NCBI GenBank assembly: GCA_934401915.1
Contig: CAKRSV010000002.1
Span: 310,001 to 374,000 of the forward strand
Direction of reading: 5' to 3'
Source: an uncultured Lachnospiraceae bacterium
Lineage (GTDB): Bacteria; Bacillota; Clostridia; Lachnospirales; Lachnospiraceae
DNA length: 64,000 nt
Shown here: positions 1-64,000 of the stretch, piece by piece
Layout of the letters: each line of letters opens with the position of its first letter
Numbering within the stretch: the first letter of the stretch is position 1
Translations under genes and position numbers: made by a program
The notes under the pieces: model-generated
The model's input: the letters and a program-made list of their open reading frames with translations, nothing else
Database searches by the model: none
Told to the model about the DNA's origin: nothing

Positions 1-1
1 A

Positions 2-544
2 GGTCTGCCGCCCTATGAGATCAAACAGATCATTACGGTCTGCAAGGCATACTCCTCCGCAGTCGGAGCCGGTGCGTTCGTTTCAGAGATCTTTGGAGAG
101 GAAGCGGATGAACTCAGAAGAAGAGGCGGAGACGGCGGTGAATTCGGTGCGACGACAGGTCGTCCGCGCCGTATGGGATGGTTTGACTGTGTGGCTTCCA
201 AATATGGCTGCCGTCTGCAGGGAACGACCGACGTTGCCTTTACCGTGCTGGATGTGCTCGGTTATCTGGATGAGATCCCGGTATGTGTAGGCTACGAGAT
301 CGACGGCGAAGTGACCACAGACTTCCCGGTAACCTGTAAGCTGGAGAAGGCAAAACCCGTGATCAAGAAGCTGCCCGGCTGGAAGTGCGATATCCGTGGA
401 ATCAAGAAGTATGAAGATCTGCCGGAGAACTGCCGCAATTATGTGGAGTTTATCGAGGAACATATCGGATATCCGATCACGATGGTATCTAACGGACCGG
501 GACGGGAGGACATTATCTACCGTGAAAGTCCGCTCAGTAAGTAG
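2..544 (+). CDS. purA: Adenylosuccinate synthetase, C-terminal part (cut by window start)
   Basis: Catalyses the first committed step from IMP to AMP (IMP + aspartate + GTP to adenylosuccinate) in the cytosol. The open frame enters from base 2 without a start. About 180 residues are visible, against about 425 in a full enzyme. They include the GRPRRMGWFD segment of the IMP/GTP pocket, then LDVLGYLDEIPVCVGYE, the LPGWK segment and the closing VEFIEEHIGYPI...SNGPGRE region, all in family order up to the stop at 542-544. The gene is truncated only by the window edge. The LysR gene starts 15 bases downstream and may be read from the same transcript. Confidence 0.95.
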   Translation, partial: GLPPYEIKQIITVCKAYSSAVGAGAFVSEIFGEEADELRRRGGDGGEFGATTGRPRRMGWFDCVASKYGCRLQGTTDVAFTVLDVLGYLDEIPVCVGYEIDGEVTTDFPVTCKLEKAKPVIKKLPGWKCDIRGIKKYEDLPENCRNYVEFIEEHIGYPITMVSNGPGREDIIYRESPLSK

Positions 545-559
545 AAAGTTATGTAAACT

Positions 560-1486
560 ATGAACAGTCTGGAATATTATAAGGTATTCTATTATGTTGC
601 ACAGTTCGGAAGCGTCACGATGGCGGCAAAGGAATTGTCCATTTCCCAGCCGGCGGTAAGCCAGTCGCTCAGACAGCTGGAAAACTCTCTTGGGGCGAAG
701 CTCTTTACAAGAGCCTCCAAGGGCGTGCGGCTTACGGCAGAGGGAGAGATTCTGTACCGCTATGTGGCGCGCGGCTGTGAACAGATCCTTATGGGAGAGC
801 AGCGGCTGGAGCAGATGTTGAACCTTGAGCTGGGAGAGATCCATATCGGGGCGAGCGACATGACGCTCCAGTTTTATCTGCTTCCCTATCTGGAGCGCTT
901 CCATGAACAGTATCCGCATATCAAGGTGGTGGTCAGCAATGCACCAACGCCGGAGACACTGGAGAATCTGAAGGAAAACAAGATCGATTTTGGCGTAGTC
1001 AGTACCCCGTTTGAAAAAGACGCTGCGTTTCACGCGGTGACGGTGCGGGAGATCGAGGATGTTTTCGTCGCGGGAAGACGCTTTATCCCATACAAGAACC
1101 GGATGCTGGATCTGCAGGAACTGGAGAAGCTGCCGCTCATCTATCTGGAGGGGGAGACAAGCACCCGAAGGTATATGGACGCCTTTTTGCAGAAAAATGA
1201 AGTGCAGATCCGTCCAGAATTTGAGCTTGCGACCAGCAATATGATCGTCCAGTTTGCCCTGCGCAGTCTGGGCGTAGGCTGCGTTGTGAAGGACTTTGCC
1301 AGAGAGTATCTGGAGGAGGGAAAGCTGTTTGAACTGCGGTTCAACAAGATCATCCCGAAGAGACATTTCTGTGTGGTGACAAACACCAGAAATCCCGTGT
1401 CGGCGGCGGCGGGGAACCTGCTCAGATTGCTGTACGAGGATACGGCGGAGGATAAAAAGGCCGGAAAGGATGAGAAAATAAAATGA
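560..1486 (+). CDS. LysR-family transcriptional regulator
   Basis: 308 residues, the usual LysR length. Residues 1-60 form the winged helix-turn-helix (SVTMAAKELSISQPAVSQSL is typical of the recognition region). Residues about 90-290 form the periplasmic-binding-like effector domain (GEIHIGASDMTLQFYLLPYL). Such proteins usually control their own and neighbouring genes in response to a small ligand; which ligand is not visible. The stop overlaps the start of the downstream HAD phosphatase gene (ATGA), so the two are probably cotranslated. There is no clear Shine-Dalgarno sequence upstream, and the 15-base gap after purA contains the recurring 13-mer described in the findings. Confidence 0.93.
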   Translation: MNSLEYYKVFYYVAQFGSVTMAAKELSISQPAVSQSLRQLENSLGAKLFTRASKGVRLTAEGEILYRYVARGCEQILMGEQRLEQMLNLELGEIHIGASDMTLQFYLLPYLERFHEQYPHIKVVVSNAPTPETLENLKENKIDFGVVSTPFEKDAAFHAVTVREIEDVFVAGRRFIPYKNRMLDLQELEKLPLIYLEGETSTRRYMDAFLQKNEVQIRPEFELATSNMIVQFALRSLGVGCVVKDFAREYLEEGKLFELRFNKIIPKRHFCVVTNTRNPVSAAAGNLLRLLYEDTAEDKKAGKDEKIK

Positions 1487-2088
1487 TAACAACTGTTATT
1501 TTCGATATTGGAAATGTGCTGGTAGGGTTCGACTGGAGAAAGCATTACGCGCTGTGCGGCTATGATGAAGAGATGGTAAAGAAGCTCGGTAAGGCGACGG
1601 TGGGAAATCCGATGTGGAACGAGTACGACAGAGGTGTATTTTCAGAGGAAGAGACGATACAGGGATTCATCGACGGCGCGCCAGAGCTGGCGGAGGATAT
1701 TCGGCGTGTCCTTGCGAATATCAAGACGATGATAACCCGTTATGACTATGCGATCCCGTGGGTGCAGGAGCTGAAACAGAAAGGGTATCGATGCCTGTAT
1801 CTGTCCAACTTTTCACACAAGGCGGAGACGGAGTGCGCGGACGCGCTGGACTTTCTGCCCTATATGGACGGCGGAATCCTCTCTTACAAGGAAAAGGTCA
1901 TCAAGCCGCAGCCGGAGATCTATCAGCGTCTGATCGACCGGTACGGACTGATCCCGGAGGAGTGCGTTTTCCTGGACGATACGCTGCCCAATGTTGTCGC
2001 GGCGCGTGAGATGGGGATGCACGCCATCCACTTTAAAGACCGGGAGCAGGCGCTTGACGAGCTGCGCGGGCTCGGCGTGGATTGCTGA
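1483..2088 (+). CDS. HAD-superfamily phosphatase (YihX-like, subfamily IA)
   Basis: 201 residues. HAD motifs are seen in order: the nucleophile loop FDIGNVLVGFD near the N-terminus, the motif II LSNFS near residue 107, the motif III lysine in EKVIKPQPEIY, and motif IV FLDDTLPNV near residue 165. The DxG rather than DxD nucleophile loop is characteristic of the YihX/epoxide-hydrolase N-terminal branch, which acts on sugar phosphates such as glucose-1-phosphate. The substrate here is inferred only by class. It overlaps the LysR gene by 4 bases, which suggests a regulator-enzyme pair. Confidence 0.88.
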   Translation: MITTVIFDIGNVLVGFDWRKHYALCGYDEEMVKKLGKATVGNPMWNEYDRGVFSEEETIQGFIDGAPELAEDIRRVLANIKTMITRYDYAIPWVQELKQKGYRCLYLSNFSHKAETECADALDFLPYMDGGILSYKEKVIKPQPEIYQRLIDRYGLIPEECVFLDDTLPNVVAAREMGMHAIHFKDREQALDELRGLGVDC

Positions 2089-2091
2089 TGG

Positions 2092-2364
2092 TCACTGGTT
2101 CGTACCGGTGTGCTCGTCACTGTGCATAATATCCATGGAAGCCATATTGTGCTTACGGGTATAGATACCGTAAAGCCAGATATAGATCCACAGAAGGATC
2201 GGCAGGGCGATCGTCATCAGCAGACAGCCGGCGAAAAGCCTGCCGGATCCATCCGGATTGAAGATCGCGACGAAGAGCGTGATCAGATACATAGCCGCCA
2301 GCAGAAGGGCGCAGACAAGGGCTGCGATCTGCTTGGGGGTTCTTTTTTTCTTTTCTTTTTCCAT
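2092..2364 (-). CDS. Small two-helix membrane protein of unknown function
   Basis: About 90 residues beginning MEKEKKKRTPKQIAALVCA. A basic N-terminus is followed by two hydrophobic segments (about residues 12-34 and 43-66) separated by a short NPDGSGR turn, then a hydrophilic, His-rich tail. The internal ATG at 2364 was preferred over one six codons upstream because a GAGG motif lies 12 bases before it, while the upstream ATG has only AGGA one base away. It converges with the HAD gene (4-base gap). It is probably a conserved Lachnospiraceae membrane protein; no function can be assigned. Confidence 0.7.
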   Translation of the reverse strand: MEKEKKKRTPKQIAALVCALLLAAMYLITLFVAIFNPDGSGRLFAGCLLMTIALPILLWIYIWLYGIYTRKHNMASMDIMHSDEHTGTNQ

Positions 2365-2435
2365 AATTCGGTCTGTCCTCATTTCCTAGTGTGCTTCCAC
2401 CATACCATATTTCCGGTAAAAATAAAAGACGGCGC

Positions 2436-2503
2436 TTTTTTACTCTATAGGAAACGCAACTTTCACGCTTTAACGCAGCACGGCATTTCCTATAGAGTAA
2501 AAA
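2436..2503. repeat. 18-bp inverted repeat with CTATAGGAAA arms
   Basis: TTTTTACTCTATAGGAAA (2436-2453) and its exact reverse complement (2486-2503) enclose a 32-base loop. The element lies upstream of the minus-strand membrane protein gene and abuts a second hairpin at 2504-2527. It has no coding capacity. It could be a palindromic intergenic repeat (MITE or REP-like) or a regulatory stem-loop in the 5' region of the minus-strand gene. Confidence 0.7.
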
Positions 2504-2527
2504 GGCTGCCACCGTTTGGTGACAGCC
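2504..2527 (-). terminator. Terminator-like hairpin reading leftwards
   Basis: On the minus strand GGCTGTCACC, loop AAAC, GGTGGCAGCC forms a 10-bp stem with one mismatch, followed by TTTTTACTC. It has the form of an intrinsic terminator, but no convincing minus-strand gene lies upstream of it. It may belong to the repeat element on its left. Confidence 0.45.
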
Positions 2528-2585
2528 TGTATAGGGGAGGATAAGTATTTATTTTCTCTTTGGTAACATCAAAGGAGGGGGTCCA

Positions 2586-2867
2586 ATGACTATCTATAGT
2601 ATGACCGGGTTTTCTGGCAATATACAAAAAAATTAAAATTTCATTTGCACCCTTGTGGGATTGATTTTGCATCTTATCGGTCAAATTATGCAGGTTACTC
2701 TCTGAGGGATAGACAATACATCCAAACACTGTTATGATAAATTGAAAGACGAGGGATTGACAGAGCGCTTCAAGCAGGAAAAGGCGTTCTATTATTTTGT
2801 TGGAAGTAAAGCCTGCACTGCCTGCAAGGACATTTATGCGAAATGTGGAAGAACAATGATCATATAA
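2586..2867 (+). pseudogene. Frameshifted remnant of a small unknown gene
   Basis: A near-perfect Shine-Dalgarno sequence (AAAGGAGGGG) lies 5 bases before ATG 2586, which opens MTIYSMTGFSGNIQKN and stops after 16 codons at a run of seven A's. In a second frame the sequence continues as HPCGIDFASYRSNYAGYSL up to 2737. In the first frame it resumes as CYDKLKDEGLTERFKQEKAF... and ends KCGRTMII at the stop 2865-2867. Joined with two frameshifts this gives one protein of about 90 residues with several cysteines near the C-terminus. I do not recognise the family. The strong ribosome site with broken frames argues for a recently decayed gene. Confidence 0.45.
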
Positions 2868-2887
2868 CGAGGAGGCAGGATGGAGAG

Positions 2888-3520
2888 ATGAGGGTTGGAG
2901 TGATTCAGGCTAGTTCGCAAACCGGTAAAAATAATGTCTTGTATGAAACCGTTCTGAGAAATGCAAAGCAACATGAGGTAGTTAATTTTGGCTGCTTTCC
3001 TAATGAAAAAGAAACATATTCCTATGTAGATATTTCGATAGAAATCGGGTTGCTGATCGCAGGTGGAGCCATTGATTTTGTTGTTACAGGATGTTCGTCG
3101 GGACAGGGAATGATGCTTGCCTGCAATAGTATTCCGGGAGTTTTGTGCGGGTATACACCAACGCCGCAAGACGCATTTCTGTTTGGAAGAATTAACAACG
3201 GAAATGCAATTTCTGTTCCCTTAGGACTGAATTATGGCTGGGCAGGAGAGGTTAATCTTGGATATATTGTGGAGGCATTGTTTTCAACTCCGTTTGGAAC
3301 AGGATATCCGATGGAAGATGCCGAAAGGAAAAGAAAAGATGCAGCGCTGTTAAAGAGTATGAGGAGGCAGGCAAATGTGCCATTTCTGTCATTTTTACAA
3401 AGCATTGATAAAGAGATGGTCTGCCGGAATATAAGGCGGGATATTGTAACAGATTTTATTTTACAAAAAGGTGAAGATGCCCGGATTGTGGAATTTGTGA
3501 AGGGATACAGGCATGAGTGA
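2888..3520 (+). CDS. RpiB/LacA/LacB-family sugar-phosphate isomerase-like protein
   Basis: 210 residues. The core GCSSGQGMMLACNSIPGVLC near residues 70-90 matches the substrate loop of the RpiB/LacAB family, where a cysteine acts as catalytic base. ATG 2888 was chosen because the family begins with the MRVGVIQAS-type beta strand and GGAGG motifs lie just upstream. The open frame continues 15 codons further back without homology. The protein is longer than RpiB (about 150 residues) owing to a C-terminal extension, so it belongs to a less studied subgroup. Pentose or hexose phosphate isomerisation is inferred; the substrate is unknown. Confidence 0.75.
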   Translation: MRVGVIQASSQTGKNNVLYETVLRNAKQHEVVNFGCFPNEKETYSYVDISIEIGLLIAGGAIDFVVTGCSSGQGMMLACNSIPGVLCGYTPTPQDAFLFGRINNGNAISVPLGLNYGWAGEVNLGYIVEALFSTPFGTGYPMEDAERKRKDAALLKSMRRQANVPFLSFLQSIDKEMVCRNIRRDIVTDFILQKGEDARIVEFVKGYRHE

Positions 3521-3590
3521 AGAGCCGGGAATATGAGTCAATGCTGCTTTTGCGAAAAATAAGCCGTATTACTTATAAAGGAGATAAGCC

Positions 3591-3959
3591 ATGTTTATGA
3601 AAAAAGATAAGGCAAGATATAAGTCCGGGTGTGTTGATAAGAGTCCGGAGGTATTACCGGGCGTAAGGAAAAATCGTTTCTTCTGCCCTTTGCAGGTGGA
3701 GAAATATGGTTTGAACATTTGGATGGGATATATCGCATTTGTCCTCGATGAAACAATGATTACGGAAGAAGTGATTTTAGAGATAGCAGATGCGCTCATC
3801 AAGCCCGGCAAACAGTTTATGCGTGCAGCCTTTGTGGGGGCAGATAGACTTTCCTGCAAAAAACTGAAAAAGTTATTGTATGGACACGGTTTTGCAATCC
3901 AATTTTTTGATGGCATTGAACCGGCAAAAGAGTGGCTCCTGGATGAGCGAGGCATTTAA
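3591..3959 (+). CDS. Conserved hypothetical protein, 122 residues
   Basis: It has a good ribosome site (AAAGGAGATAAGCC) before the ATG. The protein has a basic N-terminus and then looks like an alternating alpha/beta domain (GLNIWMGYIAFVLDE; ITEEVILEIADALIK; AAFVGADRLSCKKLKKLL; FAIQFFDG), with no signal peptide or membrane segment. I do not recognise a family. It lies between the RpiB-like gene and the CPBP protease with gaps of 70 and 42 bases on the same strand, so the three may share a transcript. Confidence 0.6.
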   Translation: MFMKKDKARYKSGCVDKSPEVLPGVRKNRFFCPLQVEKYGLNIWMGYIAFVLDETMITEEVILEIADALIKPGKQFMRAAFVGADRLSCKKLKKLLYGHGFAIQFFDGIEPAKEWLLDERGI

Positions 3960-4001
3960 TTTAAATAAGAAAACGAAAGAATTCATAACAGGGATAAACG
4001 C

Positions 4002-4721
4002 ATGGAAAAAATTGCAGAGAAACAGGGGGAACAAGGGATGAAGAGAAAGCTGTTGAGTCTTGGAAAGGTGTTGATCGCATTTCTGGTATTTGAGGTATTG
4101 TCGTTCGTGATACCGGAACTGCTGGCAATTTTTCTCAAAACGATGAATCTGGAGGGGGAAAGCCTGATCCAGTGGTATCAGGCGGGAAGCTCGCTGATCG
4201 TTATTCTGGTGGCGTTTCCCGGTTTTGTGCTTGTTATGAGGTGCTTTGGACGTCTGGCGCATTTTAGCTGGAAAGAAAACAAAAAAGCGTCGGGGGCAGA
4301 ACTGCTGCGCTATATTCTGATAAGTATTCTGCCGGTGGCTGTGCTGTATGGCGTGATGCTGGCAATCAGCAGAGCAAGGAACATTCCCTTGGTGGATATG
4401 ATAGGAACGCTGTCTGTGGGCGACGTTGTGAGAGAGGCGCTGCTGGGTTGTCTGCTGATGCCTGCGATGGAGGAGATGATGTTTCGCGGGATCATGCTGC
4501 ATACGCTGAAAAGGGAGGGAAACCTCTTCGCGGTGATCGTGACCACGTTGTTTTTTGCAGCGGGACATAACAATCCGGTGAATATGCTCCTGGGACTGGT
4601 GACAGGGTGTATATTCGGATATATCACGATCCGGCATGAGGGAATACGCTATGCCTATATATGCCATGTGATCGTTAATATTCTGGGAAATCTGGTGATC
4701 CCGGGAATCTGCGGCCTGTGA
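4002..4721 (+). CDS. CPBP-family intramembrane glutamic endopeptidase
   Basis: 239 residues with about six to seven hydrophobic segments. The three conserved CPBP (Rce1/Abi) motifs are present: EEMMFRG near residue 156 (catalytic glutamate pair and arginine), FFAAGHNN near 185 (histidine), and HVIVN near 227. Family members cleave membrane substrates or help self-immunity to peptides; no bacteriocin genes are adjacent, so the target is unknown. ATG 4038 (MKRKLL) is an alternative start, since the first 12 residues are hydrophilic and both starts have weak AGGG-type ribosome sites. Confidence 0.87.
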   Translation: MEKIAEKQGEQGMKRKLLSLGKVLIAFLVFEVLSFVIPELLAIFLKTMNLEGESLIQWYQAGSSLIVILVAFPGFVLVMRCFGRLAHFSWKENKKASGAELLRYILISILPVAVLYGVMLAISRARNIPLVDMIGTLSVGDVVREALLGCLLMPAMEEMMFRGIMLHTLKREGNLFAVIVTTLFFAAGHNNPVNMLLGLVTGCIFGYITIRHEGIRYAYICHVIVNILGNLVIPGICGL

Positions 4722-4820
4722 CGGCAAAAAATATATTTTTTAATCGCGAGATTTGTGTCTGCGCGCACCTGATACAGGCTTGTCATGCGCAAAAAGCGCG
4801 CGTAGGAATGGGGAGGAAAG

Positions 4821-6065
4821 ATGATTCGTTTAGAGGCAGAACGGTTTTATAAGGAGGACGGTTGTTTCGGGCGTATCCGGGTGAAGTGGATCAACGACCA
4901 TATCCTGCTAATGAACGATAACGACGAGGCGACCGGATATCTGGTGCTGGGCGCGGAGAAGGCGGTCGTGATCGATACGATGAACGGGTATGAGAATGTG
5001 AAGCAGGTGGCAGAGCATTTTACGGATCTGCCGCTGATGGTGGTCAACACGCACGGACATCCGGATCATGTGTATGGGAATATCTATTTTGACAAGGCGT
5101 ACATGAATCCGGCAGATGAGCACGTTGTGGCAAAGTACTGTGCGGATCCCCGTTTTGTCGAGGCAACTACACAGATGGGTCTGCGGATGCCGCCGTTTGA
5201 GCCGATAGGAGAGGGCGATGTGATCGACCTTGGCGGTCTGAAGCTGGAGGTGTACGATCTGCCCGGTCATACGCCGGGAGGCATTGCTCTGCTGAATCGA
5301 CAGGACCGGATCCTTTTCGTCGGAGACAGCATCATCGAACAGACCTGGATGCAGCTTGAGGAGAGCCTTTCGATGGAAGCCTTCCTAAGGGGTCTTGACC
5401 GGATACAGGAGCTGCGCAGCGCGTTCGATCATATTCTGACCGGACACGGAAGACATCTGGAGGACGCTTCGCTCTGCGAGGAGCACCGGCAGGCGGTCTG
5501 GGAACTGTGTCAGGGCAGAAAAGAGAACGACGAGCCGTACAGCTGGTTTGGCGGCGTGTGCAGGGCGCATCCATATGGAAAAGAGCCGAGACGGATCGTA
5601 TATGACGATAATCTGATCCATACGCCGAGAATGTTGCTCCGGATGATGAGCGATAAGGAGATGCAGAAGATCATAGAAGAGGAAAGGGACCCGGAGATGG
5701 TGCAGGCGTACCAGGAGATGTATACCGGCTGTCTGGAGCATCCGCAGCAGAGAGCGTGGTATGTGATCTGGGGAATGGAGCTTCCGGATGGAACGCGGGT
5801 CGGCGATTTCTGTTTCAAGGGACTTGGCAGCGACGGCATGGTCGAGATCGGATACGGCGTAGCTCCAGAGTATCAGGGAAACGGTTATGCGACGGAGATG
5901 ACAAAGGCAGCGGCAGCGTGGGCAAGGAGACAGCCGGGCGTGACGAGAGTGGAAGCGGAAACGGATCCGCAGAATTTTGCGTCCCAGCGGGTGCTTGAAA
6001 AGGCTGGATTCGTGCCAAACGGCGTGATGGGCGAAGAAGGTCCGCGGTTTGTATACCGGGGCTGA
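4821..6065 (+). CDS. Metallo-beta-lactamase-fold hydrolase fused to a GNAT acetyltransferase
   Basis: 414 residues with two domains. Residues 1-230 are an MBL-fold hydrolase: the zinc motif THGHPDH near 77-83, the downstream DLPGHTPGG histidine and the LFVGDS aspartate are present. Residues about 285-414 are a GNAT N-acetyltransferase, with the acetyl-CoA loop APEYQGNGYATEM and the terminal NFASQRVLEKAGF. A linker of 50 residues joins them. Neither domain lacks its key residues, so both may be active. A terminator follows directly. The frame is continuous, so this is a true fusion rather than two overlapping genes. Confidence 0.85.
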   Translation: MIRLEAERFYKEDGCFGRIRVKWINDHILLMNDNDEATGYLVLGAEKAVVIDTMNGYENVKQVAEHFTDLPLMVVNTHGHPDHVYGNIYFDKAYMNPADEHVVAKYCADPRFVEATTQMGLRMPPFEPIGEGDVIDLGGLKLEVYDLPGHTPGGIALLNRQDRILFVGDSIIEQTWMQLEESLSMEAFLRGLDRIQELRSAFDHILTGHGRHLEDASLCEEHRQAVWELCQGRKENDEPYSWFGGVCRAHPYGKEPRRIVYDDNLIHTPRMLLRMMSDKEMQKIIEEERDPEMVQAYQEMYTGCLEHPQQRAWYVIWGMELPDGTRVGDFCFKGLGSDGMVEIGYGVAPEYQGNGYATEMTKAAAAWARRQPGVTRVEAETDPQNFASQRVLEKAGFVPNGVMGEEGPRFVYRG

Positions 6066-6093
6066 CGTGAAAAATAAAGAGAGGTTGCAGATG

Positions 6094-6126
6094 GGTTTGA
6101 CTGTAGAAATGCAGTCAAACCTTTTT
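6094..6126 (+). terminator. Intrinsic terminator after the MBL-GNAT gene
   Basis: GGTTTGACTG and CAGTCAAACC form a perfect 10-bp stem around an 8-base loop, followed by TTTTT. Confidence 0.9.
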
Positions 6127-6195
6127 GTCTAATTGGAACAAAAACGGCGAAACGGAACAGACAAACGGAACAGAACGTGATATTCTGTGTGTGAG

Positions 6196-6209
6196 TTAGA
6201 TGTGACTAA
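6196..6209. promoter_or_regulatory. Candidate operator palindrome upstream of the AraC-ABC operon
   Basis: TTAGATGTGACTAA lies 15 bases downstream of a -10-like TATTCT (6181-6186), between the promoter region and the AraC gene. The same palindrome with a different centre (TTAGATACGACTAA) lies at 11479-11492 just behind the promoter of the broken ABC transporter. The TTAG...CTAA arms resemble metal-dependent DtxR-type boxes, so control by a metalloregulator is a possibility, not a demonstrated fact. Confidence 0.5.
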
Positions 6210-6231
6210 TCAGATAGAGAAGGAGACAGCC

Positions 6232-7173
6232 ATGCGTGAACTGGAACAAAAAGCCATGCTGCTGGCGCAGAGCGACGGGTGCAGCGTCTATCGGTTCTGC
6301 AACGAAACCGGGGACGGAACGATGACCTGCTACGAGATATTTCCAGGAGCAATGCTCAGCTTCAACGATTTCCATATGGAATATTTCGATTCGGAATACG
6401 TGCCGGATCGGGACATGTTTGCAATCGACCATTGCCGGGAAGGAAAGATGGAGTACGTTGCGGCGGAGAACGCCTACGCCTATGTCGGGGCGGGAGATAT
6501 CAAGATGGACCGGCGACTGGAGCACACGGGGCGGTTTGTATTTCCCTCCCGGCATTACCACGGGATTACGATCGGCTTCGATATGGAGACTGCCGCCGCG
6601 GCGCTGCAGACGGAGGTGCGGGATTTCCCGGTCGATCTGCGAAGGCTGCGTGAAAAATACTGCAAGGGCTCCTATCCCCGGGTGATCCGGGAGTCCGGAG
6701 CGACGGAGCATGTATTCGGCGAACTGTATCAGGTGCCGGAAAAGATACGCGTCCCCTATTTCAAGCTGAAGGTGCTGGAGCTGCTTCTGTATCTGGAGGC
6801 GCTGGAGCTGCCGGAGAGAGAGGAGGAGCGTCCGTATTACTACAAGACGCAGGTGGAAAAGGTCAAGGCGATCCAGACCTTTCTGGCGCAGCATATGACA
6901 GAGCACTTCACGCAGGAGGAGCTTTCTGAACGGTTTGAGATTCCACTGACGGCGATGAAGAACTGCTTTAAATCTGTTTACGGCGTTCCGATCGGCAGCT
7001 GGCTGACGGAGTACCGCATGAACCGGGCGGCGGAGCTTCTGCGGTTGCAAAAGGAGAAAAGCGTCGCGGAGATCGCAGGGATGGCTGGCTATGACAGTGC
7101 CGGCAAATTTGCGATCGCCTTCCGGAAAGTGATGGGCATGTCGCCGATGGAATACCGAAAAAAAATCGGATAG
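6232..7173 (+). CDS. AraC-family transcriptional regulator
   Basis: 313 residues. The C-terminal 100 residues hold the two helix-turn-helix units of AraC proteins: EHFTQEELSERFEIPLTAMK, then KSVAEIAGMAGYDSAGKFA, with closing FRKVMGMSPMEYRK. The N-terminal 200 residues are a cupin-like ligand domain (GDIKMD...FPSRHYHGITI). ATG 6232 has AAGGAG eight bases upstream. The gene is followed after 38 bases by two half-ABC exporters. Regulators of this type beside ABC pairs often control siderophore or heme-related transport, which is an inference here. Confidence 0.9.
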   Translation: MRELEQKAMLLAQSDGCSVYRFCNETGDGTMTCYEIFPGAMLSFNDFHMEYFDSEYVPDRDMFAIDHCREGKMEYVAAENAYAYVGAGDIKMDRRLEHTGRFVFPSRHYHGITIGFDMETAAAALQTEVRDFPVDLRRLREKYCKGSYPRVIRESGATEHVFGELYQVPEKIRVPYFKLKVLELLLYLEALELPEREEERPYYYKTQVEKVKAIQTFLAQHMTEHFTQEELSERFEIPLTAMKNCFKSVYGVPIGSWLTEYRMNRAAELLRLQKEKSVAEIAGMAGYDSAGKFAIAFRKVMGMSPMEYRKKIG

Positions 7174-7211
7174 AGAGAAGCGCCGGATAGGGCGCAGAAA
7201 TGAGGAGAGCT

Positions 7212-8996
7212 ATGAAAGAGAAAAAAGAAAACTGGCTGCGTACCCTGCTTGGGTACGCGGGAGGATACCGGAAGAAATTTTCACTGTCGGTCGTTTTGTC
7301 CGTCATCAGCGTGACGGCGGGACTGGTGCCGTTTTTCTGTATGTACCGGGTCCTTTGTAAATTTGTGGAACAGACAGTCACGATGCAGTCGGTGGTGGGC
7401 TGGTGCCTGGGAGCGCTGGCGGCCTACACAGTCAAGGTGCTGTGCTTTGCAGGCTCCACGGGTGTGTCCCATCAGGTAGCCTACCACGTGCTGGAGGGAC
7501 TCAGACTGCGGATGGCAGACCGGTTCCTGCACGCACCGCTGGGCGAGGTGCAGGCGCACAGCATCGGCGAGATCAAGAATGTTATGGTTGACAAGATCGA
7601 GCATATCGAGCCGCCGTTAGCGCACGTTGTACCGGAGGGGGCAGGGCATATCGTCCTGCCGGTGGTCAGCATCCTGGCGCTTGCCGCCATTGATTTCCGG
7701 ATCGCGCTTGCGTCGCTTGTGACGTTCCCGGCTGCGTTCGTGTGCATGATGCTCACCTTCCAGATCAGCGGCAGAAATTTTGACACCTACAATCAGTCCA
7801 ACGCCTACATGAACAGCGCGATCGTGGAGTACATAGAGGGTATCGAGGTCATCAAGGCATTCGGAAGGACGGGCGTATCCTATGAAAAGTATGCCGGAGC
7901 AATCAAAAATTACCGGACGTTTGTTATCAAGTGGCTTTCGTCAACCTGGGTTACGATGAAGCTGGCGTTTGCCCTGTTCCCTTCGACGCTGATCGGAACG
8001 CTGCCGGTGAGTCTTGCCCTGGCGTCAAAAGGGGTGATCACGGCGCCGAAGGCTGCGCTGGCAGTGATGCTTTCCATTTCCATGGTCGGTTCGCTGGCGA
8101 AGCTGGAGGTGTTTGCGAACGAGACGAAGCAGATGCAGATGACGGTCGAGGAGCTGCAGAGATTTCTGACGATGAAGAGTCTGCCGGAGCCGGAGCGCTA
8201 TGCGGACTGCAAGGGAACGGATGTAGAGCTTAAAAATGTGCGCTTTTCCTACACCGGAAAAGAAGAGGAGGAAGTGCTGCACGGCGTCAACCTGAAGCTC
8301 CCGCAGGGCAGCTTTACCGCGTTGGTCGGTCCGTCCGGCGGAGGCAAGTCCACTGTGGCGAAGCTGATCGCAAGATTCTGGGATGTGACGGGTGGAGAGA
8401 TCACGATCGGCGGCGTCGATCTGAAGGATATGCCGTTAGCACAGATTTCCGAGAAGGTCAGCTTTGTCGGGCAGGATAATTTCCTGTTCCGCTGTTCTCT
8501 TTTGGAAAATATCCGGCTGGGCAATCCCAGGGCAACGGACGAGGAAGTGAAACAGGCGGCGCGGGCGGCACAGTGCGAAGAGTTTATATTGAAGCTGCCA
8601 AACGGTTATGACACGCCGGCGGGCGAGGCTGGAAAAAGGCTGTCTGGCGGGGAGAAGCAGCGGATCGCGATCGCACGTATGATGCTCAAGAATGCGCCGA
8701 TCGTGATCCTGGATGAGGCGACCGCGTTTACTGACCCTGAGAACGAGGATAAGATCCAGGCGAGCATAGCGGCGCTGACCAGGGACAAGACGCTTCTGGT
8801 GATCGCACACCGGCTTTCCACGATCCGTCAGGCGGACAACATCGTCGTGCTGAAGGATGGCGCGATCGAGGCGCAGGGAAAGCAGGAAGAACTGCTCTCA
8901 TCCTGCCCGCTCTACCGGAGTATGTGGGAGGCGCATATCGGCGCGAAGGAATGGGCGGTATCTACGACTGGAAAGGAGAAGAAGGCATATGTTTAA
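7212..8996 (+). CDS. ABC exporter half-transporter (permease-ATPase fusion), first subunit
   Basis: 594 residues. Residues 1-300 are a six-helix type IV exporter membrane domain and the rest is the nucleotide-binding domain. Walker A GPSGGGKST lies near residue 373, signature LSGGEKQR near 476, Walker B IVILDEAT near 500 and H-loop IAHRLS after it. ATG 7212 is chosen (GAGGAG five bases upstream) over ATG 7200. It overlaps the second exporter gene by 8 bases, so they probably form a heterodimer like YbtP/YbtQ or IrtA/IrtB. Substrate unknown; siderophore uptake or peptide export are both possible given the AraC neighbour. Confidence 0.92.
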   Translation: MKEKKENWLRTLLGYAGGYRKKFSLSVVLSVISVTAGLVPFFCMYRVLCKFVEQTVTMQSVVGWCLGALAAYTVKVLCFAGSTGVSHQVAYHVLEGLRLRMADRFLHAPLGEVQAHSIGEIKNVMVDKIEHIEPPLAHVVPEGAGHIVLPVVSILALAAIDFRIALASLVTFPAAFVCMMLTFQISGRNFDTYNQSNAYMNSAIVEYIEGIEVIKAFGRTGVSYEKYAGAIKNYRTFVIKWLSSTWVTMKLAFALFPSTLIGTLPVSLALASKGVITAPKAALAVMLSISMVGSLAKLEVFANETKQMQMTVEELQRFLTMKSLPEPERYADCKGTDVELKNVRFSYTGKEEEEVLHGVNLKLPQGSFTALVGPSGGGKSTVAKLIARFWDVTGGEITIGGVDLKDMPLAQISEKVSFVGQDNFLFRCSLLENIRLGNPRATDEEVKQAARAAQCEEFILKLPNGYDTPAGEAGKRLSGGEKQRIAIARMMLKNAPIVILDEATAFTDPENEDKIQASIAALTRDKTLLVIAHRLSTIRQADNIVVLKDGAIEAQGKQEELLSSCPLYRSMWEAHIGAKEWAVSTTGKEKKAYV

Positions 8997-10740
8997 GACG
9001 ATCGGACGCATCATCGACTGGTGCGGTGAATTTAAGGGGAAATTATATCTGGGATTTGTATTTTCCTTTTTCTCTCATATCTTTGCGGCCATGCCGGTTA
9101 TGGTTGCCGCCTATGCGGTTGGTATGCTGATCGAAGCGGCGCGGCAGAACGTGCCCTTCGACAGGAGCTGGATCGGAAAAAGCATCCTCCTGATGCTGGG
9201 ACTGATCTTTCTGCGGTTTCTGTTTGACTATTTGCGCGCCAGATGCCAGGAAAGCATCAGCTATGAGCTGATCGCACGGGATCGTCTGGCGGTTGGCGAT
9301 GCGCTCAAGCATGTTTCTCTCGGCTACTTTCAGCAGATGAACACGGGAAGCATCCTGAGCTCCATCACGACAGGTCTTGGCACGCTGGAAAATATGGGAA
9401 TCCGTATGCTGGATAACTTTATCGGAGGCTATCTCAACTTTCTGGTGATCTTTATCTGCCTTCTGGTGTTCAGCCCGGCGGCGTCTCTGATCGCGCTCAC
9501 GGCAGCAGCCGTATCGTTTGTGTTCCTGCTGCTGATCTCCGGGTACAGTGCAAAGAATGCGCCGGTGGAGGCAAAGACAAACAAGGATATGACGGGAGCC
9601 GTCTTGGAGTATGCGAGAGGGCTTTCCGTAGTCAAGTCCTTTGGACAGGGCGGCGCATCCATGCAGGCGTTAAAAGAGGCGGTCGGTGCGAGCAGAAAGA
9701 TCCATCTCAAGATCGAGTGGGGGTTCATTCCTTCGAACAGCCTGCATCTTCTGGCGCTGAAATGCGGCTCGGTGGGTCTTGCGTTTGCCTCCTTTGTGAT
9801 GGCGCTTGACGGAAAGATGGAATTTCCCATCATGCTGATGTTCGTCTTTTTCTCCTTCGGGATCTTTGCCAGTCTGGAGCCGATCAGCGACAGCGCGCAC
9901 GTGCTGAGTGTGATCGAGGACGCGATGGATCAGCTCGATGCGCTCAAGCAGGAGAATTATATCGACAGGGATGGAAAAGAGATCGCACTGGATCATTTCG
10001 ATATTTCTTTTGAGCACGTAAACTTTGGCTACGACGAGAGGACGGTGCTGAATGACGTCACCTTTGTGATCCCGGAGAAAACCTCGACGGCGATCGTGGG
10101 GCCGTCCGGTTCCGGTAAGACGACGATCTGCAGTCTGATCGCCCGGTTTTACGATGTGAACGGCGGCTGTATCCGGGTCGGGGGACATGATGTAAGGGAG
10201 TTCACCTGCGACAGCCTTCTGTCCAACATATCCATGGTATTCCAGAATGTCTATCTCTTCCACGATACAGTCCGCGCCAATATCTGTTTTGGAAAACCGG
10301 ACGCCACGGAGGAGGAGATGATCGATGCGGCGAAGCGGGCGTGCTGCCATGACTTTATCATGGAGCTTCCGGATGGTTACGACACGGTGATCGGCGAGGG
10401 AGGAGATACTCTTTCCAGTGGACAGAAGCAGAGGATCTCGATCGCCAGAGCCATGTTAAAGGATGCGCCGATCATCATTCTGGATGAGGCGACGGCGAGC
10501 ATTGACCCGGAGAATGAGCACCTGATCCAGAATGCGGTCACGGAGCTGACCAGAGGAAAGACGATCATTACGATCGCACACCGGCTGGCTACGATCGAGC
10601 AGGCAGACCAGATCCTTGTGGTGGATGAGGGAAGGATCGCCGAGCACGGCACGCATGAGGAACTGATACGGCAGGAAGGAAAGTACCGGCAGTTCGTTGA
10701 GATCCGCAAGAGAGCGGAAGGATGGAATGTGGGAAATTAA
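8989..10740 (+). CDS. ABC exporter half-transporter (permease-ATPase fusion), second subunit
   Basis: 583 residues beginning MFKTIGRIIDWCGEFKGK, with AAGGAG upstream. It has an N-terminal six-helix membrane domain and a C-terminal ATPase with Walker A GPSGSGKTT near residue 370, signature LSSGQKQR near 474 (a serine replaces the first glycine of LSGGQ), Walker B IIILDEAT and IAHRLAT. The start lies inside the end of the first subunit gene, so the two are translationally coupled. A slightly altered signature in one partner is common in heterodimeric exporters with one weaker ATP site. The operon ends at the terminator 10774-10806. Confidence 0.92.
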   Translation: MFKTIGRIIDWCGEFKGKLYLGFVFSFFSHIFAAMPVMVAAYAVGMLIEAARQNVPFDRSWIGKSILLMLGLIFLRFLFDYLRARCQESISYELIARDRLAVGDALKHVSLGYFQQMNTGSILSSITTGLGTLENMGIRMLDNFIGGYLNFLVIFICLLVFSPAASLIALTAAAVSFVFLLLISGYSAKNAPVEAKTNKDMTGAVLEYARGLSVVKSFGQGGASMQALKEAVGASRKIHLKIEWGFIPSNSLHLLALKCGSVGLAFASFVMALDGKMEFPIMLMFVFFSFGIFASLEPISDSAHVLSVIEDAMDQLDALKQENYIDRDGKEIALDHFDISFEHVNFGYDERTVLNDVTFVIPEKTSTAIVGPSGSGKTTICSLIARFYDVNGGCIRVGGHDVREFTCDSLLSNISMVFQNVYLFHDTVRANICFGKPDATEEEMIDAAKRACCHDFIMELPDGYDTVIGEGGDTLSSGQKQRISIARAMLKDAPIIILDEATASIDPENEHLIQNAVTELTRGKTIITIAHRLATIEQADQILVVDEGRIAEHGTHEELIRQEGKYRQFVEIRKRAEGWNVGN

Positions 10741-10773
10741 GTGGGACGGCACAGAGCAGATGAAAAATCTAAG

Positions 10774-10806
10774 GCAGGGAGGGGATTACCCCTCCCTGTA
10801 TTCTTT
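10774..10806 (+). terminator. Intrinsic terminator of the AraC-ABC operon
   Basis: GCAGGGAGGGG, loop ATTA, CCCCTCCCTG gives a strong 10-bp stem followed by TATTCTTTC. The group II intron fragment begins 8 bases after this site, as class C introns do. Confidence 0.85.
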
Positions 10807-10813
10807 CAGGCTT

Positions 10814-11013
10814 GTGCGCCTAGCGGCGCACGTTTCTAACGGGTTAAAGTCCCGAATCCGCCCGGTAGTGGGAAGGATATAGCCGAAGGCAAGGGTGTCC
10901 ATCGTGAGATGGAATCTGAAGGAAGCTGGATGTGAGGAATATACTAACTCACGGGCAAATCTCTGGTCTGACGAACAGAAATCTCATATGAGGTCATGTA
11001 TGTGGGTAAGACA
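10814..11013 (+). mobile_element. Group II intron fragment (5' domain I only), probably class C
   Basis: The segment starts with the 5' boundary GTGCGCC and a GTGCGCC/GGCGCAC hairpin, followed by blocks typical of domain I (GGTTAAAGTCCCG, GGAATCTGAAGGAAGC, CTGACGAACAGAAATC, GTGGGTAAGAC). It stops abruptly at about 11013, where sequence of an unrelated minus-strand ABC permease begins. No reverse transcriptase/maturase ORF and no domain V/VI are present, so it cannot splice or move. Its position a few bases downstream of a transcription terminator is the known target preference of bacterial class C introns. Confidence 0.72.
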
Positions 11014-11118
11014 GGCGCCGATGATCAGAGCGACAGTGATGGCGGTCAGGATGGACGACGCCAGATAAAAGGAGAGGTTGGTGCGCACGGAGCGCAGGAT
11101 TCTTTTGTTGATAGTCAT
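11014..11118 (-). pseudogene. FtsX/MacB-type ABC permease, N-terminal fragment
   Basis: Minus-strand reading from ATG 11118 gives MTINKRILRSVRTNLSFYLA followed by a hydrophobic segment ending IIGAC, the typical N-terminus of a FtsX-type permease. After about 35 codons the reading enters intron sequence and soon stops. The start overlaps the stop of the ATPase fragment (ATGA), showing that an ATPase-permease operon once existed. Everything downstream of the first membrane helix is gone. Confidence 0.65.
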
Positions 11119-11423
11119 CAGATCGTCAGCTCGGGGATGAGATTGTAGGACTGGAATACAAAGCCCAGCTTCTGCCGACGGTATTCGGTAAGCTGTTTGC
11201 GGTTGTAGACGCTGATGTCGCTTCCTTCTATATAGATGTGTCCGGCATCCAGATGATCCAGACCGCCGAGCATATTCAGCAGGGTGCTTTTGCCCGAGCC
11301 GGAGGGACCGAGGATGACGCAGATCTCGCCCTTTTCAATGGAAAGGCTGGCGTCGGAGAGCGCGCAGATGGCGGCTTCTCCGCTTCCGTATTGTTTGGTT
11401 GCGTGTTCGACTTGTATGTACAT
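11118..11423 (-). pseudogene. Truncated MacB/FtsE-type ABC ATPase
   Basis: 101 residues, against about 225 for the family. The N-terminal half is well preserved: Walker [19 protein letters not shown] near residue 39 and the Q-loop FVFQSYNLIPEL near 90. It ends right after the Q-loop, so the signature, Walker B and H-loop are missing and it cannot hydrolyse ATP. The promoter and start region are intact. An internal deletion appears to have joined the Q-loop region directly to the overlapping permease start. Confidence 0.8.
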
Positions 11424-11478
11424 GACTAAACCTCTTTTATGTGATCAGGCGGCATGGAAAAACCGGCGCGGATTGATG

Positions 11479-11492
11479 TTAGATACGACTAA
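11479..11492. promoter_or_regulatory. Candidate operator palindrome of the broken ABC transporter
   Basis: TTAGATACGACTAA sits immediately downstream of the -10 element of the minus-strand promoter at 11497-11525 and matches the palindrome before the AraC operon at 12 of 14 positions. A repressor bound here would block transcription start. Confidence 0.5.
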
Positions 11493-11496
11493 CCAC

Positions 11497-11525
11497 AACA
11501 TAGCACAGGAAGGCTGTAAAGTCAA
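11497..11525 (-). promoter_or_regulatory. Promoter for the truncated ABC ATPase
   Basis: On the minus strand TTGACT (11520-11525), a 17-base spacer and TATGTT (11497-11502) fit a sigma-A-type promoter. The remaining bases between here and the chemoreceptor promoter show nothing else recognisable. Confidence 0.55.
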
Positions 11526-11659
11526 CGAAACCGGCAGGCATACACGTGAGGGAAATGCGTGGGTATTTTACATTTATCACACTTCTGTGAGGCCTGTGAG
11601 AAAGAAATGTAAAAGCGTTGTAATGTGTTATAAACATACAATTTTAGTACATAAAATGC

Positions 11660-11687
11660 TTGAAAAAGTGTAAATTCTGAATATAAT
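11660..11687 (+). promoter_or_regulatory. Promoter of the chemoreceptor gene
   Basis: TTGAAA (11660-11665), a 16-base spacer and a consensus TATAAT (11682-11687) lie about 50 bases before the ATG, in an A+T-rich stretch. Confidence 0.75.
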
Positions 11688-11739
11688 AAAAAGTGTGGAA
11701 TTAGGGAGAGATACGGAAGATGTGGAAGGAGCGATACAT

Positions 11740-13005
11740 ATGAATAAAGTAGTGGAAATGATGAAGAACAGACCGATCAGAGAGAAGATGGTAAGGCTGT
11801 TCGAACTGGTCACAGTTACCTACGTGCTTCTGGCGGTAGTCGGGTTGTTTGAGACGATCCGGGGTAAGAATTTTATCGGTGTGGGAGTAGTCCTTCTTAT
11901 CGCAGTTTTGGGAGAAATTTTTAACTATCAGGTGATAAAGGCTCTGGCAGGGATGCTGGTAGATCCGATCCAGAATCTGGTGGTGGCGTCGGAAAAGATT
12001 GCATCCGGTGATTTTGAGATCGGGGTTCCGTATGAGGCGGAGGATGAACTTGGAGAATTGTCAGACAGTTTTGAGACTGCCGCAGGCGTGCTGAAGAAGG
12101 TGGTTTCCGATCTGCTTTCCATTGTAGAGCATTTTTCAGAGGGCAATTTCAACGTGAAGAGCAGCTGCCCGGATTCCTATGTGGGACAGCTCCGCAGCGT
12201 TCTGGATGAGCTCAACGAGATGGTAGCGAAGGTGAGCGGTACGATGCACGGGATTCAGGAATCTGCCGAGCAGGTATCCGCAGGAAGTAATCAGCTTGCC
12301 GAGAGCGCACAGGAGATCGCAGAGGGGGCGACCAGTCAGGCAGCAGCCGTACAGGAGCTGGTAGCGACCGTCGACGAAGTGACCGATCAGGTTCTTGAGA
12401 ATACCAAGTCGACCGACATCGTACACAACAAGGCAAAGCAGGTGGGCATCGAGGCGACAAACAGCCAGAAGAAGATGGAAGAGCTGGTCGAGGCTATGAA
12501 GAAGATCAGTGCGACAACACAGAACATTGAAAAGATCATTGCAGATATCGAAAACATCGCATCGCAGACAAACCTGCTTTCCTTGAACGCTTCGATCGAG
12601 GCAGCGCGTGCCGGTGAGGCAGGCCGCGGATTTGCCGTTGTGGCAGACCAGATCAGACAGCTTGCAGAGGAGAGTGCGAATTCCGCAGTGGAGTCCAAGA
12701 AGCTGATCGAGGAGTCCATGAGCGAGGTGGAGGTCGGCAACCGGATGACGAAGGAAACCGGGGACGCCATGAACAAGGTAATGGACGAACTGGACAAGAT
12801 TATCCAGGAGGTTGCGAACATCCGTGCCGCATCGGACAGACAGGCAACTTCTGTCAAAGAGATCCGCAAGGGCGTGGAGGATATCAACGATGTTATCCAA
12901 TCCAACTCGGCGGCAGCGGAGGAGACTTCGGCAACCAGCGAGGAGCTTGCAGCATCAGCTTCGACGCTGAACGATCTGCTTGACGCTTTTGAGCTTGCAG
13001 ATTAG
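11740..13005 (+). CDS. Methyl-accepting chemotaxis protein without an extracellular sensor domain
   Basis: 421 residues. Two membrane helices (about residues 26-46 and 50-70) are separated by only a few residues, then come a HAMP domain (about 72-124) and a long coiled-coil signalling domain. The signalling tip ([20 protein letters not shown], then [19 protein letters not shown]) is highly conserved. With no extracellular domain it may sense membrane state, redox or cytoplasmic signals. ATG 11740 is preceded by GAAGGAG. No che or flagellar operon is adjacent. A terminator follows the gene. Confidence 0.92.
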
Positions 13006-13039
13006 GAAGCGTACCATAAATAAAACAAATCGGAGAAAA

Positions 13040-13077
13040 GACAGCTTTCTTTGCCTGGTGCAGGAAAGCTGTTTTGT
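13040..13077 (+). terminator. Intrinsic terminator after the chemoreceptor gene
   Basis: ACAGCTTTC (13041-13049) pairs with GAAAGCTGT (13064-13072) and is followed by TTTTGTGT. It ends 13 bases before the response regulator start. Confidence 0.85.
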
Positions 13078-13089
13078 GTAAGGGGAAAA

Positions 13090-13752
13090 ATGGAACAGAT
13101 ATTGATCGTAGAGGATGACAGAGATTTAAACCGTGGACTCTGCACGGCGCTGAGAGAGGAAGGAAGAAGGCTGACAGCCTGTCTGAATGTGAGAGAGGCG
13201 ATGGATCAGCTTCTGGTCGCCGCGCCGTCGCTGGTGCTTCTGGACAGCAACCTGCCGGACGGAAGCGGACTGTCGGTTCTGCGGGCGTGCAAGGAGAGAT
13301 ACCCGCAGACGCCGGTGATCCTTCTGACGGCAAACGATACGGATATGGACATTGTAGACGGTCTGGAGCGCGGAGCGGACGATTACATTACCAAGCCCTT
13401 TTCCCTGTCGGTGCTGCGCGCGAGAGTGCATACCCAGCTCAGAAGAGCCGCTGTGCAGGGAGAAAAGCCGTTTGCGCAGGGAAGGTACCTATTTGACTTT
13501 AAGACCATGCGGTTTGAAGTGGACGGCGAGGCGGTGGAGCTGAGCAAGACGGAGCAGAAGCTCCTGCGTCTTTTGACTGACCACGCGGGGAATACCGTGA
13601 CGCGGGAGATTTTGATCGACCGGGTCTGGACGGACGGGGCAGAGTACGTGGACGAGAACGCGCTGTCTGTCACGGTAAAGAGGCTGCGCGACAAGCTCGA
13701 CGCGCAGGAGCAGATCAAAACGGTGTACGGCATCGGGTATAGCTGGAGATAA
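13090..13752 (+). CDS. OmpR-family response regulator
   Basis: 220 residues. Receiver domain residues are present: acidic VEDD at 7-10, phosphoacceptor D52 in LLDSNLPDGSG, T80 in LLTAND and K102 in TKPF. The C-terminal winged helix (about 130-220) has the ELSKTEQKLLRLL and VTVKRLRDKL segments of the OmpR/PhoB class. The gene is followed after 14 bases by a histidine kinase and then by an ABC ATPase/permease pair. This is the layout of Firmicutes systems (BceRS-AB, VraDE-type) that sense and resist antimicrobial peptides or lipid-II-binding agents. Confidence 0.93.
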   Translation: MEQILIVEDDRDLNRGLCTALREEGRRLTACLNVREAMDQLLVAAPSLVLLDSNLPDGSGLSVLRACKERYPQTPVILLTANDTDMDIVDGLERGADDYITKPFSLSVLRARVHTQLRRAAVQGEKPFAQGRYLFDFKTMRFEVDGEAVELSKTEQKLLRLLTDHAGNTVTREILIDRVWTDGAEYVDENALSVTVKRLRDKLDAQEQIKTVYGIGYSWR

Positions 13753-13766
13753 GGCGGGAGATACAG

Positions 13767-14672
13767 ATGGAATGGATATTATTTGCCGCCGCGGGGGCGG
13801 CGCTTTTGACCGGGCTCGCTGTGGCGGGATATACGAGATGGCAGAGCCGGAAATTGCTGGATTCGCTGGAGGATATGCTGCGCGCTGCCACGGAAGGAGA
13901 GTTTACCGAGTCAGCCTTTGACGAGACGCGCATGTCCCGGCTGGAGACAGAGCTTGCGCACTATCTGTCTGCGTCTGCGATGTCTGCCAGAAATGTAGAG
14001 CGGGAGAAGGAAAAGATCAAGACGCTGATCGCCGATATTTCCCATCAGACAAAGACGCCGATCGCGAACCTTCTGTTGTACAGCGAGCTGCTCGCGGAGG
14101 AGGAGCTTACGCAGACGGCGAGGGAAAAGCTGGCGGCGCTGCACGGACAGACTGAAAAACTGCAATTTCTGATCGAGGCGCTTGTGAAGCTGTCACGTCT
14201 GGAAAACGGCATCATCCGGCTGCGTCCGGAGGACCATGCGGTGTTACATCTGTTTGAACGGGTGCGTGAACAGTACGAGGCAAAGGCGCAGCAAAAAGGA
14301 CTGTCCCTCACGGTGCAGGAGACGGAACTGCATGCGGTCTTTGACCCCGAATGGACGGCAGAAGCACTTGCCAATCTGGCAGATAATGCAGTCAAATACA
14401 CAAAGAGCGGAGAAATTGCACTTTCAGCAGTTGCCTATGAGATGTTTGTCCGGATCGACGTGAGAGATACCGGAATGGGCATTGCGGAGGAGGAACAGGG
14501 AAAGATCTTTTCGCGGTTCTACCGGTCGCAGAGCGCCGGAGAGAGCAGCGACGGCGTCGGGATCGGTCTGTATCTTACGAGGGAGATCGTGTCTGGCGAA
14601 GGAGGGTATCTCCGGGTGCAGTCGGCTGTGGGCAAAGGCTCTCTGTTTTCCATGTACCTTCCCAGAGAGTGA
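13767..14672 (+). CDS. Sensor histidine kinase with a single membrane anchor
   Basis: 301 residues. One hydrophobic helix (about 3-23) anchors the protein, with no extracellular loop. The H-box ISHQTKTPIANLLLYSELL has the phosphorylated histidine at 93. The ATP-binding domain shows the N-box NLADNAVKYT, G1 DTGMGI, the F-box region FSRFYRS and G2 GVGIGLYL. A kinase this short at the membrane probably senses through a partner, most likely the ABC permease downstream, as in Bce-type modules. Ribosome site GGCGGGAGATACAG is moderate. Confidence 0.92.
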   Translation: MEWILFAAAGAALLTGLAVAGYTRWQSRKLLDSLEDMLRAATEGEFTESAFDETRMSRLETELAHYLSASAMSARNVEREKEKIKTLIADISHQTKTPIANLLLYSELLAEEELTQTAREKLAALHGQTEKLQFLIEALVKLSRLENGIIRLRPEDHAVLHLFERVREQYEAKAQQKGLSLTVQETELHAVFDPEWTAEALANLADNAVKYTKSGEIALSAVAYEMFVRIDVRDTGMGIAEEEQGKIFSRFYRSQSAGESSDGVGIGLYLTREIVSGEGGYLRVQSAVGKGSLFSMYLPRE

Positions 14673-14765
14673 CAGAGCGTATAAAATCTTACAAAACTGT
14701 TAGAATTGAATTTCCGGCAGAAAGAATGTGGAAAGAATTGTCTGCGATAATCAAGACAGAATAAA

Positions 14766-14793
14766 AGGCGGGTTCCATTGCGCGGACCCGCCT
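14766..14793 (+). promoter_or_regulatory. Leader hairpin before the ABC ATPase
   Basis: AGGCGGGT pairs with ACCCGCCT around a 12-base loop, ending 19 bases before the ATG and just ahead of the AAGGAGG ribosome site. No U-run follows, so it is more likely a leader or processing structure than a terminator. The 140-base gap after the kinase gene suggests the transporter has its own response-regulator-controlled promoter. Confidence 0.4.
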
Positions 14794-14811
14794 GACTGCA
14801 AGGAGGAACTC

Positions 14812-15489
14812 ATGGAGATATTACAGGCAAGGGAATTGAAAAAGATTTATGGAGCCGGGGAAAATGCCGTACGCGCGTTGGACGGCGTCAGTCTGACGGT
14901 GGAAAAGGGAGAATTTGTCGCGATCGTCGGGACGTCCGGGAGCGGCAAGTCGACGCTGCTCCATATGCTGGGAGGGCTGGACCGTCCCACGGAGGGAAGC
15001 GTCTTTGTGGACGGCAAGGATATTTTTTCACTGGCGGATGAGGAGCTGACCATTTTCAGAAGGCGCAAGATCGGCTTTGTGTTTCAGGCGTACAATCTGG
15101 TGCCGGTGCTCAATGTGTACGAGAATATTGTGCTGCCGATCCAGTTGGACGGAGGAAAGGTTGAGCAGGGATTCGTGGAACAGATCGTGAAGATGCTGGG
15201 ACTGGAGAAACGGCTGGATGCACTTCCAAACCAGCTTTCCGGGGGACAACAGCAGAGAGTGGCGATCGCCCGCGCGCTGGCGAGCAAACCGGCGATCATA
15301 CTTGCGGATGAGCCGACCGGCAACCTGGACAGCAAGACGAGTCAGGATGTGATGAGTCTTTTAAAGGTCTGCGGACAGCGGTTCGGGCAGACGATCGTGA
15401 TGATCACGCATAATGAGGAAATAGCACAGCTTGCAGACCGTATCATACGGATCGAGGACGGCAGAATCGCAGGTGATCACCATGCTTAA
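14812..15489 (+). CDS. ABC transporter ATPase (MacB/BceA type)
   Basis: 225 residues, full length for the family. It has Walker [10 protein letters not shown] near residue 41, Q-loop [12 protein letters not shown] near 88, signature LSGGQQQR near 143, Walker [13 protein letters not shown] near 162 and the switch histidine in MITHNEE. ATG 14812 is preceded by AAGGAGGAACTC. It overlaps the permease gene by 8 bases. Together with the two-component system upstream it forms a probable antimicrobial-peptide sensing and detoxification module; the specific inducer is not visible. Confidence 0.93.
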
Positions 15490-18019
15490 AGTACAGAACA
15501 GAGAATGTATCCGGAGGATCAGCAAAAAGAGTCTGCGGGCGGGAAAGCGGCGTAATATGGTCTTGTGTCTGGCGATTGCGCTGACCACGATTTTGATGAC
15601 GGCACTTTTTACGATCGGCGGCAGCATGCTGAGGGCGATGCAGGATGCGACGATGTATCAGGTGGGAACAAAATCCCATGCCGGTTTTAAGTTTCTCACG
15701 ATGGAGCAGTATGAAAAACTGCAGGAGAGCAGGCGGATCAAGGCGCTTTCCTACAATGTGATCGTTGGCTTCGGAGAAAATACGGAGCTGCTCAAGGACT
15801 ACACAGAGGTTCGTTATACACAGCCGGATGCTGCAAAGTGGAGTATGGCTTATCCCACTACGGGACGGCTTCCGGAGTCAAAATATGAGGTGGCGCTCCC
15901 GACAGCCGTGCTGCAGGATCTACAGGTTCCCTGTGAGATCGGCAGTCAGGTGACGCTGCAGATCGCAGTCGGTCAAAAGCATGTGGAAGATACGTTTACG
16001 GTCTGCGGTTTCTGGGAAAAACCGGCGGCAACCATGGCAAACGAGGTGTTTGTTTCCAGAGAATATCAGGAGGAGATCGCACCGGCATGGCAGACGCAGG
16101 AGGATTACCGGGAGCATATGCAGGAGGACGACGTTTCCGGGTCCATAAATCCGTCCCTGTATTTCGCATCGGCCTTCAATATCGAGGGACAGATGCGGGC
16201 GTTGAAGGCAGAATGTGGCTTTGATGACGAGGTCAATGATGGTGTCAACTGGGCGTATGCGTCGGCGACGGTCGATGCGGGAACGGTACTTCTGGTATCG
16301 GGGATCCTGCTGCTGATCATGGGATCGGGGTATCTGATCATCTACAATATCTTTTATATCTCTGTATCGGCAGATATCCGCTTCTACGGACTGCTAAAGA
16401 CGATCGGAACGACAAATCGGCAGCTAAAGCGGATCGTACATCGGCAGGCATGGCTTTTAAGCTGCATTGGGATTCCCATCGGACTGGTTCTGGGATTTGG
16501 TCTGTCTACAGTTTTGCTTCCGGTCATAGTAAGGGGAGTAGTACAGATTCCCTGTACGGTTCAGGCAAACCCGCTGGTTTTCCTGCTCAGTGCCTTGTTT
16601 GCCTGGATCACCGTGTGGATCAGCTGTGTGAAGCCCTGTCGTTTTGTCAGCAGGATATCCCCGATCGAGGCGGTGCGCTACACGGAGAGAAGCGGGGAAG
16701 AAAAGAAAAAGACGAGAAAGACCAGAAACGTGACGCCGTTTCAGATGGCGTGGGCAAACGTATGCCGGAACCGGCAGAAGACAGCGATGGTGGTTCTGTC
16801 CATTTCACTGAGCATCATCATGCTCAACGTGACGGTAACTGTGGTCAAAGGACTGGATATGGATAAGTACCTCAGTAGTTTTGCCGTGACGGATTTCTGT
16901 GTGGCAGACCAGACGGTCACAAACGCCTTTTCAGCGGCCAATGAGGTGGAGGGTGTGCAGGCGCAGGACAGAGCATATCTGGAACAGGCGGCGGGAATAG
17001 AGGCAATCGGCAGCGTCTATATGCACGAGAGTATCCAGTATTTTACCGGAGAGAAGGCGAAGAAGCTGGAGGAGATCTTTGAGAGAAACAAAGAGCAGCT
17101 GTTCCGGGAAGAGCGGGAATATTATGCTGCCAATATCTATGAACAGCACTGCCTGCCGATGCACATCTACGGTGTGGATCAGCTCCCTTTTGATAAAATG
17201 GAGATCGCGGAAGGAAACGCCGACTGGGAGAAGTTTCAGACCGGAGATTATGCGATCGTGTCCGCGTTTTACACGAATGGAACGGAGCCGTACTATCAGG
17301 AGGGCGAGAAGATCACGGTGAGTTTCCCGGATGGGACACAGAAGGAATATGAGGTGATGGCGATCGGCGACGTCGCCTATGCACTGGGACCGGAGCATAG
17401 CCACGGGATGGATATCAATGTCACGCTGCCCTCGGAAGAATTTTTGCGGCAGATACCGGACTGCAAGGGTGCGCTGAAGCTGGCGTTCAATGTACGGGAG
17501 GATGCACTGGAGCAGGCACAGGACTACGTGGAGGCATATTGTGAAAAAGGTGACAATACCCTGGACTTCAGTTCGAAACTGACCTATCAGGCTTCCTTTG
17601 AAGAGATGCGGAGAATGTATCTAATGGTAGGCGGGGCGATGAGCTTTGTGCTGGCGCTGATCGGCGTTCTGAACTTCATTAATCTGACCGTCACCTCGAT
17701 CCAGGAACGGAGAAATGAGCTCGCGATCCTGCAGTCGGTCGGAATGACCGGAAGGCAGCTCAAGAAGATGCTGATCGGGGAAGGTGTGTACAAGATCCTG
17801 CTGACCTTTGGCTTCGTGATGACGGCAGGGATGGCGGTCGGCTATGGAATCCTTTTTATACTGACGAATGAGATGTGGATGTTCACTTACCACTTTGTGA
17901 TCTGGCCAATCTTTGTATGCGTGCCCGTCTTTGTCTTGATCGCCGTGGCAGTACCCGCGATCTGTTATCAGAACGACAGCAAAAAGACACTGGTTTCCAG
18001 ACTGCGGGAGGTGAATTAG
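15482..18019 (+). CDS. FtsX-domain ABC permease, large
   Basis: 845 residues. An N-terminal helix (about 21-45) is followed by an extracellular segment, a first FtsX domain (about 275-410) with three helices, another helix near 440-460, a second extracellular domain of about 250 residues, and a C-terminal FtsX domain (about 725-845). FtsX-type loops are seen in both (LLKTIGTTNRQLKRIV; ILQSVGMTGRQLKKML). The architecture is the duplicated-FtsX type and not the ten-helix BceB type with one extracellular domain. It pairs with the overlapping ATPase gene as a mechanotransmission-type transporter. Confidence 0.9.
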   Translation: MLKVQNRECIRRISKKSLRAGKRRNMVLCLAIALTTILMTALFTIGGSMLRAMQDATMYQVGTKSHAGFKFLTMEQYEKLQESRRIKALSYNVIVGFGENTELLKDYTEVRYTQPDAAKWSMAYPTTGRLPESKYEVALPTAVLQDLQVPCEIGSQVTLQIAVGQKHVEDTFTVCGFWEKPAATMANEVFVSREYQEEIAPAWQTQEDYREHMQEDDVSGSINPSLYFASAFNIEGQMRALKAECGFDDEVNDGVNWAYASATVDAGTVLLVSGILLLIMGSGYLIIYNIFYISVSADIRFYGLLKTIGTTNRQLKRIVHRQAWLLSCIGIPIGLVLGFGLSTVLLPVIVRGVVQIPCTVQANPLVFLLSALFAWITVWISCVKPCRFVSRISPIEAVRYTERSGEEKKKTRKTRNVTPFQMAWANVCRNRQKTAMVVLSISLSIIMLNVTVTVVKGLDMDKYLSSFAVTDFCVADQTVTNAFSAANEVEGVQAQDRAYLEQAAGIEAIGSVYMHESIQYFTGEKAKKLEEIFERNKEQLFREEREYYAANIYEQHCLPMHIYGVDQLPFDKMEIAEGNADWEKFQTGDYAIVSAFYTNGTEPYYQEGEKITVSFPDGTQKEYEVMAIGDVAYALGPEHSHGMDINVTLPSEEFLRQIPDCKGALKLAFNVREDALEQAQDYVEAYCEKGDNTLDFSSKLTYQASFEEMRRMYLMVGGAMSFVLALIGVLNFINLTVTSIQERRNELAILQSVGMTGRQLKKMLIGEGVYKILLTFGFVMTAGMAVGYGILFILTNEMWMFTYHFVIWPIFVCVPVFVLIAVAVPAICYQNDSKKTLVSRLREVN

Positions 18020-18125
18020 AAAGAGGCGTCTGCAACTTACCGGTTGGAGCGTGCATCTTGTCCTGATAAGGTTGCATCTTCCGATATGGTATCCTAGAAT
18101 CTAAGAGAATAAGATATATGTTAGG

Positions 18126-18256
18126 ATTGTACAAATAAAATAACCAGCCAGGGCGCGCTTTCGCTCCAATCCAGGCGCAATGGTACATAAGCGGCTAAAA
18201 TACAGCCGCTAAGTGTCAGCGCCTTCCAAGGATTCTGGACCAGGCTATTTATTTGT
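18126..18256. repeat. Structured intergenic repeat, full copy with inverted arms
   Basis: The 131-base element begins with GTACAAATAAAATAACCA and ends with GGCTATTTATTTGT, which are imperfect inverted arms. The centre is a perfect hairpin (AGCGGCT/AGCCGCT) flanked by further complementary blocks (GGCGC/GCGCC). Its right 49 bases (18208-18256) recur at 19548-19596. It is non-coding and is a candidate MITE or palindromic intergenic repeat. The remainder of the 18020-18316 gap shows nothing else recognisable. Confidence 0.7.
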
Positions 18257-18316
18257 GAAATCCAATTCATATGGATATTGCTACCAAGTGGATAAGAATA
18301 CGGGAGGATGCAGGAG

Positions 18317-18817
18317 ATGAAGATAGTGATCTACGATCTGGAACCGGAGAAGATCGGGAAGATGAATTTTCCGGAGGGAGAGTTTGAACTGGTATCGGCG
18401 GCGGATAAGGCGCTGTATTGTCAGGGATGCTTTCACTGCTGGGTGAAAACGCCGGGAGAGTGCAGCTACAAAGACCGGCTACAGAAGATCGGTTCCAGAC
18501 TCGCACAGTGCGAGGAGGTTGTGCTGCTGTCGAGATGCTGCTACGGTGCTTTTTCGCCGGAGGTCAAGCGTGTGCTGGATCGGTCGATCGCTGTCAGCCT
18601 GCCCTTTTTTACCTATCGGGGAGGCGAGATCCATCATATGCTCCGCTATAAGAATCATCCGAAAATGACGGTCTGTTTTTATGGAGAGATCACCGATTTT
18701 GAGAAAAAAACGGCGCAGGACATCGCCGAGAGAAACTGCGTCAACTACGGTTTTCAGAATCTCCGCATTTATTTTGCAGAGGAAGCGGCAGGAGTGAAGG
18801 AGGTGCTTTTCGCATGA
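18317..18817 (+). CDS. Flavodoxin-family NAD(P)H-dependent oxidoreductase-like protein
   Basis: 166 residues. It has an alternating alpha/beta flavodoxin-like fold with the cysteine-rich loop YCQGCFHCW...TPGECSYKD near residue 36, as in flavodoxin-family quinone or FMN reductases, and a helix containing FSPEVKRVLDRS. ATG 18317 lies 9 bases after GGGAGG; ATG 18308 is too close to it. The last codons overlap the next gene (ATGA), so the pair is coupled. It probably binds FMN and acts in redox reactions; substrate unknown. Confidence 0.8.
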   Translation: MKIVIYDLEPEKIGKMNFPEGEFELVSAADKALYCQGCFHCWVKTPGECSYKDRLQKIGSRLAQCEEVVLLSRCCYGAFSPEVKRVLDRSIAVSLPFFTYRGGEIHHMLRYKNHPKMTVCFYGEITDFEKKTAQDIAERNCVNYGFQNLRIYFAEEAAGVKEVLFA

Positions 18818-19545
18818 GAGTATTGATATTGAATGCAAGCCCCAAGAAGAAGGGGAGCGCATCGAAATTTTTCTCGACAGTGTTGAAATGTTTCCTTCCC
18901 GGCTGCGAACGGAGAACCTGCGCGCTCCGCGGGCCGATGGACTATGAAGCGTGTCTGGAAGAGCTTGCGTGGGCTGACGCGGTGGTGATCTCAGCGCCGC
19001 TCTATGTAGATGGTGCGCCGGGACACGTGATGGAATTTCTGGAGAGGGCAGAGATCGCCTGCCGGGAGAAGAAACTGTCATTCCGGCTGTATGCGCTTTC
19101 CAACAGCGGTTTTATCGAGGGAAAACAAAACGCGCTGCATCTGCGGATATATGAGGGATTCTGCCGGAGAGCAGGCGTCAGCTGGGGCGGCGGTCTTGGG
19201 CTTGGCGGTGGAGTGATGCTTTACTGGATGTGTATTTTGACACCGCTGTTTTTGGGGATCAATACGATCAAGGTGATCGCGCACGCGATGACGCAGAGTT
19301 TGACGCTAAGGGATGTCTGGGGGTATTATAGTGGAGCGGTTATCACGCTCTTACTGTGCGCCGGATTCTTTGTCTGCGCTGGCATTCTTGGAAGCAGCAT
19401 CCGGCATGGCAGATCACATAGAAATATGTATACGAGAGTGCTTGTGCCGTCCCTTCTGTTTCTTCCGGTGGCAGATTTGTTCATGCTGATCTCAGCGCTG
19501 TGTAATGGATGTCTGCCGCATCGGATGTTCCGGAGGGTGAAGTGA
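18814..19545 (+). CDS. Flavodoxin-like protein with C-terminal membrane helices
   Basis: 243 residues. The N-terminus MRVLILNASPKKKGSASKFF is the FMN-phosphate loop of NADPH-dependent FMN reductases, followed by AWADAVVISAPLYVDGAPG, the usual second flavin contact. After about residue 130 come three hydrophobic segments (near 130-155, 170-192 and 208-230) not found in ordinary flavodoxins. It may form a membrane-bound electron transfer partner for the overlapping upstream flavodoxin-like protein; that is inference. A repeat copy begins 2 bases after the stop. Confidence 0.78.
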   Translation: MRVLILNASPKKKGSASKFFSTVLKCFLPGCERRTCALRGPMDYEACLEELAWADAVVISAPLYVDGAPGHVMEFLERAEIACREKKLSFRLYALSNSGFIEGKQNALHLRIYEGFCRRAGVSWGGGLGLGGGVMLYWMCILTPLFLGINTIKVIAHAMTQSLTLRDVWGYYSGAVITLLLCAGFFVCAGILGSSIRHGRSHRNMYTRVLVPSLLFLPVADLFMLISALCNGCLPHRMFRRVK

Positions 19546-19547
19546 TT

Positions 19548-19596
19548 GCTAAGTGCCAGCGCCTTCCAAGGGCTCTTAGCGTGGTTATTTATTTGT
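19548..19596. repeat. Partial copy of the 49-bp intergenic repeat
   Basis: GCTAAGTGCCAGCGCCTTCC and following bases match 18208-18256 at 40 of 49 positions without gaps, ending TTATTTATTTGT in both. The left inverted arm is absent here. The two copies bracket the flavodoxin gene pair in direct orientation. Confidence 0.8.
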
Positions 19597-19668
19597 ACAT
19601 TTGCAGGATAAGTATATCTGCATGCTTTGTAATTGCGGAAGGGCAAAAGATTAAAAGAGGAGACATAT

Positions 19669-20481
19669 ATGCGTGCAACGGTAGTTATAGATAATCGAAA
19701 AAATGGAGAGATACAGGGCGAGTGGGGGCTTTGCATTTACATAGAGTACGGAGAGAAGAAGATCCTGCTCGATGCGGGGGCGTCGGAACTGTTTGTGGAA
19801 AATGCGGAGAAACTTGGAATCGCACTGAAAGATATCGATATGGCGGTGCTCTCCCATGCGCATTTTGACCATGCGAACGGAATGGAGGCCTTTTTTAAGA
19901 ATAACGATAAGGCAAAATTCTATCTGCGGGAGACCTGCGATGAGAACTGTTACTTCAAGAAGTGGTTTATCACGAAATACATCGGGATTCCAAGGCATAT
20001 TCTGGAAAAGTATCCGGATCGGATCGCTTTTGCCAAAGGAGACACGAAGCTGTGCGAGGGCGTCTATCTGATCCCGCACAAGACGGAGGGACTTTCTGCG
20101 ATCGGAAAGCGGGAGAAGATGTATCAGCGCAAAGGTAGAAAGTGGATGCCTGATGATTTCTCCCATGAACAGAGTCTGGTTTTTGAAACGGAGAAGGGGC
20201 TTGTCATTTTCAACAGCTGTTCTCACGGCGGGGCAGTCAATATCATCAACGAGGTGGCGGCTACGTTCCCGGGCAGGAAGGTTTATGCGCTGATCGGTGG
20301 ATTCCATCTGTTCAACAAACCGGAGTCGGAGGTGCAGGAGCTGGGAAAGAAGATCCGGGAGACGGGCATCGAGTATGTCTGTACTGGACACTGCACGGGC
20401 GGCAAGGCATATGCGGTGTTGAAGGAGGAGCTGGGCGAGAGGCTGCATCGGCTTCAGGTGGGGCTGGTGATGGAGTTTTAA
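19669..20481 (+). CDS. Metallo-beta-lactamase-fold hydrolase
   Basis: 270 residues. The zinc-binding HAHFDH lies near residue 62 (LSHAHFDHANG). Further metal ligands are likely in FNSCSHGG near 180 and CTGHCTGG near 245. The arrangement resembles the subgroup annotated as dihydropterin ribosyl-aminobenzene phosphate synthase-like hydrolases. The substrate cannot be read from sequence. ATG 19669 follows AGAGGAGACATAT. Single gene between the repeat and the broken acetyltransferase. Confidence 0.88.
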   Translation: MRATVVIDNRKNGEIQGEWGLCIYIEYGEKKILLDAGASELFVENAEKLGIALKDIDMAVLSHAHFDHANGMEAFFKNNDKAKFYLRETCDENCYFKKWFITKYIGIPRHILEKYPDRIAFAKGDTKLCEGVYLIPHKTEGLSAIGKREKMYQRKGRKWMPDDFSHEQSLVFETEKGLVIFNSCSHGGAVNIINEVAATFPGRKVYALIGGFHLFNKPESEVQELGKKIRETGIEYVCTGHCTGGKAYAVLKEELGERLHRLQVGLVMEF

Positions 20482-20591
20482 GTTTACAAGGCTTTCCTTT
20501 TGATTTCATTAAAAGACCGACTGTCGATAGAGAAAACTGCGCAGACACAAACTCGGTATGCGCAAAGAACGTGTGCAGAAAAGGAGATTTT

Positions 20592-21119
20592 ATGAGACTG
20601 GAAACCGAACGATTATTTTTACGCGAAATGGAAGAGGGCGATTACGACGCGCTCTACGCTGTTCTGGCGGATTCGGATATCATGCAGCATTATCCTTAGA
20701 CGTTTGACGAAAAACGGGTGAGAAATTGGATCACCAGAAGCATACAACGGTATAAGATCTTTGGCTTTGGACTGTGGGCAGTCTGTCTGAAGGAGACGGG
20801 AGAGATGATCGGCGATTGCGGAATGACCATGCAGAACATCGGCGGCGTGATCAAACCGGAGATCGGCTATCATATCCGCGGGGATATGCAGCGAAAAGGG
20901 TACGCCAGAGAAGCGGCTGCGGCGGTGAGGGACTGGGCATTTGAAAATACGCCGTTTCGTACGCTGTATTCTTATATGATGTACACCAATGAGCCTTCCG
21001 CCAAAACGGCGGTATCCTGGGGGTGCCATCAGGTGGACGAGTTCGTAGATGAGGTGGACGGAAGGACGAAGGTCTTTGCGATCACCAGGGAAGAATGGAA
21101 GAAATTACAAGGAAGATAG
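20592..21119 (+). pseudogene. GNAT acetyltransferase (RimJ/RimL type) with an in-frame stop
   Basis: It begins MRLETERLFLREMEEGDYDA after AAGGAG and is interrupted at codon 36 by TAG (20697-20699), where the family usually has an aromatic residue (HYP-x-TFDEKRV). The same frame then continues to the end: RRS-type catalytic region KPEIGYHIRGDMQRKGYARE and terminal RTKVFAITREEW, with stop 21117-21119. The total of 176 codons fits a full GNAT protein. A single base change explains the break, so the loss is recent, or amber read-through or sequencing error could apply. Confidence 0.8.
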
Positions 21120-21131
21120 GAGGAAAAAGCG

Positions 21132-21704
21132 ATGAGTGAACTGGCAGTCCGTGTTGCAAAAGTGGAGGATGCAGAGGAGATACTGAATATCTATGCGTAC
21201 TATGTGCGGGATACGGCGATCACGTTTGAGTATGAAGTGCCGTCCCTTGAGGATTTTCAGGGGCGGATCCAGGGCACACTGCAGCGCTATCCGTATCTGG
21301 TCGCGTGCAAAGACGGAAAGATCGTCGGCTATGCCTATGCGGGTGCTTTCAAGGAACGGGCAGCCTATGACTGGGCGGTCGAAATGACTGTCTATGTGGA
21401 CAAAAATCAGAAGAAGCAGGGAATCGGAAGGCTGCTGTACAGAGAGCTTGAAAAGGCTCTGTACAGGCAGAATATCCTGAATGTAAATGCCTGTATTGCC
21501 TGTCCTGTGGGCGAGGATGCGCATCTGACGGCGGACAGTATTTTTTTCCATGAAAGGATGGGCTACACCATGGTGGGAAAATTCCACCGGTGCGGATATA
21601 AATTCGATACCTGGTACGACATGGTCTGGATGGAAAAGTTCCTGGGAGAACATCCGAAGCACCCGCAGAACGTGATCCCGTTTTCAAATGGCGTTGTCCT
21701 TTAA
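21132..21704 (+). CDS. GNAT N-acetyltransferase, phosphinothricin/MnaT-like
   Basis: 190 residues. The order AVRVAKVEDAEEILNIYAYY, then TFEYEVPS, then AVEMTVYVDKNQKKQGIGRLLY (acetyl-CoA loop QKKQGIG), and the late FFHERMGYTMVGKFHRCGYK with WYDMVWMEK matches the Pat/YncA group, which acetylates phosphinothricin or methionine sulfone-type amino acids. The true substrate is unknown. It starts 12 bases after the preceding broken GNAT gene with AGGAGG upstream. Confidence 0.87.
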   Translation: MSELAVRVAKVEDAEEILNIYAYYVRDTAITFEYEVPSLEDFQGRIQGTLQRYPYLVACKDGKIVGYAYAGAFKERAAYDWAVEMTVYVDKNQKKQGIGRLLYRELEKALYRQNILNVNACIACPVGEDAHLTADSIFFHERMGYTMVGKFHRCGYKFDTWYDMVWMEKFLGEHPKHPQNVIPFSNGVVL

Positions 21705-21869
21705 AAAGAGATAAGACTGCATAAGGACAAAAATGAATTGGATCTGTCAGGAAGTTCTCTTCTTAGCGGTGGCGCCAATGTGGAATGGTACGATCCGGTA
21801 AACGGCAAAAGTACGGATTCTGATTATCACAGTGCAATATGGATCCCGGTAAAGAGAAAGCAGTCGTAA
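21705..21869 (+). pseudogene. C-terminal remnant of a GyrI-like effector-binding domain protein
   Basis: Directly after the previous stop an open frame of 54 codons without a start reads ...NELDLSGSSLLSGGANVEW YDP... and ends HSAIWIPVKRKQS. The WIPV-type ending and charged context match the C-terminus of AraC-effector/GyrI-like domains. The N-terminal two thirds are missing. It is the left-over of a deletion and is unlikely to be expressed. Confidence 0.45.
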
Positions 21870-21910
21870 GAGCAGGGCAGGGGAATAACAGCAGAAGCTG
21901 GGAGGTATAT

Positions 21911-22591
21911 ATGAACGCAGAATGGTCGGAAATGAATAAAACCATGCAGCAGCAGATCCGGAAAAGGGATTCTTTTTCGGAGGGGATAGAGACTTTGTTC
22001 AGGCTTCGCGGAGCGCTGATGGAACAGATCCAGCAGTTTCGGGAAGAGCTATCGCCTGTTGACTTTAGCGCTATGCCTTTTATGAATGGAAAAGGGTATC
22101 AGAACAAGACGATCGCCTATTCCCTGTGGCATATTTTCAGGATTGAAGATATTGTAGCCCATTCGCTCATTGCAGATGACGAGCAGGTATTCTTTCAGGG
22201 AGACTACCAAAAGCGCATAGGATCGCCACTTATCACAACGGGAAATGAACTTGTAAAAGAAGAGATAGGAGCATTTTCCAAAGAACTGTCGCTTGAAGAA
22301 TTGTACAATTACATAACAGAAGTCAAGACGGTTTCTGAACAGCTGATAAGGATGCTCACCTATGATGACATGAAACGGAAAATACCCGATGAAAAAAGAG
22401 CGCAGCTTAAAAATATGGGTGTTGTCAGTGAGGATGAAAATGCGAGCTGGCTGATCGATTACTGGTGTGGAAAAGATGTGAGAGGGTTGTTACAGATGCC
22501 CTTTTCAAGACACTGGATCATGCACGTGGAGGCGTGTCTGAAGATCAGGGACAGGCAGATAAAAATGGCAGGCTCGATTCCTAAAAGTTGA
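21911..22591 (+). CDS. DinB-like four-helix protein, conserved hypothetical
   Basis: 226 residues. The protein is largely helical, with histidines in YSLWHIFRIEDIVAHSL and RHWIMHVEACLKIRD at spacings expected for the metal triad of DinB/YfiT-type four-helix bundles. DinB proteins often act as thiol-dependent transferases; similar sequences are sometimes labelled as phage head-tail adapters, which the sequence does not support. ATG 21911 has GGGAGG upstream. There are no obvious partners. Confidence 0.6.
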   Translation: MNAEWSEMNKTMQQQIRKRDSFSEGIETLFRLRGALMEQIQQFREELSPVDFSAMPFMNGKGYQNKTIAYSLWHIFRIEDIVAHSLIADDEQVFFQGDYQKRIGSPLITTGNELVKEEIGAFSKELSLEELYNYITEVKTVSEQLIRMLTYDDMKRKIPDEKRAQLKNMGVVSEDENASWLIDYWCGKDVRGLLQMPFSRHWIMHVEACLKIRDRQIKMAGSIPKS

Positions 22592-22723
22592 ACAACAGTT
22601 GATTGAATGTCCTTTCCCGAAGAGGTAAGCTAATGATAGGTAGCCTGGAAAGAGAAAAGGCTGTTTCGTGAGAACAGGCTTTGTCTATCCGGAGAAAACA
22701 GAGGATTTTCGAGGAGGCGACTT

Positions 22724-22876
22724 ATGGACATTTCAGTAAACACATTGACAACAGAACAGTTTCTGGAGCTGATCAGCACACAGGAAGCGGTGGCGTTTTA
22801 TAAACGGCAGGGCTTCGAGGAGCGTCCCTGTGACTGGGATGGACCGGGAATGTTTCAGATGGTGCGGAAGGACTGA
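22724..22876 (+). pseudogene. Internally deleted GNAT acetyltransferase, 50 codons
   Basis: A strong ribosome site (GAGGAGG) precedes MDISVNTLTTEQFLELISTQ, followed directly by EAVAFYKRQGFEERPCDWDG PGMFQMVRKD, which is a typical GNAT C-terminus (FYKRQGFE...). The middle of the domain, including the acetyl-CoA loop, is missing with the frame kept. A short peptide could be made but not an active enzyme. Confidence 0.6.
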
Positions 22877-23099
22877 GTTTTGGCTGGCTTTACAAACGGA
22901 AGCAGAGCGATTATAGTAAGAAGTGTATGGCAGTCAGAGACGTCTGCCTTGAGTCAGAAAGGAGATTTTTTTGAAGAAAAATAAAAATTACGTGGAGTCC
23001 GCAGTGGTATAATCGGGAGGTTATACGTCACAAACGGACAGCCTCCCATAGAATCAGAGAAACTGAGAAAATAAGGATTCTATACTGGAGGACAGAAAA
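22877..23099. other. Intergenic stretch with one hairpin
   Basis: No gene is supported. It contains a -10-like TATAAT at 23008-23013 without a convincing -35, and a hairpin GGGAGG (23015-23020) with CCTCCC (23042-23047). The ribosome site GGAGG of the next gene lies at its right end. Confidence 0.5.
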
Positions 23100-23525
23100 T
23101 TGAATAGGGAAAATAAGAGAAAAAAGTACGAAAAGGGTTACTATAAAACACACGCCTGTAATGAAACGTTTACCTGCAAAGTCTGCGGACGGCTGGTGGT
23201 GCCGGAGGGAGCTGGAAGTGATCATCGAAATCACTGCCCCAACTGCCTGAGTAGTCTGCATGTAGACATTGAACCGGGAGACCGCGAGTCGGACTGCGGC
23301 GGACATATGGAAGCCGTGGCCGTCTGGGTCAGAAAAAACGGCGAGTGGGCAATCATACACAGGTGTATGCAGTGTGGGGCATTTAGTTCCAACCGTATTG
23401 CAGCAGATGATAATCCGATGATGCTGATGTCGATCGCCATGCGGCCGGTCGCAAGACCACCATTCCCATTAGAGCGGATAGAAGAGATGACAAGGCTTAT
23501 GGGTGGTCAGGGAAGTCTGCAATAA
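23100..23525 (+). CDS. RNHCP-domain protein
   Basis: 141 residues starting at TTG with CTGGAGGACAGAAAA upstream. It contains two cysteine pairs (CKVCGRLVVPEG and RNHCPNCLSSLHVD), the name-giving RNHCP motif, and a third pair around CMQCGAFSSNR, suggesting a zinc-ribbon protein. Function of the family is unknown; nucleic-acid binding is a fair guess. It converges with the ABC-2 operon and shares a bidirectional terminator with it. Confidence 0.85.
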   Translation: MNRENKRKKYEKGYYKTHACNETFTCKVCGRLVVPEGAGSDHRNHCPNCLSSLHVDIEPGDRESDCGGHMEAVAVWVRKNGEWAIIHRCMQCGAFSSNRIAADDNPMMLMSIAMRPVARPPFPLERIEEMTRLMGGQGSLQ

Positions 23526-23551
23526 GACTGTATGAGCCGATCAGGCTTTTC

Positions 23552-23586
23552 TCTGAGAAAAGGGGCTGGATCATTCCAGTCCCTTT
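23552..23586 (-). terminator. Terminator of the minus-strand ABC-2 operon
   Basis: AAGGGGCTGGA (23560-23570) pairs with TCCAGTCCCTT (23575-23585), loop TCAT. On the minus strand it is followed by TTTTCTC. The stop codon of the permease lies in the loop. The plus strand also has a short T tract, so it may serve the RNHCP gene too. Confidence 0.75.
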
Positions 23587-24266
23587 CTGTGATATAACAC
23601 AAGGAAAACCGCGAGAAACAAAGCGATATTGCAGGTGAGGACCACGCCGCTGAAAAGATGGTCGCCGGAGGTTCCGATCCCGTTGAGCAGAAGCCTTAGC
23701 TGCTCGGAGTAAGTGAATCTCGCCACTTCCCGGATGGTGTCGTTGAACATGGACAGCATCGGCAGGAAGGAGAAGAGCATCATGACCGGGAGGCTGATCG
23801 ACGTTGCCGTCATCTGATCTTTGCAGCCGATCCCGATGGCAGCGCCAAGGATGCCGGAGGCGACGATGCCGAGCAGCATGAGAAGAAGATAGCACCCCTT
23901 TTCCGCTGCGGTCATGCCGGTCAGAAGAAGGGAGAACACGACGCTCCCAAGGGCGCACGCCGTCAGGACATAGCTTCCGATCCCAAGAAGGTACTGGAAG
24001 GGAGAGACCTTTGCCATGCGGAGCACCCGCAGGGTATTCTGTTCCTTTTCCTCGGCGATGATGGAGGACATACTGGAGAGGGGAGCCATACCGACGTACA
24101 TCGTGGAGAAAAGGATCACGAAGAAGTTTGGGGGCATATCGTCGATCCGGACCGCCCGCGTCATGATGATCGCGAGAACGGGAAACATGACAAACTGGAT
24201 CAGAACAGCTACGTTCTTGAGGGTGTCTTTTAGTTGTTTTTTGATGATGGTAAGTATCGGGTTCAT
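23571..24266 (-). CDS. ABC-2 type transporter permease
   Basis: 231 residues with six hydrophobic segments. The N-terminus MNPILTIIKKQLKDTLKNVA and the amphipathic IIAEEKEQNTLRVLRMAKVSPFQYL coupling region are typical of ABC-2 permeases, which export lipids, polysaccharides or peptides. It starts on the last base of the upstream ATPase stop, so expression is coupled. It is the last gene of the LytTR-DUF3021-ATPase-permease operon. Confidence 0.88.
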   Translation of the reverse strand: MNPILTIIKKQLKDTLKNVAVLIQFVMFPVLAIIMTRAVRIDDMPPNFFVILFSTMYVGMAPLSSMSSIIAEEKEQNTLRVLRMAKVSPFQYLLGIGSYVLTACALGSVVFSLLLTGMTAAEKGCYLLLMLLGIVASGILGAAIGIGCKDQMTATSISLPVMMLFSFLPMLSMFNDTIREVARFTYSEQLRLLLNGIGTSGDHLFSGVVLTCNIALFLAVFLVLYHRKGLE

Positions 24267-25087
24267 TATTCGTTCAGTCTCCTTCCTGTCAGGGATAAAA
24301 ATACGGTTTCAAGATCCGGCTCCGAGGAATGGATGCGCACGACTTCGCCGGACAGCAGCATCCGGTAGATCGTTTCAGCGTCTTCTTGTGTATTCCGGAG
24401 CGTACGGCTTTCCCCATCCTGCAAGGTCAGGGTGATGGTCTGCTCCGTGTTGTGTTTCCGGCAGATCTCCTCCGGGGAGCCTTCTTCGATGATCCGGCCG
24501 TTGTCCAGCAGAAAAATATGATCGCACAGTTTTTCTGCTTCGTGCATATTGTGGGTGGTCAGAAAGATGGTGGTTCCCCGCGCTTTTTCTTCTTCGATCA
24601 GACGGTGGATCTGTTCAGTGGTCGCGGGATCCAGGCCGGAGGTCGGTTCATCCAGATACAGGATGTCCGTGTCTTTGAGAAGGGCGCGGCAGAGGTTTAC
24701 GCGGCTGCGCATCCCCTTGGAAAGATTGCTGACCGTGGCTTTTCCAGCCTGCGCTAAGCCGGCGCGTTTTAAAAGCGCGGGGATCCTGTCGCGGGAAACG
24801 CCGTAAATGTCGGCAAAAATGGTGAGATTATCCCATATGCTCAGGCGGCTGTACAGTCCGAAGCTGTCCATCATGATGCCGCTTGTGAGAGTGTCCGGGT
24901 TGCAGCGGATGCTTCCGGAGGTTGGGGTGATCTGCCCTGTCAGGAGATTTACCAGCGTGGTCTTGCCCGCGCCAGACGGACCGAGCAGTCCGATCACGGT
25001 CCCTTTTTCAATCCGCAAGGAAATTCCCTTTAACACTTCGTTTTTACCGTAGGAATGGTGGAGATCTGTCATCTCAATCATTGTCAT
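24266..25087 (-). CDS. ABC transporter ATPase for the ABC-2 permease
   Basis: 273 residues. Walker A GPSGAGKTT near residue 36, Walker B ILYLDEPTSGLDP near 147 and the TTHNMHEAEKL switch histidine near 181 are intact. The signature reads LSKGMRSRV instead of LSGGQ-x-R, a variant common in ABC-2 drug and bacteriocin exporters. The C-terminal 60 residues form the accessory domain usual for this class. AGGAGG lies 8 bases before the ATG. It overlaps the end of the DUF3021 gene by 14 bases. Confidence 0.92.
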   Translation of the reverse strand: MTMIEMTDLHHSYGKNEVLKGISLRIEKGTVIGLLGPSGAGKTTLVNLLTGQITPTSGSIRCNPDTLTSGIMMDSFGLYSRLSIWDNLTIFADIYGVSRDRIPALLKRAGLAQAGKATVSNLSKGMRSRVNLCRALLKDTDILYLDEPTSGLDPATTEQIHRLIEEEKARGTTIFLTTHNMHEAEKLCDHIFLLDNGRIIEEGSPEEICRKHNTEQTITLTLQDGESRTLRNTQEDAETIYRMLLSGEVVRIHSSEPDLETVFLSLTGRRLNE

Positions 25088-25559
25088 GTTTTTGGTCCTC
25101 CTTTAGATGTTTAAGTCCGTCTGCCAGCTTCTGGTTGTCGAGCGCTTCCTTGCGGATAGAGATAACCGTGCTGATGGCAAAGCAGCAACAGAAGCACAGG
25201 AAAAAGGAAAGCCAGCATTGGGGATCGTTGACTGGAAACCACCCGAAGAGATAAGCGAAAAGTCCGGTCAGAAGGATCACGGATGTCACCATGAGAATTG
25301 TGCGCAGCGTCACCGAGCCTCTTTTTAGAAGAGCGTCCGTAAATAAGAGGAAGCGGAGCAGCGTGATGCAGGCGCAGATCAGAAGATACTGTAACAGCGT
25401 GTAAAGCGGGATCCCGTCACGGCCGAGGGCAAACATGGTGGATACGCTTTGTGCATCTTCTCCCAGAATCGCAGTAATGACAGAGAGGACTGCCACTGTG
25501 ACGCCGAAGATCACAAAGGTATGCGTCAGGTAGTCCAGAATATTTTTTTTGTTTTCCAT
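25074..25559 (-). CDS. DUF3021 membrane protein
   Basis: 161 residues from ATG 25559, with four hydrophobic segments in the pattern of DUF3021 proteins and a charged tail (KLADGLKHLKEDQKHDND). The start overlaps the stop of the LytTR regulator (TAATG). LytTR-DUF3021 pairs are a recurrent Firmicutes module in which the membrane protein is thought to control the DNA-binding partner. Here both head an ABC-2 export operon, so the pair probably controls that exporter. Confidence 0.85.
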   Translation of the reverse strand: MENKKNILDYLTHTFVIFGVTVAVLSVITAILGEDAQSVSTMFALGRDGIPLYTLLQYLLICACITLLRFLLFTDALLKRGSVTLRTILMVTSVILLTGLFAYLFGWFPVNDPQCWLSFFLCFCCCFAISTVISIRKEALDNQKLADGLKHLKEDQKHDND

Positions 25560-26002
25560 TAGTTTTTCACTCCTAACATTTCTTTTATTTGCGGGGCGTA
25601 CTGTCTGGAGACAATGAGCTGTTCGCCGCCCTGCATGGTGATCAGCAGCCGTCTGTCGATGTAGGTTTTGATCGAATCCACGTTGGACAGGTTTACCAGG
25701 CAGGACTTGCTGATCTGCGCGAAGCTGTAAGGCGCAAGCTGCTGTGCCAGTTCGTACAGCCTGCGGGGGGATTCGTACATCTGTGTGACGGAATAGACAA
25801 AGCATTTCCGGTCTACGGATTCAATATAGAGGATCTCTCCGACGGGAACGAAAGTAAACGCGTTGTCACGGATGACGGGCAGTTTCTGGTCGGCCATCTG
25901 GATCGCGGCGATGAGCCGTTCTACCAGCGCGTCTTTTTCCCGGCACCGGATCGTGATGACGGGTTCCTGCGCCGCGTCGGTAATTTCAACTTTTAATTGC
26001 AA
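25559..26002 (-). CDS. LytTR-family DNA-binding regulator
   Basis: 147 residues from a TTG start at 26002. The longer frame to ATG 26050 is rejected because the promoter lies inside it and a perfect AAGGAGAGGTG sits 6 bases before the TTG. The C-terminal 100 residues form the LytTR domain (FVPVGEILYIESVDRKCFVY; FAQISKSCLVNLSNVDSIK; LIVSRQYAPQIKEML). There is no receiver domain; the N-terminal 40 residues resemble those of LytTR proteins paired with DUF3021. It probably autoregulates the operon. Confidence 0.87.
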   Translation of the reverse strand: MQLKVEITDAAQEPVITIRCREKDALVERLIAAIQMADQKLPVIRDNAFTFVPVGEILYIESVDRKCFVYSVTQMYESPRRLYELAQQLAPYSFAQISKSCLVNLSNVDSIKTYIDRRLLITMQGGEQLIVSRQYAPQIKEMLGVKN

Positions 26003-26027
26003 TGGTTTCACCTCTCCTTCTGGCTTT

Positions 26028-26055
26028 ATTGTAACAAGTTCCTCTGACATTACAA
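26028..26055 (-). promoter_or_regulatory. Promoter of the LytTR-ABC-2 operon
   Basis: On the minus strand TTGTAA (26050-26055), a 16-base spacer and TACAAT (26028-26033) lie about 30 bases upstream of the TTG start. Confidence 0.65.
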
Positions 26056-26320
26056 GGGAGGGGAGCGCGACCTGCCGTCTGGGCGGCGCAAGTTTCCAGA
26101 ACAGAAAAATGCCGTGCCGTCATCCGGTCTACGCAGCGTGGATTGTGGAAGGAGCGGGGGGCGTATAAGATGGGGAATGAAAAGACGATTGGTATATTCA
26201 GAAAGGGATGAACGGCTTTGAAAAATATCTGTAGCATGGCTTCAAAGAGCATTTCATCCCCCGCAGCAGGCATTTCATCGGATTGTGGCTGCGAACAGAT
26301 CTCGCCCTGCGATATGCTGT
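26056..26320. other. Intergenic stretch between the LytTR operon and the GH2 gene
   Basis: No gene, terminator or repeat stands out on either strand. There is a weak CTTTGAA...TTCAAAG inverted repeat near 26216-26250 that could help end the glycosidase transcript, without a T-run. Confidence 0.4.
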
Positions 26321-28225
26321 CTAAAGACGGACAGGGGCGGGAAGTTTCAGGATACGGCGGTCGTAGGTCATAAGACCGTTTACTTCCTCTTCTACATCGG
26401 ATACCTGCGTATATACGGCACCAGACAGTCCCTGTTCTCTTAGCGGAAGCAGGGATTTTTCTATGAGTTTCCGGTAGGTTGCCTGCAGCTCTTCCAGCGT
26501 GTCGTAGCATTTGTATCCAAAGGCGCGGTCGACGCTGCTGTGCCCCTCGATCCGGCAGGCAAGTCCTCCGTACTCCGACAGGAATCCGGCGCGTCCGTCC
26601 GGGCAGGAATTGCCGCGCAGACGATTTGCCGGAACGGAATCTCTGGGGACGGAAAGGGCGCGGAAGTAGTTGTGCACGCTGACAAAATCGCCGCAGCCCT
26701 GGTCGAACCAGCCGCTGGTGGAATCGATCAGTCTGGTGGGATCGAGATCGCGGATCATTTCGGTGATGCGCACGGCGTCAAACTGTCCCCAGCCTTCGTT
26801 GAAGGGACACCAGATCGCGATGGAGGGGAAGAACTTCAGGTGCTCGATCATGGAGCGACATTCAACCTCCCACTGCTTCCTTGCAGAGGCGTCGGTTCTG
26901 GAAAAGAGCGCGTACTGGTTATCCGGGATGTGGCGGCAGGCGGTCTGCGAGACAGTCGGCAGATAGCTGACAAGCGGCATGGAATAGCTGCCGCCGCCAT
27001 TGATCATATCCTGGCAGACGATCATGCCGAGGCGGTCGCAGTGATAGTAGTATCTTGCCGCCTCCACCTTGATATGTTTGCGGAGCATATTGTAGCCCAG
27101 CTTCTTGACCGTCTCGATATCGTAGATCAGCGCTTCGTCCGAGGGCGCGGTGTAGAGACCGTCGGGCCAGTAGCCCTGATCGAGAACGCCCATCAGGAAA
27201 TAGGGCTCATGGTTCAGGCAGAATACCGGCATCTGACCGTGCTTTTCCAGTGAGAAAAGTCGCATGGCAAAATAGCTGGTGACAACGTCCTTTCCAAGCG
27301 TGAGCTTTACATCATACAAAAAAGGAGATTCCGGACTCCAGGGGTGGAAATGTTCTTCCGGGATCGTAACGCTGAGAGTGATGTTCAGACGTTCCGGTTC
27401 TTCGGACGGGGAAACCGTCTGATCGATGCGCAGAGAGCGGAAGCCGATCTCCTCCTGCCGGTCATACAGGGAAAGCGAGAGGGCGGGGAGCGTTACGGCG
27501 CCGCGGACAGTCAGATGTGCGGTCAGCTTCCGCTCGTCATAGACGCTGTCAAACCACAGCTTTTCAACGTAGGTGGAGGGAACCTGCTCCAGCCAGACGG
27601 TCTGCCAGATCCCGCTCTGCGCCGTGTAAAAAATACCGCCGCGCAGCAAGGTCTGTTTCCCGCGTGGCTGTTCGCTGGTGTTGCTGACGTCTCTTACGCG
27701 CAGGATCAGCTCATTGACGTTTTCACCGCCGGGGGCGAGGAGGTAGTCCGTGATATCGACCTCAAACGGGTCGTAACCTCCTTTGTGGCGAAAGACAGAT
27801 ACGTTATTTATGTAAACCTCAGTTTCGTAATCGACAGCGCCGAAGTGAAGGATCAGACGGTGAGCATCCGGCAGATTGCAGGCGGACGCAGGCAAAAATG
27901 TGCGATACCACAGAAATTCATCCGGTTTCAGTTGTCTGCCAACCCCCGAGAGGGAACACTCCGGGGAGAAAGGCACCAGGATCTTTCCATCATAGGATCG
28001 CGGATGTGAGTTATGTAAACTATCATCCGATCCGGAGACGGCCGTGATCGCGTAATCCCACAGGCCGTTCAGGTTATAGTAGGAGTCACGTTTTAGCTGG
28101 GGACGCGGATATTCCTGCAGAACCTTCTGCGGGTCAAGAGAATCGCCCCAGACCGTGGTCAGAGGAGTGATGGAATCGTCCTGATGGGGACGGATGATGC
28201 TTCGGACAGCGTCTTTTATGTTCAT
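26321..28225 (-). CDS. Glycoside hydrolase family 2 protein
   Basis: 634 residues. It has an N-terminal jelly-roll sugar-binding domain (about 45-215), an immunoglobulin-like domain (about 215-325) and a TIM barrel (about 330-634). The GH2 acid/base glutamate is in WCPFNEGWG near residue 478 and the nucleophile glutamate in FLSEYGGLA near 550. GH2 enzymes cleave beta-galactosides, mannosides or glucuronides; the exact substrate is not clear. No signal peptide, so it acts on imported oligosaccharides. GGAGG precedes the ATG and a -10-like TATAAT lies about 40 bases upstream. Residues 1-30 are atypical and hydrophilic. Confidence 0.92.
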   Translation of the reverse strand: MNIKDAVRSIIRPHQDDSITPLTTVWGDSLDPQKVLQEYPRPQLKRDSYYNLNGLWDYAITAVSGSDDSLHNSHPRSYDGKILVPFSPECSLSGVGRQLKPDEFLWYRTFLPASACNLPDAHRLILHFGAVDYETEVYINNVSVFRHKGGYDPFEVDITDYLLAPGGENVNELILRVRDVSNTSEQPRGKQTLLRGGIFYTAQSGIWQTVWLEQVPSTYVEKLWFDSVYDERKLTAHLTVRGAVTLPALSLSLYDRQEEIGFRSLRIDQTVSPSEEPERLNITLSVTIPEEHFHPWSPESPFLYDVKLTLGKDVVTSYFAMRLFSLEKHGQMPVFCLNHEPYFLMGVLDQGYWPDGLYTAPSDEALIYDIETVKKLGYNMLRKHIKVEAARYYYHCDRLGMIVCQDMINGGGSYSMPLVSYLPTVSQTACRHIPDNQYALFSRTDASARKQWEVECRSMIEHLKFFPSIAIWCPFNEGWGQFDAVRITEMIRDLDPTRLIDSTSGWFDQGCGDFVSVHNYFRALSVPRDSVPANRLRGNSCPDGRAGFLSEYGGLACRIEGHSSVDRAFGYKCYDTLEELQATYRKLIEKSLLPLREQGLSGAVYTQVSDVEEEVNGLMTYDRRILKLPAPVRL

Positions 28226-28496
28226 GGCAGATTACCTCCGGTGATTGCTTTATTATAAGATCTATTATACAGGAGTTACGGGGGCAGAAAAAGGATTTTT
28301 GAAAATTTATGAGGAGGAAGAAAGAGAATGTGTCAGCAGCCGTTTATGACAAAAAAACACCCGGTTACAGCAAGCCGGTTGATCCAAGCCATGCCTGGCC
28401 GATATATCCGGTAAAGAGTTGAAAACCGTGTACGGGAAACAGTATCGGTACGCCGGAAGCTGCCGGGGCTGGATGGCGTACAGAAAAGAGGGATTT
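28226..28496. other. Divergent intergenic region
   Basis: The left end holds the GH2 ribosome site and a -10-like TATAAT on the minus strand. The centre has a short CCGGTT/AGCCGG hairpin near 28362-28379. No further gene is supported. Confidence 0.4.
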
Positions 28497-29174
28497 ATGA
28501 GAATCACAAGAAATATGATGAATATGTCATCCAGAAGAGCAAAGCAGCCGATCAACCAGACGTCGCTGCTGAATTCGATCGCACAGTCGCAGCCAAACAG
28601 CCGTCTGGCAAGTCTTATGAAGAGCAGCGCGGCGAAGAGAGGATTTTCCCCGCTGAAAAGCACTTCCTACAGCGGACTGGAAAAGTCGGCGGACAGCATG
28701 AAGAGCGCGGCGACAAGCCTTTTGAATGAGGGAGAAAAAGGGGTGTTCGCGAAGGCGAAGGAGAGCGGCAAGACGGAGGAGATCGTCTCGAAGGCCAAAT
28801 CGCTGGTAAACGGCTACAACAGCACCTTAAAGACGATGGCGTCAGATCTTTCTGCCTCAAAACTGGGAAATTTCTACTATAAACAGTTAAAGGACGTTCC
28901 TTCCTCCTACAAGGAGGCGCTCGCTGATGTCGGCATCACAGCCGGAAAAGACGGCAGCCTGACGATCGACGAGACGAAGCTGGAGAGTGCGGATCTCGAT
29001 GCGCTGCAGAAGGTGTTCGGTCCGCAGGGAGGCTTTGGAAAAAGAGTTTCCTATATAGGAGAGCGGATCGCGGATTACGCGCAGAGCAACCAGCAGAATG
29101 TGAACAGTCTTTACGGATCCAGGGGAAATGAGTATTCTACGCTTTTTGGAAGCCGTTTTAACAGGAGAGGATAG
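28497..29174 (+). CDS. Uncharacterised protein resembling the FliD C-terminus
   Basis: 225 residues. The first 65 residues are basic and Ser/Asn-rich. The remainder is helical and shows features of the flagellar cap protein FliD C-terminal domain: VNGYNSTLKTMASDL, then DGSLTIDETKLESADLDALQ followed by VFGPQGGFGKRVSYIGERIA. FliD proteins are normally over 400 residues and lie in flagellar operons; neither holds here. It may be a stand-alone coil protein of a surface filament, or an unrelated protein with a similar repeat. No signal peptide is seen. The start follows AGAGGG. Confidence 0.5.
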   Translation: MRITRNMMNMSSRRAKQPINQTSLLNSIAQSQPNSRLASLMKSSAAKRGFSPLKSTSYSGLEKSADSMKSAATSLLNEGEKGVFAKAKESGKTEEIVSKAKSLVNGYNSTLKTMASDLSASKLGNFYYKQLKDVPSSYKEALADVGITAGKDGSLTIDETKLESADLDALQKVFGPQGGFGKRVSYIGERIADYAQSNQQNVNSLYGSRGNEYSTLFGSRFNRRG

Positions 29175-29224
29175 GCGCGGGGGCTGCAAACCGGAGATTT
29201 GATGAGGGTTGTCCGAAATTTCAA

Positions 29225-29253
29225 TTTACTTTTGCAACAAAATGATGTATACT
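29225..29253 (+). promoter_or_regulatory. Promoter of the SEC-C gene
   Basis: TTTACT (29225-29230), a 17-base spacer and TATACT (29248-29253). The -10 lies inside the left arm of a long inverted repeat (29239-29285). Confidence 0.6.
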
Positions 29254-29285
29254 TAGCATAAATTTGTGCTGGTATACATCATTTT
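29239..29285. promoter_or_regulatory. Long inverted repeat overlapping the SEC-C promoter
   Basis: AAAATGATGTATAC (29239-29252) and its exact complement (29272-29285) form a 14-bp stem with an inner AGCA/TGCT extension, followed by a T-run on the plus strand. It could be the terminator of the upstream gene or an operator or leader hairpin covering the -10 and the start site. Confidence 0.65.
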
Positions 29286-29327
29286 TAAATACCGGAAGAG
29301 AAATAAAAATAAAAGGTGGTAATAAGT

Positions 29328-29834
29328 ATGGCATTACTGAAGCAATGGCGTGATATGGCCTATTCCGAGACAGCAAACAAGGGAGATCTGCAGAGACTGT
29401 GGTCTGCCTACTTCCAGAAGGAGAAGGAGATCTATGCGATCCTGCTTAAGAATCCGGACGAGGAAGTGAAGGGAACAGTTAAGGAGCTGGCTGAAAAATA
29501 TAACATTGACATTATGACTATGGTCGGATTTCTGGACGGCATCAACGACAGTCTGAAAGAGGCAAACCCGATCGAAGAGATGGAAGAGGATACGACAGTC
29601 AGCCTTGCATTTGACAAGGAACTGCTTTACAAGAACATGGTCGCAGCCGGAGCAGACTGGCTCTACGGACTGGAAGAGTGGAACGACATCTTCGATGAGG
29701 AGACCAGAAAGAAGCTCTACAAGGAGCAGAAGGAGTCCACGACCATCCATAAGGATAAGAAGGTATATCCGAACGATCCCTGCCCGTGTGGAAGCGGCAA
29801 GAAGTACAAGAAGTGCTGCGGCAGGAACGCTTAA
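29328..29834 (+). CDS. SEC-C zinc-motif protein
   Basis: 168 residues. The C-terminal 22 residues are a SEC-C motif ([17 protein letters not shown]), a zinc-binding tail found in SecA and in many stand-alone proteins. The rest is helical and acidic ([20 protein letters not shown], then an [10 protein letters not shown] stretch), a type common in Lachnospiraceae. The role is unknown; SEC-C tails bind SecB or ribosomes in studied cases. AAGGTGG lies 8 bases before the ATG. A strong terminator follows. Confidence 0.85.
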
Positions 29835-29884
29835 CAGGCGAGAGATCAGATCCTGCGCAGGCATGGCAGAATCAGTGAAAATGT

Positions 29885-29924
29885 CCTCTGCATTGTCTAT
29901 GGGATGATGCAGAGGTTTTGTTTT
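29885..29924 (+). terminator. Intrinsic terminator after the SEC-C gene
   Basis: CCTCTGCAT pairs with ATGCAGAGG (13-base loop), followed by TTTTGTTTT. Confidence 0.9.
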
Positions 29925-29956
29925 GAAAAGCGATAGGCGGCAAGGAGGAACAGAAA

Positions 29957-30238
29957 ATGAAATGGACAGAGCTGAAAGAACGCGCAACGGAGCTTTTTGA
30001 GGGAGATCTGGAGATCAGCAAGCTGGATTTCTTTTTGATCGGAGCCATCTGCCTGCTGGCAGGGATCTGTGTGGGACTGATCGCAGCGCCGGTTTCCCAT
30101 GGGATCAGTTTATTCAGTCATAACGGCTATAACAATGGAAATAATAACAGGGGAACGCTGCCCGGCGGCAAGCCAGGCAAGACCTATCAGACCATAAATA
30201 ACAATGGAAGCAATAACGGAGAGGACGAAGAGGGATGA
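29957..30238 (+). CDS. Small single-pass membrane protein coupled to thrS
   Basis: 93 residues after AAGGAGG. A charged N-terminus is followed by one hydrophobic helix (about 24-46) and a low-complexity tail rich in Asn and Gly (NGYNNGNNN...NNNGSNNGEDEEG). The stop overlaps the thrS start (ATGA). The function is unknown. The position suggests that expression of the synthetase depends on translation of this protein. Confidence 0.75.
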   Translation: MKWTELKERATELFEGDLEISKLDFFLIGAICLLAGICVGLIAAPVSHGISLFSHNGYNNGNNNRGTLPGGKPGKTYQTINNNGSNNGEDEEG

Positions 30239-32199
30239 AGATTACATTAAAGGATGGTTCCAGCAAGGAATACGCTCAGGCAATGAGCATTTATGAAATA
30301 GCATCGGATATCTCGGAGGGACTGGCGAGAGCAGCCTGTGCCGGTGAGGTAGACGGAAAGGTGGAGGATCTGCGGACAGTTCTTGACAGGGATTGCAGCC
30401 TGAATATCCTTACCGCAAATGATCCGGAGGGTCTGCGCGTGATCCGCCATACGACGTCGCACGTGTTGGCAGAGGCAGTCAAAAGGCTTTTCCCGGATGC
30501 AAAAGTGACGATCGGACCCGCGATCGACGAGGGCTTTTACTATGACTTCGATTCGGCGCCTTTTTCCAGAGAGGATCTGGACAAGCTCGAAGCGGAGATG
30601 AAGAAGATCATCAAAGAGGGACACAAGATCGAGCGCTTTACGCTGCCGAGAGCGGAGGCAATCAAGTTTATGGAGGAAAAAGGAGAGCCTTACAAGGTAG
30701 AGCTGATCCAGGATCTCCCGGAGGATGCAGAGATTTCCTTCTATGATCAGGGCGGATTTGTGGATCTGTGCGCAGGCCCGCATCTGATGAGCACAAAGAA
30801 TATCAAGGCATATAAGCTGATCTCTTCTTCCATGGCGTACTGGAGAGGTGATTCAGACAGAGCACAGCTTCAGCGTATCTACGGTACGGCGTTTGCAAAG
30901 AAGGAAGAGCTGGAGGCCTATCTGGAGCACCTGGAAGATATCAAGCGCCGCGATCACAATAAGCTGGGACGCGAGATGGAACTTTTTACGACGGTGGATG
31001 TGATCGGACAGGGACTGCCGCTGCTGCTTCCGAAGGGAACCAAAATGGTGATGAAGATGCAGCGCTGGATCGAGGATCTGGAGGATAAAGAGTGGGGATA
31101 CGTGAGAACAAAGACCCCGCTTATGGCAAAGAGCGATCTCTATAAGATTTCCGGTCACTGGGATCACTACAAGGACGGTATGTTTGTACTGGGAGACGAG
31201 GACAAAGATAAGGAAGTGTTCGCCCTTCGGCCGATGACCTGCCCGTTCCAGTATTATTGTTATAAAAACAGTCAGCATTCCTACCGGGATCTGCCGATCC
31301 GCTACGGTGAGACGTCGACCCTCTTCCGAAACGAGGATTCCGGCGAGATGCACGGACTGACCAGAGTGCGCCAGTTCACGATCTCCGAGGGACACCTGAT
31401 CGTAAGACCCGATCAGATGGTGGAGGAGTTCAAGGGCTGTATCGCACTTGCAAAGCATGTGATGAAGACATTGGGACTTCTGGATGATATTACCTGGCAT
31501 CTGTCCAAGTGGGATCCGGAGAACCCGGCAAAGTATATCGGCGAGCCGGAGGTCTGGAATGAGACGGAGGCTCATATCCGTGGAATTCTGGAAGAACTGG
31601 AACTGCCTTACGTAGAGGACGTCGGCGAGGCGGCGTTCTATGGACCGAAGGTAGACATCAATGCGAAGAACGTGTACGGCAAAGAGGACACCATGATCAC
31701 GATTCAGTGGGATGCGCTTTTGGCCGAGCAGTTTGATATGTATTACATCGATCAGAACGGAGACAAGATCCGTCCGTATATCATCCACAGAACCTCTCTG
31801 GGATGCTATGAGAGAACCCTTGCATGGCTGATCGAAAAGTATGCAGGAAAGTTCCCGACCTGGCTGTGTCCTGAACAGGTGCGTGTGCTCCCTATCTCTG
31901 AGAAGTACGAAGCCTATGCAGAGGAAGTGCGCAGACAGCTCGCAGCAAACGATGTGGATGTCACGGTCGACAACCGTTCGGAGAAGATCGGCTTTAAGAT
32001 CCGCGAGGCGAGACTGAATAGGATCCCTTATATGCTGGTAGTCGGTGCGCAGGAGGCGGAGGATCAGACGGTTTCCGTCAGAAGCCGGTTTGCAGGCGAC
32101 GAGGGCGTAAAGCCGCTGCAGGAATTTATCGATCAGATCTGTAAGGAGATCCGCACGAAGGAGATCCGCAAGGAAGAGGCAGTGGAAGAGAAGAAGTAG
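30235..32199 (+). CDS. thrS: Threonine-tRNA ligase
   Basis: 654 residues. Domain order: TGS (1-60), editing domain (HTTSHVLAEAVK and QGGFVDLCAGPHL), class II catalytic core with motif 1 (LPLLLPKGTKMVMKMQRW), motif 2 (RNEDSGEMHGLTRVRQF) and motif 3 (GCYERTLAWLIEKY), then the anticodon-binding domain (WLCPEQVRVLPIS). Zinc ligands are expected in RPMTCPFQ, EMHGL and IHRTS. It charges tRNA-Thr with threonine. No T-box leader is visible upstream, unlike many Firmicutes thrS genes. Confidence 0.97.
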   Translation: MKITLKDGSSKEYAQAMSIYEIASDISEGLARAACAGEVDGKVEDLRTVLDRDCSLNILTANDPEGLRVIRHTTSHVLAEAVKRLFPDAKVTIGPAIDEGFYYDFDSAPFSREDLDKLEAEMKKIIKEGHKIERFTLPRAEAIKFMEEKGEPYKVELIQDLPEDAEISFYDQGGFVDLCAGPHLMSTKNIKAYKLISSSMAYWRGDSDRAQLQRIYGTAFAKKEELEAYLEHLEDIKRRDHNKLGREMELFTTVDVIGQGLPLLLPKGTKMVMKMQRWIEDLEDKEWGYVRTKTPLMAKSDLYKISGHWDHYKDGMFVLGDEDKDKEVFALRPMTCPFQYYCYKNSQHSYRDLPIRYGETSTLFRNEDSGEMHGLTRVRQFTISEGHLIVRPDQMVEEFKGCIALAKHVMKTLGLLDDITWHLSKWDPENPAKYIGEPEVWNETEAHIRGILEELELPYVEDVGEAAFYGPKVDINAKNVYGKEDTMITIQWDALLAEQFDMYYIDQNGDKIRPYIIHRTSLGCYERTLAWLIEKYAGKFPTWLCPEQVRVLPISEKYEAYAEEVRRQLAANDVDVTVDNRSEKIGFKIREARLNRIPYMLVVGAQEAEDQTVSVRSRFAGDEGVKPLQEFIDQICKEIRTKEIRKEEAVEEKK

Positions 32200-32215
32200 G
32201 ACAGGTTTTTACGAG

Positions 32216-33790
32216 ATGAAGATCCGGGGAAAGCTACAGAATGGAAAAACGGCCGCAGGATGGCTGGTGCTGGGACTTGGCGTGCTGATGCTTTTAAGGA
32301 GCGTACTGCTGTGTTTCAGCGAAGATATCTGGTATGATGAACTGTTCACCGTGGGGATGATAGAGCATCCCTACGGTGAATTAGTTGCGTTTACGGCGCA
32401 GGATGTACATCCGCCGCTGTATTATTGTATCGTGAAGTTGTTTTGCGAGTTATGTAAACTGATAGTGCCGTCTGTCGGGACGGTTGAGGCTGCAAAGCTG
32501 GCGTCGACCATTCCGTATGTGATCCTGCTGATCTATACTCTCACTTTTATCAGAAAACGGTTTGGAATTTTTGTGGGTGGACTGTTCTTTTTCTGCCTGA
32601 TGGCGATGCCGCAGCTCAGCGCATACACGGTGGAGATAAGGATGTACAGCTTTGCGCTGTGTTTTGTGACGGCGGCGCTTCTGCATGCCTATGCGACGCT
32701 GCACGCGCCGGATGAAAAAAAGCGGAGGCTGCATGGAGCGGCGTTTGTGCTGTATGGACTGGCGGCTGCCTACACGCAGTATTTTGCGCTGGTCGCGGTT
32801 GTTATGGTCTATTTCTATGCGCTGCTGCGGATCCTTTCCGGAAAGCGGGAGCGGCTGCGGGAATGGTTTTTGTGGGTGGCGGTTTCCATCGTCTGCTATG
32901 CACCGTGGCTGACGATTCTGCTCAGACAGGTTTCTGCGGTTTCCGAAAGCTACTGGATCCAGCCGCTCACCTGGCGTTCGCTTGGCGGCTGCGTCAAATT
33001 TTTATTAAAACCTTCTTTTACAAACGATCTTTTTAACACGATATTTGCGGTTGCATTGTTTTGCATTTACGTTGTGTGCTTCGTTTTGTGTCTGCGGAAG
33101 AACGTGGGCAGGAACGGAAAATGGACGGAGCAGTTTGAACTCGCGGCGGCGGGGATCGGAATCCTGCTCGGACTGATCCTGTTCGGCTTTGTCGTCTCGT
33201 TTCTGCTCAGACCGGTCTTTGTTTATCGCTATATGCTCTCTGCGATGGGCGGATTCTGGCTGTGTTTTGTGCTATGCTTTGACCTGCTCTGCGACGGAAA
33301 AGGGCGGCTGCGGACGGCGTTGCAGATCGTGACGGTGCTGTTCCTGCTTGTCATCGGACTGCGGGATTACCGCGCTTTTATGGGAGAAGAGGAGTACAAG
33401 GCGCTGCTGATGAAGGACACGCAGGAAGCGCTGGCAGAGTTTGGAGAGGATGATGTGATCCTCTACAATTTCGATCAGGTGCAGATGGTCACGGCATACT
33501 ATATGGAAAATGCGACCGAATGTCTCTGGGGTGGAGAACCGGAACAGCTGATACAGGATATTTTGCAGACGTCCTGTGAGATCACTTCCCTGGGTGATGT
33601 CGAGGATGCGGAGCGCATTTCGCAGATCCGGGAATGGCTTGCAGGCGGCAGAAGAGTCTGGTTTGTCGGCAGCTTCAACAGCCGGGACGAGATCGTGGAG
33701 ACGATGCGCAGCTCAGGGCTTACTGTGGAGGAGAAAGGCAGCTATTTCCTCGAGAGATACTGGTTTAACCTGTACAGTATCCCTTTTTAA
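32216..33790 (+). CDS. GT39-like multi-pass glycosyltransferase
   Basis: 524 residues with about ten to twelve hydrophobic segments. The first extracellular loop contains EDIWYDELFTVG near residue 36 and QDVHPPLYY near 62. The acidic WYDE with the following HPP is the hallmark of the PMT/ArnT (GT39/GT83) family, which uses polyprenyl-phosphate sugars to glycosylate lipids or proteins outside the membrane. The C-terminal 120 residues are a soluble domain. It starts 16 bases after thrS and may be cotranscribed. Acceptor unknown. Confidence 0.82.
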   Translation: MKIRGKLQNGKTAAGWLVLGLGVLMLLRSVLLCFSEDIWYDELFTVGMIEHPYGELVAFTAQDVHPPLYYCIVKLFCELCKLIVPSVGTVEAAKLASTIPYVILLIYTLTFIRKRFGIFVGGLFFFCLMAMPQLSAYTVEIRMYSFALCFVTAALLHAYATLHAPDEKKRRLHGAAFVLYGLAAAYTQYFALVAVVMVYFYALLRILSGKRERLREWFLWVAVSIVCYAPWLTILLRQVSAVSESYWIQPLTWRSLGGCVKFLLKPSFTNDLFNTIFAVALFCIYVVCFVLCLRKNVGRNGKWTEQFELAAAGIGILLGLILFGFVVSFLLRPVFVYRYMLSAMGGFWLCFVLCFDLLCDGKGRLRTALQIVTVLFLLVIGLRDYRAFMGEEEYKALLMKDTQEALAEFGEDDVILYNFDQVQMVTAYYMENATECLWGGEPEQLIQDILQTSCEITSLGDVEDAERISQIREWLAGGRRVWFVGSFNSRDEIVETMRSSGLTVEEKGSYFLERYWFNLYSIPF

Positions 33791-33920
33791 AAATACAACA
33801 AAAGAATAGAAAATAATTCTGCGGAAATAATAATTCTGGTGACTGAAAACGTTTGTGCCCGCACTTTGCAGGTACGAACCAGATGTGCACATAACATGTG
33901 CAGAAATGAGGGATATTATT

Positions 33921-34232
33921 ATGGCAGAATTAAAATGCGGAGTGGACAACTGCAGCTACAACGCACAACAGCGCTGCAGCAAGGGAGACATCATGGTGGG
34001 AGGCAAGCATGCACAGTGCTGTCAGGACACCTGCTGCGAGAGCTTTGCAGAGAAAAAGGCCGGAGGCTATGTCAGCTCGCTGGAGCATCCGTGCAAAACG
34101 ATCAGCATCGATTGCGAAGCTACAAAATGTGTGTATAATGATAACTATAAGTGTCATGCAGATCACGTCGACATCAAGGGCTGCGGAGCCTGTGACTGCA
34201 GAGAGACAGAGTGCGCATCCTTTAAGGCATAA
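33921..34232 (+). CDS. DUF1540 cysteine-rich protein
   Basis: 103 residues starting at ATG 33921 (GAGGG upstream). There are twelve or more cysteines in two similar blocks (LKCGVDNCSYN...CSKGDI and IDCEATKCVYNDNYKCHADHV), matching two DUF1540 units, a family of small, probably metal-binding proteins common in clostridia. A GCGGTGGC/GCCATCGC hairpin follows at about 34253-34278. Function unknown. Confidence 0.87.
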   Translation: MAELKCGVDNCSYNAQQRCSKGDIMVGGKHAQCCQDTCCESFAEKKAGGYVSSLEHPCKTISIDCEATKCVYNDNYKCHADHVDIKGCGACDCRETECASFKA

Positions 34233-34314
34233 TAGAATAGAGTAAGAAAAATGCGGTGGCGGTATGTGCTGCCATCGCGTACATAGATCATTTAGGAAAG
34301 AGAGAAATGGCAGA

Positions 34315-35022
34315 TTGAAAAACTGGAAACGACAGATCGGTACATTTTTGATCGCGGCGGGATTGACGGCGGCAACGCTGACGGGCTGCGGAAAAGAAAA
34401 GACAGTACATACTTCGGCAGAGCCGCAGCAGGAGGAAAACATAGAGGAAGATAGCGTGCAGAAGGACGCTGTGCAGGAGGATGCGACCAGCGCTTCCGTC
34501 GCGCAGGCGGAGATCGACGAAGAGACAAAGAATGAGCTGACGATCGAGCTTTTGAAGGAAAACCAGCTCGACACTTCCGTGGTAGAGAATACCAGAAGCA
34601 CGAAGGGGTGTTCGTTCAGCCTGCCGGAGGATTTCCAGGAGGCGGAGGACCGCAAGGGCATGTATGTGACAGGCCGCTATCCGATCGACGCCTCGACGAT
34701 CAGCTACGCAGAGCTGGAGCAGGATATCTCCCTGCAGCTTATGACCAGCGATACGTTCAAGGAACACATGGAAGAGCAGTTCGAAGCGTCCTACGGCGAA
34801 AAGGTGGAGCTCTCGGTGGATACCTTTGAGAAGATCACGGTGGACGGCTATCCGGGGTTCCGGATCCTGTGCCACTATTCGGTAGGAGCTGTCGACATCA
34901 CCCAGCTTGAGTATGTGATCAACGCGGATAAGAGCTACGTGATCATCTATTCCCAGACGGGAGAATACGACCGGATGGAGGAGTATGAGGCGAGCGCCGC
35001 GACGATCCGGCTGGAGTTTTAA
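34315..35022 (+). CDS. Putative lipoprotein, conserved hypothetical
   Basis: About 235 residues from a probable TTG start (MKNWKRQIGTFLIAAGLTAA). The lipobox LTGC makes it a lipoprotein anchored outside the membrane. An acidic low-complexity linker (about 25-75) precedes a globular alpha/beta domain (SFSLPEDFQEAEDRKGMYVT ... GYPGFRILCHYSVG...ITQLEYVI). The start is uncertain: the frame is open for 17 codons upstream to ATG 34264, but the signal peptide fits the TTG. No enzyme motif is recognised. Confidence 0.7.
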   Translation: MKNWKRQIGTFLIAAGLTAATLTGCGKEKTVHTSAEPQQEENIEEDSVQKDAVQEDATSASVAQAEIDEETKNELTIELLKENQLDTSVVENTRSTKGCSFSLPEDFQEAEDRKGMYVTGRYPIDASTISYAELEQDISLQLMTSDTFKEHMEEQFEASYGEKVELSVDTFEKITVDGYPGFRILCHYSVGAVDITQLEYVINADKSYVIIYSQTGEYDRMEEYEASAATIRLEF

Positions 35023-35174
35023 TAGGCAGCTTGCAAATCAAGCTATGAGCGGAGCGCCTGCAAAAGATGAGGCGCAAAGCGGCATCGGCTGCGGAGCAGA
35101 CGCTTTTATGGATTTGCGGGCTGAACTGTTACCGTAGGCTGAAAAAGTTTTGCGTAAAAGTTTTAAACGACTAC

Positions 35175-35203
35175 TTGACAAACAGAAAAGACTTCGATAT
35201 AGT
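35175..35203 (+). promoter_or_regulatory. Promoter of the infC-rpmI-rplT operon
   Basis: A consensus TTGACA (35175-35180), 17-base spacer and TATAGT (35198-35203). Transcription should start near 35210, 225 bases ahead of infC. Confidence 0.85.
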
Positions 35204-35209
35204 AATATA

Positions 35210-35377
35210 CGTGTGTGAGAGCATGTGTTTATGCCGCACAAAAAAGAAAGCAGAGTATCCACTCTCACCTTGCAACGATCGGGTTCGCAAGTGTTCATAT
35301 TTTTTCGGAGATGCCGATGTGTATCGGCTGTGAACGGGAAGATTACGGACAGTGGATCAGTATGCTGTCCGTTTTTT
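35210..35377 (+). ncRNA. L20-type leader of the infC operon
   Basis: The untranslated leader holds hairpins (CTTGC/GCAAG near 35274-35292; GCCGAT/ATCGGC near 35313-35329) and ends in an intrinsic terminator. By position and layout it matches the ribosomal-protein L20 leader of Firmicutes, where L20 binding promotes early termination. The terminator stem is ACGGACAG (35345-35352) with CTGTCCGT (35365-35372... then T-run). Confidence 0.7.
35345..35377 (+). terminator. Attenuator terminator in the infC leader
   Basis: ACGGACAG and CTGTCCGT form an 8-bp stem followed by six T's, 57 bases before the infC start. Read-through must be controlled for the operon to be expressed. Confidence 0.85.
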
Positions 35378-35434
35378 GTGTGCGTTCGCAGGATGCTCGC
35401 GGATTATGAGAATCTTTTTGTGGAGGGCAAAGCC

Positions 35435-35938
35435 ATTAGCGAATTATTTATTAACGAACAGATTAGAGACAAGGAAGTACGAGTGATCGGTGAGGAAGGC
35501 GAACAGCTTGGAATTATGTCCGTGAGAGAAGCGCTCAAGCTGGCTGAAGAGGCCGGTGTGGATCTTGTCAAGATCGCGCCTACGGCAAAACCGCCTGTTT
35601 GCAAGATTGTGGACTATGGAAAGTTCAAATACGAGCAGACCAGAAAAGAGAAGGAAGCAAAGAAGAAGCAGAAAGTGGTAGAGATCAAGGAGATCAGACT
35701 TTCTCCGAACATTGATACCAACGACCTCAACACGAAGGTGAATTCCGCCAGAAAGTTTATCACAAAGGGCGACAGGGTAAAGGTTACGCTTCGTTTCCGC
35801 GGCCGTGAGATGGCACATATGAACACCAGCAGACATATTCTGGATGATTTTGCAGAGGCGCTGGCTGATGTTGCAAACATTGACAAAGCTCCCAAGGTAG
35901 AAGGACGGAGCATGACTATGTTTTTAGCAAAGAAATAA
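35435..35938 (+). CDS. infC: Translation initiation factor IF-3 (AUU start)
   Basis: 167 residues. It controls start-codon choice and subunit joining on the 30S ribosome. The N-domain (INEQIRDKEVRVIGEEGEQL), the linker (KYEQTRKEKEAKKKQKVVEI) and C-domain (RLSPNIDTNDLNTK; FRGREMAHMNT) are complete. The start is the rare ATT codon at 35435, 7 bases after GGAGGG. This is the conserved infC start that lets IF-3 repress its own translation. An in-frame ATG at 35393 lacks a ribosome site. Confidence 0.95.
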   Translation: MSELFINEQIRDKEVRVIGEEGEQLGIMSVREALKLAEEAGVDLVKIAPTAKPPVCKIVDYGKFKYEQTRKEKEAKKKQKVVEIKEIRLSPNIDTNDLNTKVNSARKFITKGDRVKVTLRFRGREMAHMNTSRHILDDFAEALADVANIDKAPKVEGRSMTMFLAKK

Positions 35939-36015
35939 AAATGTTTCTTTGTTGAAATACCAGATATCGTTGATATCCATTAAATTTCAAGAATAAATAC
36001 AGGAGGAATTTTGAA

Positions 36016-36213
36016 ATGCCAAAAATGAAGACAAGCAGAGCTGCTGCAAAACGTTTTAAATTAACCGGAACAGGTAAGTTAAAAAGAAGCAAGGCATATA
36101 AGCGCCATATCTTAACTAAGAAAACAACTAAGAACAAAAGAAATCTTAGAAAGCCTGCTATGACAGACGCAACGAACGTTAAGAATATGAAGAAGATCTT
36201 ACCTTATCTGTAA
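36016..36213 (+). CDS. rpmI: 50S ribosomal protein L35
   Basis: 65 residues, very basic, with the family sequence [20 protein letters not shown] and terminal [16 protein letters not shown] precedes the ATG. Second gene of the infC-rpmI-rplT operon. Confidence 0.97.
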
Positions 36214-36277
36214 TCGGTACAGAGAGGCAGATTTTCACACGGAAAGAATATTAGTGTCAATTTAGGAGGAAAAAGAC

Positions 36278-36634
36278 ATGGCAAGAGTAAAAGGCGGTAT
36301 GAACGCTAAGAAGAAACATAATAGAGTGTTAAAACTTGCAAAAGGTTACAGGGGAGCAAGATCCAAGCAGTATAGAGTAGCTAAGCAGTCCGTAATGAGA
36401 GCGCTTACTTCTTCTTACGCTGGTAGAAAAGAGAGAAAGCGTCAGTTCAGACAGCTTTGGATCGCTCGTATCAACGCAGCAGCAAGAATGAACGGATTAT
36501 CCTACAGCAAATTCATGTATGGTCTGAAGAATGCCGGTGTAGATATGAACAGAAAGATGCTTGCAGAGATGGCTGTCAACGATGCAGCAGGATTTACTTC
36601 TCTTGCAGAGCTTGCAAAAGCAAATCTGAAATAA
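36278..36634 (+). CDS. rplT: 50S ribosomal protein L20
   Basis: 118 residues, full length. Starts [20 protein letters not shown] and contains [19 protein letters not shown]20 is needed for early 50S assembly and, in Firmicutes, represses this operon through the leader RNA upstream of infC. AGGAGG precedes the start; a terminator follows. Confidence 0.97.
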
Positions 36635-36646
36635 GACAGAAGATAA

Positions 36647-36673
36647 AAAGGTTCGCCGACAGGCGGGCCTTTT
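36647..36673 (+). terminator. Terminator of the infC-rpmI-rplT operon
   Basis: AAAGGTTCGCC, loop GACA, GGCGGGCCTTTT forms a stem with small mismatches and a T-rich end. Confidence 0.8.
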
Positions 36674-36711
36674 GTTGTTATGGATCAGTTATTTAGAAAG
36701 AGAGAGTATCT

Positions 36712-38181
36712 ATGGAAGAATTGAAAAAAAGCAAGGCTGCGCGGGTATTCCACTATTTTCAGGAGATCTGCAGGATCCCGCACGGATCGGGAAACGTAGA
36801 GCAGATCAGTGATTATCTGAAAGCCTTTGCGGAAAAAAGACAGCTGGAGTGTATCCAGGACGAAACCAGAAATATCATCATCATCAAGCCTGCAAGCGCC
36901 GGATATGAAAAGGAAGAGCCGATCATCCTGCAGGGACATATGGATATGGTTGCGGTGAAAAAGCCGGGATACGATATCGATATGACGAAAGATCCCCTGC
37001 GGCTTATGCGGGACGGAGATTATCTGTATGCGGAGGGGACAAGCCTCGGCGGAGACGACGGAGCGGCGGTGGCGCTTTGCCTTGCGCTTCTGGAGGATGA
37101 GAATGTTGCGCATCCCCGTCTGGAAGTTGTGCTCACGGTAGATGAGGAGACCGGAATGGAAGGGGCGCAGAGCATCGACCTGTCATCCCTGAAAGCGAAG
37201 AGAATGATCAACCTCGATTCGGAGGAGGAAGGAATCTTCCTGACAAGCTGTGCGGGAGGAGCGCGGGTGGATGTCCATCTGCCGGTGCGCTTTGTGGATC
37301 TGCCAGCTGGAAAAACGGAGGAGTACCGCATGGTGGTGGAAGGCCTGCAGGGAGGACATTCCGGCACAGAGATCATCAAAGAAGGCGGAAATGCAAACTG
37401 TATCATGGGACGAATCTTGTATGAAATGACCGTGCAGGAGAAGCTGGAAGTGTCGATAGAAAAGCTGGCGGGCGGCAACGCGGACAATGCGATCCCGAGA
37501 CAGGCGGAGGCTGTCCTGTGGCTTGCACAGGAGAATGTGGAAGCGGTGAAGGCGTGCGTCGGAAAGCTCGAAGCGGAGATCCGCACAGAGCTTGCGGTGA
37601 AGGATCCCGGCGTGTGCATAAGAATGGAAAAGATCGGAGCAGGCGCAGCAGATCCGGTATCGGTGCTGGATACGGAAAGCGTGGTACAGGCGGCAAGGCT
37701 GATGATGGTACTGCCCAATGGCGTCCAGAGTATGAGCAGTGATGTGAAGGATCTGGTAGAAACGTCCCTGAATCTGGGGATCCTGGATCTTCGAAAAGAA
37801 GAATTGCTGCTTGGCTATGCGGTCAGGAGTTCACTGGAGAGCGCCAAGGAACACCTGTGTCAGAGACTGCAGGCAGCCGCTGCACTGGCAGGCGCAGATA
37901 CCACGATCCACGGGGCTTATCCGGGCTGGGCATACCGTCAGGATTCGCCGCTGCGCGAAAAAATGTGCAGAGTATACCGCGAAATGTACGGGAAGGATCC
38001 GGAAATCCAGGCGCTTCACGCAGGAGTGGAGTGTGGGCTTCTGATGGCAAAGATCCCGGATCTGGACTGCGTATCGATCGGGCCGGATATGGCGGACGTG
38101 CACACGACCGAGGAGCGCTTGTCGATCTCTTCCACAGAGAGAACATGGGAATTTCTGCTTGCCTTGCTCGCGGATTCTTAA
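36712..38181 (+). CDS. pepD: Aminoacyl-histidine dipeptidase (M20C, PepD)
   Basis: 489 residues. It cleaves Xaa-His and other dipeptides in the cytosol with two metal ions. Metal and catalytic motifs are in order: ILQGHMDMV (His), GGDDGAAVA (bridging Asp), TVDEETGMEGA (general base Glu and ligand Glu), NLDSEEEG (Asp) and HAGVECGLL near the C-terminus (final His). The lid domain (about 200-390) is present with GGHSG. No signal peptide. Start has a moderate AGAGAG site. Confidence 0.95.
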   Translation: MEELKKSKAARVFHYFQEICRIPHGSGNVEQISDYLKAFAEKRQLECIQDETRNIIIIKPASAGYEKEEPIILQGHMDMVAVKKPGYDIDMTKDPLRLMRDGDYLYAEGTSLGGDDGAAVALCLALLEDENVAHPRLEVVLTVDEETGMEGAQSIDLSSLKAKRMINLDSEEEGIFLTSCAGGARVDVHLPVRFVDLPAGKTEEYRMVVEGLQGGHSGTEIIKEGGNANCIMGRILYEMTVQEKLEVSIEKLAGGNADNAIPRQAEAVLWLAQENVEAVKACVGKLEAEIRTELAVKDPGVCIRMEKIGAGAADPVSVLDTESVVQAARLMMVLPNGVQSMSSDVKDLVETSLNLGILDLRKEELLLGYAVRSSLESAKEHLCQRLQAAAALAGADTTIHGAYPGWAYRQDSPLREKMCRVYREMYGKDPEIQALHAGVECGLLMAKIPDLDCVSIGPDMADVHTTEERLSISSTERTWEFLLALLADS

Positions 38182-38202
38182 CGAAATATGGTAAAGACTT
38201 TG

Positions 38203-38231
38203 TTGACAGAAGAAGTCCCACACATTAGAAT
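38203..38231 (+). promoter_or_regulatory. Promoter of the EAL-domain gene
   Basis: TTGACA (38203-38208), 17-base spacer and TAGAAT (38226-38231), ending 32 bases before the start codon. Confidence 0.75.
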
Positions 38232-38263
38232 ATAGGTACATGATGAAGGTGGGGGACAACTGC

Positions 38264-39559
38264 ATGAAGGATGTGTTGACAGGATTAGACCGGTACGAAG
38301 TTTTTTTGGATAAACTGGAAGAAGCGATCAGAAACGCCAACGGCAGGCGGATTGCGATCGTATATACGGATATCAAGCATTTTAAGTATATCAATGATAC
38401 TTACGGCTATCAGATGGGGGATTCCCTTCTGAAAGACTTTGTGCAGGAGATCGCTGTGCCAAACATTAACTATGAAATCTGTATGGCGAGAGTCTATTCG
38501 GACAACTTTGTGAGTGCCGTATGGATCGACAGCGATGAAAACAACCAGTGGTCAAACGAGGAGTACCGGGATATCGTCCATCAGATCAATGGCGAGATCG
38601 AGCAGAGGCTGCGTGAGAAATATATGAACAGCCGCCTTCGGCTCTGCACCGGAATCACCATCATCGATGAGAATACGAAGAACAAAGATGCGGAGACAGC
38701 GGTGTCCAACGCAAATCTGGCGCGCAAGGTGGCAAAGGAGATGGAGAATGACTGCTGTGTTCTCTTTGACCACAGCATGATGGAAGGAATCAGGCGCGAG
38801 GTAGAGATCACTTCCTATATTCCTAAAGCGATCGCCAACCACGAATTTAAGGTCTACTATCAGCCGAAGATGGAGACAGAGACTTTCAAGCTGGTCGGCG
38901 CCGAGGCTCTTGTGCGCTGGCAGAGACCGGATGGAAAGTTTGTTTATCCGGATGAGTTTATTCCGCTGATCGAGCGGAGCGGTCAGATCGTGGATGTGGA
39001 CTATTATGTGTACCGTGAAGTGTTTCAGTTTCTGGCAGAGCGCATTGCCGCAGGCAAGAAGGTTGTGCCGATCTCGCTCAACGTCTCACGCGTTCACCTG
39101 AATAAAATGCACATTTTGCAGTATGTAAAGGAATTGTTTGAAGAGTTTAAGATTCCCTATGAGCTGGTGGAGTTCGAACTGACGGAAAGCATATATCTGG
39201 AGAATACGGAGAAAGCACTGCAGCTTGTCGATGGACTTCATGCGATGGGAACGAAGGTTTCCATGGATGATTTCGGTTCGGGGTATTCTTCACTGAATCT
39301 GCTCAGCAGACTGCCGATCGATATCATCAAGATGGATAAGGTATTTTTGAAGGATCACAATCTCCACAAAAGCGATAAGATCATTATCTCCTGTGTGGTT
39401 GACATGGCGAAAAAGCTGAAGATCACTTCGTTATGTGAAGGCGTGGAAACGCTGGAGCAGAGTGACTATCTCAAGGAAGTGGGCTGTCAGATCCTACAGG
39501 GATATTATTTCTCCAAACCCATCCCGCAGGAAGAGTTTGAGAAATTTTTGGAAGATTAA
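38264..39559 (+). CDS. Cyclic-di-GMP phosphodiesterase with degenerate GGDEF domain
   Basis: 431 residues. The N-terminal 165 residues have a GGDEF fold (MKDVLTGLDRYEVFLDKLEE; YTDIKHFKYINDTYGYQMGD), but the active-site GGDEF is replaced by YSDNF, so cyclase activity is unlikely. The EAL domain keeps EALVRW near residue 214, LNVSRVHL, ELTES, MDDFGSGYSSL, IIKMD, CEGVET and QILQGYYFSKP, so hydrolysis of c-di-GMP to pGpG is expected. ATG 38264 is chosen because AGGTGGGGG precedes it by 8 bases. A terminator follows. Confidence 0.92.
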   Translation: MKDVLTGLDRYEVFLDKLEEAIRNANGRRIAIVYTDIKHFKYINDTYGYQMGDSLLKDFVQEIAVPNINYEICMARVYSDNFVSAVWIDSDENNQWSNEEYRDIVHQINGEIEQRLREKYMNSRLRLCTGITIIDENTKNKDAETAVSNANLARKVAKEMENDCCVLFDHSMMEGIRREVEITSYIPKAIANHEFKVYYQPKMETETFKLVGAEALVRWQRPDGKFVYPDEFIPLIERSGQIVDVDYYVYREVFQFLAERIAAGKKVVPISLNVSRVHLNKMHILQYVKELFEEFKIPYELVEFELTESIYLENTEKALQLVDGLHAMGTKVSMDDFGSGYSSLNLLSRLPIDIIKMDKVFLKDHNLHKSDKIIISCVVDMAKKLKITSLCEGVETLEQSDYLKEVGCQILQGYYFSKPIPQEEFEKFLED

Positions 39560-39577
39560 AGAGAGAGCCATAAGGTG

Positions 39578-39610
39578 ACACCCCGCAGAGAAAGGTCTGT
39601 GGGGTGTTTG
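39578..39610 (+). terminator. Intrinsic terminator after the EAL gene
   Basis: ACACCCCGCAGA pairs with TCTGTGGGGTGT (one mismatch), followed by TTGTTA. Confidence 0.8.
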
Positions 39611-39670
39611 TTATGGCAGCGGGAAAATTACACGCACTTGTGCAGGCGCGTTGACGAGATTGTTGTGTTA

Positions 39671-39702
39671 AAAAAAGATCTGCTAATAACAGATCTTTTT
39701 AC
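39671..39702 (-). terminator. Terminator of the tRNA-Pro gene
   Basis: AAAAAGATCTG and CAGATCTTTTT flank a 7-base loop. Reading leftwards the stem is followed by TTTTT and sits just behind the tRNA 3' end. It is symmetric and could act in both directions. Confidence 0.85.
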
Positions 39703-39703
39703 A

Positions 39704-39776
39704 TCGGAATGACAGGACTTGAACCTGCGGCCTCTACTTCCCTAAAGTAGCGCTCTACCACCTGAGCCACATCCCG
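39704..39776 (-). tRNA. tRNA-Pro (anticodon AGG)
   Basis: 73 bases on the minus strand. The acceptor stem CGGGATG pairs with CATTCCG, D arm GCTC...GAGC, anticodon stem CTACT/AGTAG with loop TTAGGGA (anticodon AGG), and T arm GCAGG-TTCAAGT-CCTGT. Discriminator base A. The CCA end is not encoded. Confidence 0.93.
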
Positions 39777-39828
39777 AAACTATGAATTTGTATCCCCTAT
39801 AGAAGGGATTCTTTATCACACAACGAAG

Positions 39829-39857
39829 ATTATAACAGAGATATTGTGACAATGCAA
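39829..39857 (-). promoter_or_regulatory. Promoter of the tRNA-Pro gene
   Basis: On the minus strand TTGCAT (39852-39857), 17-base spacer, consensus TATAAT (39829-39834). Confidence 0.75.
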
Positions 39858-39932
39858 GTCTTTTTTCTGAATTTTGAAGGCGGCGGTATTCTGAAGGCGG
39901 ACTGTCACAAGGTTTTAGGAACCGGAGCAGAC

Positions 39933-40460
39933 CTAAACGGCAAGATCCAGATTCTGACCGATAAGCATAGCGGCGTCGACAGACTTACGGTTTTGCTGGT
40001 AAGGATTCGATTCGTTGCTGTAGCTGATCTTGGTCGCAGTCGTACCTCCGGCAGTGTAGCTGGTGCCACACTCGGGGCAGATCGCCGTCTGCAGGGTGAC
40101 TGAAGCGGAGAGAACTTTTCCATTCGCTTTCGCCGCCTTTTTGTAGGCATTGCTCACGTGCTCCTGCTCATGTGCACGCACCTTGGAGGCAGAAGCCTGC
40201 GGCGAGATATGGGATGCCGATTTGTAGGACACCATCTCGTCGGAGCCATCCTTGTATTTCCGGTTACGACAAGTCTTGCACTCGGCGGGAGATGATTTTC
40301 TTCCGGGATTGACCTGGGTAGATTCTCCGGGATTCACGATGGCGCCATGTTCTTTTCCCTGCGTGGCAGAAGAACTGTCGGAAACGTTGCTGCCTGCGCC
40401 GGACAGATATGGATTGAATGAATAACTGCCATATGGATTGAAACCGCTGATGCCTGTCAT
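39933..40460 (-). CDS. HExxH putative metalloprotease-like protein (SprA-related type)
   Basis: 175 residues. The N-terminal 60 residues are low complexity (Gly, Ser, Asn, Tyr), followed by ECKTCRNRKYKDGSDE, VRAHEQEHVSNAYKKAA with a zinc-protease HEQEH, and a second cysteine pair ICPECGTSYTAGG. This combination is seen in the SprA-related family of uncharacterised putative metalloproteases. No signal peptide. The start has GGGGGATCTTCT upstream. Activity is not established for the family. Confidence 0.7.
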   Translation of the reverse strand: MTGISGFNPYGSYSFNPYLSGAGSNVSDSSSATQGKEHGAIVNPGESTQVNPGRKSSPAECKTCRNRKYKDGSDEMVSYKSASHISPQASASKVRAHEQEHVSNAYKKAAKANGKVLSASVTLQTAICPECGTSYTAGGTTATKISYSNESNPYQQNRKSVDAAMLIGQNLDLAV

Positions 40461-40512
40461 AGAAGATCCCCCTTCCGGTAAAAATGGATAAAATGTCCAA
40501 CCACTTTTTTAT

Positions 40513-40541
40513 AGTATACCATCTGCGTCCGGGAAAGACAA
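40513..40541 (-). promoter_or_regulatory. Promoter of the HExxH protein gene
   Basis: On the minus strand TTGTCT (40536-40541), 17-base spacer and TATACT (40513-40518), about 50 bases before the ATG. Confidence 0.65.
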
Positions 40542-40581
40542 GACAGTGCGGGAAAATGACGCAAGGAGACGGCAGAGAAGG

Positions 40582-40610
40582 TTGACAGTATTTCCAAGGG
40601 CAGATAAACT
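40582..40610 (+). promoter_or_regulatory. Promoter of the DUF3298 lipoprotein gene
   Basis: Consensus TTGACA (40582-40587), 17-base spacer and TAAACT (40605-40610). It leaves a leader of about 160 bases in which nothing further is recognisable. Confidence 0.6.
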
Positions 40611-40775
40611 GAATAGCAGAGACTTTTACATATTTGAACGCTGGGTGAAAGGCGCGCTGCATGGACAAAACGATGCCACAGCGCGATCTTGCCGCATGGA
40701 CAGACAGTTTGAAAATATACAGTGGAAAAAAGGGAACTGACTTTTGCAGAAAAGCAGCCGGGAAAAGGAGAAGCT

Positions 40776-42740
40776 ATGAGAAAAAAGGAAGGAATCGTTG
40801 TAGTGGCAGCGCTGCTTGCGATGGCACTGACAGCGTGCGGAGAACAGAAAACGGAAACGGCGGAGCCGGAGCAGATACAGCAGAGCGGGACAGAAACGGT
40901 GGAGCCGGGAAAAGAGCAGACAGAAGGGAGCAACGGGGACAGCGCGCAGGGGGAAGCGGAAGCGCAGAGCGTGATCCGCTATCCCATGGATTTTTATGGA
41001 AGATATGCGATAAACGATCAAAATATTTATTTCTGCTATGACGGCACAATATACAGCCTGAACCGAAAGGACGACAGTCTCAGCATTTTGCAGAGTTTTG
41101 CAGAAACAGGGGACGACGGGGAGACGGCGCTTTTTGAGGGATTCGATGAGCAGAGTTACAGAGAATTGGAGGAACAGCTCTATCTGGACAGAGATTACCT
41201 CTATTTTTTGCGGGATGTGTACGATGCAGAGAAGTCGGAACAGATCGAAAAGGCGCTGTGGAAGATCGATACCAGAACGGGGGAGAGGGAACAGCTGGAG
41301 ATTCCGGCAGAGGAGATCACGGCGATCTATGTGGTCGATCATCAGCTCTACTACTGGTATTATGATGCAGATTATAACTTTTCACACGAGGTCTATCAGC
41401 TCGAAGAGGATGGCAGCGTCGGCATGAAGATAACCGGACAGGAAAACGACCGGTACTGCGCCATGCCGGAGGGATATACGGAGACATATGCGGGTGCCTG
41501 TCTGCATTTTGTTTATCAGAGCAGTCATTATGAAAAAGTGCTTTTGCTGAATGAAGAGATGGAGCCGGTGGTCTATGATACCGTAACGAAGGAAGAACAG
41601 GCGGTGCCGTCCTATAATGAACTGGACTATTATGACGGTCAGCATCTGGTTTTCCGGATTGCAGATTACAGCGCAGGAGACGGAGAGGAACAAAACTACT
41701 ATATAGATGTGGCAGACGGGGAACAGAAAGAGCTGGATGCGGCGATAAAAGTGGTTATCGGCGCAGATCAGGAGGGAATCTACTATCTGGCAAAGAACGA
41801 GGGAGAAGAAAGCGTTACGCCGATCGAGGAGGAGCTGTATTATTTTTCCTTTGAAAATATGGCAGGGAACAGAGAGCCGCAGCACATCCGGACGATCACA
41901 AAAAGCAGCCGGGTGAAAGATAATCTGGAATTTTTCCAGACGAGCTTTCTGGCGTTTGAAAAGCAGAGTTATTATACCATGGAAGATCAGGACTACAATC
42001 TGGATCTGTACCGCACAGACTGGTCTGAGGGCGAACCGGTCTATCAGGAATGTGGCAGACTCGCCGCCAGCGATCTGGAGGCTCTGGGAGAATACACCTT
42101 TTTCAACGGTACGGAGAACTGCCCTGACTGTGGGAAGCTGGTACTGACCTATTATTTGGAAGGATTCCGACTGACGGAAAAGAAAGCCGGAGACGCTGCG
42201 ATCAATGAGGCAATCCAGACGTATATGGACGAAAACGCAGAGAGCGCTTCCTCAGATTTCGAAGAGGAGAGCTGCGATATGCACGAAGATGGATTCGGGA
42301 TGAGCAATTTCAGAGAGATGGATCTGACGATCACGTACTGGAGCGAGGATTATATCGGCTTTTTGTGGAATGGGTACGATTACTGGCGCGGGGCGGCGCA
42401 TGGGATGCCTTATAGGGCTTTTAAGCTGTATGACAGGAATACGGGAGAAGAGCTTCAGATAGATGAAATTCTGGAAACACCGGAGGAAGAGCTGAATAAG
42501 CTCATTGCCCGGAAATTTGAGGAAAGCGGAGCAGGGGAAGAACTTGGAGTGGACCTGAGCTATGTCTGGGAAAATGCCGGCTACTACAAGGATCACCAGT
42601 TCCGCGCCGGATATTATTATCTGAATGAAAGAGGACTGGTATATTACTTTGGTGTATACGAGATTGCAAGCTATGCAGCGGGGATGCCGTCCGTTGAGAT
42701 ACCCTACGAAGAACTGCAGTGGAAGATCAAGCTGTATTAG
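40776..42740 (+). CDS. Large lipoprotein with DUF3298-like C-terminal domain
   Basis: 654 residues. A signal peptide ending in the lipobox LTAC (near residue 21) is followed by a Glu/Thr-rich linker. The middle 400 residues show repeated beta-propeller-like units with many Tyr-Tyr-containing strands (YCMPEGY..., DGQHLVFRIADY, EGIYYLAKNE). The end (YWRGAAHGMPYRAFKLYDRN followed by GEELQIDEIL) matches the DUF3298 domain of RsiV-type anti-sigma proteins. It is probably cell-surface; function unknown. ATG 40776 follows AAGGAG. Confidence 0.75.
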   Translation: MRKKEGIVVVAALLAMALTACGEQKTETAEPEQIQQSGTETVEPGKEQTEGSNGDSAQGEAEAQSVIRYPMDFYGRYAINDQNIYFCYDGTIYSLNRKDDSLSILQSFAETGDDGETALFEGFDEQSYRELEEQLYLDRDYLYFLRDVYDAEKSEQIEKALWKIDTRTGEREQLEIPAEEITAIYVVDHQLYYWYYDADYNFSHEVYQLEEDGSVGMKITGQENDRYCAMPEGYTETYAGACLHFVYQSSHYEKVLLLNEEMEPVVYDTVTKEEQAVPSYNELDYYDGQHLVFRIADYSAGDGEEQNYYIDVADGEQKELDAAIKVVIGADQEGIYYLAKNEGEESVTPIEEELYYFSFENMAGNREPQHIRTITKSSRVKDNLEFFQTSFLAFEKQSYYTMEDQDYNLDLYRTDWSEGEPVYQECGRLAASDLEALGEYTFFNGTENCPDCGKLVLTYYLEGFRLTEKKAGDAAINEAIQTYMDENAESASSDFEEESCDMHEDGFGMSNFREMDLTITYWSEDYIGFLWNGYDYWRGAAHGMPYRAFKLYDRNTGEELQIDEILETPEEELNKLIARKFEESGAGEELGVDLSYVWENAGYYKDHQFRAGYYYLNERGLVYYFGVYEIASYAAGMPSVEIPYEELQWKIKLY

Positions 42741-42848
42741 GGGAAGAAGATATGGGGGAAAGTGTCTTGACAGGGAGACAGCTACGTTGCGGGGATGCTG
42801 TCTGTATAACTTGCATGGGTTTTGAGAGACACCTTCGGCATACCACGT

Positions 42849-42953
42849 ATGAAGAGAAGGATTCAAGCGGTTTATGACCCGAAGATTTTGCAGGAGCGGG
42901 AAGGCATAAGGCGGTTGATTATGGAAAAGAAAACAGGAGTGGTGCACAGATGA
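42849..42953 (+). CDS. Possible 34-residue small ORF
   Basis: ATG 42849 opens MKRRIQAVYDPKILQEREGI and ends at TGA 42951-42953, overlapping the start of the next gene. It has no clear ribosome site. The charged, in-frame sequence coupled to the next gene makes translation possible, or it may be the tail of a lost gene. The rest of the 42741-42949 gap shows nothing recognisable. Confidence 0.25.
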   Translation: MKRRIQAVYDPKILQEREGIRRLIMEKKTGVVHR

Positions 42954-43255
42954 TCGAGAAGGAAAATTTCCATGTACTTAATTATGTGAAAAAGGAAGAG
43001 TATTCCGGCAGCATGGACGGGATGCGGTATCTTCTGAAAAAAGCGAAAAATGGCGAGGAAGATGTGATACGGGTAACCGTCTGGCCGGAGCCACTCGGCA
43101 TTTTCCGGACGCCCGATGAGCAGAAAACCTTAACCGAAGTGCCACTTACAAAGGAAGGCGTAGAGCAGGCGGCAGACTGGCTGAACGAGCAGTACCAGAG
43201 CCGGGAAGAGTTTTGGCTGGAAAGCCAGAAAAGACCATGGACGGAATACATTTGA
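42950..43255 (+). CDS. Conserved hypothetical protein, 101 residues
   Basis: Acidic soluble protein without signal peptide or membrane helix. A small alpha/beta pattern is seen (GMRYLLKKAKNGEEDVIRVT VWPEPLGIFRT...EVPLTKEGVEQAADWLNEQY). AACAGGAG lies about 10 bases upstream of the ATG. I do not recognise a functional family; similar short proteins occur in clostridia near unrelated genes. Confidence 0.6.
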   Translation: MIEKENFHVLNYVKKEEYSGSMDGMRYLLKKAKNGEEDVIRVTVWPEPLGIFRTPDEQKTLTEVPLTKEGVEQAADWLNEQYQSREEFWLESQKRPWTEYI

Positions 43256-43288
43256 GTAAGATTTATCCTTAAAAAGAACGCAGGATAG

Positions 43289-44560
43289 ATGGACGAAAGG
43301 ATTGCGATGAGAGAGCAAAAAAGAAATACACAGTCAAAACCGATAAAAAATTCCAGCAATAGCACGGTTGAATCCGGGAGAAAACCCAAAAAGCAAAGTC
43401 TGTGCCCCGTTTCGGCAAAATGTGGGGGCTGCCGGTACATTGATATGCCCTATAGCGAGCAGTTAAAGATTAAACGGAAGAATGTACAGAAAATACTGGA
43501 ACCGTTCGGCAGGCTGGAGGAAATGATCGGCATGGAGGATCCCTTTCACTACCGCAATAAAGTGCATGCGGTATATGATTTTCAGAAAGGAAAAGGGATC
43601 GTGTCGGGCATTTATCAGGAAGGAAGCCATCGCGTGATCCCGGTGGAAAGCTGCCTGATCGAGAATGAAAAGGCCGATCAGATCATTGTGTCTATACGGG
43701 AACTGGCAAAATCCTTTAAGATCAAAACTTACGATGAAGATACCGGTTATGGGCTTCTGCGGCACGTGCTTGTCCGGACGGCGCACGCAACCGGCCAGAT
43801 CATGGTGGTGCTGGTGCTTGGCTCTCCGATTCTTCCGTCGAAGAACCATTTTGTACAGGCATTATGTAAACTTCATCCGGAGATAACGACCATTGTGATC
43901 AATGTAAATAATAAGAAAACCAGTATGGTGTTGGGAGACAAGGAGCAGGTGATATATGGAAAAGGCTATATAGAAGACGTGCTTTGCCACAGAACCTTCC
44001 GGATTTCCCCGAAGTCCTTCTATCAGGTAAATCCAGTGCAGACAGAGAAGCTGTATGATAAGGCAATCTCATATGCGGATCTGCGTGGAAACGAAACCGT
44101 GATCGACGCTTATTGCGGAATCGGAACGATCGGACTGGCTGCGGCGGATCGGGCGGCGAAGGTGATCGGCGTGGAGCTCAATCAGGACGCTGTCAGAGAT
44201 GCGGTGGTTAATGCGCGTGTGAACAAGATCCGCAACGTGGATTTTTATCAGAATGATGCGGGGCGTTTTATGGTGCAGCTTGCCGACGCGGGAGAGAAGG
44301 TGGACGTGGTATTCATGGATCCGCCCAGAAGCGGGAGCACGGGGGAATTCATGGACGCGTTAATGACGCTTGCACCTGACCGTGTTGTGTATATTTCCTG
44401 CAATCCGGAGACACTTGCAAGGGATCTTGCGTATCTTACCGGGGAGAGAGGAAGGAAGAATATGGGGAGATACCTGGTGGAGAAGATGGCCGCGGTGGAT
44501 ATGTTTGGGTTTACGGAGCATGTGGAGTCGGTAGTTCTGATGCAGTATTGTGGAAAATAA
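43289..44560 (+). CDS. 23S rRNA (uracil-C5)-methyltransferase, RlmCD/RumA type
   Basis: 423 residues. The Fe-S cluster cysteines are seen in CPVSAKCGGC near the N-terminus and in VESCLIE. The SAM-binding motif VIDAYCGIGTIGLAAA lies near residue 272, followed by VFMDPPRSG and the catalytic cysteine in YISCNPETLARD; the base glutamate is in TEHVESVV. It methylates uracil 747 and/or 1939 of 23S rRNA. There is no TRAM domain in front. ATG 43307 is an alternative start. The ICE begins directly after this gene. Confidence 0.92.
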   Translation: MDERIAMREQKRNTQSKPIKNSSNSTVESGRKPKKQSLCPVSAKCGGCRYIDMPYSEQLKIKRKNVQKILEPFGRLEEMIGMEDPFHYRNKVHAVYDFQKGKGIVSGIYQEGSHRVIPVESCLIENEKADQIIVSIRELAKSFKIKTYDEDTGYGLLRHVLVRTAHATGQIMVVLVLGSPILPSKNHFVQALCKLHPEITTIVINVNNKKTSMVLGDKEQVIYGKGYIEDVLCHRTFRISPKSFYQVNPVQTEKLYDKAISYADLRGNETVIDAYCGIGTIGLAAADRAAKVIGVELNQDAVRDAVVNARVNKIRNVDFYQNDAGRFMVQLADAGEKVDVVFMDPPRSGSTGEFMDALMTLAPDRVVYISCNPETLARDLAYLTGERGRKNMGRYLVEKMAAVDMFGFTEHVESVVLMQYCGK

Positions 44561-44578
44561 GAAAAATAGGCATGTTAG

Positions 44579-44594
44579 ACCACAAGATGTTGTG
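44579..44594. repeat. Palindrome at the chromosome-ICE junction
   Basis: CCACAAGATGTTGTGG has 6-bp arms around GATG, 19 bases after the rRNA methyltransferase stop. It could be part of the ICE end or recombinase site, or a base extension of the neighbouring terminator. Confidence 0.4.
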
Positions 44595-44599
44595 GTTTG

Positions 44600-44647
44600 A
44601 GGGCAAAAATTGGAGCAAAAAATGACCAGTTTTTGCCCTATTTTTTT
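44600..44647 (+). terminator. Intrinsic terminator at the ICE left end
   Basis: AGGGCAAAAA (44600-44609) pairs perfectly with TTTTTGCCCT (44630-44639), followed by A and seven T's. It insulates the ICE operon from the rRNA methyltransferase transcript. Confidence 0.85.
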
Positions 44648-44731
44648 CCACGTTTTTATAGATGCATAGAGGCAAAAAAGAGATTTTTAAGTATTTTGGG
44701 ACAAAATTCAGAGAAAGGAAAAGAAACAGGG

Positions 44732-45466
44732 ATGGAGAAAAAGCAGCACCCAAGTTACGGAATGATTCGGTTTGCAAGGTCCTCAATCGGTGGTTCAGGA
44801 ACGGCATTGTTTGGAAGTTCCATCATGCATAATAATGTCATACGCCTGTCCATTTCAAAAGGCATGATGGAAAGGGAGGGCAACGAGGACTGGTTTTTGG
44901 CAGGGACAGACATCAATGACATGATCGTTGAGGTGGAGATGTCCTATACACAGTTTGCCGAAGCAATCACATCACTTAACATTGGAGAGGGGATACCGGT
45001 TACCATTACAAAAGTGAATGGGACATTCGTTGAACCATGCCCATACAGTGACAGGCAGAAAGTAATGCGCCGGGAAGTGGATGAAGCAACCCGTGACTTG
45101 GTGCGGCAACTGGAAAAGAGGTCAGAGGAGATTGAAAAACTTCTGGATGAGAAACGTGTCCTGAGCAGGGAGGACCGGAGAAATATCGTCTCGACATTGA
45201 AAAATGTACGGCAGGAGTTAAAAAGTAATATCCCCTATCTGCAGAAACTGTTTGCTGAACAGATGGATAAAACCGTGACAGAGGCGAAAGGGGAGTTTGA
45301 AACTTACCTGCAGAACAAGATGAACAGCATTGCACTTGCAGCAATTTCAGAACAGATGAAGCAGGAGGAAATCAGTTTAAACAGAAACATGATACCGGAA
45401 CTGGAAGTACAGGAGGGCGGGGAAGAGGCAGGGGAGATGGAAGCGGGAATGCACATGGACATGTAA
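44732..45466 (+). CDS. Conserved ICE protein with coiled coil, unknown function
   Basis: 244 residues from ATG 44732 (CAGGG upstream). The N-terminal 110 residues form a compact domain (ALFGSSIMHNNVIRLSISKG; VEVEMSYTQFAEAITSLNIG; GIPVTITKVNGT), a type also seen in proteins of gut phages and conjugative elements. Residues about 115-210 are strongly helical and charged (VRQLEKRSEEIEKLLDEKRV), probably a coiled coil. The tail is acidic and Met-rich. No function is known. First gene of the ICE operon. Confidence 0.65.
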   Translation: MEKKQHPSYGMIRFARSSIGGSGTALFGSSIMHNNVIRLSISKGMMEREGNEDWFLAGTDINDMIVEVEMSYTQFAEAITSLNIGEGIPVTITKVNGTFVEPCPYSDRQKVMRREVDEATRDLVRQLEKRSEEIEKLLDEKRVLSREDRRNIVSTLKNVRQELKSNIPYLQKLFAEQMDKTVTEAKGEFETYLQNKMNSIALAAISEQMKQEEISLNRNMIPELEVQEGGEEAGEMEAGMHMDM

Positions 45467-45535
45467 GGCGGTACTTATTTTAGAAATGAAATGGGTGCTG
45501 TCTTTTTTTATGGAAAAAGAAAGGAGACAGATTTG

Positions 45536-46144
45536 ATGTCGGGATTTTTTTGCAACAGTCCAAGACTGCAGTTATTAGAACGGCAGATGCGCCAGCCGCC
45601 GGGATACCGTCCCAGAGGGCAGGGGTGGATGTTTGACATGGAAGAGTGGAAAAGCAGGGGAAATTATTCGGAGATTGTGGACTGTGTCATCAGCCGGATG
45701 CAGATGGAACACTTAAAGAAAAGGATACAGGAGGTATTTGGAAACGCAGAAAAGGAACTGATTTTTTATGACAGCAGGCACAGAAACGATTTTTCTTCCC
45801 TGCTGCTTGGCAGACGGAAAAAGAACCTGTGCGGACTTCCGAATTATGCCGCCGCAGTATTTCTTCTGTCTGCAGATGAAAACCTGTGGGAGAAAGTTTC
45901 TAAGCAGGTGCTGGATACGGGGATTTATTTTGACCGCATCCGGCTTGGCAGCGTTACGCTGGAACAATATATCCTGTTCCATGCGGCAAGGGATGTGTAT
46001 CTGGGGACAAAGCATATCCGGCTGTCGGAGCTGACCGACAGGGAATTGATACCAGATGAAATCTTAAGGCTCATCGTCAATGCATTCGTGATGGAAAGGT
46101 ATGGGGTGGACATCGTAGAACGGGAGGTGTGGAATGAAGATTAG
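45536..46144 (+). CDS. Conserved ICE protein, unknown function
   Basis: 202 residues from ATG 45536 with AAAGGAG upstream. The central YDSRHRNDFSSLL and LCGLPNYAAAVFLLSADENL followed by helical segments resemble the DUF6075 group, but I am not certain. It overlaps the next gene by 11 bases. Soluble, no signal peptide. Confidence 0.6.
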   Translation: MSGFFCNSPRLQLLERQMRQPPGYRPRGQGWMFDMEEWKSRGNYSEIVDCVISRMQMEHLKKRIQEVFGNAEKELIFYDSRHRNDFSSLLLGRRKKNLCGLPNYAAAVFLLSADENLWEKVSKQVLDTGIYFDRIRLGSVTLEQYILFHAARDVYLGTKHIRLSELTDRELIPDEILRLIVNAFVMERYGVDIVEREVWNED

Positions 46145-47786
46145 AGCAAAAAATGGGGGACAGACTGTAGATATAACTCTGCCGGCAACGGACATGGACA
46201 TGCAGTATTGCATGAAATGTATCGGGATAGAAGATATTGTACCGGTATGCTGTATCAGTGAGGTGTGGGATGAACCGTCCTATTTTGGATTCCTGAAAGG
46301 CCAGACAGTCAGCATGGACGAACTTAATTTCTTAGCCAGAAGGCTGGATGGAATGACGGAATACGAAAAAAGAGTGGTGGGTGTCTACAGCAGTGAAACA
46401 GGCATCCGGGAAATGAAACAACTGATCAACCTGACTTACAGCCTGCAGGGACTGTCCCTGCTCACAGACTTAACGGATGGAAACCGTGTCGGGCTGAGAC
46501 TTTATCTGGACCGGCATCTTGCAATCTCAGAAGAAGAAAAGAGCAAAATGGATTTTAACGCATATGCACAGAAGATTTTTTCAGAAGGAAAATGTAAGTT
46601 CCTGCCACATGGGATACTGGTAGATCAGGGATTCCAGATGGAGGAGGTCTATAACGGAAAAACCTTTCCAGAATACATCGACAGACCGGATGAAACCGTG
46701 GCGGTTTTATCTCTTGAAAATGAGGCAGGGGATAAGGAATACCTTTATCTTCCAACGGACATCAGTGCCATGGATAAGGTAAAGAAAAGACTCAACATCG
46801 CAGCATTTGCTGAAGGCATTGTGAACGGGATAGAAAATATCCGGCTGCCGGAAAGCATCCTTCCTTCCCCGGAAGATATGTGTATGTCTCTGCAGGGTGA
46901 TGTCCAGAAACTGACTCTTTTTAATGAGATGTGCCAGACCGTCAGCTGTTTTGATGAAGCAAAAATGGACCGGCTTGCAATGGCGGCAGGATTCGTGGGG
47001 ACAAGTGAATTTACTGATATCACTTACATCGCAAAGCATCTGGATGAATTTGAAATACATCCGCAGATACATACGGATAAAGAGTATGGGGAATTTCTGG
47101 TTAAAGAAGCGGGGATGTTTGAAGTTGATGAACTTCTCCTGCCGCATATTGATTATGCCGGGGTTGCCCGTGATAAAAGACAGGCAACGATGGCAGACAG
47201 CGGATTTATTCCAGAGGGCTTTGTTGGCACGCAGAGGGCGATCCATGAGTATCAGGAATATCAGGGGGAATTTGCCGATCTGCTTGAAAAAAACGGGATA
47301 CCCTGTGAAACGTTCTGCCTTTACAGTTCGCTGGCAGGGATGATGTATCAGGATGGAGAGGAGCAGGAAACGCTGTACCGGAGTGAACTGGCAGATTATG
47401 AGGAACAAATCCAGAAAGCCATCCTCAAAGAAAGGCATGTGGAAGAAGAGCCGAGGGGACTCATGCATTATTTTGACGGGAACAGACAGGTGGCTGCAAA
47501 AGTGATCAGTGCATTTCCGAGAGTGCAGAACATCCGGGGAGAACTGTTCGGAGTTCTGGAATGCAGTATCTGCCAGCCTCTGACACAAAATGAAATCTAT
47601 GAACTGAAAAATTTCTGGGACGGACAGATGAGTGACGGCTGGGGAGAAGGCTTTGAACAAAGACCAATCTATACGCAGGAGGGAGAACTGTATGTCAGTT
47701 TCTGGACACAGGAAAGACACTGGGGCGTCATGACGGAGGAAGAACTGGACAGAATCTGGAATCATGGCATGACGCAGACTCTGTAA
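46134..47786 (+). CDS. ArdA-like antirestriction protein candidate with duplicated domain
   Basis: 550 residues, acidic (many Asp and Glu), as expected for DNA mimics. Two similar units are visible. One (about 50-165) has MDELNFLARRLDGMTEYEKR and CKFLPHGILVDQGF. The other (about 275-370) has DEAKMDRLAMAAGFVGTSEF, YIAKHLDEFEIHPQI and HIDYAGVARDK...DSGFIPEGFVG, which recalls the ArdA C-terminal signature. The final 130 residues are an added domain. ArdA proteins block type I restriction enzymes when an element enters a new cell. ArdA is usually about 165 residues, so this is a large relative; assignment is moderate. Confidence 0.5.
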   Translation: MKIRAKNGGQTVDITLPATDMDMQYCMKCIGIEDIVPVCCISEVWDEPSYFGFLKGQTVSMDELNFLARRLDGMTEYEKRVVGVYSSETGIREMKQLINLTYSLQGLSLLTDLTDGNRVGLRLYLDRHLAISEEEKSKMDFNAYAQKIFSEGKCKFLPHGILVDQGFQMEEVYNGKTFPEYIDRPDETVAVLSLENEAGDKEYLYLPTDISAMDKVKKRLNIAAFAEGIVNGIENIRLPESILPSPEDMCMSLQGDVQKLTLFNEMCQTVSCFDEAKMDRLAMAAGFVGTSEFTDITYIAKHLDEFEIHPQIHTDKEYGEFLVKEAGMFEVDELLLPHIDYAGVARDKRQATMADSGFIPEGFVGTQRAIHEYQEYQGEFADLLEKNGIPCETFCLYSSLAGMMYQDGEEQETLYRSELADYEEQIQKAILKERHVEEEPRGLMHYFDGNRQVAAKVISAFPRVQNIRGELFGVLECSICQPLTQNEIYELKNFWDGQMSDGWGEGFEQRPIYTQEGELYVSFWTQERHWGVMTEEELDRIWNHGMTQTL

Positions 47787-47861
47787 AAAAATAATATTCT
47801 GCTGGATATGTGCTGGTGTATGTAGTATTGTGTGTCCCAAAGAAACCAAGGAGGCAAACAG

Positions 47862-48164
47862 ATGAAATTGGATGATACAGTCATGGTGCAGTTTTTTGGG
47901 GAGCTTATCGAATCATACCGCCAGCAGATCATGGATCAGGAAGAGGCAAGGGAACTTTCAAAGAAGGAAAAAAAGTTCCTGGCAGACTTAAGAAAAGAAC
48001 TGGAGCTGTCAAACCCACAAGCGTACAGGATGGTGACAGAACTTTTTGGATGCATGTTAGATATCAGCCAGATAAAACAGGAACAGCTTTATATACAGGG
48101 AATAAAGGATGGGATACGGATCCGAAAACTGGTAAAAGAAATCGAGGAAGGTGAGGAATGTTAA
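47862..48164 (+). CDS. Small helical ICE protein
   Basis: 100 residues from ATG 47862 (AAGGAGG upstream). Almost entirely helical and charged (ESYRQQIMDQEEARELSKKE; LFGCMLDISQIKQEQLYIQG). No membrane segment. It overlaps the next gene by 7 bases. Unknown function; could be a small regulatory or adaptor protein. Confidence 0.6.
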   Translation: MKLDDTVMVQFFGELIESYRQQIMDQEEARELSKKEKKFLADLRKELELSNPQAYRMVTELFGCMLDISQIKQEQLYIQGIKDGIRIRKLVKEIEEGEEC

Positions 48165-48904
48165 GAAGGGAACAGATAGAACGACTGAAGGAAAGATATC
48201 CTGCGGGTACCGTGGTCAGGCTGGGGCAGATGGAGGGAGAACACCAGATGCCGTCCGGCATGGAGGGAAAAGTAACCGGCGTGGATGATATCGGACAAAT
48301 CCATGTGGAATGGGAAAATGGAAGCACGCTGGCTCTGAATGTGGAAGAGGATGATTTTACTGTTGTTCCGCAGAAGGAAACCATAGCTGAAAAGAAATGC
48401 AGGGAGTTTTTAGGGAAAGTAAATGAGATATTAAAAGAAACAGATTTCTATCGGCTGAATGTGTCATGCAATGGAGGGGACACCGCCTATGCTGCCGAAA
48501 AGCTGCTTGCCATGCATCAGGCATTTGAAACCGTGTACGGGGAAGGATATGTGGATGAAGCGTATGGGATGGTGATGATGCCAGCAGTGGTCTGCGGAAG
48601 AGATTCCGGCATACGCACACTGGCACTTGTCACGCTTGATCTGGAGTCTTCCGGGGAACACTTCGGAACGATTTTCATGACGCCGGGCGGCTTGCTGGAG
48701 CAGGGAAGCAGCTCTTTGAGTGAAAAACAGAAACAGGCACTGGCAGAGTATTATATCCCATACGACTACTGGTACACGCCGCTTGTGGAAAGGGACCATC
48801 ATGTGGATTTTACACAGATGCCGGAAGAGGTGGCAGACATCCTCAGGATGGTGGACGAACTGCTGGTGGAAGGGGAGGCTTTCCATATGAATGAACAAAA
48901 ATAG
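48158..48904 (+). CDS. DUF4314-domain protein
   Basis: 248 residues. Residues 1-70 match DUF4314 (ERYPAGTVVRLGQMEGEH...GMEGKVTGVDDIGQIHVEWEN), a small SH3-like domain common on ICEs. The remaining 170 residues are an unrecognised alpha/beta domain (AEKLLAMHQAFETVYGEGYV; IRTLALVTLDLESSGEHFGT). Unknown role, between the ArdA-like candidate and the adenine methylase. Confidence 0.72.
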   Translation: MLRREQIERLKERYPAGTVVRLGQMEGEHQMPSGMEGKVTGVDDIGQIHVEWENGSTLALNVEEDDFTVVPQKETIAEKKCREFLGKVNEILKETDFYRLNVSCNGGDTAYAAEKLLAMHQAFETVYGEGYVDEAYGMVMMPAVVCGRDSGIRTLALVTLDLESSGEHFGTIFMTPGGLLEQGSSSLSEKQKQALAEYYIPYDYWYTPLVERDHHVDFTQMPEEVADILRMVDELLVEGEAFHMNEQK

Positions 48905-48916
48905 GAGGAAAAAAAT

Positions 48917-49891
48917 TTGAACAGCATCATAAGCTGGGTTGGCGGCAAGAAGGCACTGCGCGATCTGATCTATTTGCGCATGCCGAAAAACTATGACCGC
49001 TACATAGAAGTATTTGGCGGTGGCGGCTGGGTTTTATTCGGGAAACCGCCGGATAAATGCATGGAGGTTTACAATGATTTTAATTCAAATCTTGCAAACC
49101 TCTTTTATTGTGTCAAGGAAAGACCAATGGCACTGCTTCGGGAATTGTCCTTCCTGCCGCTCAACTCCAGAGATGAATTTACAACGCTGCGGAAATTTCT
49201 GACCATGGAAGAATTTAAGAGTGAACATCTTGCAGAAGAATTAGAGATTGCAACGCACTTCTTAAAAGAACCGGAGGCGGCAGAAATCCGTGACATCCTC
49301 ATGGAGCGTGCCGCAGTAGGGGATGTGAAGAGGGCGGCGGCATTCTATAAGATTATCCGTTACAGCTATGGAAGCGGATGCACCTCTTATGGCTGCCAGC
49401 CTTTTGACATACGCAAAACCTTTACCATCATCTGGGAGGCAAACCGCAGGCTGAAGGATACCGTGATCGAGAATAAGGATTTTGAGGCACTCATCCGTCA
49501 ATATGACAGACCGAATGCCTTTTTTTATTGCGATCCGCCGTATTTTGAAACCGAAGGACACTATGAGGTGGTGTTCCGCAAGGAAGATCATGTGAGGCTC
49601 AGGGATACCTTAAAAGGCATACAGGGAAAATTCATGGTTTCCTATAACGACTGTGCCTATATCCGTGAGCTGTATCAGGACTTCCAGATTGAAGCGGTGA
49701 CAAGAATCAACAACCTTGCACAGAGGTATGACAACGGAAGTGAGTTCCCGGAAGTGCTGATTGCCAACTATGACATGGAGGAAAGGAAAAAAAGCATGCC
49801 GATGCAGATGAATCTGTTTGAACTGTACGGGGAACAGAAAACGGTCCGGTGGAAGGGAAAGGAGACAGAGGAAGAGCCACAGGACACATAA
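48917..49891 (+). CDS. DNA adenine (N6) methyltransferase, Dam/D12 class
   Basis: 324 residues starting at TTG (AGGAGG upstream). It has the N-terminal SAM-binding ISWVGGKKALRD, YIEVFGGGGWVLFGKP near residue 35, and the catalytic DPPYFETEGHYE near residue 205. These are the D12-class alpha-type order. No restriction endonuclease is adjacent, so it is an orphan methylase. It probably protects the incoming element from host restriction or marks replication. The recognition site cannot be deduced from the sequence. Confidence 0.92.
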   Translation: MNSIISWVGGKKALRDLIYLRMPKNYDRYIEVFGGGGWVLFGKPPDKCMEVYNDFNSNLANLFYCVKERPMALLRELSFLPLNSRDEFTTLRKFLTMEEFKSEHLAEELEIATHFLKEPEAAEIRDILMERAAVGDVKRAAAFYKIIRYSYGSGCTSYGCQPFDIRKTFTIIWEANRRLKDTVIENKDFEALIRQYDRPNAFFYCDPPYFETEGHYEVVFRKEDHVRLRDTLKGIQGKFMVSYNDCAYIRELYQDFQIEAVTRINNLAQRYDNGSEFPEVLIANYDMEERKKSMPMQMNLFELYGEQKTVRWKGKETEEEPQDT

Positions 49892-49913
49892 AAAAGGAAA
49901 GAAGGAGGAAAAC

Positions 49914-50363
49914 ATGCTTCAGTTAGTAGAAATGGAAGGAAAGATGACGGAAAACGGATGTATTGAGATTCCCGCAGTGGTGTTAGAGCAGGCTGGTATC
50001 TGTACAGGTGACACCGTGAAACTTGTGTATATGGCAGAGGACGGGGAACTTAAGAACACGGCAAAGGAGTTCCTGCTTGCAAGGGCAGGACAGGATGTGG
50101 CAGAGGAACTGGCAAAGGAGGAAAACATTGCGTTCCAGATACCGGAAGAATTATTAAGGGATGCCGGAATCCCGATGGACGCAGACCTTGATATTGTGTG
50201 TCAGGAAGGACGCATTATCATTCTGCCGTCAGAACTTGTGCAGGGGACGAAAGTGCCGGAGGAACTGCTTGCCATCTGCAGGGAGCTTGGCATCACGGAG
50301 GATAAGGTAAACATCATCTTGCGGACCACAGAGGAGGGAACGGATGAAAAAACCGGTGTATAA
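49914..50363 (+). CDS. AbrB-like protein with two swapped-hairpin units
   Basis: 149 residues. Two related segments (MTENGCIEIPAVVLEQAGI with GDTVKLVYM, and NIAFQIPEELLRDAGIPMDA with DLDIVCQEGRIIILPSE) resemble AbrB/MazE-type beta-hairpin DNA-binding units. The end is helical. AAGGAGG upstream. It overlaps the next gene, another AbrB-like protein, by 20 bases. Likely regulators of the element. Confidence 0.65.
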   Translation: MLQLVEMEGKMTENGCIEIPAVVLEQAGICTGDTVKLVYMAEDGELKNTAKEFLLARAGQDVAEELAKEENIAFQIPEELLRDAGIPMDADLDIVCQEGRIIILPSELVQGTKVPEELLAICRELGITEDKVNIILRTTEEGTDEKTGV

Positions 50364-50631
50364 GCTGTTAGACGAAAAAGGACGCATCCTGATCCCGAAA
50401 GAATTCCGCCAGATGGCAGAGCTTGAGAGCGGGGATATCGTAAAGCTGTCCGTGAGCAGTGGAAAGATCATGGTATCCAAAGTAGATATCGTGGAGATGG
50501 GGAGTCAGGACCCGCAGGCAGTGGAAGCGTATGTAAATGCGGCGGTAAAACATATGAGTCCGGCAAAACAGGTGGCACTTGCGGCAAGGATTCTGAAATT
50601 CGCACAGCAGGAGGGAGGTACGGATTGTTAA
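50344..50631 (+). CDS. AbrB/SpoVT-family DNA-binding protein
   Basis: 95 residues. The N-terminal 50 residues are a classical AbrB domain (YKLLDEKGRILIPKEFRQMA, then ESGDIVKLSVSSGKIMVSKV). The C-terminal half is helical. Such proteins act as transition-state regulators or antitoxins; no toxin is adjacent. It overlaps the preceding and following frames, so translation is coupled. Confidence 0.8.
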   Translation: MKKPVYKLLDEKGRILIPKEFRQMAELESGDIVKLSVSSGKIMVSKVDIVEMGSQDPQAVEAYVNAAVKHMSPAKQVALAARILKFAQQEGGTDC

Positions 50632-50879
50632 GAAATAAGTACAGGGCATTTGAAATCAGGGACGATCAGGTCAGCCAGACGCTGGTGGACGGGAATCTCT
50701 GCTCCATTGCAGAATTTATCCGGCACTGCAGTGAGGGAAGCATCATCACCCTGCACACCATGGAGGGCGAACCGTTTTTGATCGGACTCTCCAAGATGTT
50801 TGTATTCTGCGGAGACAAGGCATTCTTAGACAGGCAGTTGATCCCTTACCTGCGCAGCATGGGTGGGGAAAGCGTATGA
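50625..50879 (+). CDS. Small ICE protein, 84 residues
   Basis: Starts at TTG with GGAGGGAGG upstream. Soluble alpha/beta pattern (YRAFEIRDDQVSQTLVDGNL; SIAEFIRHCSEGSIITLHTM). No known family. It overlaps the genes on both sides by 4-7 bases. Confidence 0.6.
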   Translation: MLRNKYRAFEIRDDQVSQTLVDGNLCSIAEFIRHCSEGSIITLHTMEGEPFLIGLSKMFVFCGDKAFLDRQLIPYLRSMGGESV

Positions 50880-51403
50880 AAAGAATTTATGTTCAGAACG
50901 GGATCGTATTTTTTTATGGGAATCCGGCTGGCTATCTGGGAGATGGGAAAGCAGTCATCGACTGCATGTTCCAGAAAGAGGAGCTGGTTTCGTTTGTGAA
51001 AGAACTGGGGTTTTTGGAACACGTATTCCGTGAGGGTGTGTATGACCGGCTGTCGGAGGGAGGTGGTGTCAAAGAGACAGCGGAGACCAGCATCGGGGAA
51101 GGGAGGAGGCTTAGAATCTATCAACTGGGACAGGACAGTCCGATCATGATGCGGTTTATCAGTCTGGCAGAGAGAAAAAAGAGAGGGTATGACAGACCGC
51201 GCAGGGAGGAATATGTCAGAGTCTATGAGGGGGAGATAGAAAACTATAGTCTGGAGGAAGTCTGGGAAAAATACGGACGAAGAGTACCGGAAGGGTTTCA
51301 GGGACATGCATTGTCCATTTCGGATGTGATCGAGTTTGCGGATGGGGAAAACAGCCGCTTTTTCTACATCGAACCATCCGGGTATGAGGAAATCAGATTT
51401 TAA
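50876..51403 (+). CDS. YodL-domain ICE protein
   Basis: 175 residues. The central and C-terminal region LRIYQLGQDSPIMMRFIS, YVRVYEGEIENYSLEEVWEK and PEGFQGHALSISDVIEF fits the YodL domain found on conjugative elements next to DNA-processing genes. The N-terminal 60 residues are unassigned. Function unknown. Confidence 0.68.
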   Translation: MKRIYVQNGIVFFYGNPAGYLGDGKAVIDCMFQKEELVSFVKELGFLEHVFREGVYDRLSEGGGVKETAETSIGEGRRLRIYQLGQDSPIMMRFISLAERKKRGYDRPRREEYVRVYEGEIENYSLEEVWEKYGRRVPEGFQGHALSISDVIEFADGENSRFFYIEPSGYEEIRF

Positions 51404-51417
51404 CAAGGAGGATCATT

Positions 51418-51831
51418 ATGCCAAAGGCAAAAACTGCCCAGAGCCGGGCAGAAACCACAGAACAGCACGCGCCATCCGGAGCAGGGAACAAAGAAAACAC
51501 CCCGCTCCAGTTTGATGTGCGCATCCAGTCCATCCGTCCGGGGGACAGCATCAAGGGAACGGCATCCGTAAACATCAACGGGGCATTTGCAATCCGGGGT
51601 GTCAAGATCATTGAGGGAAGCAATGGACTGTTTGTTTCCATGCCAAGCTATAAGGCTGGGAATGAGTACAAGGACATCTGTTTTCCTATCACGCAGGAAT
51701 GCAGAAAACAGCTCCATGAAGCAGTCATCGGAGCTTATGAGCAGGCAATTTCGCAGGGGCAGGATACGGTAGCAAAGCATCATGGGATGCAGGCACCGGA
51801 AGGACAGCCGATGGAGATGGCAGGAATGTAA
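51418..51831 (+). CDS. SpoVG-family protein, first copy
   Basis: 137 residues. After a 30-residue polar leader, residues 30-125 match SpoVG (FDVRIQSIRPGDSIKGTASV; GAFAIRGVKIIEGSNGLFVS; YKDICFPITQECRKQLHEAV). SpoVG is a nucleic-acid-binding regulator of sporulation and cell envelope genes. AAGGAGG lies upstream. The first of two paralogues flanking the pilin gene. Confidence 0.85.
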   Translation: MPKAKTAQSRAETTEQHAPSGAGNKENTPLQFDVRIQSIRPGDSIKGTASVNINGAFAIRGVKIIEGSNGLFVSMPSYKAGNEYKDICFPITQECRKQLHEAVIGAYEQAISQGQDTVAKHHGMQAPEGQPMEMAGM

Positions 51832-51910
51832 CAGGATAAAACCAGAGAACATAGAGCAGACCGCACAGAAACGGTCCGGCAGATCATGAGAAAAATTGGA
51901 GGAAAAAAAT

Positions 51911-52141
51911 ATGAGAAATATGATGAAAAAAGCAGCACAGAATGTAAAGGCAGTTGCCGTGAGAGCAGGGATGTTAATGAAGGATACCAAGGGCGAGAAC
52001 TATGTGGATACGGCGGTCAAAATCCTGATCGCAGTCGTTCTCGGCGCACTGCTCCTGGCAGGTCTTTATGCACTCTTTGGGGATGTGGTGATGCCTACCC
52101 TTACCCAGAGGATTCAGGACATGTTCAACTATGCAGGATAA
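51911..52141 (+). CDS. Flp/Tad-like pilin candidate
   Basis: 76 residues. A basic N-terminal leader of about 26 residues ends KDTKGENYVDTAV, followed by one hydrophobic helix (about 35-55) and a short amphipathic tail, as in Flp-type pilins (cleavage after Gly, then an acidic residue before the helix). The prepilin peptidase gene lies 480 bases downstream and the pseudopilin at 58002 carries the same motif. It is probably the major subunit. TTGGAGG upstream. Confidence 0.7.
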   Translation: MRNMMKKAAQNVKAVAVRAGMLMKDTKGENYVDTAVKILIAVVLGALLLAGLYALFGDVVMPTLTQRIQDMFNYAG

Positions 52142-52201
52142 GGAACACCGGTCCAAGACAGGGAAACAGGAAAAATAACAGAATGATATGGAGGAAAACA
52201 G

Positions 52202-52618
52202 ATGCCTAGAAGAGCAAACACACAGACACAGCAGGAAGCAGTACAGGAAAATGCCGCAGTGCAGGCAAATACAGGGGCAGACATGCAGATGGAGGCTGCC
52301 ATCACAAAAACACAGCCGGAAAAGGGTGTCCTTGCCCTTGCCGATGTAAAAATCGGGGATTTCATGACGATCCGAAATGTCAGAATCAAGGAAGATGACT
52401 ACGGGCTGACGGTTGCCATGCCGAAAACAAAGGCAGGAGCAAATGAACAGTACAAGGATACGGTGTTCTTTGCCGACAGGGGAATCAAGGAAAGATTTGA
52501 CCAGACGGTACAGAAAGCGTATGAAACTTTTATGCACCAGCAGACGGATCTGGATGAGGAACCGGAGGAGGCAGAGGAGCTGGAACAGGAAGAAAGTGGC
52601 ATGAACATGGGAATGTAG
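52202..52618 (+). CDS. SpoVG-family protein, second copy
   Basis: 138 residues. The SpoVG-like core (ALADVKIGDFMTIRNVRIKE; DYGLTVAMPKTKAG; YKDTVFFADRGIKERFDQTV) is more diverged than in the first copy, with an acidic Glu-rich tail. The stop TAG is followed 2 bases later by the prepilin peptidase start. Its position in the pilus gene row suggests a structural or regulatory role tied to the element. Confidence 0.75.
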   Translation: MPRRANTQTQQEAVQENAAVQANTGADMQMEAAITKTQPEKGVLALADVKIGDFMTIRNVRIKEDDYGLTVAMPKTKAGANEQYKDTVFFADRGIKERFDQTVQKAYETFMHQQTDLDEEPEEAEELEQEESGMNMGM

Positions 52619-52619
52619 C

Positions 52620-53039
52620 ATGATCAGGCTGGCTTTCTTTTTTTCTGCCCTGTCTTTGGCGGCGGTCATGGATATGAGGACAAGGACCATCCCGGACTGG
52701 CTGGTCGTTCTGGTGGCACTTACCAGCATGCTGCCACCGGGACAGCCCAATCTTTTGGGAGTTCTTGCAGGACTGCCGCTGCTCCTCGCAGGGATTACCA
52801 TAGGAGGAATCGGCGGAGGGGATGTGAAACTCATGGGGGCATGCGGCCTGGTTCTTGGAGCGAGCCAAGCGCTTACGGGACTGTTTCTTGCATTGTGCCT
52901 GCTGGTGCTGTGGCATGCGGCAGGGAACATGGGCAGAAAAAAGAACAGAAAGAAACAAAAAGAGGAGAAGGAACAGGCATACCCGCTTGTTCCGTTTCTT
53001 TTTGCAGGAATGCTGATTGGTATCTGGATAGGAGGTTAA
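52620..53039 (+). CDS. Prepilin peptidase (TadV/CpaA type, A24)
   Basis: 139 residues with four hydrophobic segments. The two catalytic aspartates of the aspartic A24 family are visible: MDMRTRTIPDW near residue 20 and GGIGGGDVKLMGA near 65 (the GGGDxK motif). It lacks the N-methylation domain, as Tad-type peptidases do. It should cleave the leader of the pilin and pseudopilins encoded on both sides. Confidence 0.85.
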   Translation: MIRLAFFFSALSLAAVMDMRTRTIPDWLVVLVALTSMLPPGQPNLLGVLAGLPLLLAGITIGGIGGGDVKLMGACGLVLGASQALTGLFLALCLLVLWHAAGNMGRKKNRKKQKEEKEQAYPLVPFLFAGMLIGIWIGG

Positions 53040-53043
53040 AGAA

Positions 53044-53139
53044 TTGAAAAAGAAATTATTACTGGCAGGGATTGTGGCACTGCTTGCAGGAACTGTCATG
53101 GCAGCAAGAAAGAAAAAATATACGGAGACATCGAGATAG
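53044..53139 (+). CDS. 31-residue hydrophobic small protein
   Basis: TTG start 8 bases after GGAGG, sequence MKKKLLLAGIVALLAGTVMA then a basic, hydrophilic end. It looks like a signal-anchor or a single-helix membrane peptide. It sits between the prepilin peptidase and CpaB genes with gaps of 4 and 15 bases, so it is probably a real pilus-operon gene of unknown role. Confidence 0.5.
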   Translation: MKKKLLLAGIVALLAGTVMAARKKKYTETSR

Positions 53140-53154
53140 GAGGAGAAGAGAATC

Positions 53155-54003
53155 ATGAAACTGTTAAAAAACCGTACTGTTCTTGGGGTACTCTGCATTG
53201 CAGTGTCCCTGCTCATCTGTTTTGCAGTGACACCGCTTGTCAATGCCGGACTGTCCCAAAAGACCACAATCGTGCGTTTTGTAAAGGACGTTAAGGCAGG
53301 CGAAGAGATCAAAAAAGGAATGCTGCAGGAAGTCGAGGTGGGAGGTTACAACCTGCCCGAAAATGTGTTAAGGAGCATCACGGAGGCGGAAGGAAAATAT
53401 CTGACCGCGGATGTTTATGCAGGGGATTATATCGTAGCAGAAAAAGTAGCAGACGAGCCGGCTGCAGAAAATAAATACCTTTACAACTTAAACGGGGAGA
53501 AACAGGCAATCTCCATCACCATCAGTTCTTTTGCGGAAGGACTCTCCGGCAAATTAAAGAGCGGGGATATTGTGTCGGTCATTGCACCGGATTACCTGGG
53601 CAGCGGGGAGACCGTGATCCCGGCAGAATTAAAATATGTGGAGGTCATCGCAGTGACGGCAAAGTCCGGCTATGATGCCAATACACAGGAGCAGGAAGAG
53701 GAGAAGGAGCTTCCGTCCACCGTCACGGTGTTAGTCAGACCGGAGCAGAGCAGACTGCTGGCAAGGCTGGAAGCGGAGGGAGAAATCCATCTGTCACTGG
53801 TATACAGGGGAGACAGCCAGAAAGCCGCACAGTTCATTGAAGCACAGGATCTGGTGCTGGAGGAGCTTCTGGAAGAAAACGCAGAGGAAGAAGAGGTATC
53901 CGTTGTAAAAAATGAGGTGCCGAGGACAGGAGGGGAAGCGGATGCAGTGACGGCAGAAGAAACCTCGGCAGACGAGAAAAATGATACGGATATGGAGGAA
54001 TAG
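53155..54003 (+). CDS. CpaB/RcpC-type pilus assembly protein (SAF domain)
   Basis: 282 residues. An N-terminal membrane helix (about 7-28) is followed by a SAF domain (TTIVRFVKDVKAGEEIKKGM; YLTADVYAGDYIVAEKVA) and a RcpC-like domain (LSGKLKSGDIVSVIAPD; TVTVLVRPEQSRLLARLEAE). The acidic tail is disordered. CpaB stabilises the Tad secretion channel in diderms; here there is no secretin, as in other Gram-positive Tad systems. Confidence 0.82.
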   Translation: MKLLKNRTVLGVLCIAVSLLICFAVTPLVNAGLSQKTTIVRFVKDVKAGEEIKKGMLQEVEVGGYNLPENVLRSITEAEGKYLTADVYAGDYIVAEKVADEPAAENKYLYNLNGEKQAISITISSFAEGLSGKLKSGDIVSVIAPDYLGSGETVIPAELKYVEVIAVTAKSGYDANTQEQEEEKELPSTVTVLVRPEQSRLLARLEAEGEIHLSLVYRGDSQKAAQFIEAQDLVLEELLEENAEEEEVSVVKNEVPRTGGEADAVTAEETSADEKNDTDMEE

Positions 54004-54006
54004 TGT

Positions 54007-54816
54007 TTGAATTTCATGAAAAATTCTTTGTTCCAGAGAAATCTGGAGCAGGAAAGGGAAGAAGAGATGCCGGAAGAGGGAGGCGTGCTTGCCGTGTGGG
54101 GCAGCCCTTCCTCCGGCAAGACGGTGGTGTCTGTGAAACTGGCAGAGCATCTGGCAAAGAAAAAGAGAAATGTCATCTTAATCCTTGCGGATATGATCAC
54201 TCCGCCGCTGCCTTACTTATGCGCACCGTCAGACATTGAACAGGAAAGGTCGTTGGGGAGCATTCTTGCCGCATCCCATGTGACGGAAAACCTCATCAAG
54301 AAGAACTGCATGTTCTACCGGAAGAATGATTATCTTTCCATGGTCGGGATGTTAAAGGGGGAGAATGTGTTCACCTATCCGCCCTATGAAAAAGAGCAGG
54401 CGGCAGAACTGCTCCAGCTTGCAGCACAGATCGCACCGTATGTCATCGTGGACTGCACCAGCAATATCGCATCGGATATCCTGTCGGCGGTCGCATTGAT
54501 GGAGGCAGATACGGTGTTAAGGCTGGCAGGGTGTGACTTAAAATCCATCAGTTACTTATCCTCCCAGCTTCCACTGCTATCAGACCACAAATGGGATGCC
54601 GACAAGCAGTTGAAGGCCGTGTCCAATATCAGACAGCAGGAGGCAAGCAGCCACATGGAACAAATCCTTGGCAGTGTGTCGTTCCAGATTCCGCACAGCA
54701 GTGAGGTGGAAGCACAGTTTTTAGAAGGGGAACTGCTTGGGGAACTCGGCCTGAAGGAGAGCCGGGCATTCCGCAGGGAGATAGAGAAAATCAGCAGGGA
54801 GGTATTCGGGGTATGA
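54007..54816 (+). CDS. CpaE/TadZ-like P-loop ATPase
   Basis: 269 residues from TTG 54007 (GGAGG 8 bases upstream; ATG 54016 is an alternative). The P-loop AVWGSPSSGKTVVSVKLAEH near residue 31 begins a MinD/SIMIBI-type fold, with PYVIVDCTSNIASD as the Walker B-like strand near 150. There is no receiver domain. TadZ/CpaE proteins position the pilus apparatus. The P-loop lacks the deviant MinD lysine (KGGxxK), so it is a divergent member. Confidence 0.68.
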   Translation: MNFMKNSLFQRNLEQEREEEMPEEGGVLAVWGSPSSGKTVVSVKLAEHLAKKKRNVILILADMITPPLPYLCAPSDIEQERSLGSILAASHVTENLIKKNCMFYRKNDYLSMVGMLKGENVFTYPPYEKEQAAELLQLAAQIAPYVIVDCTSNIASDILSAVALMEADTVLRLAGCDLKSISYLSSQLPLLSDHKWDADKQLKAVSNIRQQEASSHMEQILGSVSFQIPHSSEVEAQFLEGELLGELGLKESRAFRREIEKISREVFGV

Positions 54817-56168
54817 AAAATAACCAGAATCTGTTCTTTTCCCCGGAGGAAAAGGGAAGGGCATTTTCGGATGTCTTAAAAGAGGTGCAGGAGTATATCT
54901 CCAGCAAATATTCCACGCTCATGGTGGAAGGTGGGAGCGAGGAAGTAAAACAGCAGGTCAAGCGGTACATTACAAAGTACATCTGTGACTACCGTATCAC
55001 GGTAAAGGGAAAAACACAGGAACAGTTGATCGATGACCTTTACACGGAAATGGCAGAGTTTTCCTTCCTCACCAAGTACATTTTTGGAACAGGGATAGAG
55101 GAAATCGATATCAATTCCTGGCGGGATATCGAGATACAGTACAATGACGGCAGGTGTGAAAAGCTGGAGGAACACTTCGAGTCCCCGGAGCATGCGGTCA
55201 ATGTCATAAGGCGCATGCTCCATGTGTCGGGCATGGTGTTGGACAATGCCTCCCCTGCGGTGTTAGGACATCTGAGCAAGAATATCCGAATCGCCGTGTT
55301 AAAGACGCCGCTCGTGGATGAAGATGTGGGGATTGCAGCATCCATCCGTATTGTCAATCCGCAGAGCCTGAAAAAGGAAAACTTTGTGGATGGCGGCACC
55401 GCAACGGGGGAAATGCTGGACTTTCTGGCAGAGTGCCTGCGTTATGGCATCAGCATCTGTGTCGCAGGAGCCACCAGTTCCGGTAAGACCACACTTGCAG
55501 GCTGGCTGCTTACCACCATACCGGATGGAAAGCGTATCTTTACCATCGAAAACGGCAGCCGTGAGCTGGCACTCGTAAGGGAAAAGGATGGAAAAGTGAC
55601 CAACAGTGTCATCCATACGCTGACCAGATACAGCGAAAATGAAAAGCAGAACATTGATCAGGACATGCTCCTTGATATGGCACTGCGTTTTAACCCGGAG
55701 ATCATCTGTGTCGGGGAGATGCGTAGTTCGGAGGCGTACACGGCACAGGAATCGGCAAGAACCGGACACACGGTGCTTACCACGATCCACAGCAACAGTT
55801 GTGAATCCACTTACAGCCGAATGAGGACACTGTGCAAGAGAAAATATGACATGGATGACGAGGTGTTGATGGACCTTGTAACGGAGGCATTCCCTATCGT
55901 GGTGTTCACCAAGCAGCTTGAGAACCGCAAGAGGAAACTCATGGAAATCATGGAGTGTGAGATCACGGCAGACGGAAAGCGGAAGTTCAACCCGCTGTAC
56001 CGCTATGAGATCACCGAAAACCGGATGGAAGGGGACCGCTTTATCATTAACGGCACGCATAAGAAGGTGTGCGGAATTTCCGAGAGCCTCAAAAAGAGAT
56101 TTTTGGAAAACGGCATGCCAAAAGATGTGCTGGAAAGAATTGAAAAAGGAGGGAAGAAAGTATGCTGA
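54813..56168 (+). CDS. CpaF/TadA secretion ATPase
   Basis: 451 residues. The VirB11/TadA-type ATPase shows Walker A CVAGATSSGKTTLAG near residue 218, the Asp box region TIENGSRELALV, Walker B ICVGEMRSSEAYTAQESA near 305 and the His box TGHTVLTTIHSNS. It hydrolyses ATP in the cytoplasm to drive pilus assembly and retraction. It overlaps the genes on both sides. In conjugative elements a VirB11-class ATPase could serve the mating channel; sequence and neighbours favour Tad. Confidence 0.93.
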   Translation: MKNNQNLFFSPEEKGRAFSDVLKEVQEYISSKYSTLMVEGGSEEVKQQVKRYITKYICDYRITVKGKTQEQLIDDLYTEMAEFSFLTKYIFGTGIEEIDINSWRDIEIQYNDGRCEKLEEHFESPEHAVNVIRRMLHVSGMVLDNASPAVLGHLSKNIRIAVLKTPLVDEDVGIAASIRIVNPQSLKKENFVDGGTATGEMLDFLAECLRYGISICVAGATSSGKTTLAGWLLTTIPDGKRIFTIENGSRELALVREKDGKVTNSVIHTLTRYSENEKQNIDQDMLLDMALRFNPEIICVGEMRSSEAYTAQESARTGHTVLTTIHSNSCESTYSRMRTLCKRKYDMDDEVLMDLVTEAFPIVVFTKQLENRKRKLMEIMECEITADGKRKFNPLYRYEITENRMEGDRFIINGTHKKVCGISESLKKRFLENGMPKDVLERIEKGGKKVC

Positions 56169-57091
56169 CATTACAGGTCATTGCCTGCATCGGGATCATT
56201 ACAGGGGCATTCCTGCTGTTCCAAATCCGGTTAAATGACTTTACGGGGAACATTTTCCACAGGCTTTTGGACGCACCGAAAGGAATCCGTGAGGAGATAC
56301 TGGAGGAAACCAAGCGCAGGAAAAAATCCTATTTCCGCAGGGAGATCGAGGAAGTACAGGAAATTTTGAAAACAACGGACAGGGAGGAGCTGTTCCCGCT
56401 TTTATGCACTGCATCCCTTCTGCTGTTTGCCGCAGGAGCAGCCATTGCGGTCATGATCGGAAATGTTTTTCTGGTTCCGGTGCTGGCATGCGGATTTTTA
56501 TTTCTGCCGTTCTGGTACATCAGGCTGACCGCATCCCATTTCAAAAAGGATGTGTCATCGGAACTGGAAACCGCACTGTCTATTATTACAACGGCGTATC
56601 TGCGCAGTGAGGACATTCTGACTTCGGTGGAGGAAAACCTTGAATATTTAAATCCGCCGGTCAAGACCGTGTTTGCAGATTTTGTGTCAAGAATCCGGCT
56701 CATTGATTCAGACCTTGAGGCAGCCTTGGAGGAGCTTAAGGGAAAGATTGAAAATGATGTGTTCATGGAATGGGTGGATGCCTTAAAGTCCTGCCTGTAT
56801 GACCGGTCATTAAAGACAACACTGACACCGATCGTGGCGAAACTGTCGGACATGCGCATCGTGAATGCAGAGCTGGAGTATCTGGTATTTGAACCCAGAA
56901 AGGAATTTATCACAATGGTGGTGTTGGCAGTGGGGAATATCCCGCTGTTATATTTTCTGAACCAGTCCTGGTACGATACGCTCATGCATACCATCCCCGG
57001 ACAGATTATGCTGGCGGTTACCGGCGCAATTATATTTGTTTCCACGGCATGCGTCATAAAACTGACAAAGCCGATTGAATACCGGACATAA
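56162..57091 (+). CDS. TadB-like type II secretion F-domain membrane protein
   Basis: 309 residues. Two helices near 3-20 and 75-120, a central helical cytoplasmic F domain (KDVSSELETALSIITTAYLR; SRIRLIDSDLEAALEELKGK) and two C-terminal helices (250-305) match TadB. It forms the inner-membrane platform with TadC for the ATPase encoded next to it. Overlaps the CpaF gene by 7 bases. Confidence 0.85.
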   Translation: MLTLQVIACIGIITGAFLLFQIRLNDFTGNIFHRLLDAPKGIREEILEETKRRKKSYFRREIEEVQEILKTTDREELFPLLCTASLLLFAAGAAIAVMIGNVFLVPVLACGFLFLPFWYIRLTASHFKKDVSSELETALSIITTAYLRSEDILTSVEENLEYLNPPVKTVFADFVSRIRLIDSDLEAALEELKGKIENDVFMEWVDALKSCLYDRSLKTTLTPIVAKLSDMRIVNAELEYLVFEPRKEFITMVVLAVGNIPLLYFLNQSWYDTLMHTIPGQIMLAVTGAIIFVSTACVIKLTKPIEYRT

Positions 57092-57105
57092 GGGGGAGGG
57101 ATAAA

Positions 57106-57978
57106 TTGAAAATCGTACTGATAGTTGTATTCATCCTGACGGCATGCGGACTGTTCCTTCTGCTGTCGGGCATCTTAAAGCTGCCGACACTGCGGACCGG
57201 CAGGGCGATGATGCAGTCAGGGAAGAAAGAAAAGAAACTGCAGAAAACACTGGATGCGTTCTACATGGACGGAGCGGCATACTTAGGAAAATACATCGGG
57301 ATGAATGCCTACAAAAAAAGCAGGATGCAGAATGTCCTTAATGCGGCAGGACTTAAGATGACACCGGAAACCTATATGGCGTATGCCTATCTGAAGGCAG
57401 GGAGCATTTTTCTCCTGATCCTTCCGGCACTGCATGTATTTCCTCTGCTTGCCATCCTGCTCGTGCTTTTAGGAGTCATAGTCTACTATAAGGAGACAAG
57501 AAAAGCAGAAGAGCTGGTAAGGGAGAAAAGGGAACAGATCGAGGGGGAACTGTACCGTTTTGTTTCCACCATCACACAGGAGCTGAAAAACAGCAGGGAT
57601 GTACTTTCCATGCTGGAGCATTATAAGGAAAATGCCGGGGAGATGTTCCAGAAGGAACTGGACATTGTGTGTGCCGACATGCGCTCCAGCAGCTATGAGG
57701 CAGCACTCACCCGTTTCGAGGCAAGGCTCAATTCCCCGCAGCTCTCCGATGTGGTCCGCGGACTGATCGGTGTGTTAAGAGGAGATGACGGTGCAGTGTA
57801 TTTCCAGATGCTCACACACGACTTCAAGCAGGCAGAACTGCAGAGGTTAAAGGCAAAGGCGGCAAAAATCCCGCCGAAAATCCGTGTCTTTTCTTTTGCC
57901 ATGCTCTTATGTTTCCTTGCAACCTATTTTGCCATCATCGGCTATGAGATCATAAAGTCCATGGGAACACTGTTCTGA
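57106..57978 (+). CDS. TadC-like type II secretion F-domain membrane protein
   Basis: 290 residues starting at TTG. N-terminal helix (2-22), helices near 95-125, the F domain (EGELYRFVSTITQELKNSRD; VCADMRSSSYEAALTRFEAR; LSDVVRGLIGVLRGDDG) and a final helix near 262-283. Partner of the TadB-like protein in the pilus platform. Confidence 0.85.
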   Translation: MKIVLIVVFILTACGLFLLLSGILKLPTLRTGRAMMQSGKKEKKLQKTLDAFYMDGAAYLGKYIGMNAYKKSRMQNVLNAAGLKMTPETYMAYAYLKAGSIFLLILPALHVFPLLAILLVLLGVIVYYKETRKAEELVREKREQIEGELYRFVSTITQELKNSRDVLSMLEHYKENAGEMFQKELDIVCADMRSSSYEAALTRFEARLNSPQLSDVVRGLIGVLRGDDGAVYFQMLTHDFKQAELQRLKAKAAKIPPKIRVFSFAMLLCFLATYFAIIGYEIIKSMGTLF

Positions 57979-58001
57979 TAAAAGCGCAGGAAGGAGAAAA
58001 A

Positions 58002-58406
58002 ATGAAGCGGATCTATAAAATCATGAGGGACAAAAAGGGGGAGGGATATATCGATGCGGCAGTCGTTGTATTCTGCGTGATGTTTGTCATTGCCCTTGGC
58101 GTCAGGATATTCCCGGTTTTTATCACGAAGATACAGCTTGACAACTTTGCAGACGAGCTGGTGCGGGAGGCAGAGATCAGCGGCAGGGTTGGAAGTGAGA
58201 CAACCGCAAGGCAGAGAACCTTGGAGGAAAAAACAGGGATACATCCAGCCGTAAGCTGGTCTGGGACCGGAAAAATCCAGTTGAATGAAGAGGTGACGGT
58301 AACACTGACGTTGCAGAAAGACCTCGGACTTTTTGGGAAATTAAGGTCGTTCCCGGTAACCATAAGGGCGAGGGCATCGGGAAAGAGTGAGGTGTATTGG
58401 AAATGA
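58002..58406 (+). CDS. Pseudopilin (TadE/DUF4320-like)
   Basis: 134 residues. A short basic leader ends RDKKGEGYIDAAVVV, followed by one hydrophobic helix (about 20-42) and an extracellular beta-rich domain (SWSGTGKIQLNEEVTVTLTL). The leader motif matches that of the pilin candidate at 51911. DUF4320 proteins are minor pilins of such elements. AAGGAG upstream. Confidence 0.75.
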   Translation: MKRIYKIMRDKKGEGYIDAAVVVFCVMFVIALGVRIFPVFITKIQLDNFADELVREAEISGRVGSETTARQRTLEEKTGIHPAVSWSGTGKIQLNEEVTVTLTLQKDLGLFGKLRSFPVTIRARASGKSEVYWK

Positions 58407-58951
58407 GAAAATGCTATCAGAGCTTCAAAAGACTTCTGACAGGGCAGGAGGGAAGCATGGCCCCGGCTGCTGTGGCGGCAGCGATAGCCATGCTCCTTAT
58501 CATCCTTGGAGTTTCCGAATACATGCGCCTTGTCATCACGGCAGCCGGGATTAAGGATGCCATGGAATCTGCCGTGGTTTCCGTGGTAAATGACAACTAC
58601 AATGAAGTTTATCATGGTGTCAGGGAAGGATATGCCGCAGGATATGAGCCGGACGATACGGGATTTACGGCATCCGTGGACCATGGGGATATCTATGGCA
58701 GGATGTGTTTTCTGCTTGGACTGGAAGAGGATGGGAACAGTTATGTCCGCTATAACAACAGCGGTGAGCTGGAGTACAGGCTCAAAAATCTTTCCGTGGA
58801 CATCCACAACACGGCTCTGGCATCGCCGGGAGGCACTTATTATGCGGATGCAGAGGTCACGATGGAAGTGCCTGTGCGTTTCGCAGGAAAAATCTTATCG
58901 AATATGTCGGTCAGACTGAAGGTGAGGGCGGCCTACCGGGAGAAATTTTAG
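58403..58951 (+). CDS. TadE/TadG-like minor pilin or pilus-associated protein
   Basis: 182 residues from ATG 58403, overlapping the previous stop (ATGA). A leader with GQEGSMAPAAVAAAIAM precedes one hydrophobic helix (about 22-45), then an extracellular domain (YYADAEVTMEVPVRFAGKIL at the end). The pattern agrees with TadE/TadG proteins. It is followed by a 112-base gap with a CCATAGA/TCTATGG hairpin at about 58989-59014. Confidence 0.7.
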   Translation: MRKCYQSFKRLLTGQEGSMAPAAVAAAIAMLLIILGVSEYMRLVITAAGIKDAMESAVVSVVNDNYNEVYHGVREGYAAGYEPDDTGFTASVDHGDIYGRMCFLLGLEEDGNSYVRYNNSGELEYRLKNLSVDIHNTALASPGGTYYADAEVTMEVPVRFAGKILSNMSVRLKVRAAYREKF

Positions 58952-59063
58952 TAACATGTTACAGATATCGTAAGACTTATTACATTTCCATAGACTTTCC
59001 AGACGTTCTATGGTAGCGTGTGAACTACGAAAATCAATCAAAAAAGCATAAGGAGGGAATGCC

Positions 59064-59609
59064 ATGAAAGATAAGACAAAAAAGTGGCTGGCAGTCGCAG
59101 GACTTCTAGCAGTATGTGCGGTGCTTGTGTTTGGAATCAGCAGGGCGCTCTACCATGAGCCGGACAGGGAGGCACAGGTCGTGGAGAGAGAATCGGAGGA
59201 GACAGAACTTTTTGTGGAGACAGAAACACCGGAACCGGCTCCGGCAGAAAGCACAGAAGCAGAGACGGAAGAGCCGCTTGTGATCGAGACGGAGACAGGA
59301 ACTTCCGTAAATGACAGGGAGCAGGAAATTCAGGAAACCCCGGAGAAAACGGAAGCGGAAAAGCCGAGTGAGCCGCCTGCACTGTCTGAGGGAACCGCCA
59401 CGGACCAGCCGGATACACCGCCGTCCTACGAGGAGGAAAAACAGGAGGAACCGGCTCCGGCAGAGAACCAGACACCAAAGACAGGTGATACCAAAGACGG
59501 CATGGTATATGTGGAAGGCTTCGGATGGATTACCGATGAAGGGGAAGGCTCAGGCACCTACGCAGATGACATGTATGAAAATGGCAATAAAATCGGAATC
59601 ATGGACTAA
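59064..59609 (+). CDS. Membrane-anchored Glu/Pro/Thr-rich stalk protein (DUF6550-like)
   Basis: 181 residues. N-terminal anchor helix (about 9-28), then about 110 residues of low complexity with acidic Glu-Thr-Pro repeats, including a repeated EPAPAE block, and a short conserved C-terminus (DGMVYVEGFGWITDEGEGSG TYADD). It looks like a surface stalk or wall-spanning protein. The C-terminus resembles DUF6550 proteins of ICEs (uncertain). AAGGAGG upstream. Confidence 0.65.
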   Translation: MKDKTKKWLAVAGLLAVCAVLVFGISRALYHEPDREAQVVERESEETELFVETETPEPAPAESTEAETEEPLVIETETGTSVNDREQEIQETPEKTEAEKPSEPPALSEGTATDQPDTPPSYEEEKQEEPAPAENQTPKTGDTKDGMVYVEGFGWITDEGEGSGTYADDMYENGNKIGIMD

Positions 59610-59673
59610 GTTGGTGACAAGAAATGTTGTTTGATATAAACTGATAACAAGCGGACAAGGAGGCTCTTGGATT

Positions 59674-60288
59674 ATGTACAAACAACGTATATCATATGCA
59701 GATTATGTGGAAGAGGTAGAAAGATTATATAAAATTGAAAGAAGAGAGATTTATTTTGGTTTTGTAATCCGAGATTTTATACAATCGATCCTTACAGAAA
59801 GTGAACAATTGGTAGCAGTTTGGGATAACAAAGGATACAAGGATGATACCAAAAATCCACTTCATAAGCGTAAAAATTATGCGGATTCGCATAGCTTGCA
59901 GGATTTTATTATCGTTCCGGAACAATATAGCTATACGAATACTACAAAACCATATGTTTCGATTGAGCTGAAAAAACCCAATTTGGAAAATTATCAAGGG
60001 TTAGAATTGGGAAAAAACAAAAAACAGATAGAAGCAGAGTTTGAATATTGTGATTTTATTATTTTGACAGACTGTGTTACATGGATGTTCCTAAAAAAAG
60101 ATGAACCTGTAAAAGATGAAAAAGTTGTTTGTCTGATACAGGAGGGAAAATGGTTACAAATGGAACAAAGGGATTCCAATAACGAGCGTATGGGGAACAT
60201 TCATATGAAGGAACCAGAGCAATGGGATGATTTGGTTAATACGATTAGAACATTTGTAGCAGAAGCCAAAAAACAGAGAAAAGAATAA
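59674..60288 (+). CDS. PD-(D/E)XK nuclease-like cargo protein
   Basis: 204 residues, noticeably richer in A+T than all neighbours. The sequence order SLQDFIIVPEQ, then PYVSIELKKPNLENYQG, then QIEAEFEYCDFIILTDCVTW fits a restriction-endonuclease-like core (D...ExK) as in type I HsdR N-terminal domains. There is no helicase or methylase part. It has AAGGAGG upstream and its own terminator, so it is an inserted unit inside the pilus operon. It could be a defence or exclusion nuclease; this is inferred from motif order only. Confidence 0.45.
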   Translation: MYKQRISYADYVEEVERLYKIERREIYFGFVIRDFIQSILTESEQLVAVWDNKGYKDDTKNPLHKRKNYADSHSLQDFIIVPEQYSYTNTTKPYVSIELKKPNLENYQGLELGKNKKQIEAEFEYCDFIILTDCVTWMFLKKDEPVKDEKVVCLIQEGKWLQMEQRDSNNERMGNIHMKEPEQWDDLVNTIRTFVAEAKKQRKE

Positions 60289-60298
60289 TGTGTTAGTG

Positions 60299-60332
60299 AA
60301 AAGCAGATTCGTAAAAACGGTCTGCTTTTTTT
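60299..60332 (+). terminator. Intrinsic terminator after the cargo gene
   Basis: AAGCAGA (60301-60307) pairs with TCTGCTT (60321-60327), extended by outer A-T pairs and a run of T's. It would stop the pilus transcript ahead of the secreted protein gene unless read through or a new promoter follows. Confidence 0.8.
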
Positions 60333-60346
60333 GTGAGGAAAAAGAG

Positions 60347-62116
60347 ATGAAGTTATTAAAACAAGTAGTATTGCTTCTTGCAATTATGCTTGCCATGGCA
60401 ATGCCGGTATCGGTTTATGCAGCCGGGGAAGGGAACATCGACAATGGCGGTGGAGGTATGGGAGCAGGAACGGGAACTAATTTTTGGAGCAGCCACGATG
60501 AGGGTGTGCGCGTAACGGTAATCAGAGCCAGTGATGGTGCAGTTGCATCAGCATCCATTGACCTTACCAACAAGCATCCGACTGATATCCGGGTGCATTT
60601 TGGAAAAGTAAGCAAGACTTCCTACAGGAATGGCGCAGGACTTTCTGCAAGGATGGGAGGCTATACATTTTATAATCCAGCACAGTCCCTGCCACAGATT
60701 ATCAGTACTTCAAGAGGAGGGGCGAACCTTACAGCCATCAAACAGTACTTTACGGACGAGCAGGTGATCAGAGCCATTGCAGGATATGTCGGCATGGATT
60801 TCCAGACGCTGACAAACGGAGAGTACAAGCTGTTATTAGAGCCAATCGCATATGTGACTTTTGAGGGAGTCCGGACTGCGTTTACCGCCACGGAAGCAGC
60901 AAAATACAATCAGTTAAGGGGCGGTTTGTTGCGAAAGAAAATGCCGTCCCTTTCCCATAAAAACCTGCCGCTTGCCATGTTTTTGGAAACATCGGATTTA
61001 GGGTATCCGGCGTGGAGCGGTTCTAAGACAGAGAAAGCAAATGATGAGGATATCATCCGCGCATTAGGACTTGGCATCGTGCGGTTTAATGAGGTGATCA
61101 CACCGGAAGTCATCGAAGCGGACTATGAATACCGTGTGGATACGGATGTGATAACGGCGGTCACAGTCAGTGGAGGACAGAGCGATCCAGACAACTCCGT
61201 CACCGTGACATTTTCTATCCTGGGAAGAAGCTACAAGGTTGAAAACGTGTATTACCCGGAGGATGGACAGCAGCTCGTGTGGGTAAAATGGCATACCCCA
61301 TCCACAGAACAGCATATCACGATTAGCGTGACCGCCAGCGGAGGCAGTGCATCCGTGAGCCGGGGAACCATCACGGCGAACATTGTGGATCTGGATGACA
61401 ATCCACCGCCCAATCCTGTTGCAGATGACAGAAATGATGGATACCGGAAAGAGAATGCAGTGATGCCTGTAAATCCAGAAAAGACACAGGCGGCATGGAG
61501 TGTCTGGAAAGCCAAGTGGAAGGAAAAATGGGTATGGCACAGTGACTGGAACTGGGAGTCAGAGGACCATTCGGCAAGCTGTGAGGCAGGATGCACACAG
61601 AGCCATGGACACTGGGAGGATGATGGCGAGTATGTGGATGAAGGCTGGTGGGAATTTGAAGAGAAACATTATTTGGCATCCCTGACTGCGGATATGCATC
61701 TGGTCACCGATGAAAAGGCACCGACAGCAAATGGCATAGTTACAAAAAGCGGGTACGGTGTGAATGTCTCCCTGAGTGTAAGGGCATCAAGCAGCCAGAC
61801 ATCTGCAACAACGGCACCGCAGACGGCAGTCAGTTATTTCCCGGAATTTTATTACGAAACCTACTGGCGGCTTTTAGAGAGAACCCGAAATGGATACAGT
61901 GCGGTCTTTGAATTTAAGAATAATGAGTATTCCACTTATTACCGGAGGACACATTTCACACCGGTCTGGATGCCGGACGGGGAGTACCGGGTATATACTT
62001 ATCTGCTTGACTGTTGGACACCGGATGGAATGCTTTCCATGAACCTGTCAGACGCTGTGCAGATATCGGGAAGCCTGTGGGATGACTGGCATATCGCACC
62101 ACAGAATGTGAGGTAG
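60347..62116 (+). CDS. Large secreted protein of the ICE
   Basis: 589 residues from ATG 60347. A clear signal peptide (MKLLKQVVLLLAIMLAMAMP...VYAA) is followed by a Gly-rich stretch, a globular domain (about 45-260), Ser/Thr-rich beta domains (about 265-355; VTVSGGQSDPDNSVTVTFSI) and a Trp-rich segment near 385-410 with a Cys/His cluster (SCEAGCTQSHGHWED). There is no membrane anchor or LPXTG at the end. Position between pilus genes and VirB2/TrbL genes suggests a surface or pilus-tip protein for mating contact. Confidence 0.7.
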   Translation: MKLLKQVVLLLAIMLAMAMPVSVYAAGEGNIDNGGGGMGAGTGTNFWSSHDEGVRVTVIRASDGAVASASIDLTNKHPTDIRVHFGKVSKTSYRNGAGLSARMGGYTFYNPAQSLPQIISTSRGGANLTAIKQYFTDEQVIRAIAGYVGMDFQTLTNGEYKLLLEPIAYVTFEGVRTAFTATEAAKYNQLRGGLLRKKMPSLSHKNLPLAMFLETSDLGYPAWSGSKTEKANDEDIIRALGLGIVRFNEVITPEVIEADYEYRVDTDVITAVTVSGGQSDPDNSVTVTFSILGRSYKVENVYYPEDGQQLVWVKWHTPSTEQHITISVTASGGSASVSRGTITANIVDLDDNPPPNPVADDRNDGYRKENAVMPVNPEKTQAAWSVWKAKWKEKWVWHSDWNWESEDHSASCEAGCTQSHGHWEDDGEYVDEGWWEFEEKHYLASLTADMHLVTDEKAPTANGIVTKSGYGVNVSLSVRASSSQTSATTAPQTAVSYFPEFYYETYWRLLERTRNGYSAVFEFKNNEYSTYYRRTHFTPVWMPDGEYRVYTYLLDCWTPDGMLSMNLSDAVQISGSLWDDWHIAPQNVR

Positions 62117-62119
62117 GAA

Positions 62120-62587
62120 ATGGGATATGAGAGAATCCAAAAGCCGGAAGGACTGCTCTACCATTACACTCGAAAAGAAAATCTGGAATCCATCTTAAGG
62201 GATGGAAGGATACGGAAATTTTGTGACAGGGAAACATGGTTCACAAAATCCCTTGCAGATACGCTGCGGCTTATGTCACTCACGGTGATGCAGGAGGGAG
62301 CAGCTTATTATGATGCGAGGGGCAGGCTGCAGCGTTACCCGGCATTTGTGCCGGAGGATTATGTAGTTTTAGAACTTACCCCGCGCTACCAGAGCGGGGA
62401 ATGGGTGATCTGGAATCAGGAACTTCCACCTAATGCGCCGGAGTCCGTAAGGGAGCTTGCGGAGGAGTTCAGCCACTTAAAACTCGGATACCGTGGAGAT
62501 TTAAAGTTCTGGGAGAATCCTGTCATTTATGAGATGACAGACCTTTTGGAAGAACCGGAGCAGACCAGTGAAATGAAAATGCAGTAA
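62120..62587 (+). CDS. Possible ADP-ribosyltransferase-like protein, 155 residues
   Basis: Starts 3 bases after the previous stop. The N-terminal GLLYHYTRKENLESILRDG followed by TWFTKSLADTL resembles the opening of ADP-ribosyltransferase-like folds (DarT, KptA and related: H-Y-T near the start, then a W-F strand). The rest is alpha/beta and ends in an acidic, Met-rich tail. There is no signal peptide. Assignment is weak, and no DarG-like antitoxin is adjacent. Confidence 0.35.
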   Translation: MGYERIQKPEGLLYHYTRKENLESILRDGRIRKFCDRETWFTKSLADTLRLMSLTVMQEGAAYYDARGRLQRYPAFVPEDYVVLELTPRYQSGEWVIWNQELPPNAPESVRELAEEFSHLKLGYRGDLKFWENPVIYEMTDLLEEPEQTSEMKMQ

Positions 62588-62616
62588 AAAAACAGAAAAA
62601 AGGAAAGGAAGATCAG

Positions 62617-62955
62617 ATGAAGAAAAAGAAATGGATGATGATGGCAGTGATGGTGCTTGCACTTACGATGATGTTTGGAACTACAGTATATGCGTCAGGA
62701 AAAGGGGACGTGGCAGGAGCAATCGAGGGTACATGGCAGGATGCCTCCGCACAGATCAAGACAGTAGTCAATAAGGTGGTGTTCCCGGCAATCGACCTGA
62801 TACTTGCCGTATTCTTCTTTGCAAAGCTGGGTACTGCATACTTTGATTACCGAAAACACGGGCAGTTTGAATGGGCGGCACCCGCAATCCTGTTTGCGTG
62901 TCTGGTGTTTACGCTGACGGCACCGACCTATATCTGGAAAATCCTTGGCATATAG
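62617..62955 (+). CDS. VirB2-like/DUF3852 conjugation protein
   Basis: 112 residues. A signal peptide (to about residue 26, TTVYASG) and two hydrophobic helices (about 52-70 and 85-108) separated by a short DYRKHGQF loop, the layout of TrbC/VirB2 pilins and of DUF3852 proteins on Firmicutes ICEs. It should be part of the mating channel. AAAGGAAGG upstream. Confidence 0.72.
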   Translation: MKKKKWMMMAVMVLALTMMFGTTVYASGKGDVAGAIEGTWQDASAQIKTVVNKVVFPAIDLILAVFFFAKLGTAYFDYRKHGQFEWAAPAILFACLVFTLTAPTYIWKILGI

Positions 62956-62980
62956 GGGATGGTGAGAAAGAAGGTGTCAG

Positions 62981-63841
62981 ATGTTTATATTTGATTTTGT
63001 TGCGGAAACCGTACTAGACCAGATTATCGACTGGCTGTATGGGAAGATCGTTGGATTTCTCAATGATTTTTTTGCAATGATGAACAATATGGGGGTGGAA
63101 TTGTTTGACCTGCCGTGGGTGAATGCAATTACCACTTTTTTTAGTTGGCTTGGCTGGGCATTGTTTGTGGTAGGGCTGGTGGTCGGAGCTTTTGAATGTG
63201 CCATAGAGTATCAGGGAGGAAGGGGCAGTATCAAGGATACTGCCTTAAACTATGTCAAGGGATTTATGGCGGTCAGCCTGTTTTCCATTCTTCCGGTCAA
63301 CTTATACTCCCTAAGTGTGTCGCTGCAGAGTTCCTTCGGATCGGCATTATCCGGCATTACAGATGCGGAAAGCATCGGGATGACTGCACAGCAGGTGCTT
63401 ATGTCAGCCACCATGCCGGGAGTGGGGAATCCGATCCTGCAGATATTCTGTGCCGTGATGATGGGGTATGCCGTGATAAAAGTGTTTTTCGGAAACCTGA
63501 AAAGAGGAGGCATCCTGCTCATACAGATCGCAGTTGGAAGCCTTTATATGTTTTCTGTTCCAAGAGGATATATTGACGGTTTTACCCAGTGGTGCAAGCA
63601 GGTCATTGGAATCTGTCTCACCGCTTTCCTGCAGTCCACCATGCTCACGGCAGGACTCATGATCTTCAAGGACCATCCTCTGCTTGGTCTGGGTGTCATG
63701 CTTTCCTCCACGGAGGTGCCGAGGATTGCCGGACAGTTCGGACTGGACACCAGCACAAAGGCAAACCTGATGAGCGGAGTTTATGCAGCGCAGACAGCCA
63801 TCAACATTTCAAAAACGGTTGTCAAAGCAGTGGCAGCATAA
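62981..63841 (+). CDS. TrbL/VirB6-like conjugal transfer membrane protein
   Basis: 286 residues with about six hydrophobic segments (near 5-30, 48-72, 92-112, 150-172, 178-195, 210-232). The general pattern matches the TrbL-like proteins of Gram-positive conjugation systems, which form the membrane core of the channel. It follows the VirB2-like gene by 25 bases. Specific subfamily not certain. Confidence 0.72.
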   Translation: MFIFDFVAETVLDQIIDWLYGKIVGFLNDFFAMMNNMGVELFDLPWVNAITTFFSWLGWALFVVGLVVGAFECAIEYQGGRGSIKDTALNYVKGFMAVSLFSILPVNLYSLSVSLQSSFGSALSGITDAESIGMTAQQVLMSATMPGVGNPILQIFCAVMMGYAVIKVFFGNLKRGGILLIQIAVGSLYMFSVPRGYIDGFTQWCKQVIGICLTAFLQSTMLTAGLMIFKDHPLLGLGVMLSSTEVPRIAGQFGLDTSTKANLMSGVYAAQTAINISKTVVKAVAA

Positions 63842-63853
63842 GGCGGTGAAAGG

Positions 63854-64000
63854 ATGGAGAAAAAGCTGGGGAGTCTGTTCGATGGGATCGGGGGATTTCC
63901 ATTGGCAGCAAAAAGAAATGGCATACGACCTGTGTGGGCGAGTGAGATAGAAAAGTTTCCCATGGCAGTTACCATGTACCGGTTCCCGGAGATGAAACAC
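63854..64000 (+). CDS. DNA (cytosine-5-)-methyltransferase, N-terminal part (cut by window end)
   Basis: 49 residues are visible: EKKLGSLFDGIGGFPLAAKR is motif I (SAM binding) of C5 cytosine methylases, followed by GIRPVWASEIEKFP, motif II with the acidic SAM contact. It has GAAAGG upstream and follows the TrbL-like gene by 12 bases. It is an orphan methylase carried within the conjugation operon. Confidence 0.88.
   Translation, partial: MEKKLGSLFDGIGGFPLAAKRNGIRPVWASEIEKFPMAVTMYRFPEMKH

Follow-up and report, generated by a model that had tools for sequence, protein, structure and literature searches.

The window analysed here, a whole stretch of 64,000 nucleotides, contains the left end of an ICE, a mobile element of gut bacteria, and, inside the transfer operon of that element, a monoderm-type set of Tad pilus genes. 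This set is conserved with the operon and sits in the slot that a giant SpaA-repeat protein holds in sister elements. The features are as follows:

44519..44560, +, left end of the ICE (att region), within the last codons of a TrmA/RlmD-family RNA uracil-5-methyltransferase gene (43289-44560)
46134..47786, +, ArdA-like antirestriction protein (PF07275, 33.4 bits; cut-off 27)
48917..49891, +, D12-class adenine methyltransferase (PF02086, 100.6 bits)
51418..51831, +, SpoVG-like protein upstream of the pilin (PF04026, 98.5 bits)
51911..52141, +, Flp/Tad-type prepilin, DUF6133 (PF19629, 139.7 bits, scanned from 51896), with cleavage-like site G/ENYVD
52202..52618, +, second SpoVG-like protein (PF04026, 47.3 bits)
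52620..53039, +, prepilin peptidase of the A24 family (PF01478, 45.2 bits)
53155..54003, +, CpaB/RcpC (PF16976, 60.2 bits, over the cut-off)
54007..54816, +, CpaE/TadZ-like P-loop protein (sub-threshold AAA_31/CbiA matches; position)
54813..56168, +, CpaF/TadA motor ATPase (PF00437, T2SSE, 89.1 bits; best PDB sequence matches are CpaF chains)
56162..57091, +, TadB platform protein (profile match to chromosomal TadB, 96%)
57106..57978, +, TadC platform protein (profile match to chromosomal TadC, 97%)
58002..58406, +, DUF4320 pseudopilin (PF14208, 133.5 bits), with site G/EGYID
58397..58951, +, TadE/G-like membrane protein, a weak second pseudopilin (PF13400, 10.9 of 22.3 bits)
59064..59609, +, DUF6550 protein, Tad-block companion (PF20187, 111.8 bits; co-occurrence)
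60350..62116, +, Big608, a secreted protein with an Ig-like domain, Tad-block companion (co-occurrence; structure model)
62617..62955, +, DUF3852, possible VirB2-like subunit (PF12963, 160.9 bits)
62981..63841, +, TrbL_5 (VirB6-like) T4SS membrane protein (PF19511, 472 bits)

All ORFs from 51911 to 63841 are encoded on the + strand, spaced by -10 to 115 bp, and the Tad set, from pilin to DUF4320 pseudopilin and the weaker TadE/G-like protein, runs on into DUF3852 and TrbL_5. The first-pass annotation had described a dense Tad operon continuing into transfer genes, and this is confirmed: strand, spacing and the Pfam and profile matches bear out the operon, and TrbL_5 bears out its continuation. 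The CpaE-like protein, by contrast, has only its sub-threshold matches, the second pseudopilin is weak, and so is the 'VirB2-like' label for DUF3852 (TrbC, 15.3 of 27.9 bits). CpaB falls just under the cut-off of NCBIfam TIGR03177 (69.8 of 71 bits). TadC scores 16.6 of 25.2 bits with Pfam T2SSF, and TadB has no usable Pfam match; their profiles were compared by hhalign with those of the two genes that follow CpaF at six chromosomal loci in clostridia, where cross-matches reached 62% and 8%. By a pattern devised for this analysis, 50 of 65 DUF4320 proteins contain a cleavage site. Because the same gene order is repeated across many clostridial families, the block is not a chance cluster.

No secretin was recognised among the window proteins scanned. 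The secretin is part of diderm Tad systems only, and its absence is expected in monoderms. PF00263 was matched in none of six carrier genomes tested and in 6 of 14 control genomes, in agreement with the earlier remark that the missing secretin fits a monoderm host.

Identity to genome G001 starts near 44,519 and continues from there, and in G001 the element follows another methyltransferase gene from that family. Its insertion at a specific site, the end of a gene, and its presence elsewhere mark it as an ICE. The 99% copy in G001 encodes a MobP3 relaxase (399.4 bits), a VirD4 coupling protein (PF02534, 145.7 bits) and a piece of VirB4 (PF01935, 35.3 bits; the VirB4 ORF is broken there), all three read in that copy and located past the window's end. 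The integrase falls outside the window, and none was recognised in the G001 stretch read, which stops at a contig end. Scans of promoters (16 found, 14.4 expected) and terminators (21 found, 13.2 expected) gave nothing usable.

A survey of 100 rows found upstream of TrbL_5 a Tad block in 53, a giant SpaA-repeat surface protein in 24, both in none and neither in 23. Restricting the survey to non-duplicate rows with 9 kb or more upstream left 35 Tad, 17 giant and 6 neither (n=58). The Tad block adjoins TrbL_5 at one fixed position across many families of clostridia, with Desulfosporosinus and Pelotomaculum among the carriers; the co-occurrence with the same TrbL_5 module that the first-pass annotation had proposed to look for thus extends over much of Clostridia. 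Megablast of the Tad block and tblastn of TrbL_5 against plasmids gave no match. The three giant proteins scanned contain 19, 10 and 14 SpaA stretches. In one 'neither' row, L031, the place of Tad is taken by LPXTG pilins with a class C sortase that scores over its cut-off, and the genome carrying this element has no CpaF match. In the TrbL_5 tree, which left out six duplicate loci and the partial or short L041 and L044-L047, Tad is distributed over deep clades and the Tad/giant pattern is explained by only two changes, the giant clade being essentially one replacement event plus L042. Big608 follows the pilus, occurring in 51 of the 53 Tad rows and 0 of the 24 giant rows. Its structure model (pLDDT 73, pTM 0.49) has a CARDB-like domain at 245-348 and, beyond the Ig-like domain, no nameable fold. 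That Big608 is a shortened giant protein was considered and rejected (hhalign 0.1% against the giant's C-terminus).

TrbL_5 elements, TrbL_4 elements, two full-Tad p028 plasmids and one Subdoligranulum plasmid form a single 42-row group in the CpaF tree, joining the window's CpaF lineage to TrbL_4-type elements and pLS20_p028-type plasmids (ORFs shorter than 340 aa or below 80 bits were excluded; L050 is pLS20 and L196 a TrbL_4 element; L198, whose contig ends behind DUF3852, is placed among the TrbL_5 elements). This group stands apart from the host's chromosomal Tad, which answers the comparison with chromosomal loci suggested earlier. A recent capture of the host's chromosomal Tad was rejected, as the two chromosomal CpaF proteins of G001 are 29% identical to the window's and lie far from it in the tree. 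Distances for most Tad genes correlate with those for TrbL_5 at r 0.68-0.85, with weaker values for CpaF (0.43) and CpaE (r 0.13, not significant); segments from cut or extended ORFs entered these correlations. With a dN/dS of 0.04, similar to the 0.05 of TrbL_5, CpaF is under purifying selection. In a second copy in genome G142, CpaF contains a stop codon and TrbL_5 is open.

In our view, the conjugation apparatus of the ICE probably includes a Tad (type IVc) pilus, encoded by the element itself, as its device for mating-pair attachment, a function predicted from gene content and arrangement. In such a device, the A24 peptidase would cut the DUF6133 prepilin, and CpaF with TadB and TadC would polymerise the cut pilin into a filament; guided by CpaB, this filament would traverse the wall with no secretin. 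Big608 and DUF6550 may be tip or wall-docking parts. The filament would attach to a recipient and, because Caulobacter CpaF is described as powering both extension and retraction, may also draw the recipient close, after which the TrbL_5/VirB4/VirD4 channel could pass DNA. The first-pass annotation had offered a Tad pilus that brings mating cells together or spans the thick wall; the former appears to be the best-supported reading, given a slot that alternates with the SpaA giant and, in one element, sortase pili, and spanning the wall is without separate support.

Alternatively, the block could be cargo: an ICE-borne colonisation pilus that helps the host to stick to mucus or other cells, placed in the operon solely for the sake of its expression. 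A role of Tad pili in colonisation is known, for example from Bifidobacterium breve (as told in PMC5696575). This Tad type also seems to occur outside conjugation, as no T4SS gene was recognised within about 10 kb of nine related Tad loci in clostridia. Moreover, Tad is missing from one clade of TrbL_5 relatives and is therefore dispensable for the T4SS; absence from close relatives had been named beforehand as a sign of cargo, and is in part what we find. However, the slot in that clade is not empty: an adhesin-like surface protein occupies it, and we therefore read the clade as a replacement and not as cargo loss. The alternation of unrelated surface devices in one T4SS family favours an attachment role over cargo, as do the constant position beside TrbL_5 and the interleaving of Tad with T4SS genes in TrbL_4 elements, which together make cargo unlikely. 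The pilin gene of Tad immediately precedes TrbL_4 in two such elements, L195 and L197, and in L195 it directly follows a VirB2-like gene; 4 of 14 TrbL_4 matches have no Tad in reach.

We judge it less probable again that the Tad machine operates within the T4SS channel, with CpaF replacing VirB11 and a pseudopilus aiding the movement of substrate or pilin through the wall. CpaF does score higher with the NCBIfam VirB11 model (121.6 bits; cut-off 249.95) than with the TadA-family model (105.6 bits; cut-off 373.15), reaching neither cut-off, and the pLS20 ATPase is named virB11 in PMC11730352. Among PDB sequences, however, CpaF chains (75.6 bits) come ahead of VirB11-like chains (50.2), and the ATPase has pilin, peptidase and two platform proteins as companions. 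Giant-type elements, furthermore, keep TrbL_5 and VirB4 with no CpaF in view, so CpaF is not a core channel ATPase. It is improbable that the pilus serves another step in the life of the element, for instance taking up DNA, excluding other donors or sensing a surface and thereby turning transfer on. Micrococcus luteus does use a tad locus for transformation (told in PMC5696575) and Caulobacter Tad pili sense surfaces (told in PMC11730352), but neither competence nor sensor genes were recognised next to the Tad block, and the exchange with adhesin-like proteins suggests attachment.

According to a passage in a 2025 T4SS review, Gram-positive systems encode no conjugative pili and are universally without VirB11 homologues (PMC12857230), and mating-pair formation by Gram-positive donors has been called 'largely elusive' (PMC11730352). 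Our gene comparisons suggest that these Gram-positive elements may keep mating cells together by means of a pilus, and point to a widespread pilus solution for Gram-positive mating. More tentatively, many monoderm conjugative elements (TrbL_5/TrbL_4 ICEs and pLS20-type plasmids) may use a motor-driven type IVc filament as a sex pilus, the pLS20 'VirB11' being the motor of a reduced form, and Tad pilus, sortase pilus and giant SpaA adhesin being cassettes swapped before one DNA-transfer core. The natural exchange series of pilus and adhesin would bear on the costs and gains of each way of attachment.

The laboratory plasmid pLS20 of Bacillus subtilis offers a ready-made test. It too has a CpaF-type ATPase in its conjugation operon. 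Its 'VirB11' lies in a row behind a thioester adhesin gene, in which CpaF is followed by two proteins in the place of TadB/TadC and then by a DUF4320-like protein in which no cleavage site was seen; unlike the window, the annotated row has neither peptidase nor CpaB. The neighbours match weakly, and a clear TadB/TadC identity was rejected (best TadC 70% and 17%, DUF4320 32%, pilin 27%; 64% or less against chromosomal TadB/TadC profiles). Since pLS20-like plasmids carry adhesin and CpaF row together, strict exclusion between Tad and adhesin is not general and was rejected for elements as a whole.

Among known systems, Tad/Flp (type IVc) loci such as Caulobacter cpa and that of S. meliloti pSymB (L182) share with the window a single block of pilin, A24 peptidase, CpaB, CpaF, TadB and TadC, to which CpaE and a pseudopilin are added, both candidates in the window. 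The pSymB locus has a secretin and CpaD, which the window block does not, and the window's block, unlike these, is placed in a conjugation operon. The LPXTG adhesins PrgB and Asa1 of enterococcal/lactococcal plasmids act at the same proposed step, donor-recipient attachment, as wall-anchored proteins, whereas the window would supply an assembled filament. The IncI plasmid R64, a plasmid of Gram-negative bacteria whose pilus is of type IVb, is likewise a conjugative element carrying a type IV pilus, whereas the ICEs would pair a Tad pilus with a monoderm host. The thin pilus of R64 is said to aid mating-pair formation (PMC12102498). A linear plasmid of Cutibacterium acnes, also a Gram-positive element that combines tad with conjugation-like genes, has its tad locus beside VirB4/TcpC/FtsK-like genes (PMC5696575); it is actinobacterial and represents one plasmid group, unlike the window's family, and the authors, in the excerpt used here, leave the link between pili and conjugation open and describe no exchange with adhesins. 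Finally, DUF6133, a small Flp-type pilin, has Asp five residues after the cleavage glycine where Tad/Flp pilins usually have Glu (motif G/XXXXEY, as told in PMC5696575); among the 21 aligned pilins listed, Asp stands at +5 in 20 and Gly at -1 in 19.

Gene content, order and conservation tie a Tad block to elements carrying the VirB6-like T4SS membrane protein TrbL_5 (PF19511), in which it swaps with surface proteins, and a mating-pair role for the Tad pilus is fairly probable. In that role the pilus would be made, would attach donor to recipient, and would be extended and retracted by CpaF. As the first-pass annotation described, the Tad genes form a dense operon that continues into TrbL_5, and their content, order, shared strand and tight spacing (gaps of -10 to 115 bp, read as ORFs) bear this out.

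51911-63841, plus strand: pilin (DUF6133), SpoVG, A24 peptidase, CpaB, CpaE-like, CpaF, TadB, TadC, DUF4320, TadE/G-like, DUF6550, 204-aa protein, Big608, 155-aa protein, DUF3852, TrbL_5
59674-60288, plus strand: the 204-aa protein between DUF6550 and Big608, with a sub-threshold HsdR_N match
60350-62116, plus strand: Big608, a secreted protein with an Ig-like domain, named after its longest ORF (608 aa)
51418-51831 and 52202-52618: two SpoVG-like genes flanking the pilin gene

Of the two pseudopilins reported at first, DUF4320 is in place and the second is only TadE/G-like. TadB and TadC fall under Pfam cut-offs and match, at 96% and 97% probability, the TadB/TadC behind six chromosomal clostridial CpaF genes. 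The solved structures closest to CpaF by sequence are CpaF chains (8rjf, 8rkd and 9e24; up to 75.6 bits, residues 46-417), and VirB11-like chains rank behind them (50.2 bits). A profile of the 204-aa protein found only five ORFs.

G001, the nearest of the genomes compared, carries a 99% copy of the element; its contig matches the one in row L051, from Roseburia inulinivorans DSM 16841. Identity with the window starts near 44,519, a point in the final codons of an RNA methyltransferase gene of the TrmA/RlmD family (43289-44560), and the G001 copy lies behind a different gene of that family; the element is therefore mobile, with such a gene end as its target. The stretch that these two paralogues share at their 3' ends encodes identical last 13 residues. 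Past the window's end, the G001 copy encodes a MobP3/MobL relaxase, a DUF3991/Toprim protein, a VirD4 coupling protein, an NlpC/P60 protein and a VirB4 piece, and no integrase was seen up to the contig end at which it stops. In the R. inulinivorans copy (L051, L131; G001) the reading frames of CpaE, TadB and VirB4 are interrupted, whether by draft-assembly errors or by real decay, which look alike here.

Our survey took TrbL_5, rather than Tad, as its anchor. Of 291 class genomes, 20 had a PF19511 match, which passed the cut-off in 17. The window, a set of 19 loci and a further 80 from a genome-contig scan, in which the best 80 of 339 were confirmed, make up 100 rows. If one or more of seven Tad genes upstream of TrbL_5 is enough to count a row as Tad, these 100 rows, including the best 80 of 339, comprise 53 with Tad, 24 with a giant SpaA-repeat surface protein and none with both; nine others have only Big608 or DUF6550, and 14 have nothing. 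Tad genes thus co-occur with the same TrbL, a point that the first-pass annotation proposed to check. Removing six duplicates (n = 94) leaves 49, 23, 0, 9 and 13, respectively, with all seven Tad genes visible in 21 rows. Among the 58 rows that show 9 kb or more upstream, Tad is carried by 35, the giant protein by 17, and neither by six. Big608 accompanies 51 of 53 Tad rows versus none of 24 giant rows. Two TrbL_5 contigs are titled Thermoplasmatales archaeon (L130) and Nitrospirae (L059), likely a binning error; the TrbL_5 of the former is identical to that of clostridial L032.

The giant gene (in L100, its 3' part) lies ahead of DUF3852 in the rows checked gene by gene (L066, L076, L078, L081 and L100). 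Its secreted product has about 1,500-2,500 aa where the ORF is whole, with 19, 10 and 14 SpaA stretches in three scanned proteins. In giant proteins with whole 3' ends (L066, L075, L076, L078, L080, L081 and others), the sortase-like motif LPxTG[YF] stands right at the stop codon, and neither a charged tail nor a membrane anchor follows it. Several relatives likewise have SpoVG-like genes ahead of the giant gene. On a quick-method TrbL_5 tree of 89 rows, Tad occupies deep clades and the giant type forms one clade plus the distant L042, so that two changes suffice; the placement of L042 and L043 is unsure because both are long branches. The first-pass annotation held that a Tad block missing from close relatives would be cargo; one clade of TrbL_5 relatives, the giant type, lacks it, and many TrbL_5 rows keep it.

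A third device may exist. L031 and L114, sister rows amid Tad rows on that tree, have neither Tad nor giant gene. In L031 a class C sortase passes its cut-off (231.6 of 160 bits) and is accompanied by an LPXTG pilin containing GramPos_pilinD1; by position, these genes would be part of the element. The L031 genome, G036, has no CpaF match. Additional pilin-like genes lie upstream in L135, and the L114 contig breaks off in a sortase fragment. Of the other rows that lack both devices despite 9 kb or more of upstream sequence, L112 and L117 show Big608 or DUF6550, a SpaA protein follows TrbL_5 in L109, and nothing was recognised in L045 and L121.

The Tad block also accompanies TrbL_4 (PF19597) of other transfer systems, which had 14 matches above 240 bits among the 291 class genomes. 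Four (L185, L195, L196 and L197) are joined to a window-type block, with VirD4 visible in three; a fifth such locus, in G041, is broken. The DUF6133 pilin gene lies just ahead of TrbL_4 in L197, and between a VirB2-like gene (19.1 bits, sub-cut-off) and TrbL_4 in L195. L243 has a divergent Tad-like row after TrbL_4 (SAF and T2SSE-like proteins, both sub-cut-off, and two ~300-aa proteins), and L242 and L244 share its weak CpaF match. Four of the 14 have no Tad in reach, and two more are short contigs.

A tblastn search with the window CpaF reached Terrisporobacter and C. difficile plasmids in which the full Tad block precedes genes for VirD4, pLS20_p028 and VirB4. In pLS20, a thioester adhesin gene is followed by a T2SSE ATPase annotated tadA, two proteins, a DUF4320-like protein (17.2 of 25 bits, below cut-off) and VirD4. 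We sampled 12 of 60 records that had been drawn at even intervals from the 382 containing a p028 relative: two have a CpaF row together with an adhesin (L140, L149), six an adhesin-like gene without CpaF (L141 by profile only, L142, L144, L145, L147, L148) and four neither (L143, L146, L150, L151), with less than 10 kb upstream visible in L147, L150 and L151. Tad-like genes and adhesins thus coexist in p028 plasmids, and no exclusion holds for the reduced pLS20 type. The Thermoanaerobacterium plasmid pMU3262 (L183) packs a pair of CpaF-type genes and two sets of CpaB/CpaE-like genes into about 17 kb.

The suggested comparison with chromosomal Tad loci sets the window-type CpaF apart from chromosomal CpaF. 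In a quick-method tree of 65 rows, 35 TrbL_5-element rows form one clade (support 96), sister to a group (100) of four TrbL_4 elements and the two p028 plasmids with full Tad; together with a Subdoligranulum plasmid, these make 42 rows (97). Next come nine Tad loci of clostridia (L186-L194), around which, to a distance of about 10 kb, T4SS genes were not recognised; most of the nine have DUF4320, and some a weak Big608 match. CpaF of the pLS20-like and chromosomal kinds stands apart. Distances correlate with those of TrbL_5 at 0.68-0.85 for CpaB, TadB, TadC, DUF4320, TadG, DUF6550 and Big608, at 0.43 for CpaF and at 0.13 for CpaE (not significant); with VirB4 they correlate at 0.60-0.86, CpaE again not significantly, and TrbL_5 with VirB4 at 0.65. 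Between the window and L053, dN/dS is 0.04-0.12 for Tad genes, 0.42 for the peptidase and 0.047 for TrbL_5, with synonymous changes partly saturated.

The combination of Tad and conjugation is not new in kind. In the accessible portions of these sources, a C. acnes tad plasmid is described whose link to conjugation its authors call unclear (PMC5696575), as are a suspected C. difficile plasmid contig with CpaB, CpaE, CpaF and par genes (PMC5337907) and, as a close case, the R64 type IV pilus (PMC12102498). On the other side stands a 2025 T4SS review, which states in its available text that Gram-positive systems encode no conjugative pili (PMC12857230). The 'universal' absence of VirB11 is already contradicted in print, because pAW63 is said to carry a VirB11 relative (PMC9673590, available part). 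Within reach of our literature search, which was poor for subscription papers, we found no paper on DUF4320, DUF3852, DUF6133 or DUF6550 and, in titles and abstract openings, no account that makes Tad a component of conjugation in Firmicutes; within that reach, a Tad pilus serving monoderm ICEs and plasmids as an exchangeable attachment cassette would be a new variation on that combination.

The prepilin sites of the group are unusual: 20 of 21 printed pilins have Asp at +5, and in DUF4320 pseudopilins and Tad pilins alike Asp replaces Glu five residues past the cleavage glycine, the usual motif being given as G/XXXXEY (PMC5696575, accessible text).
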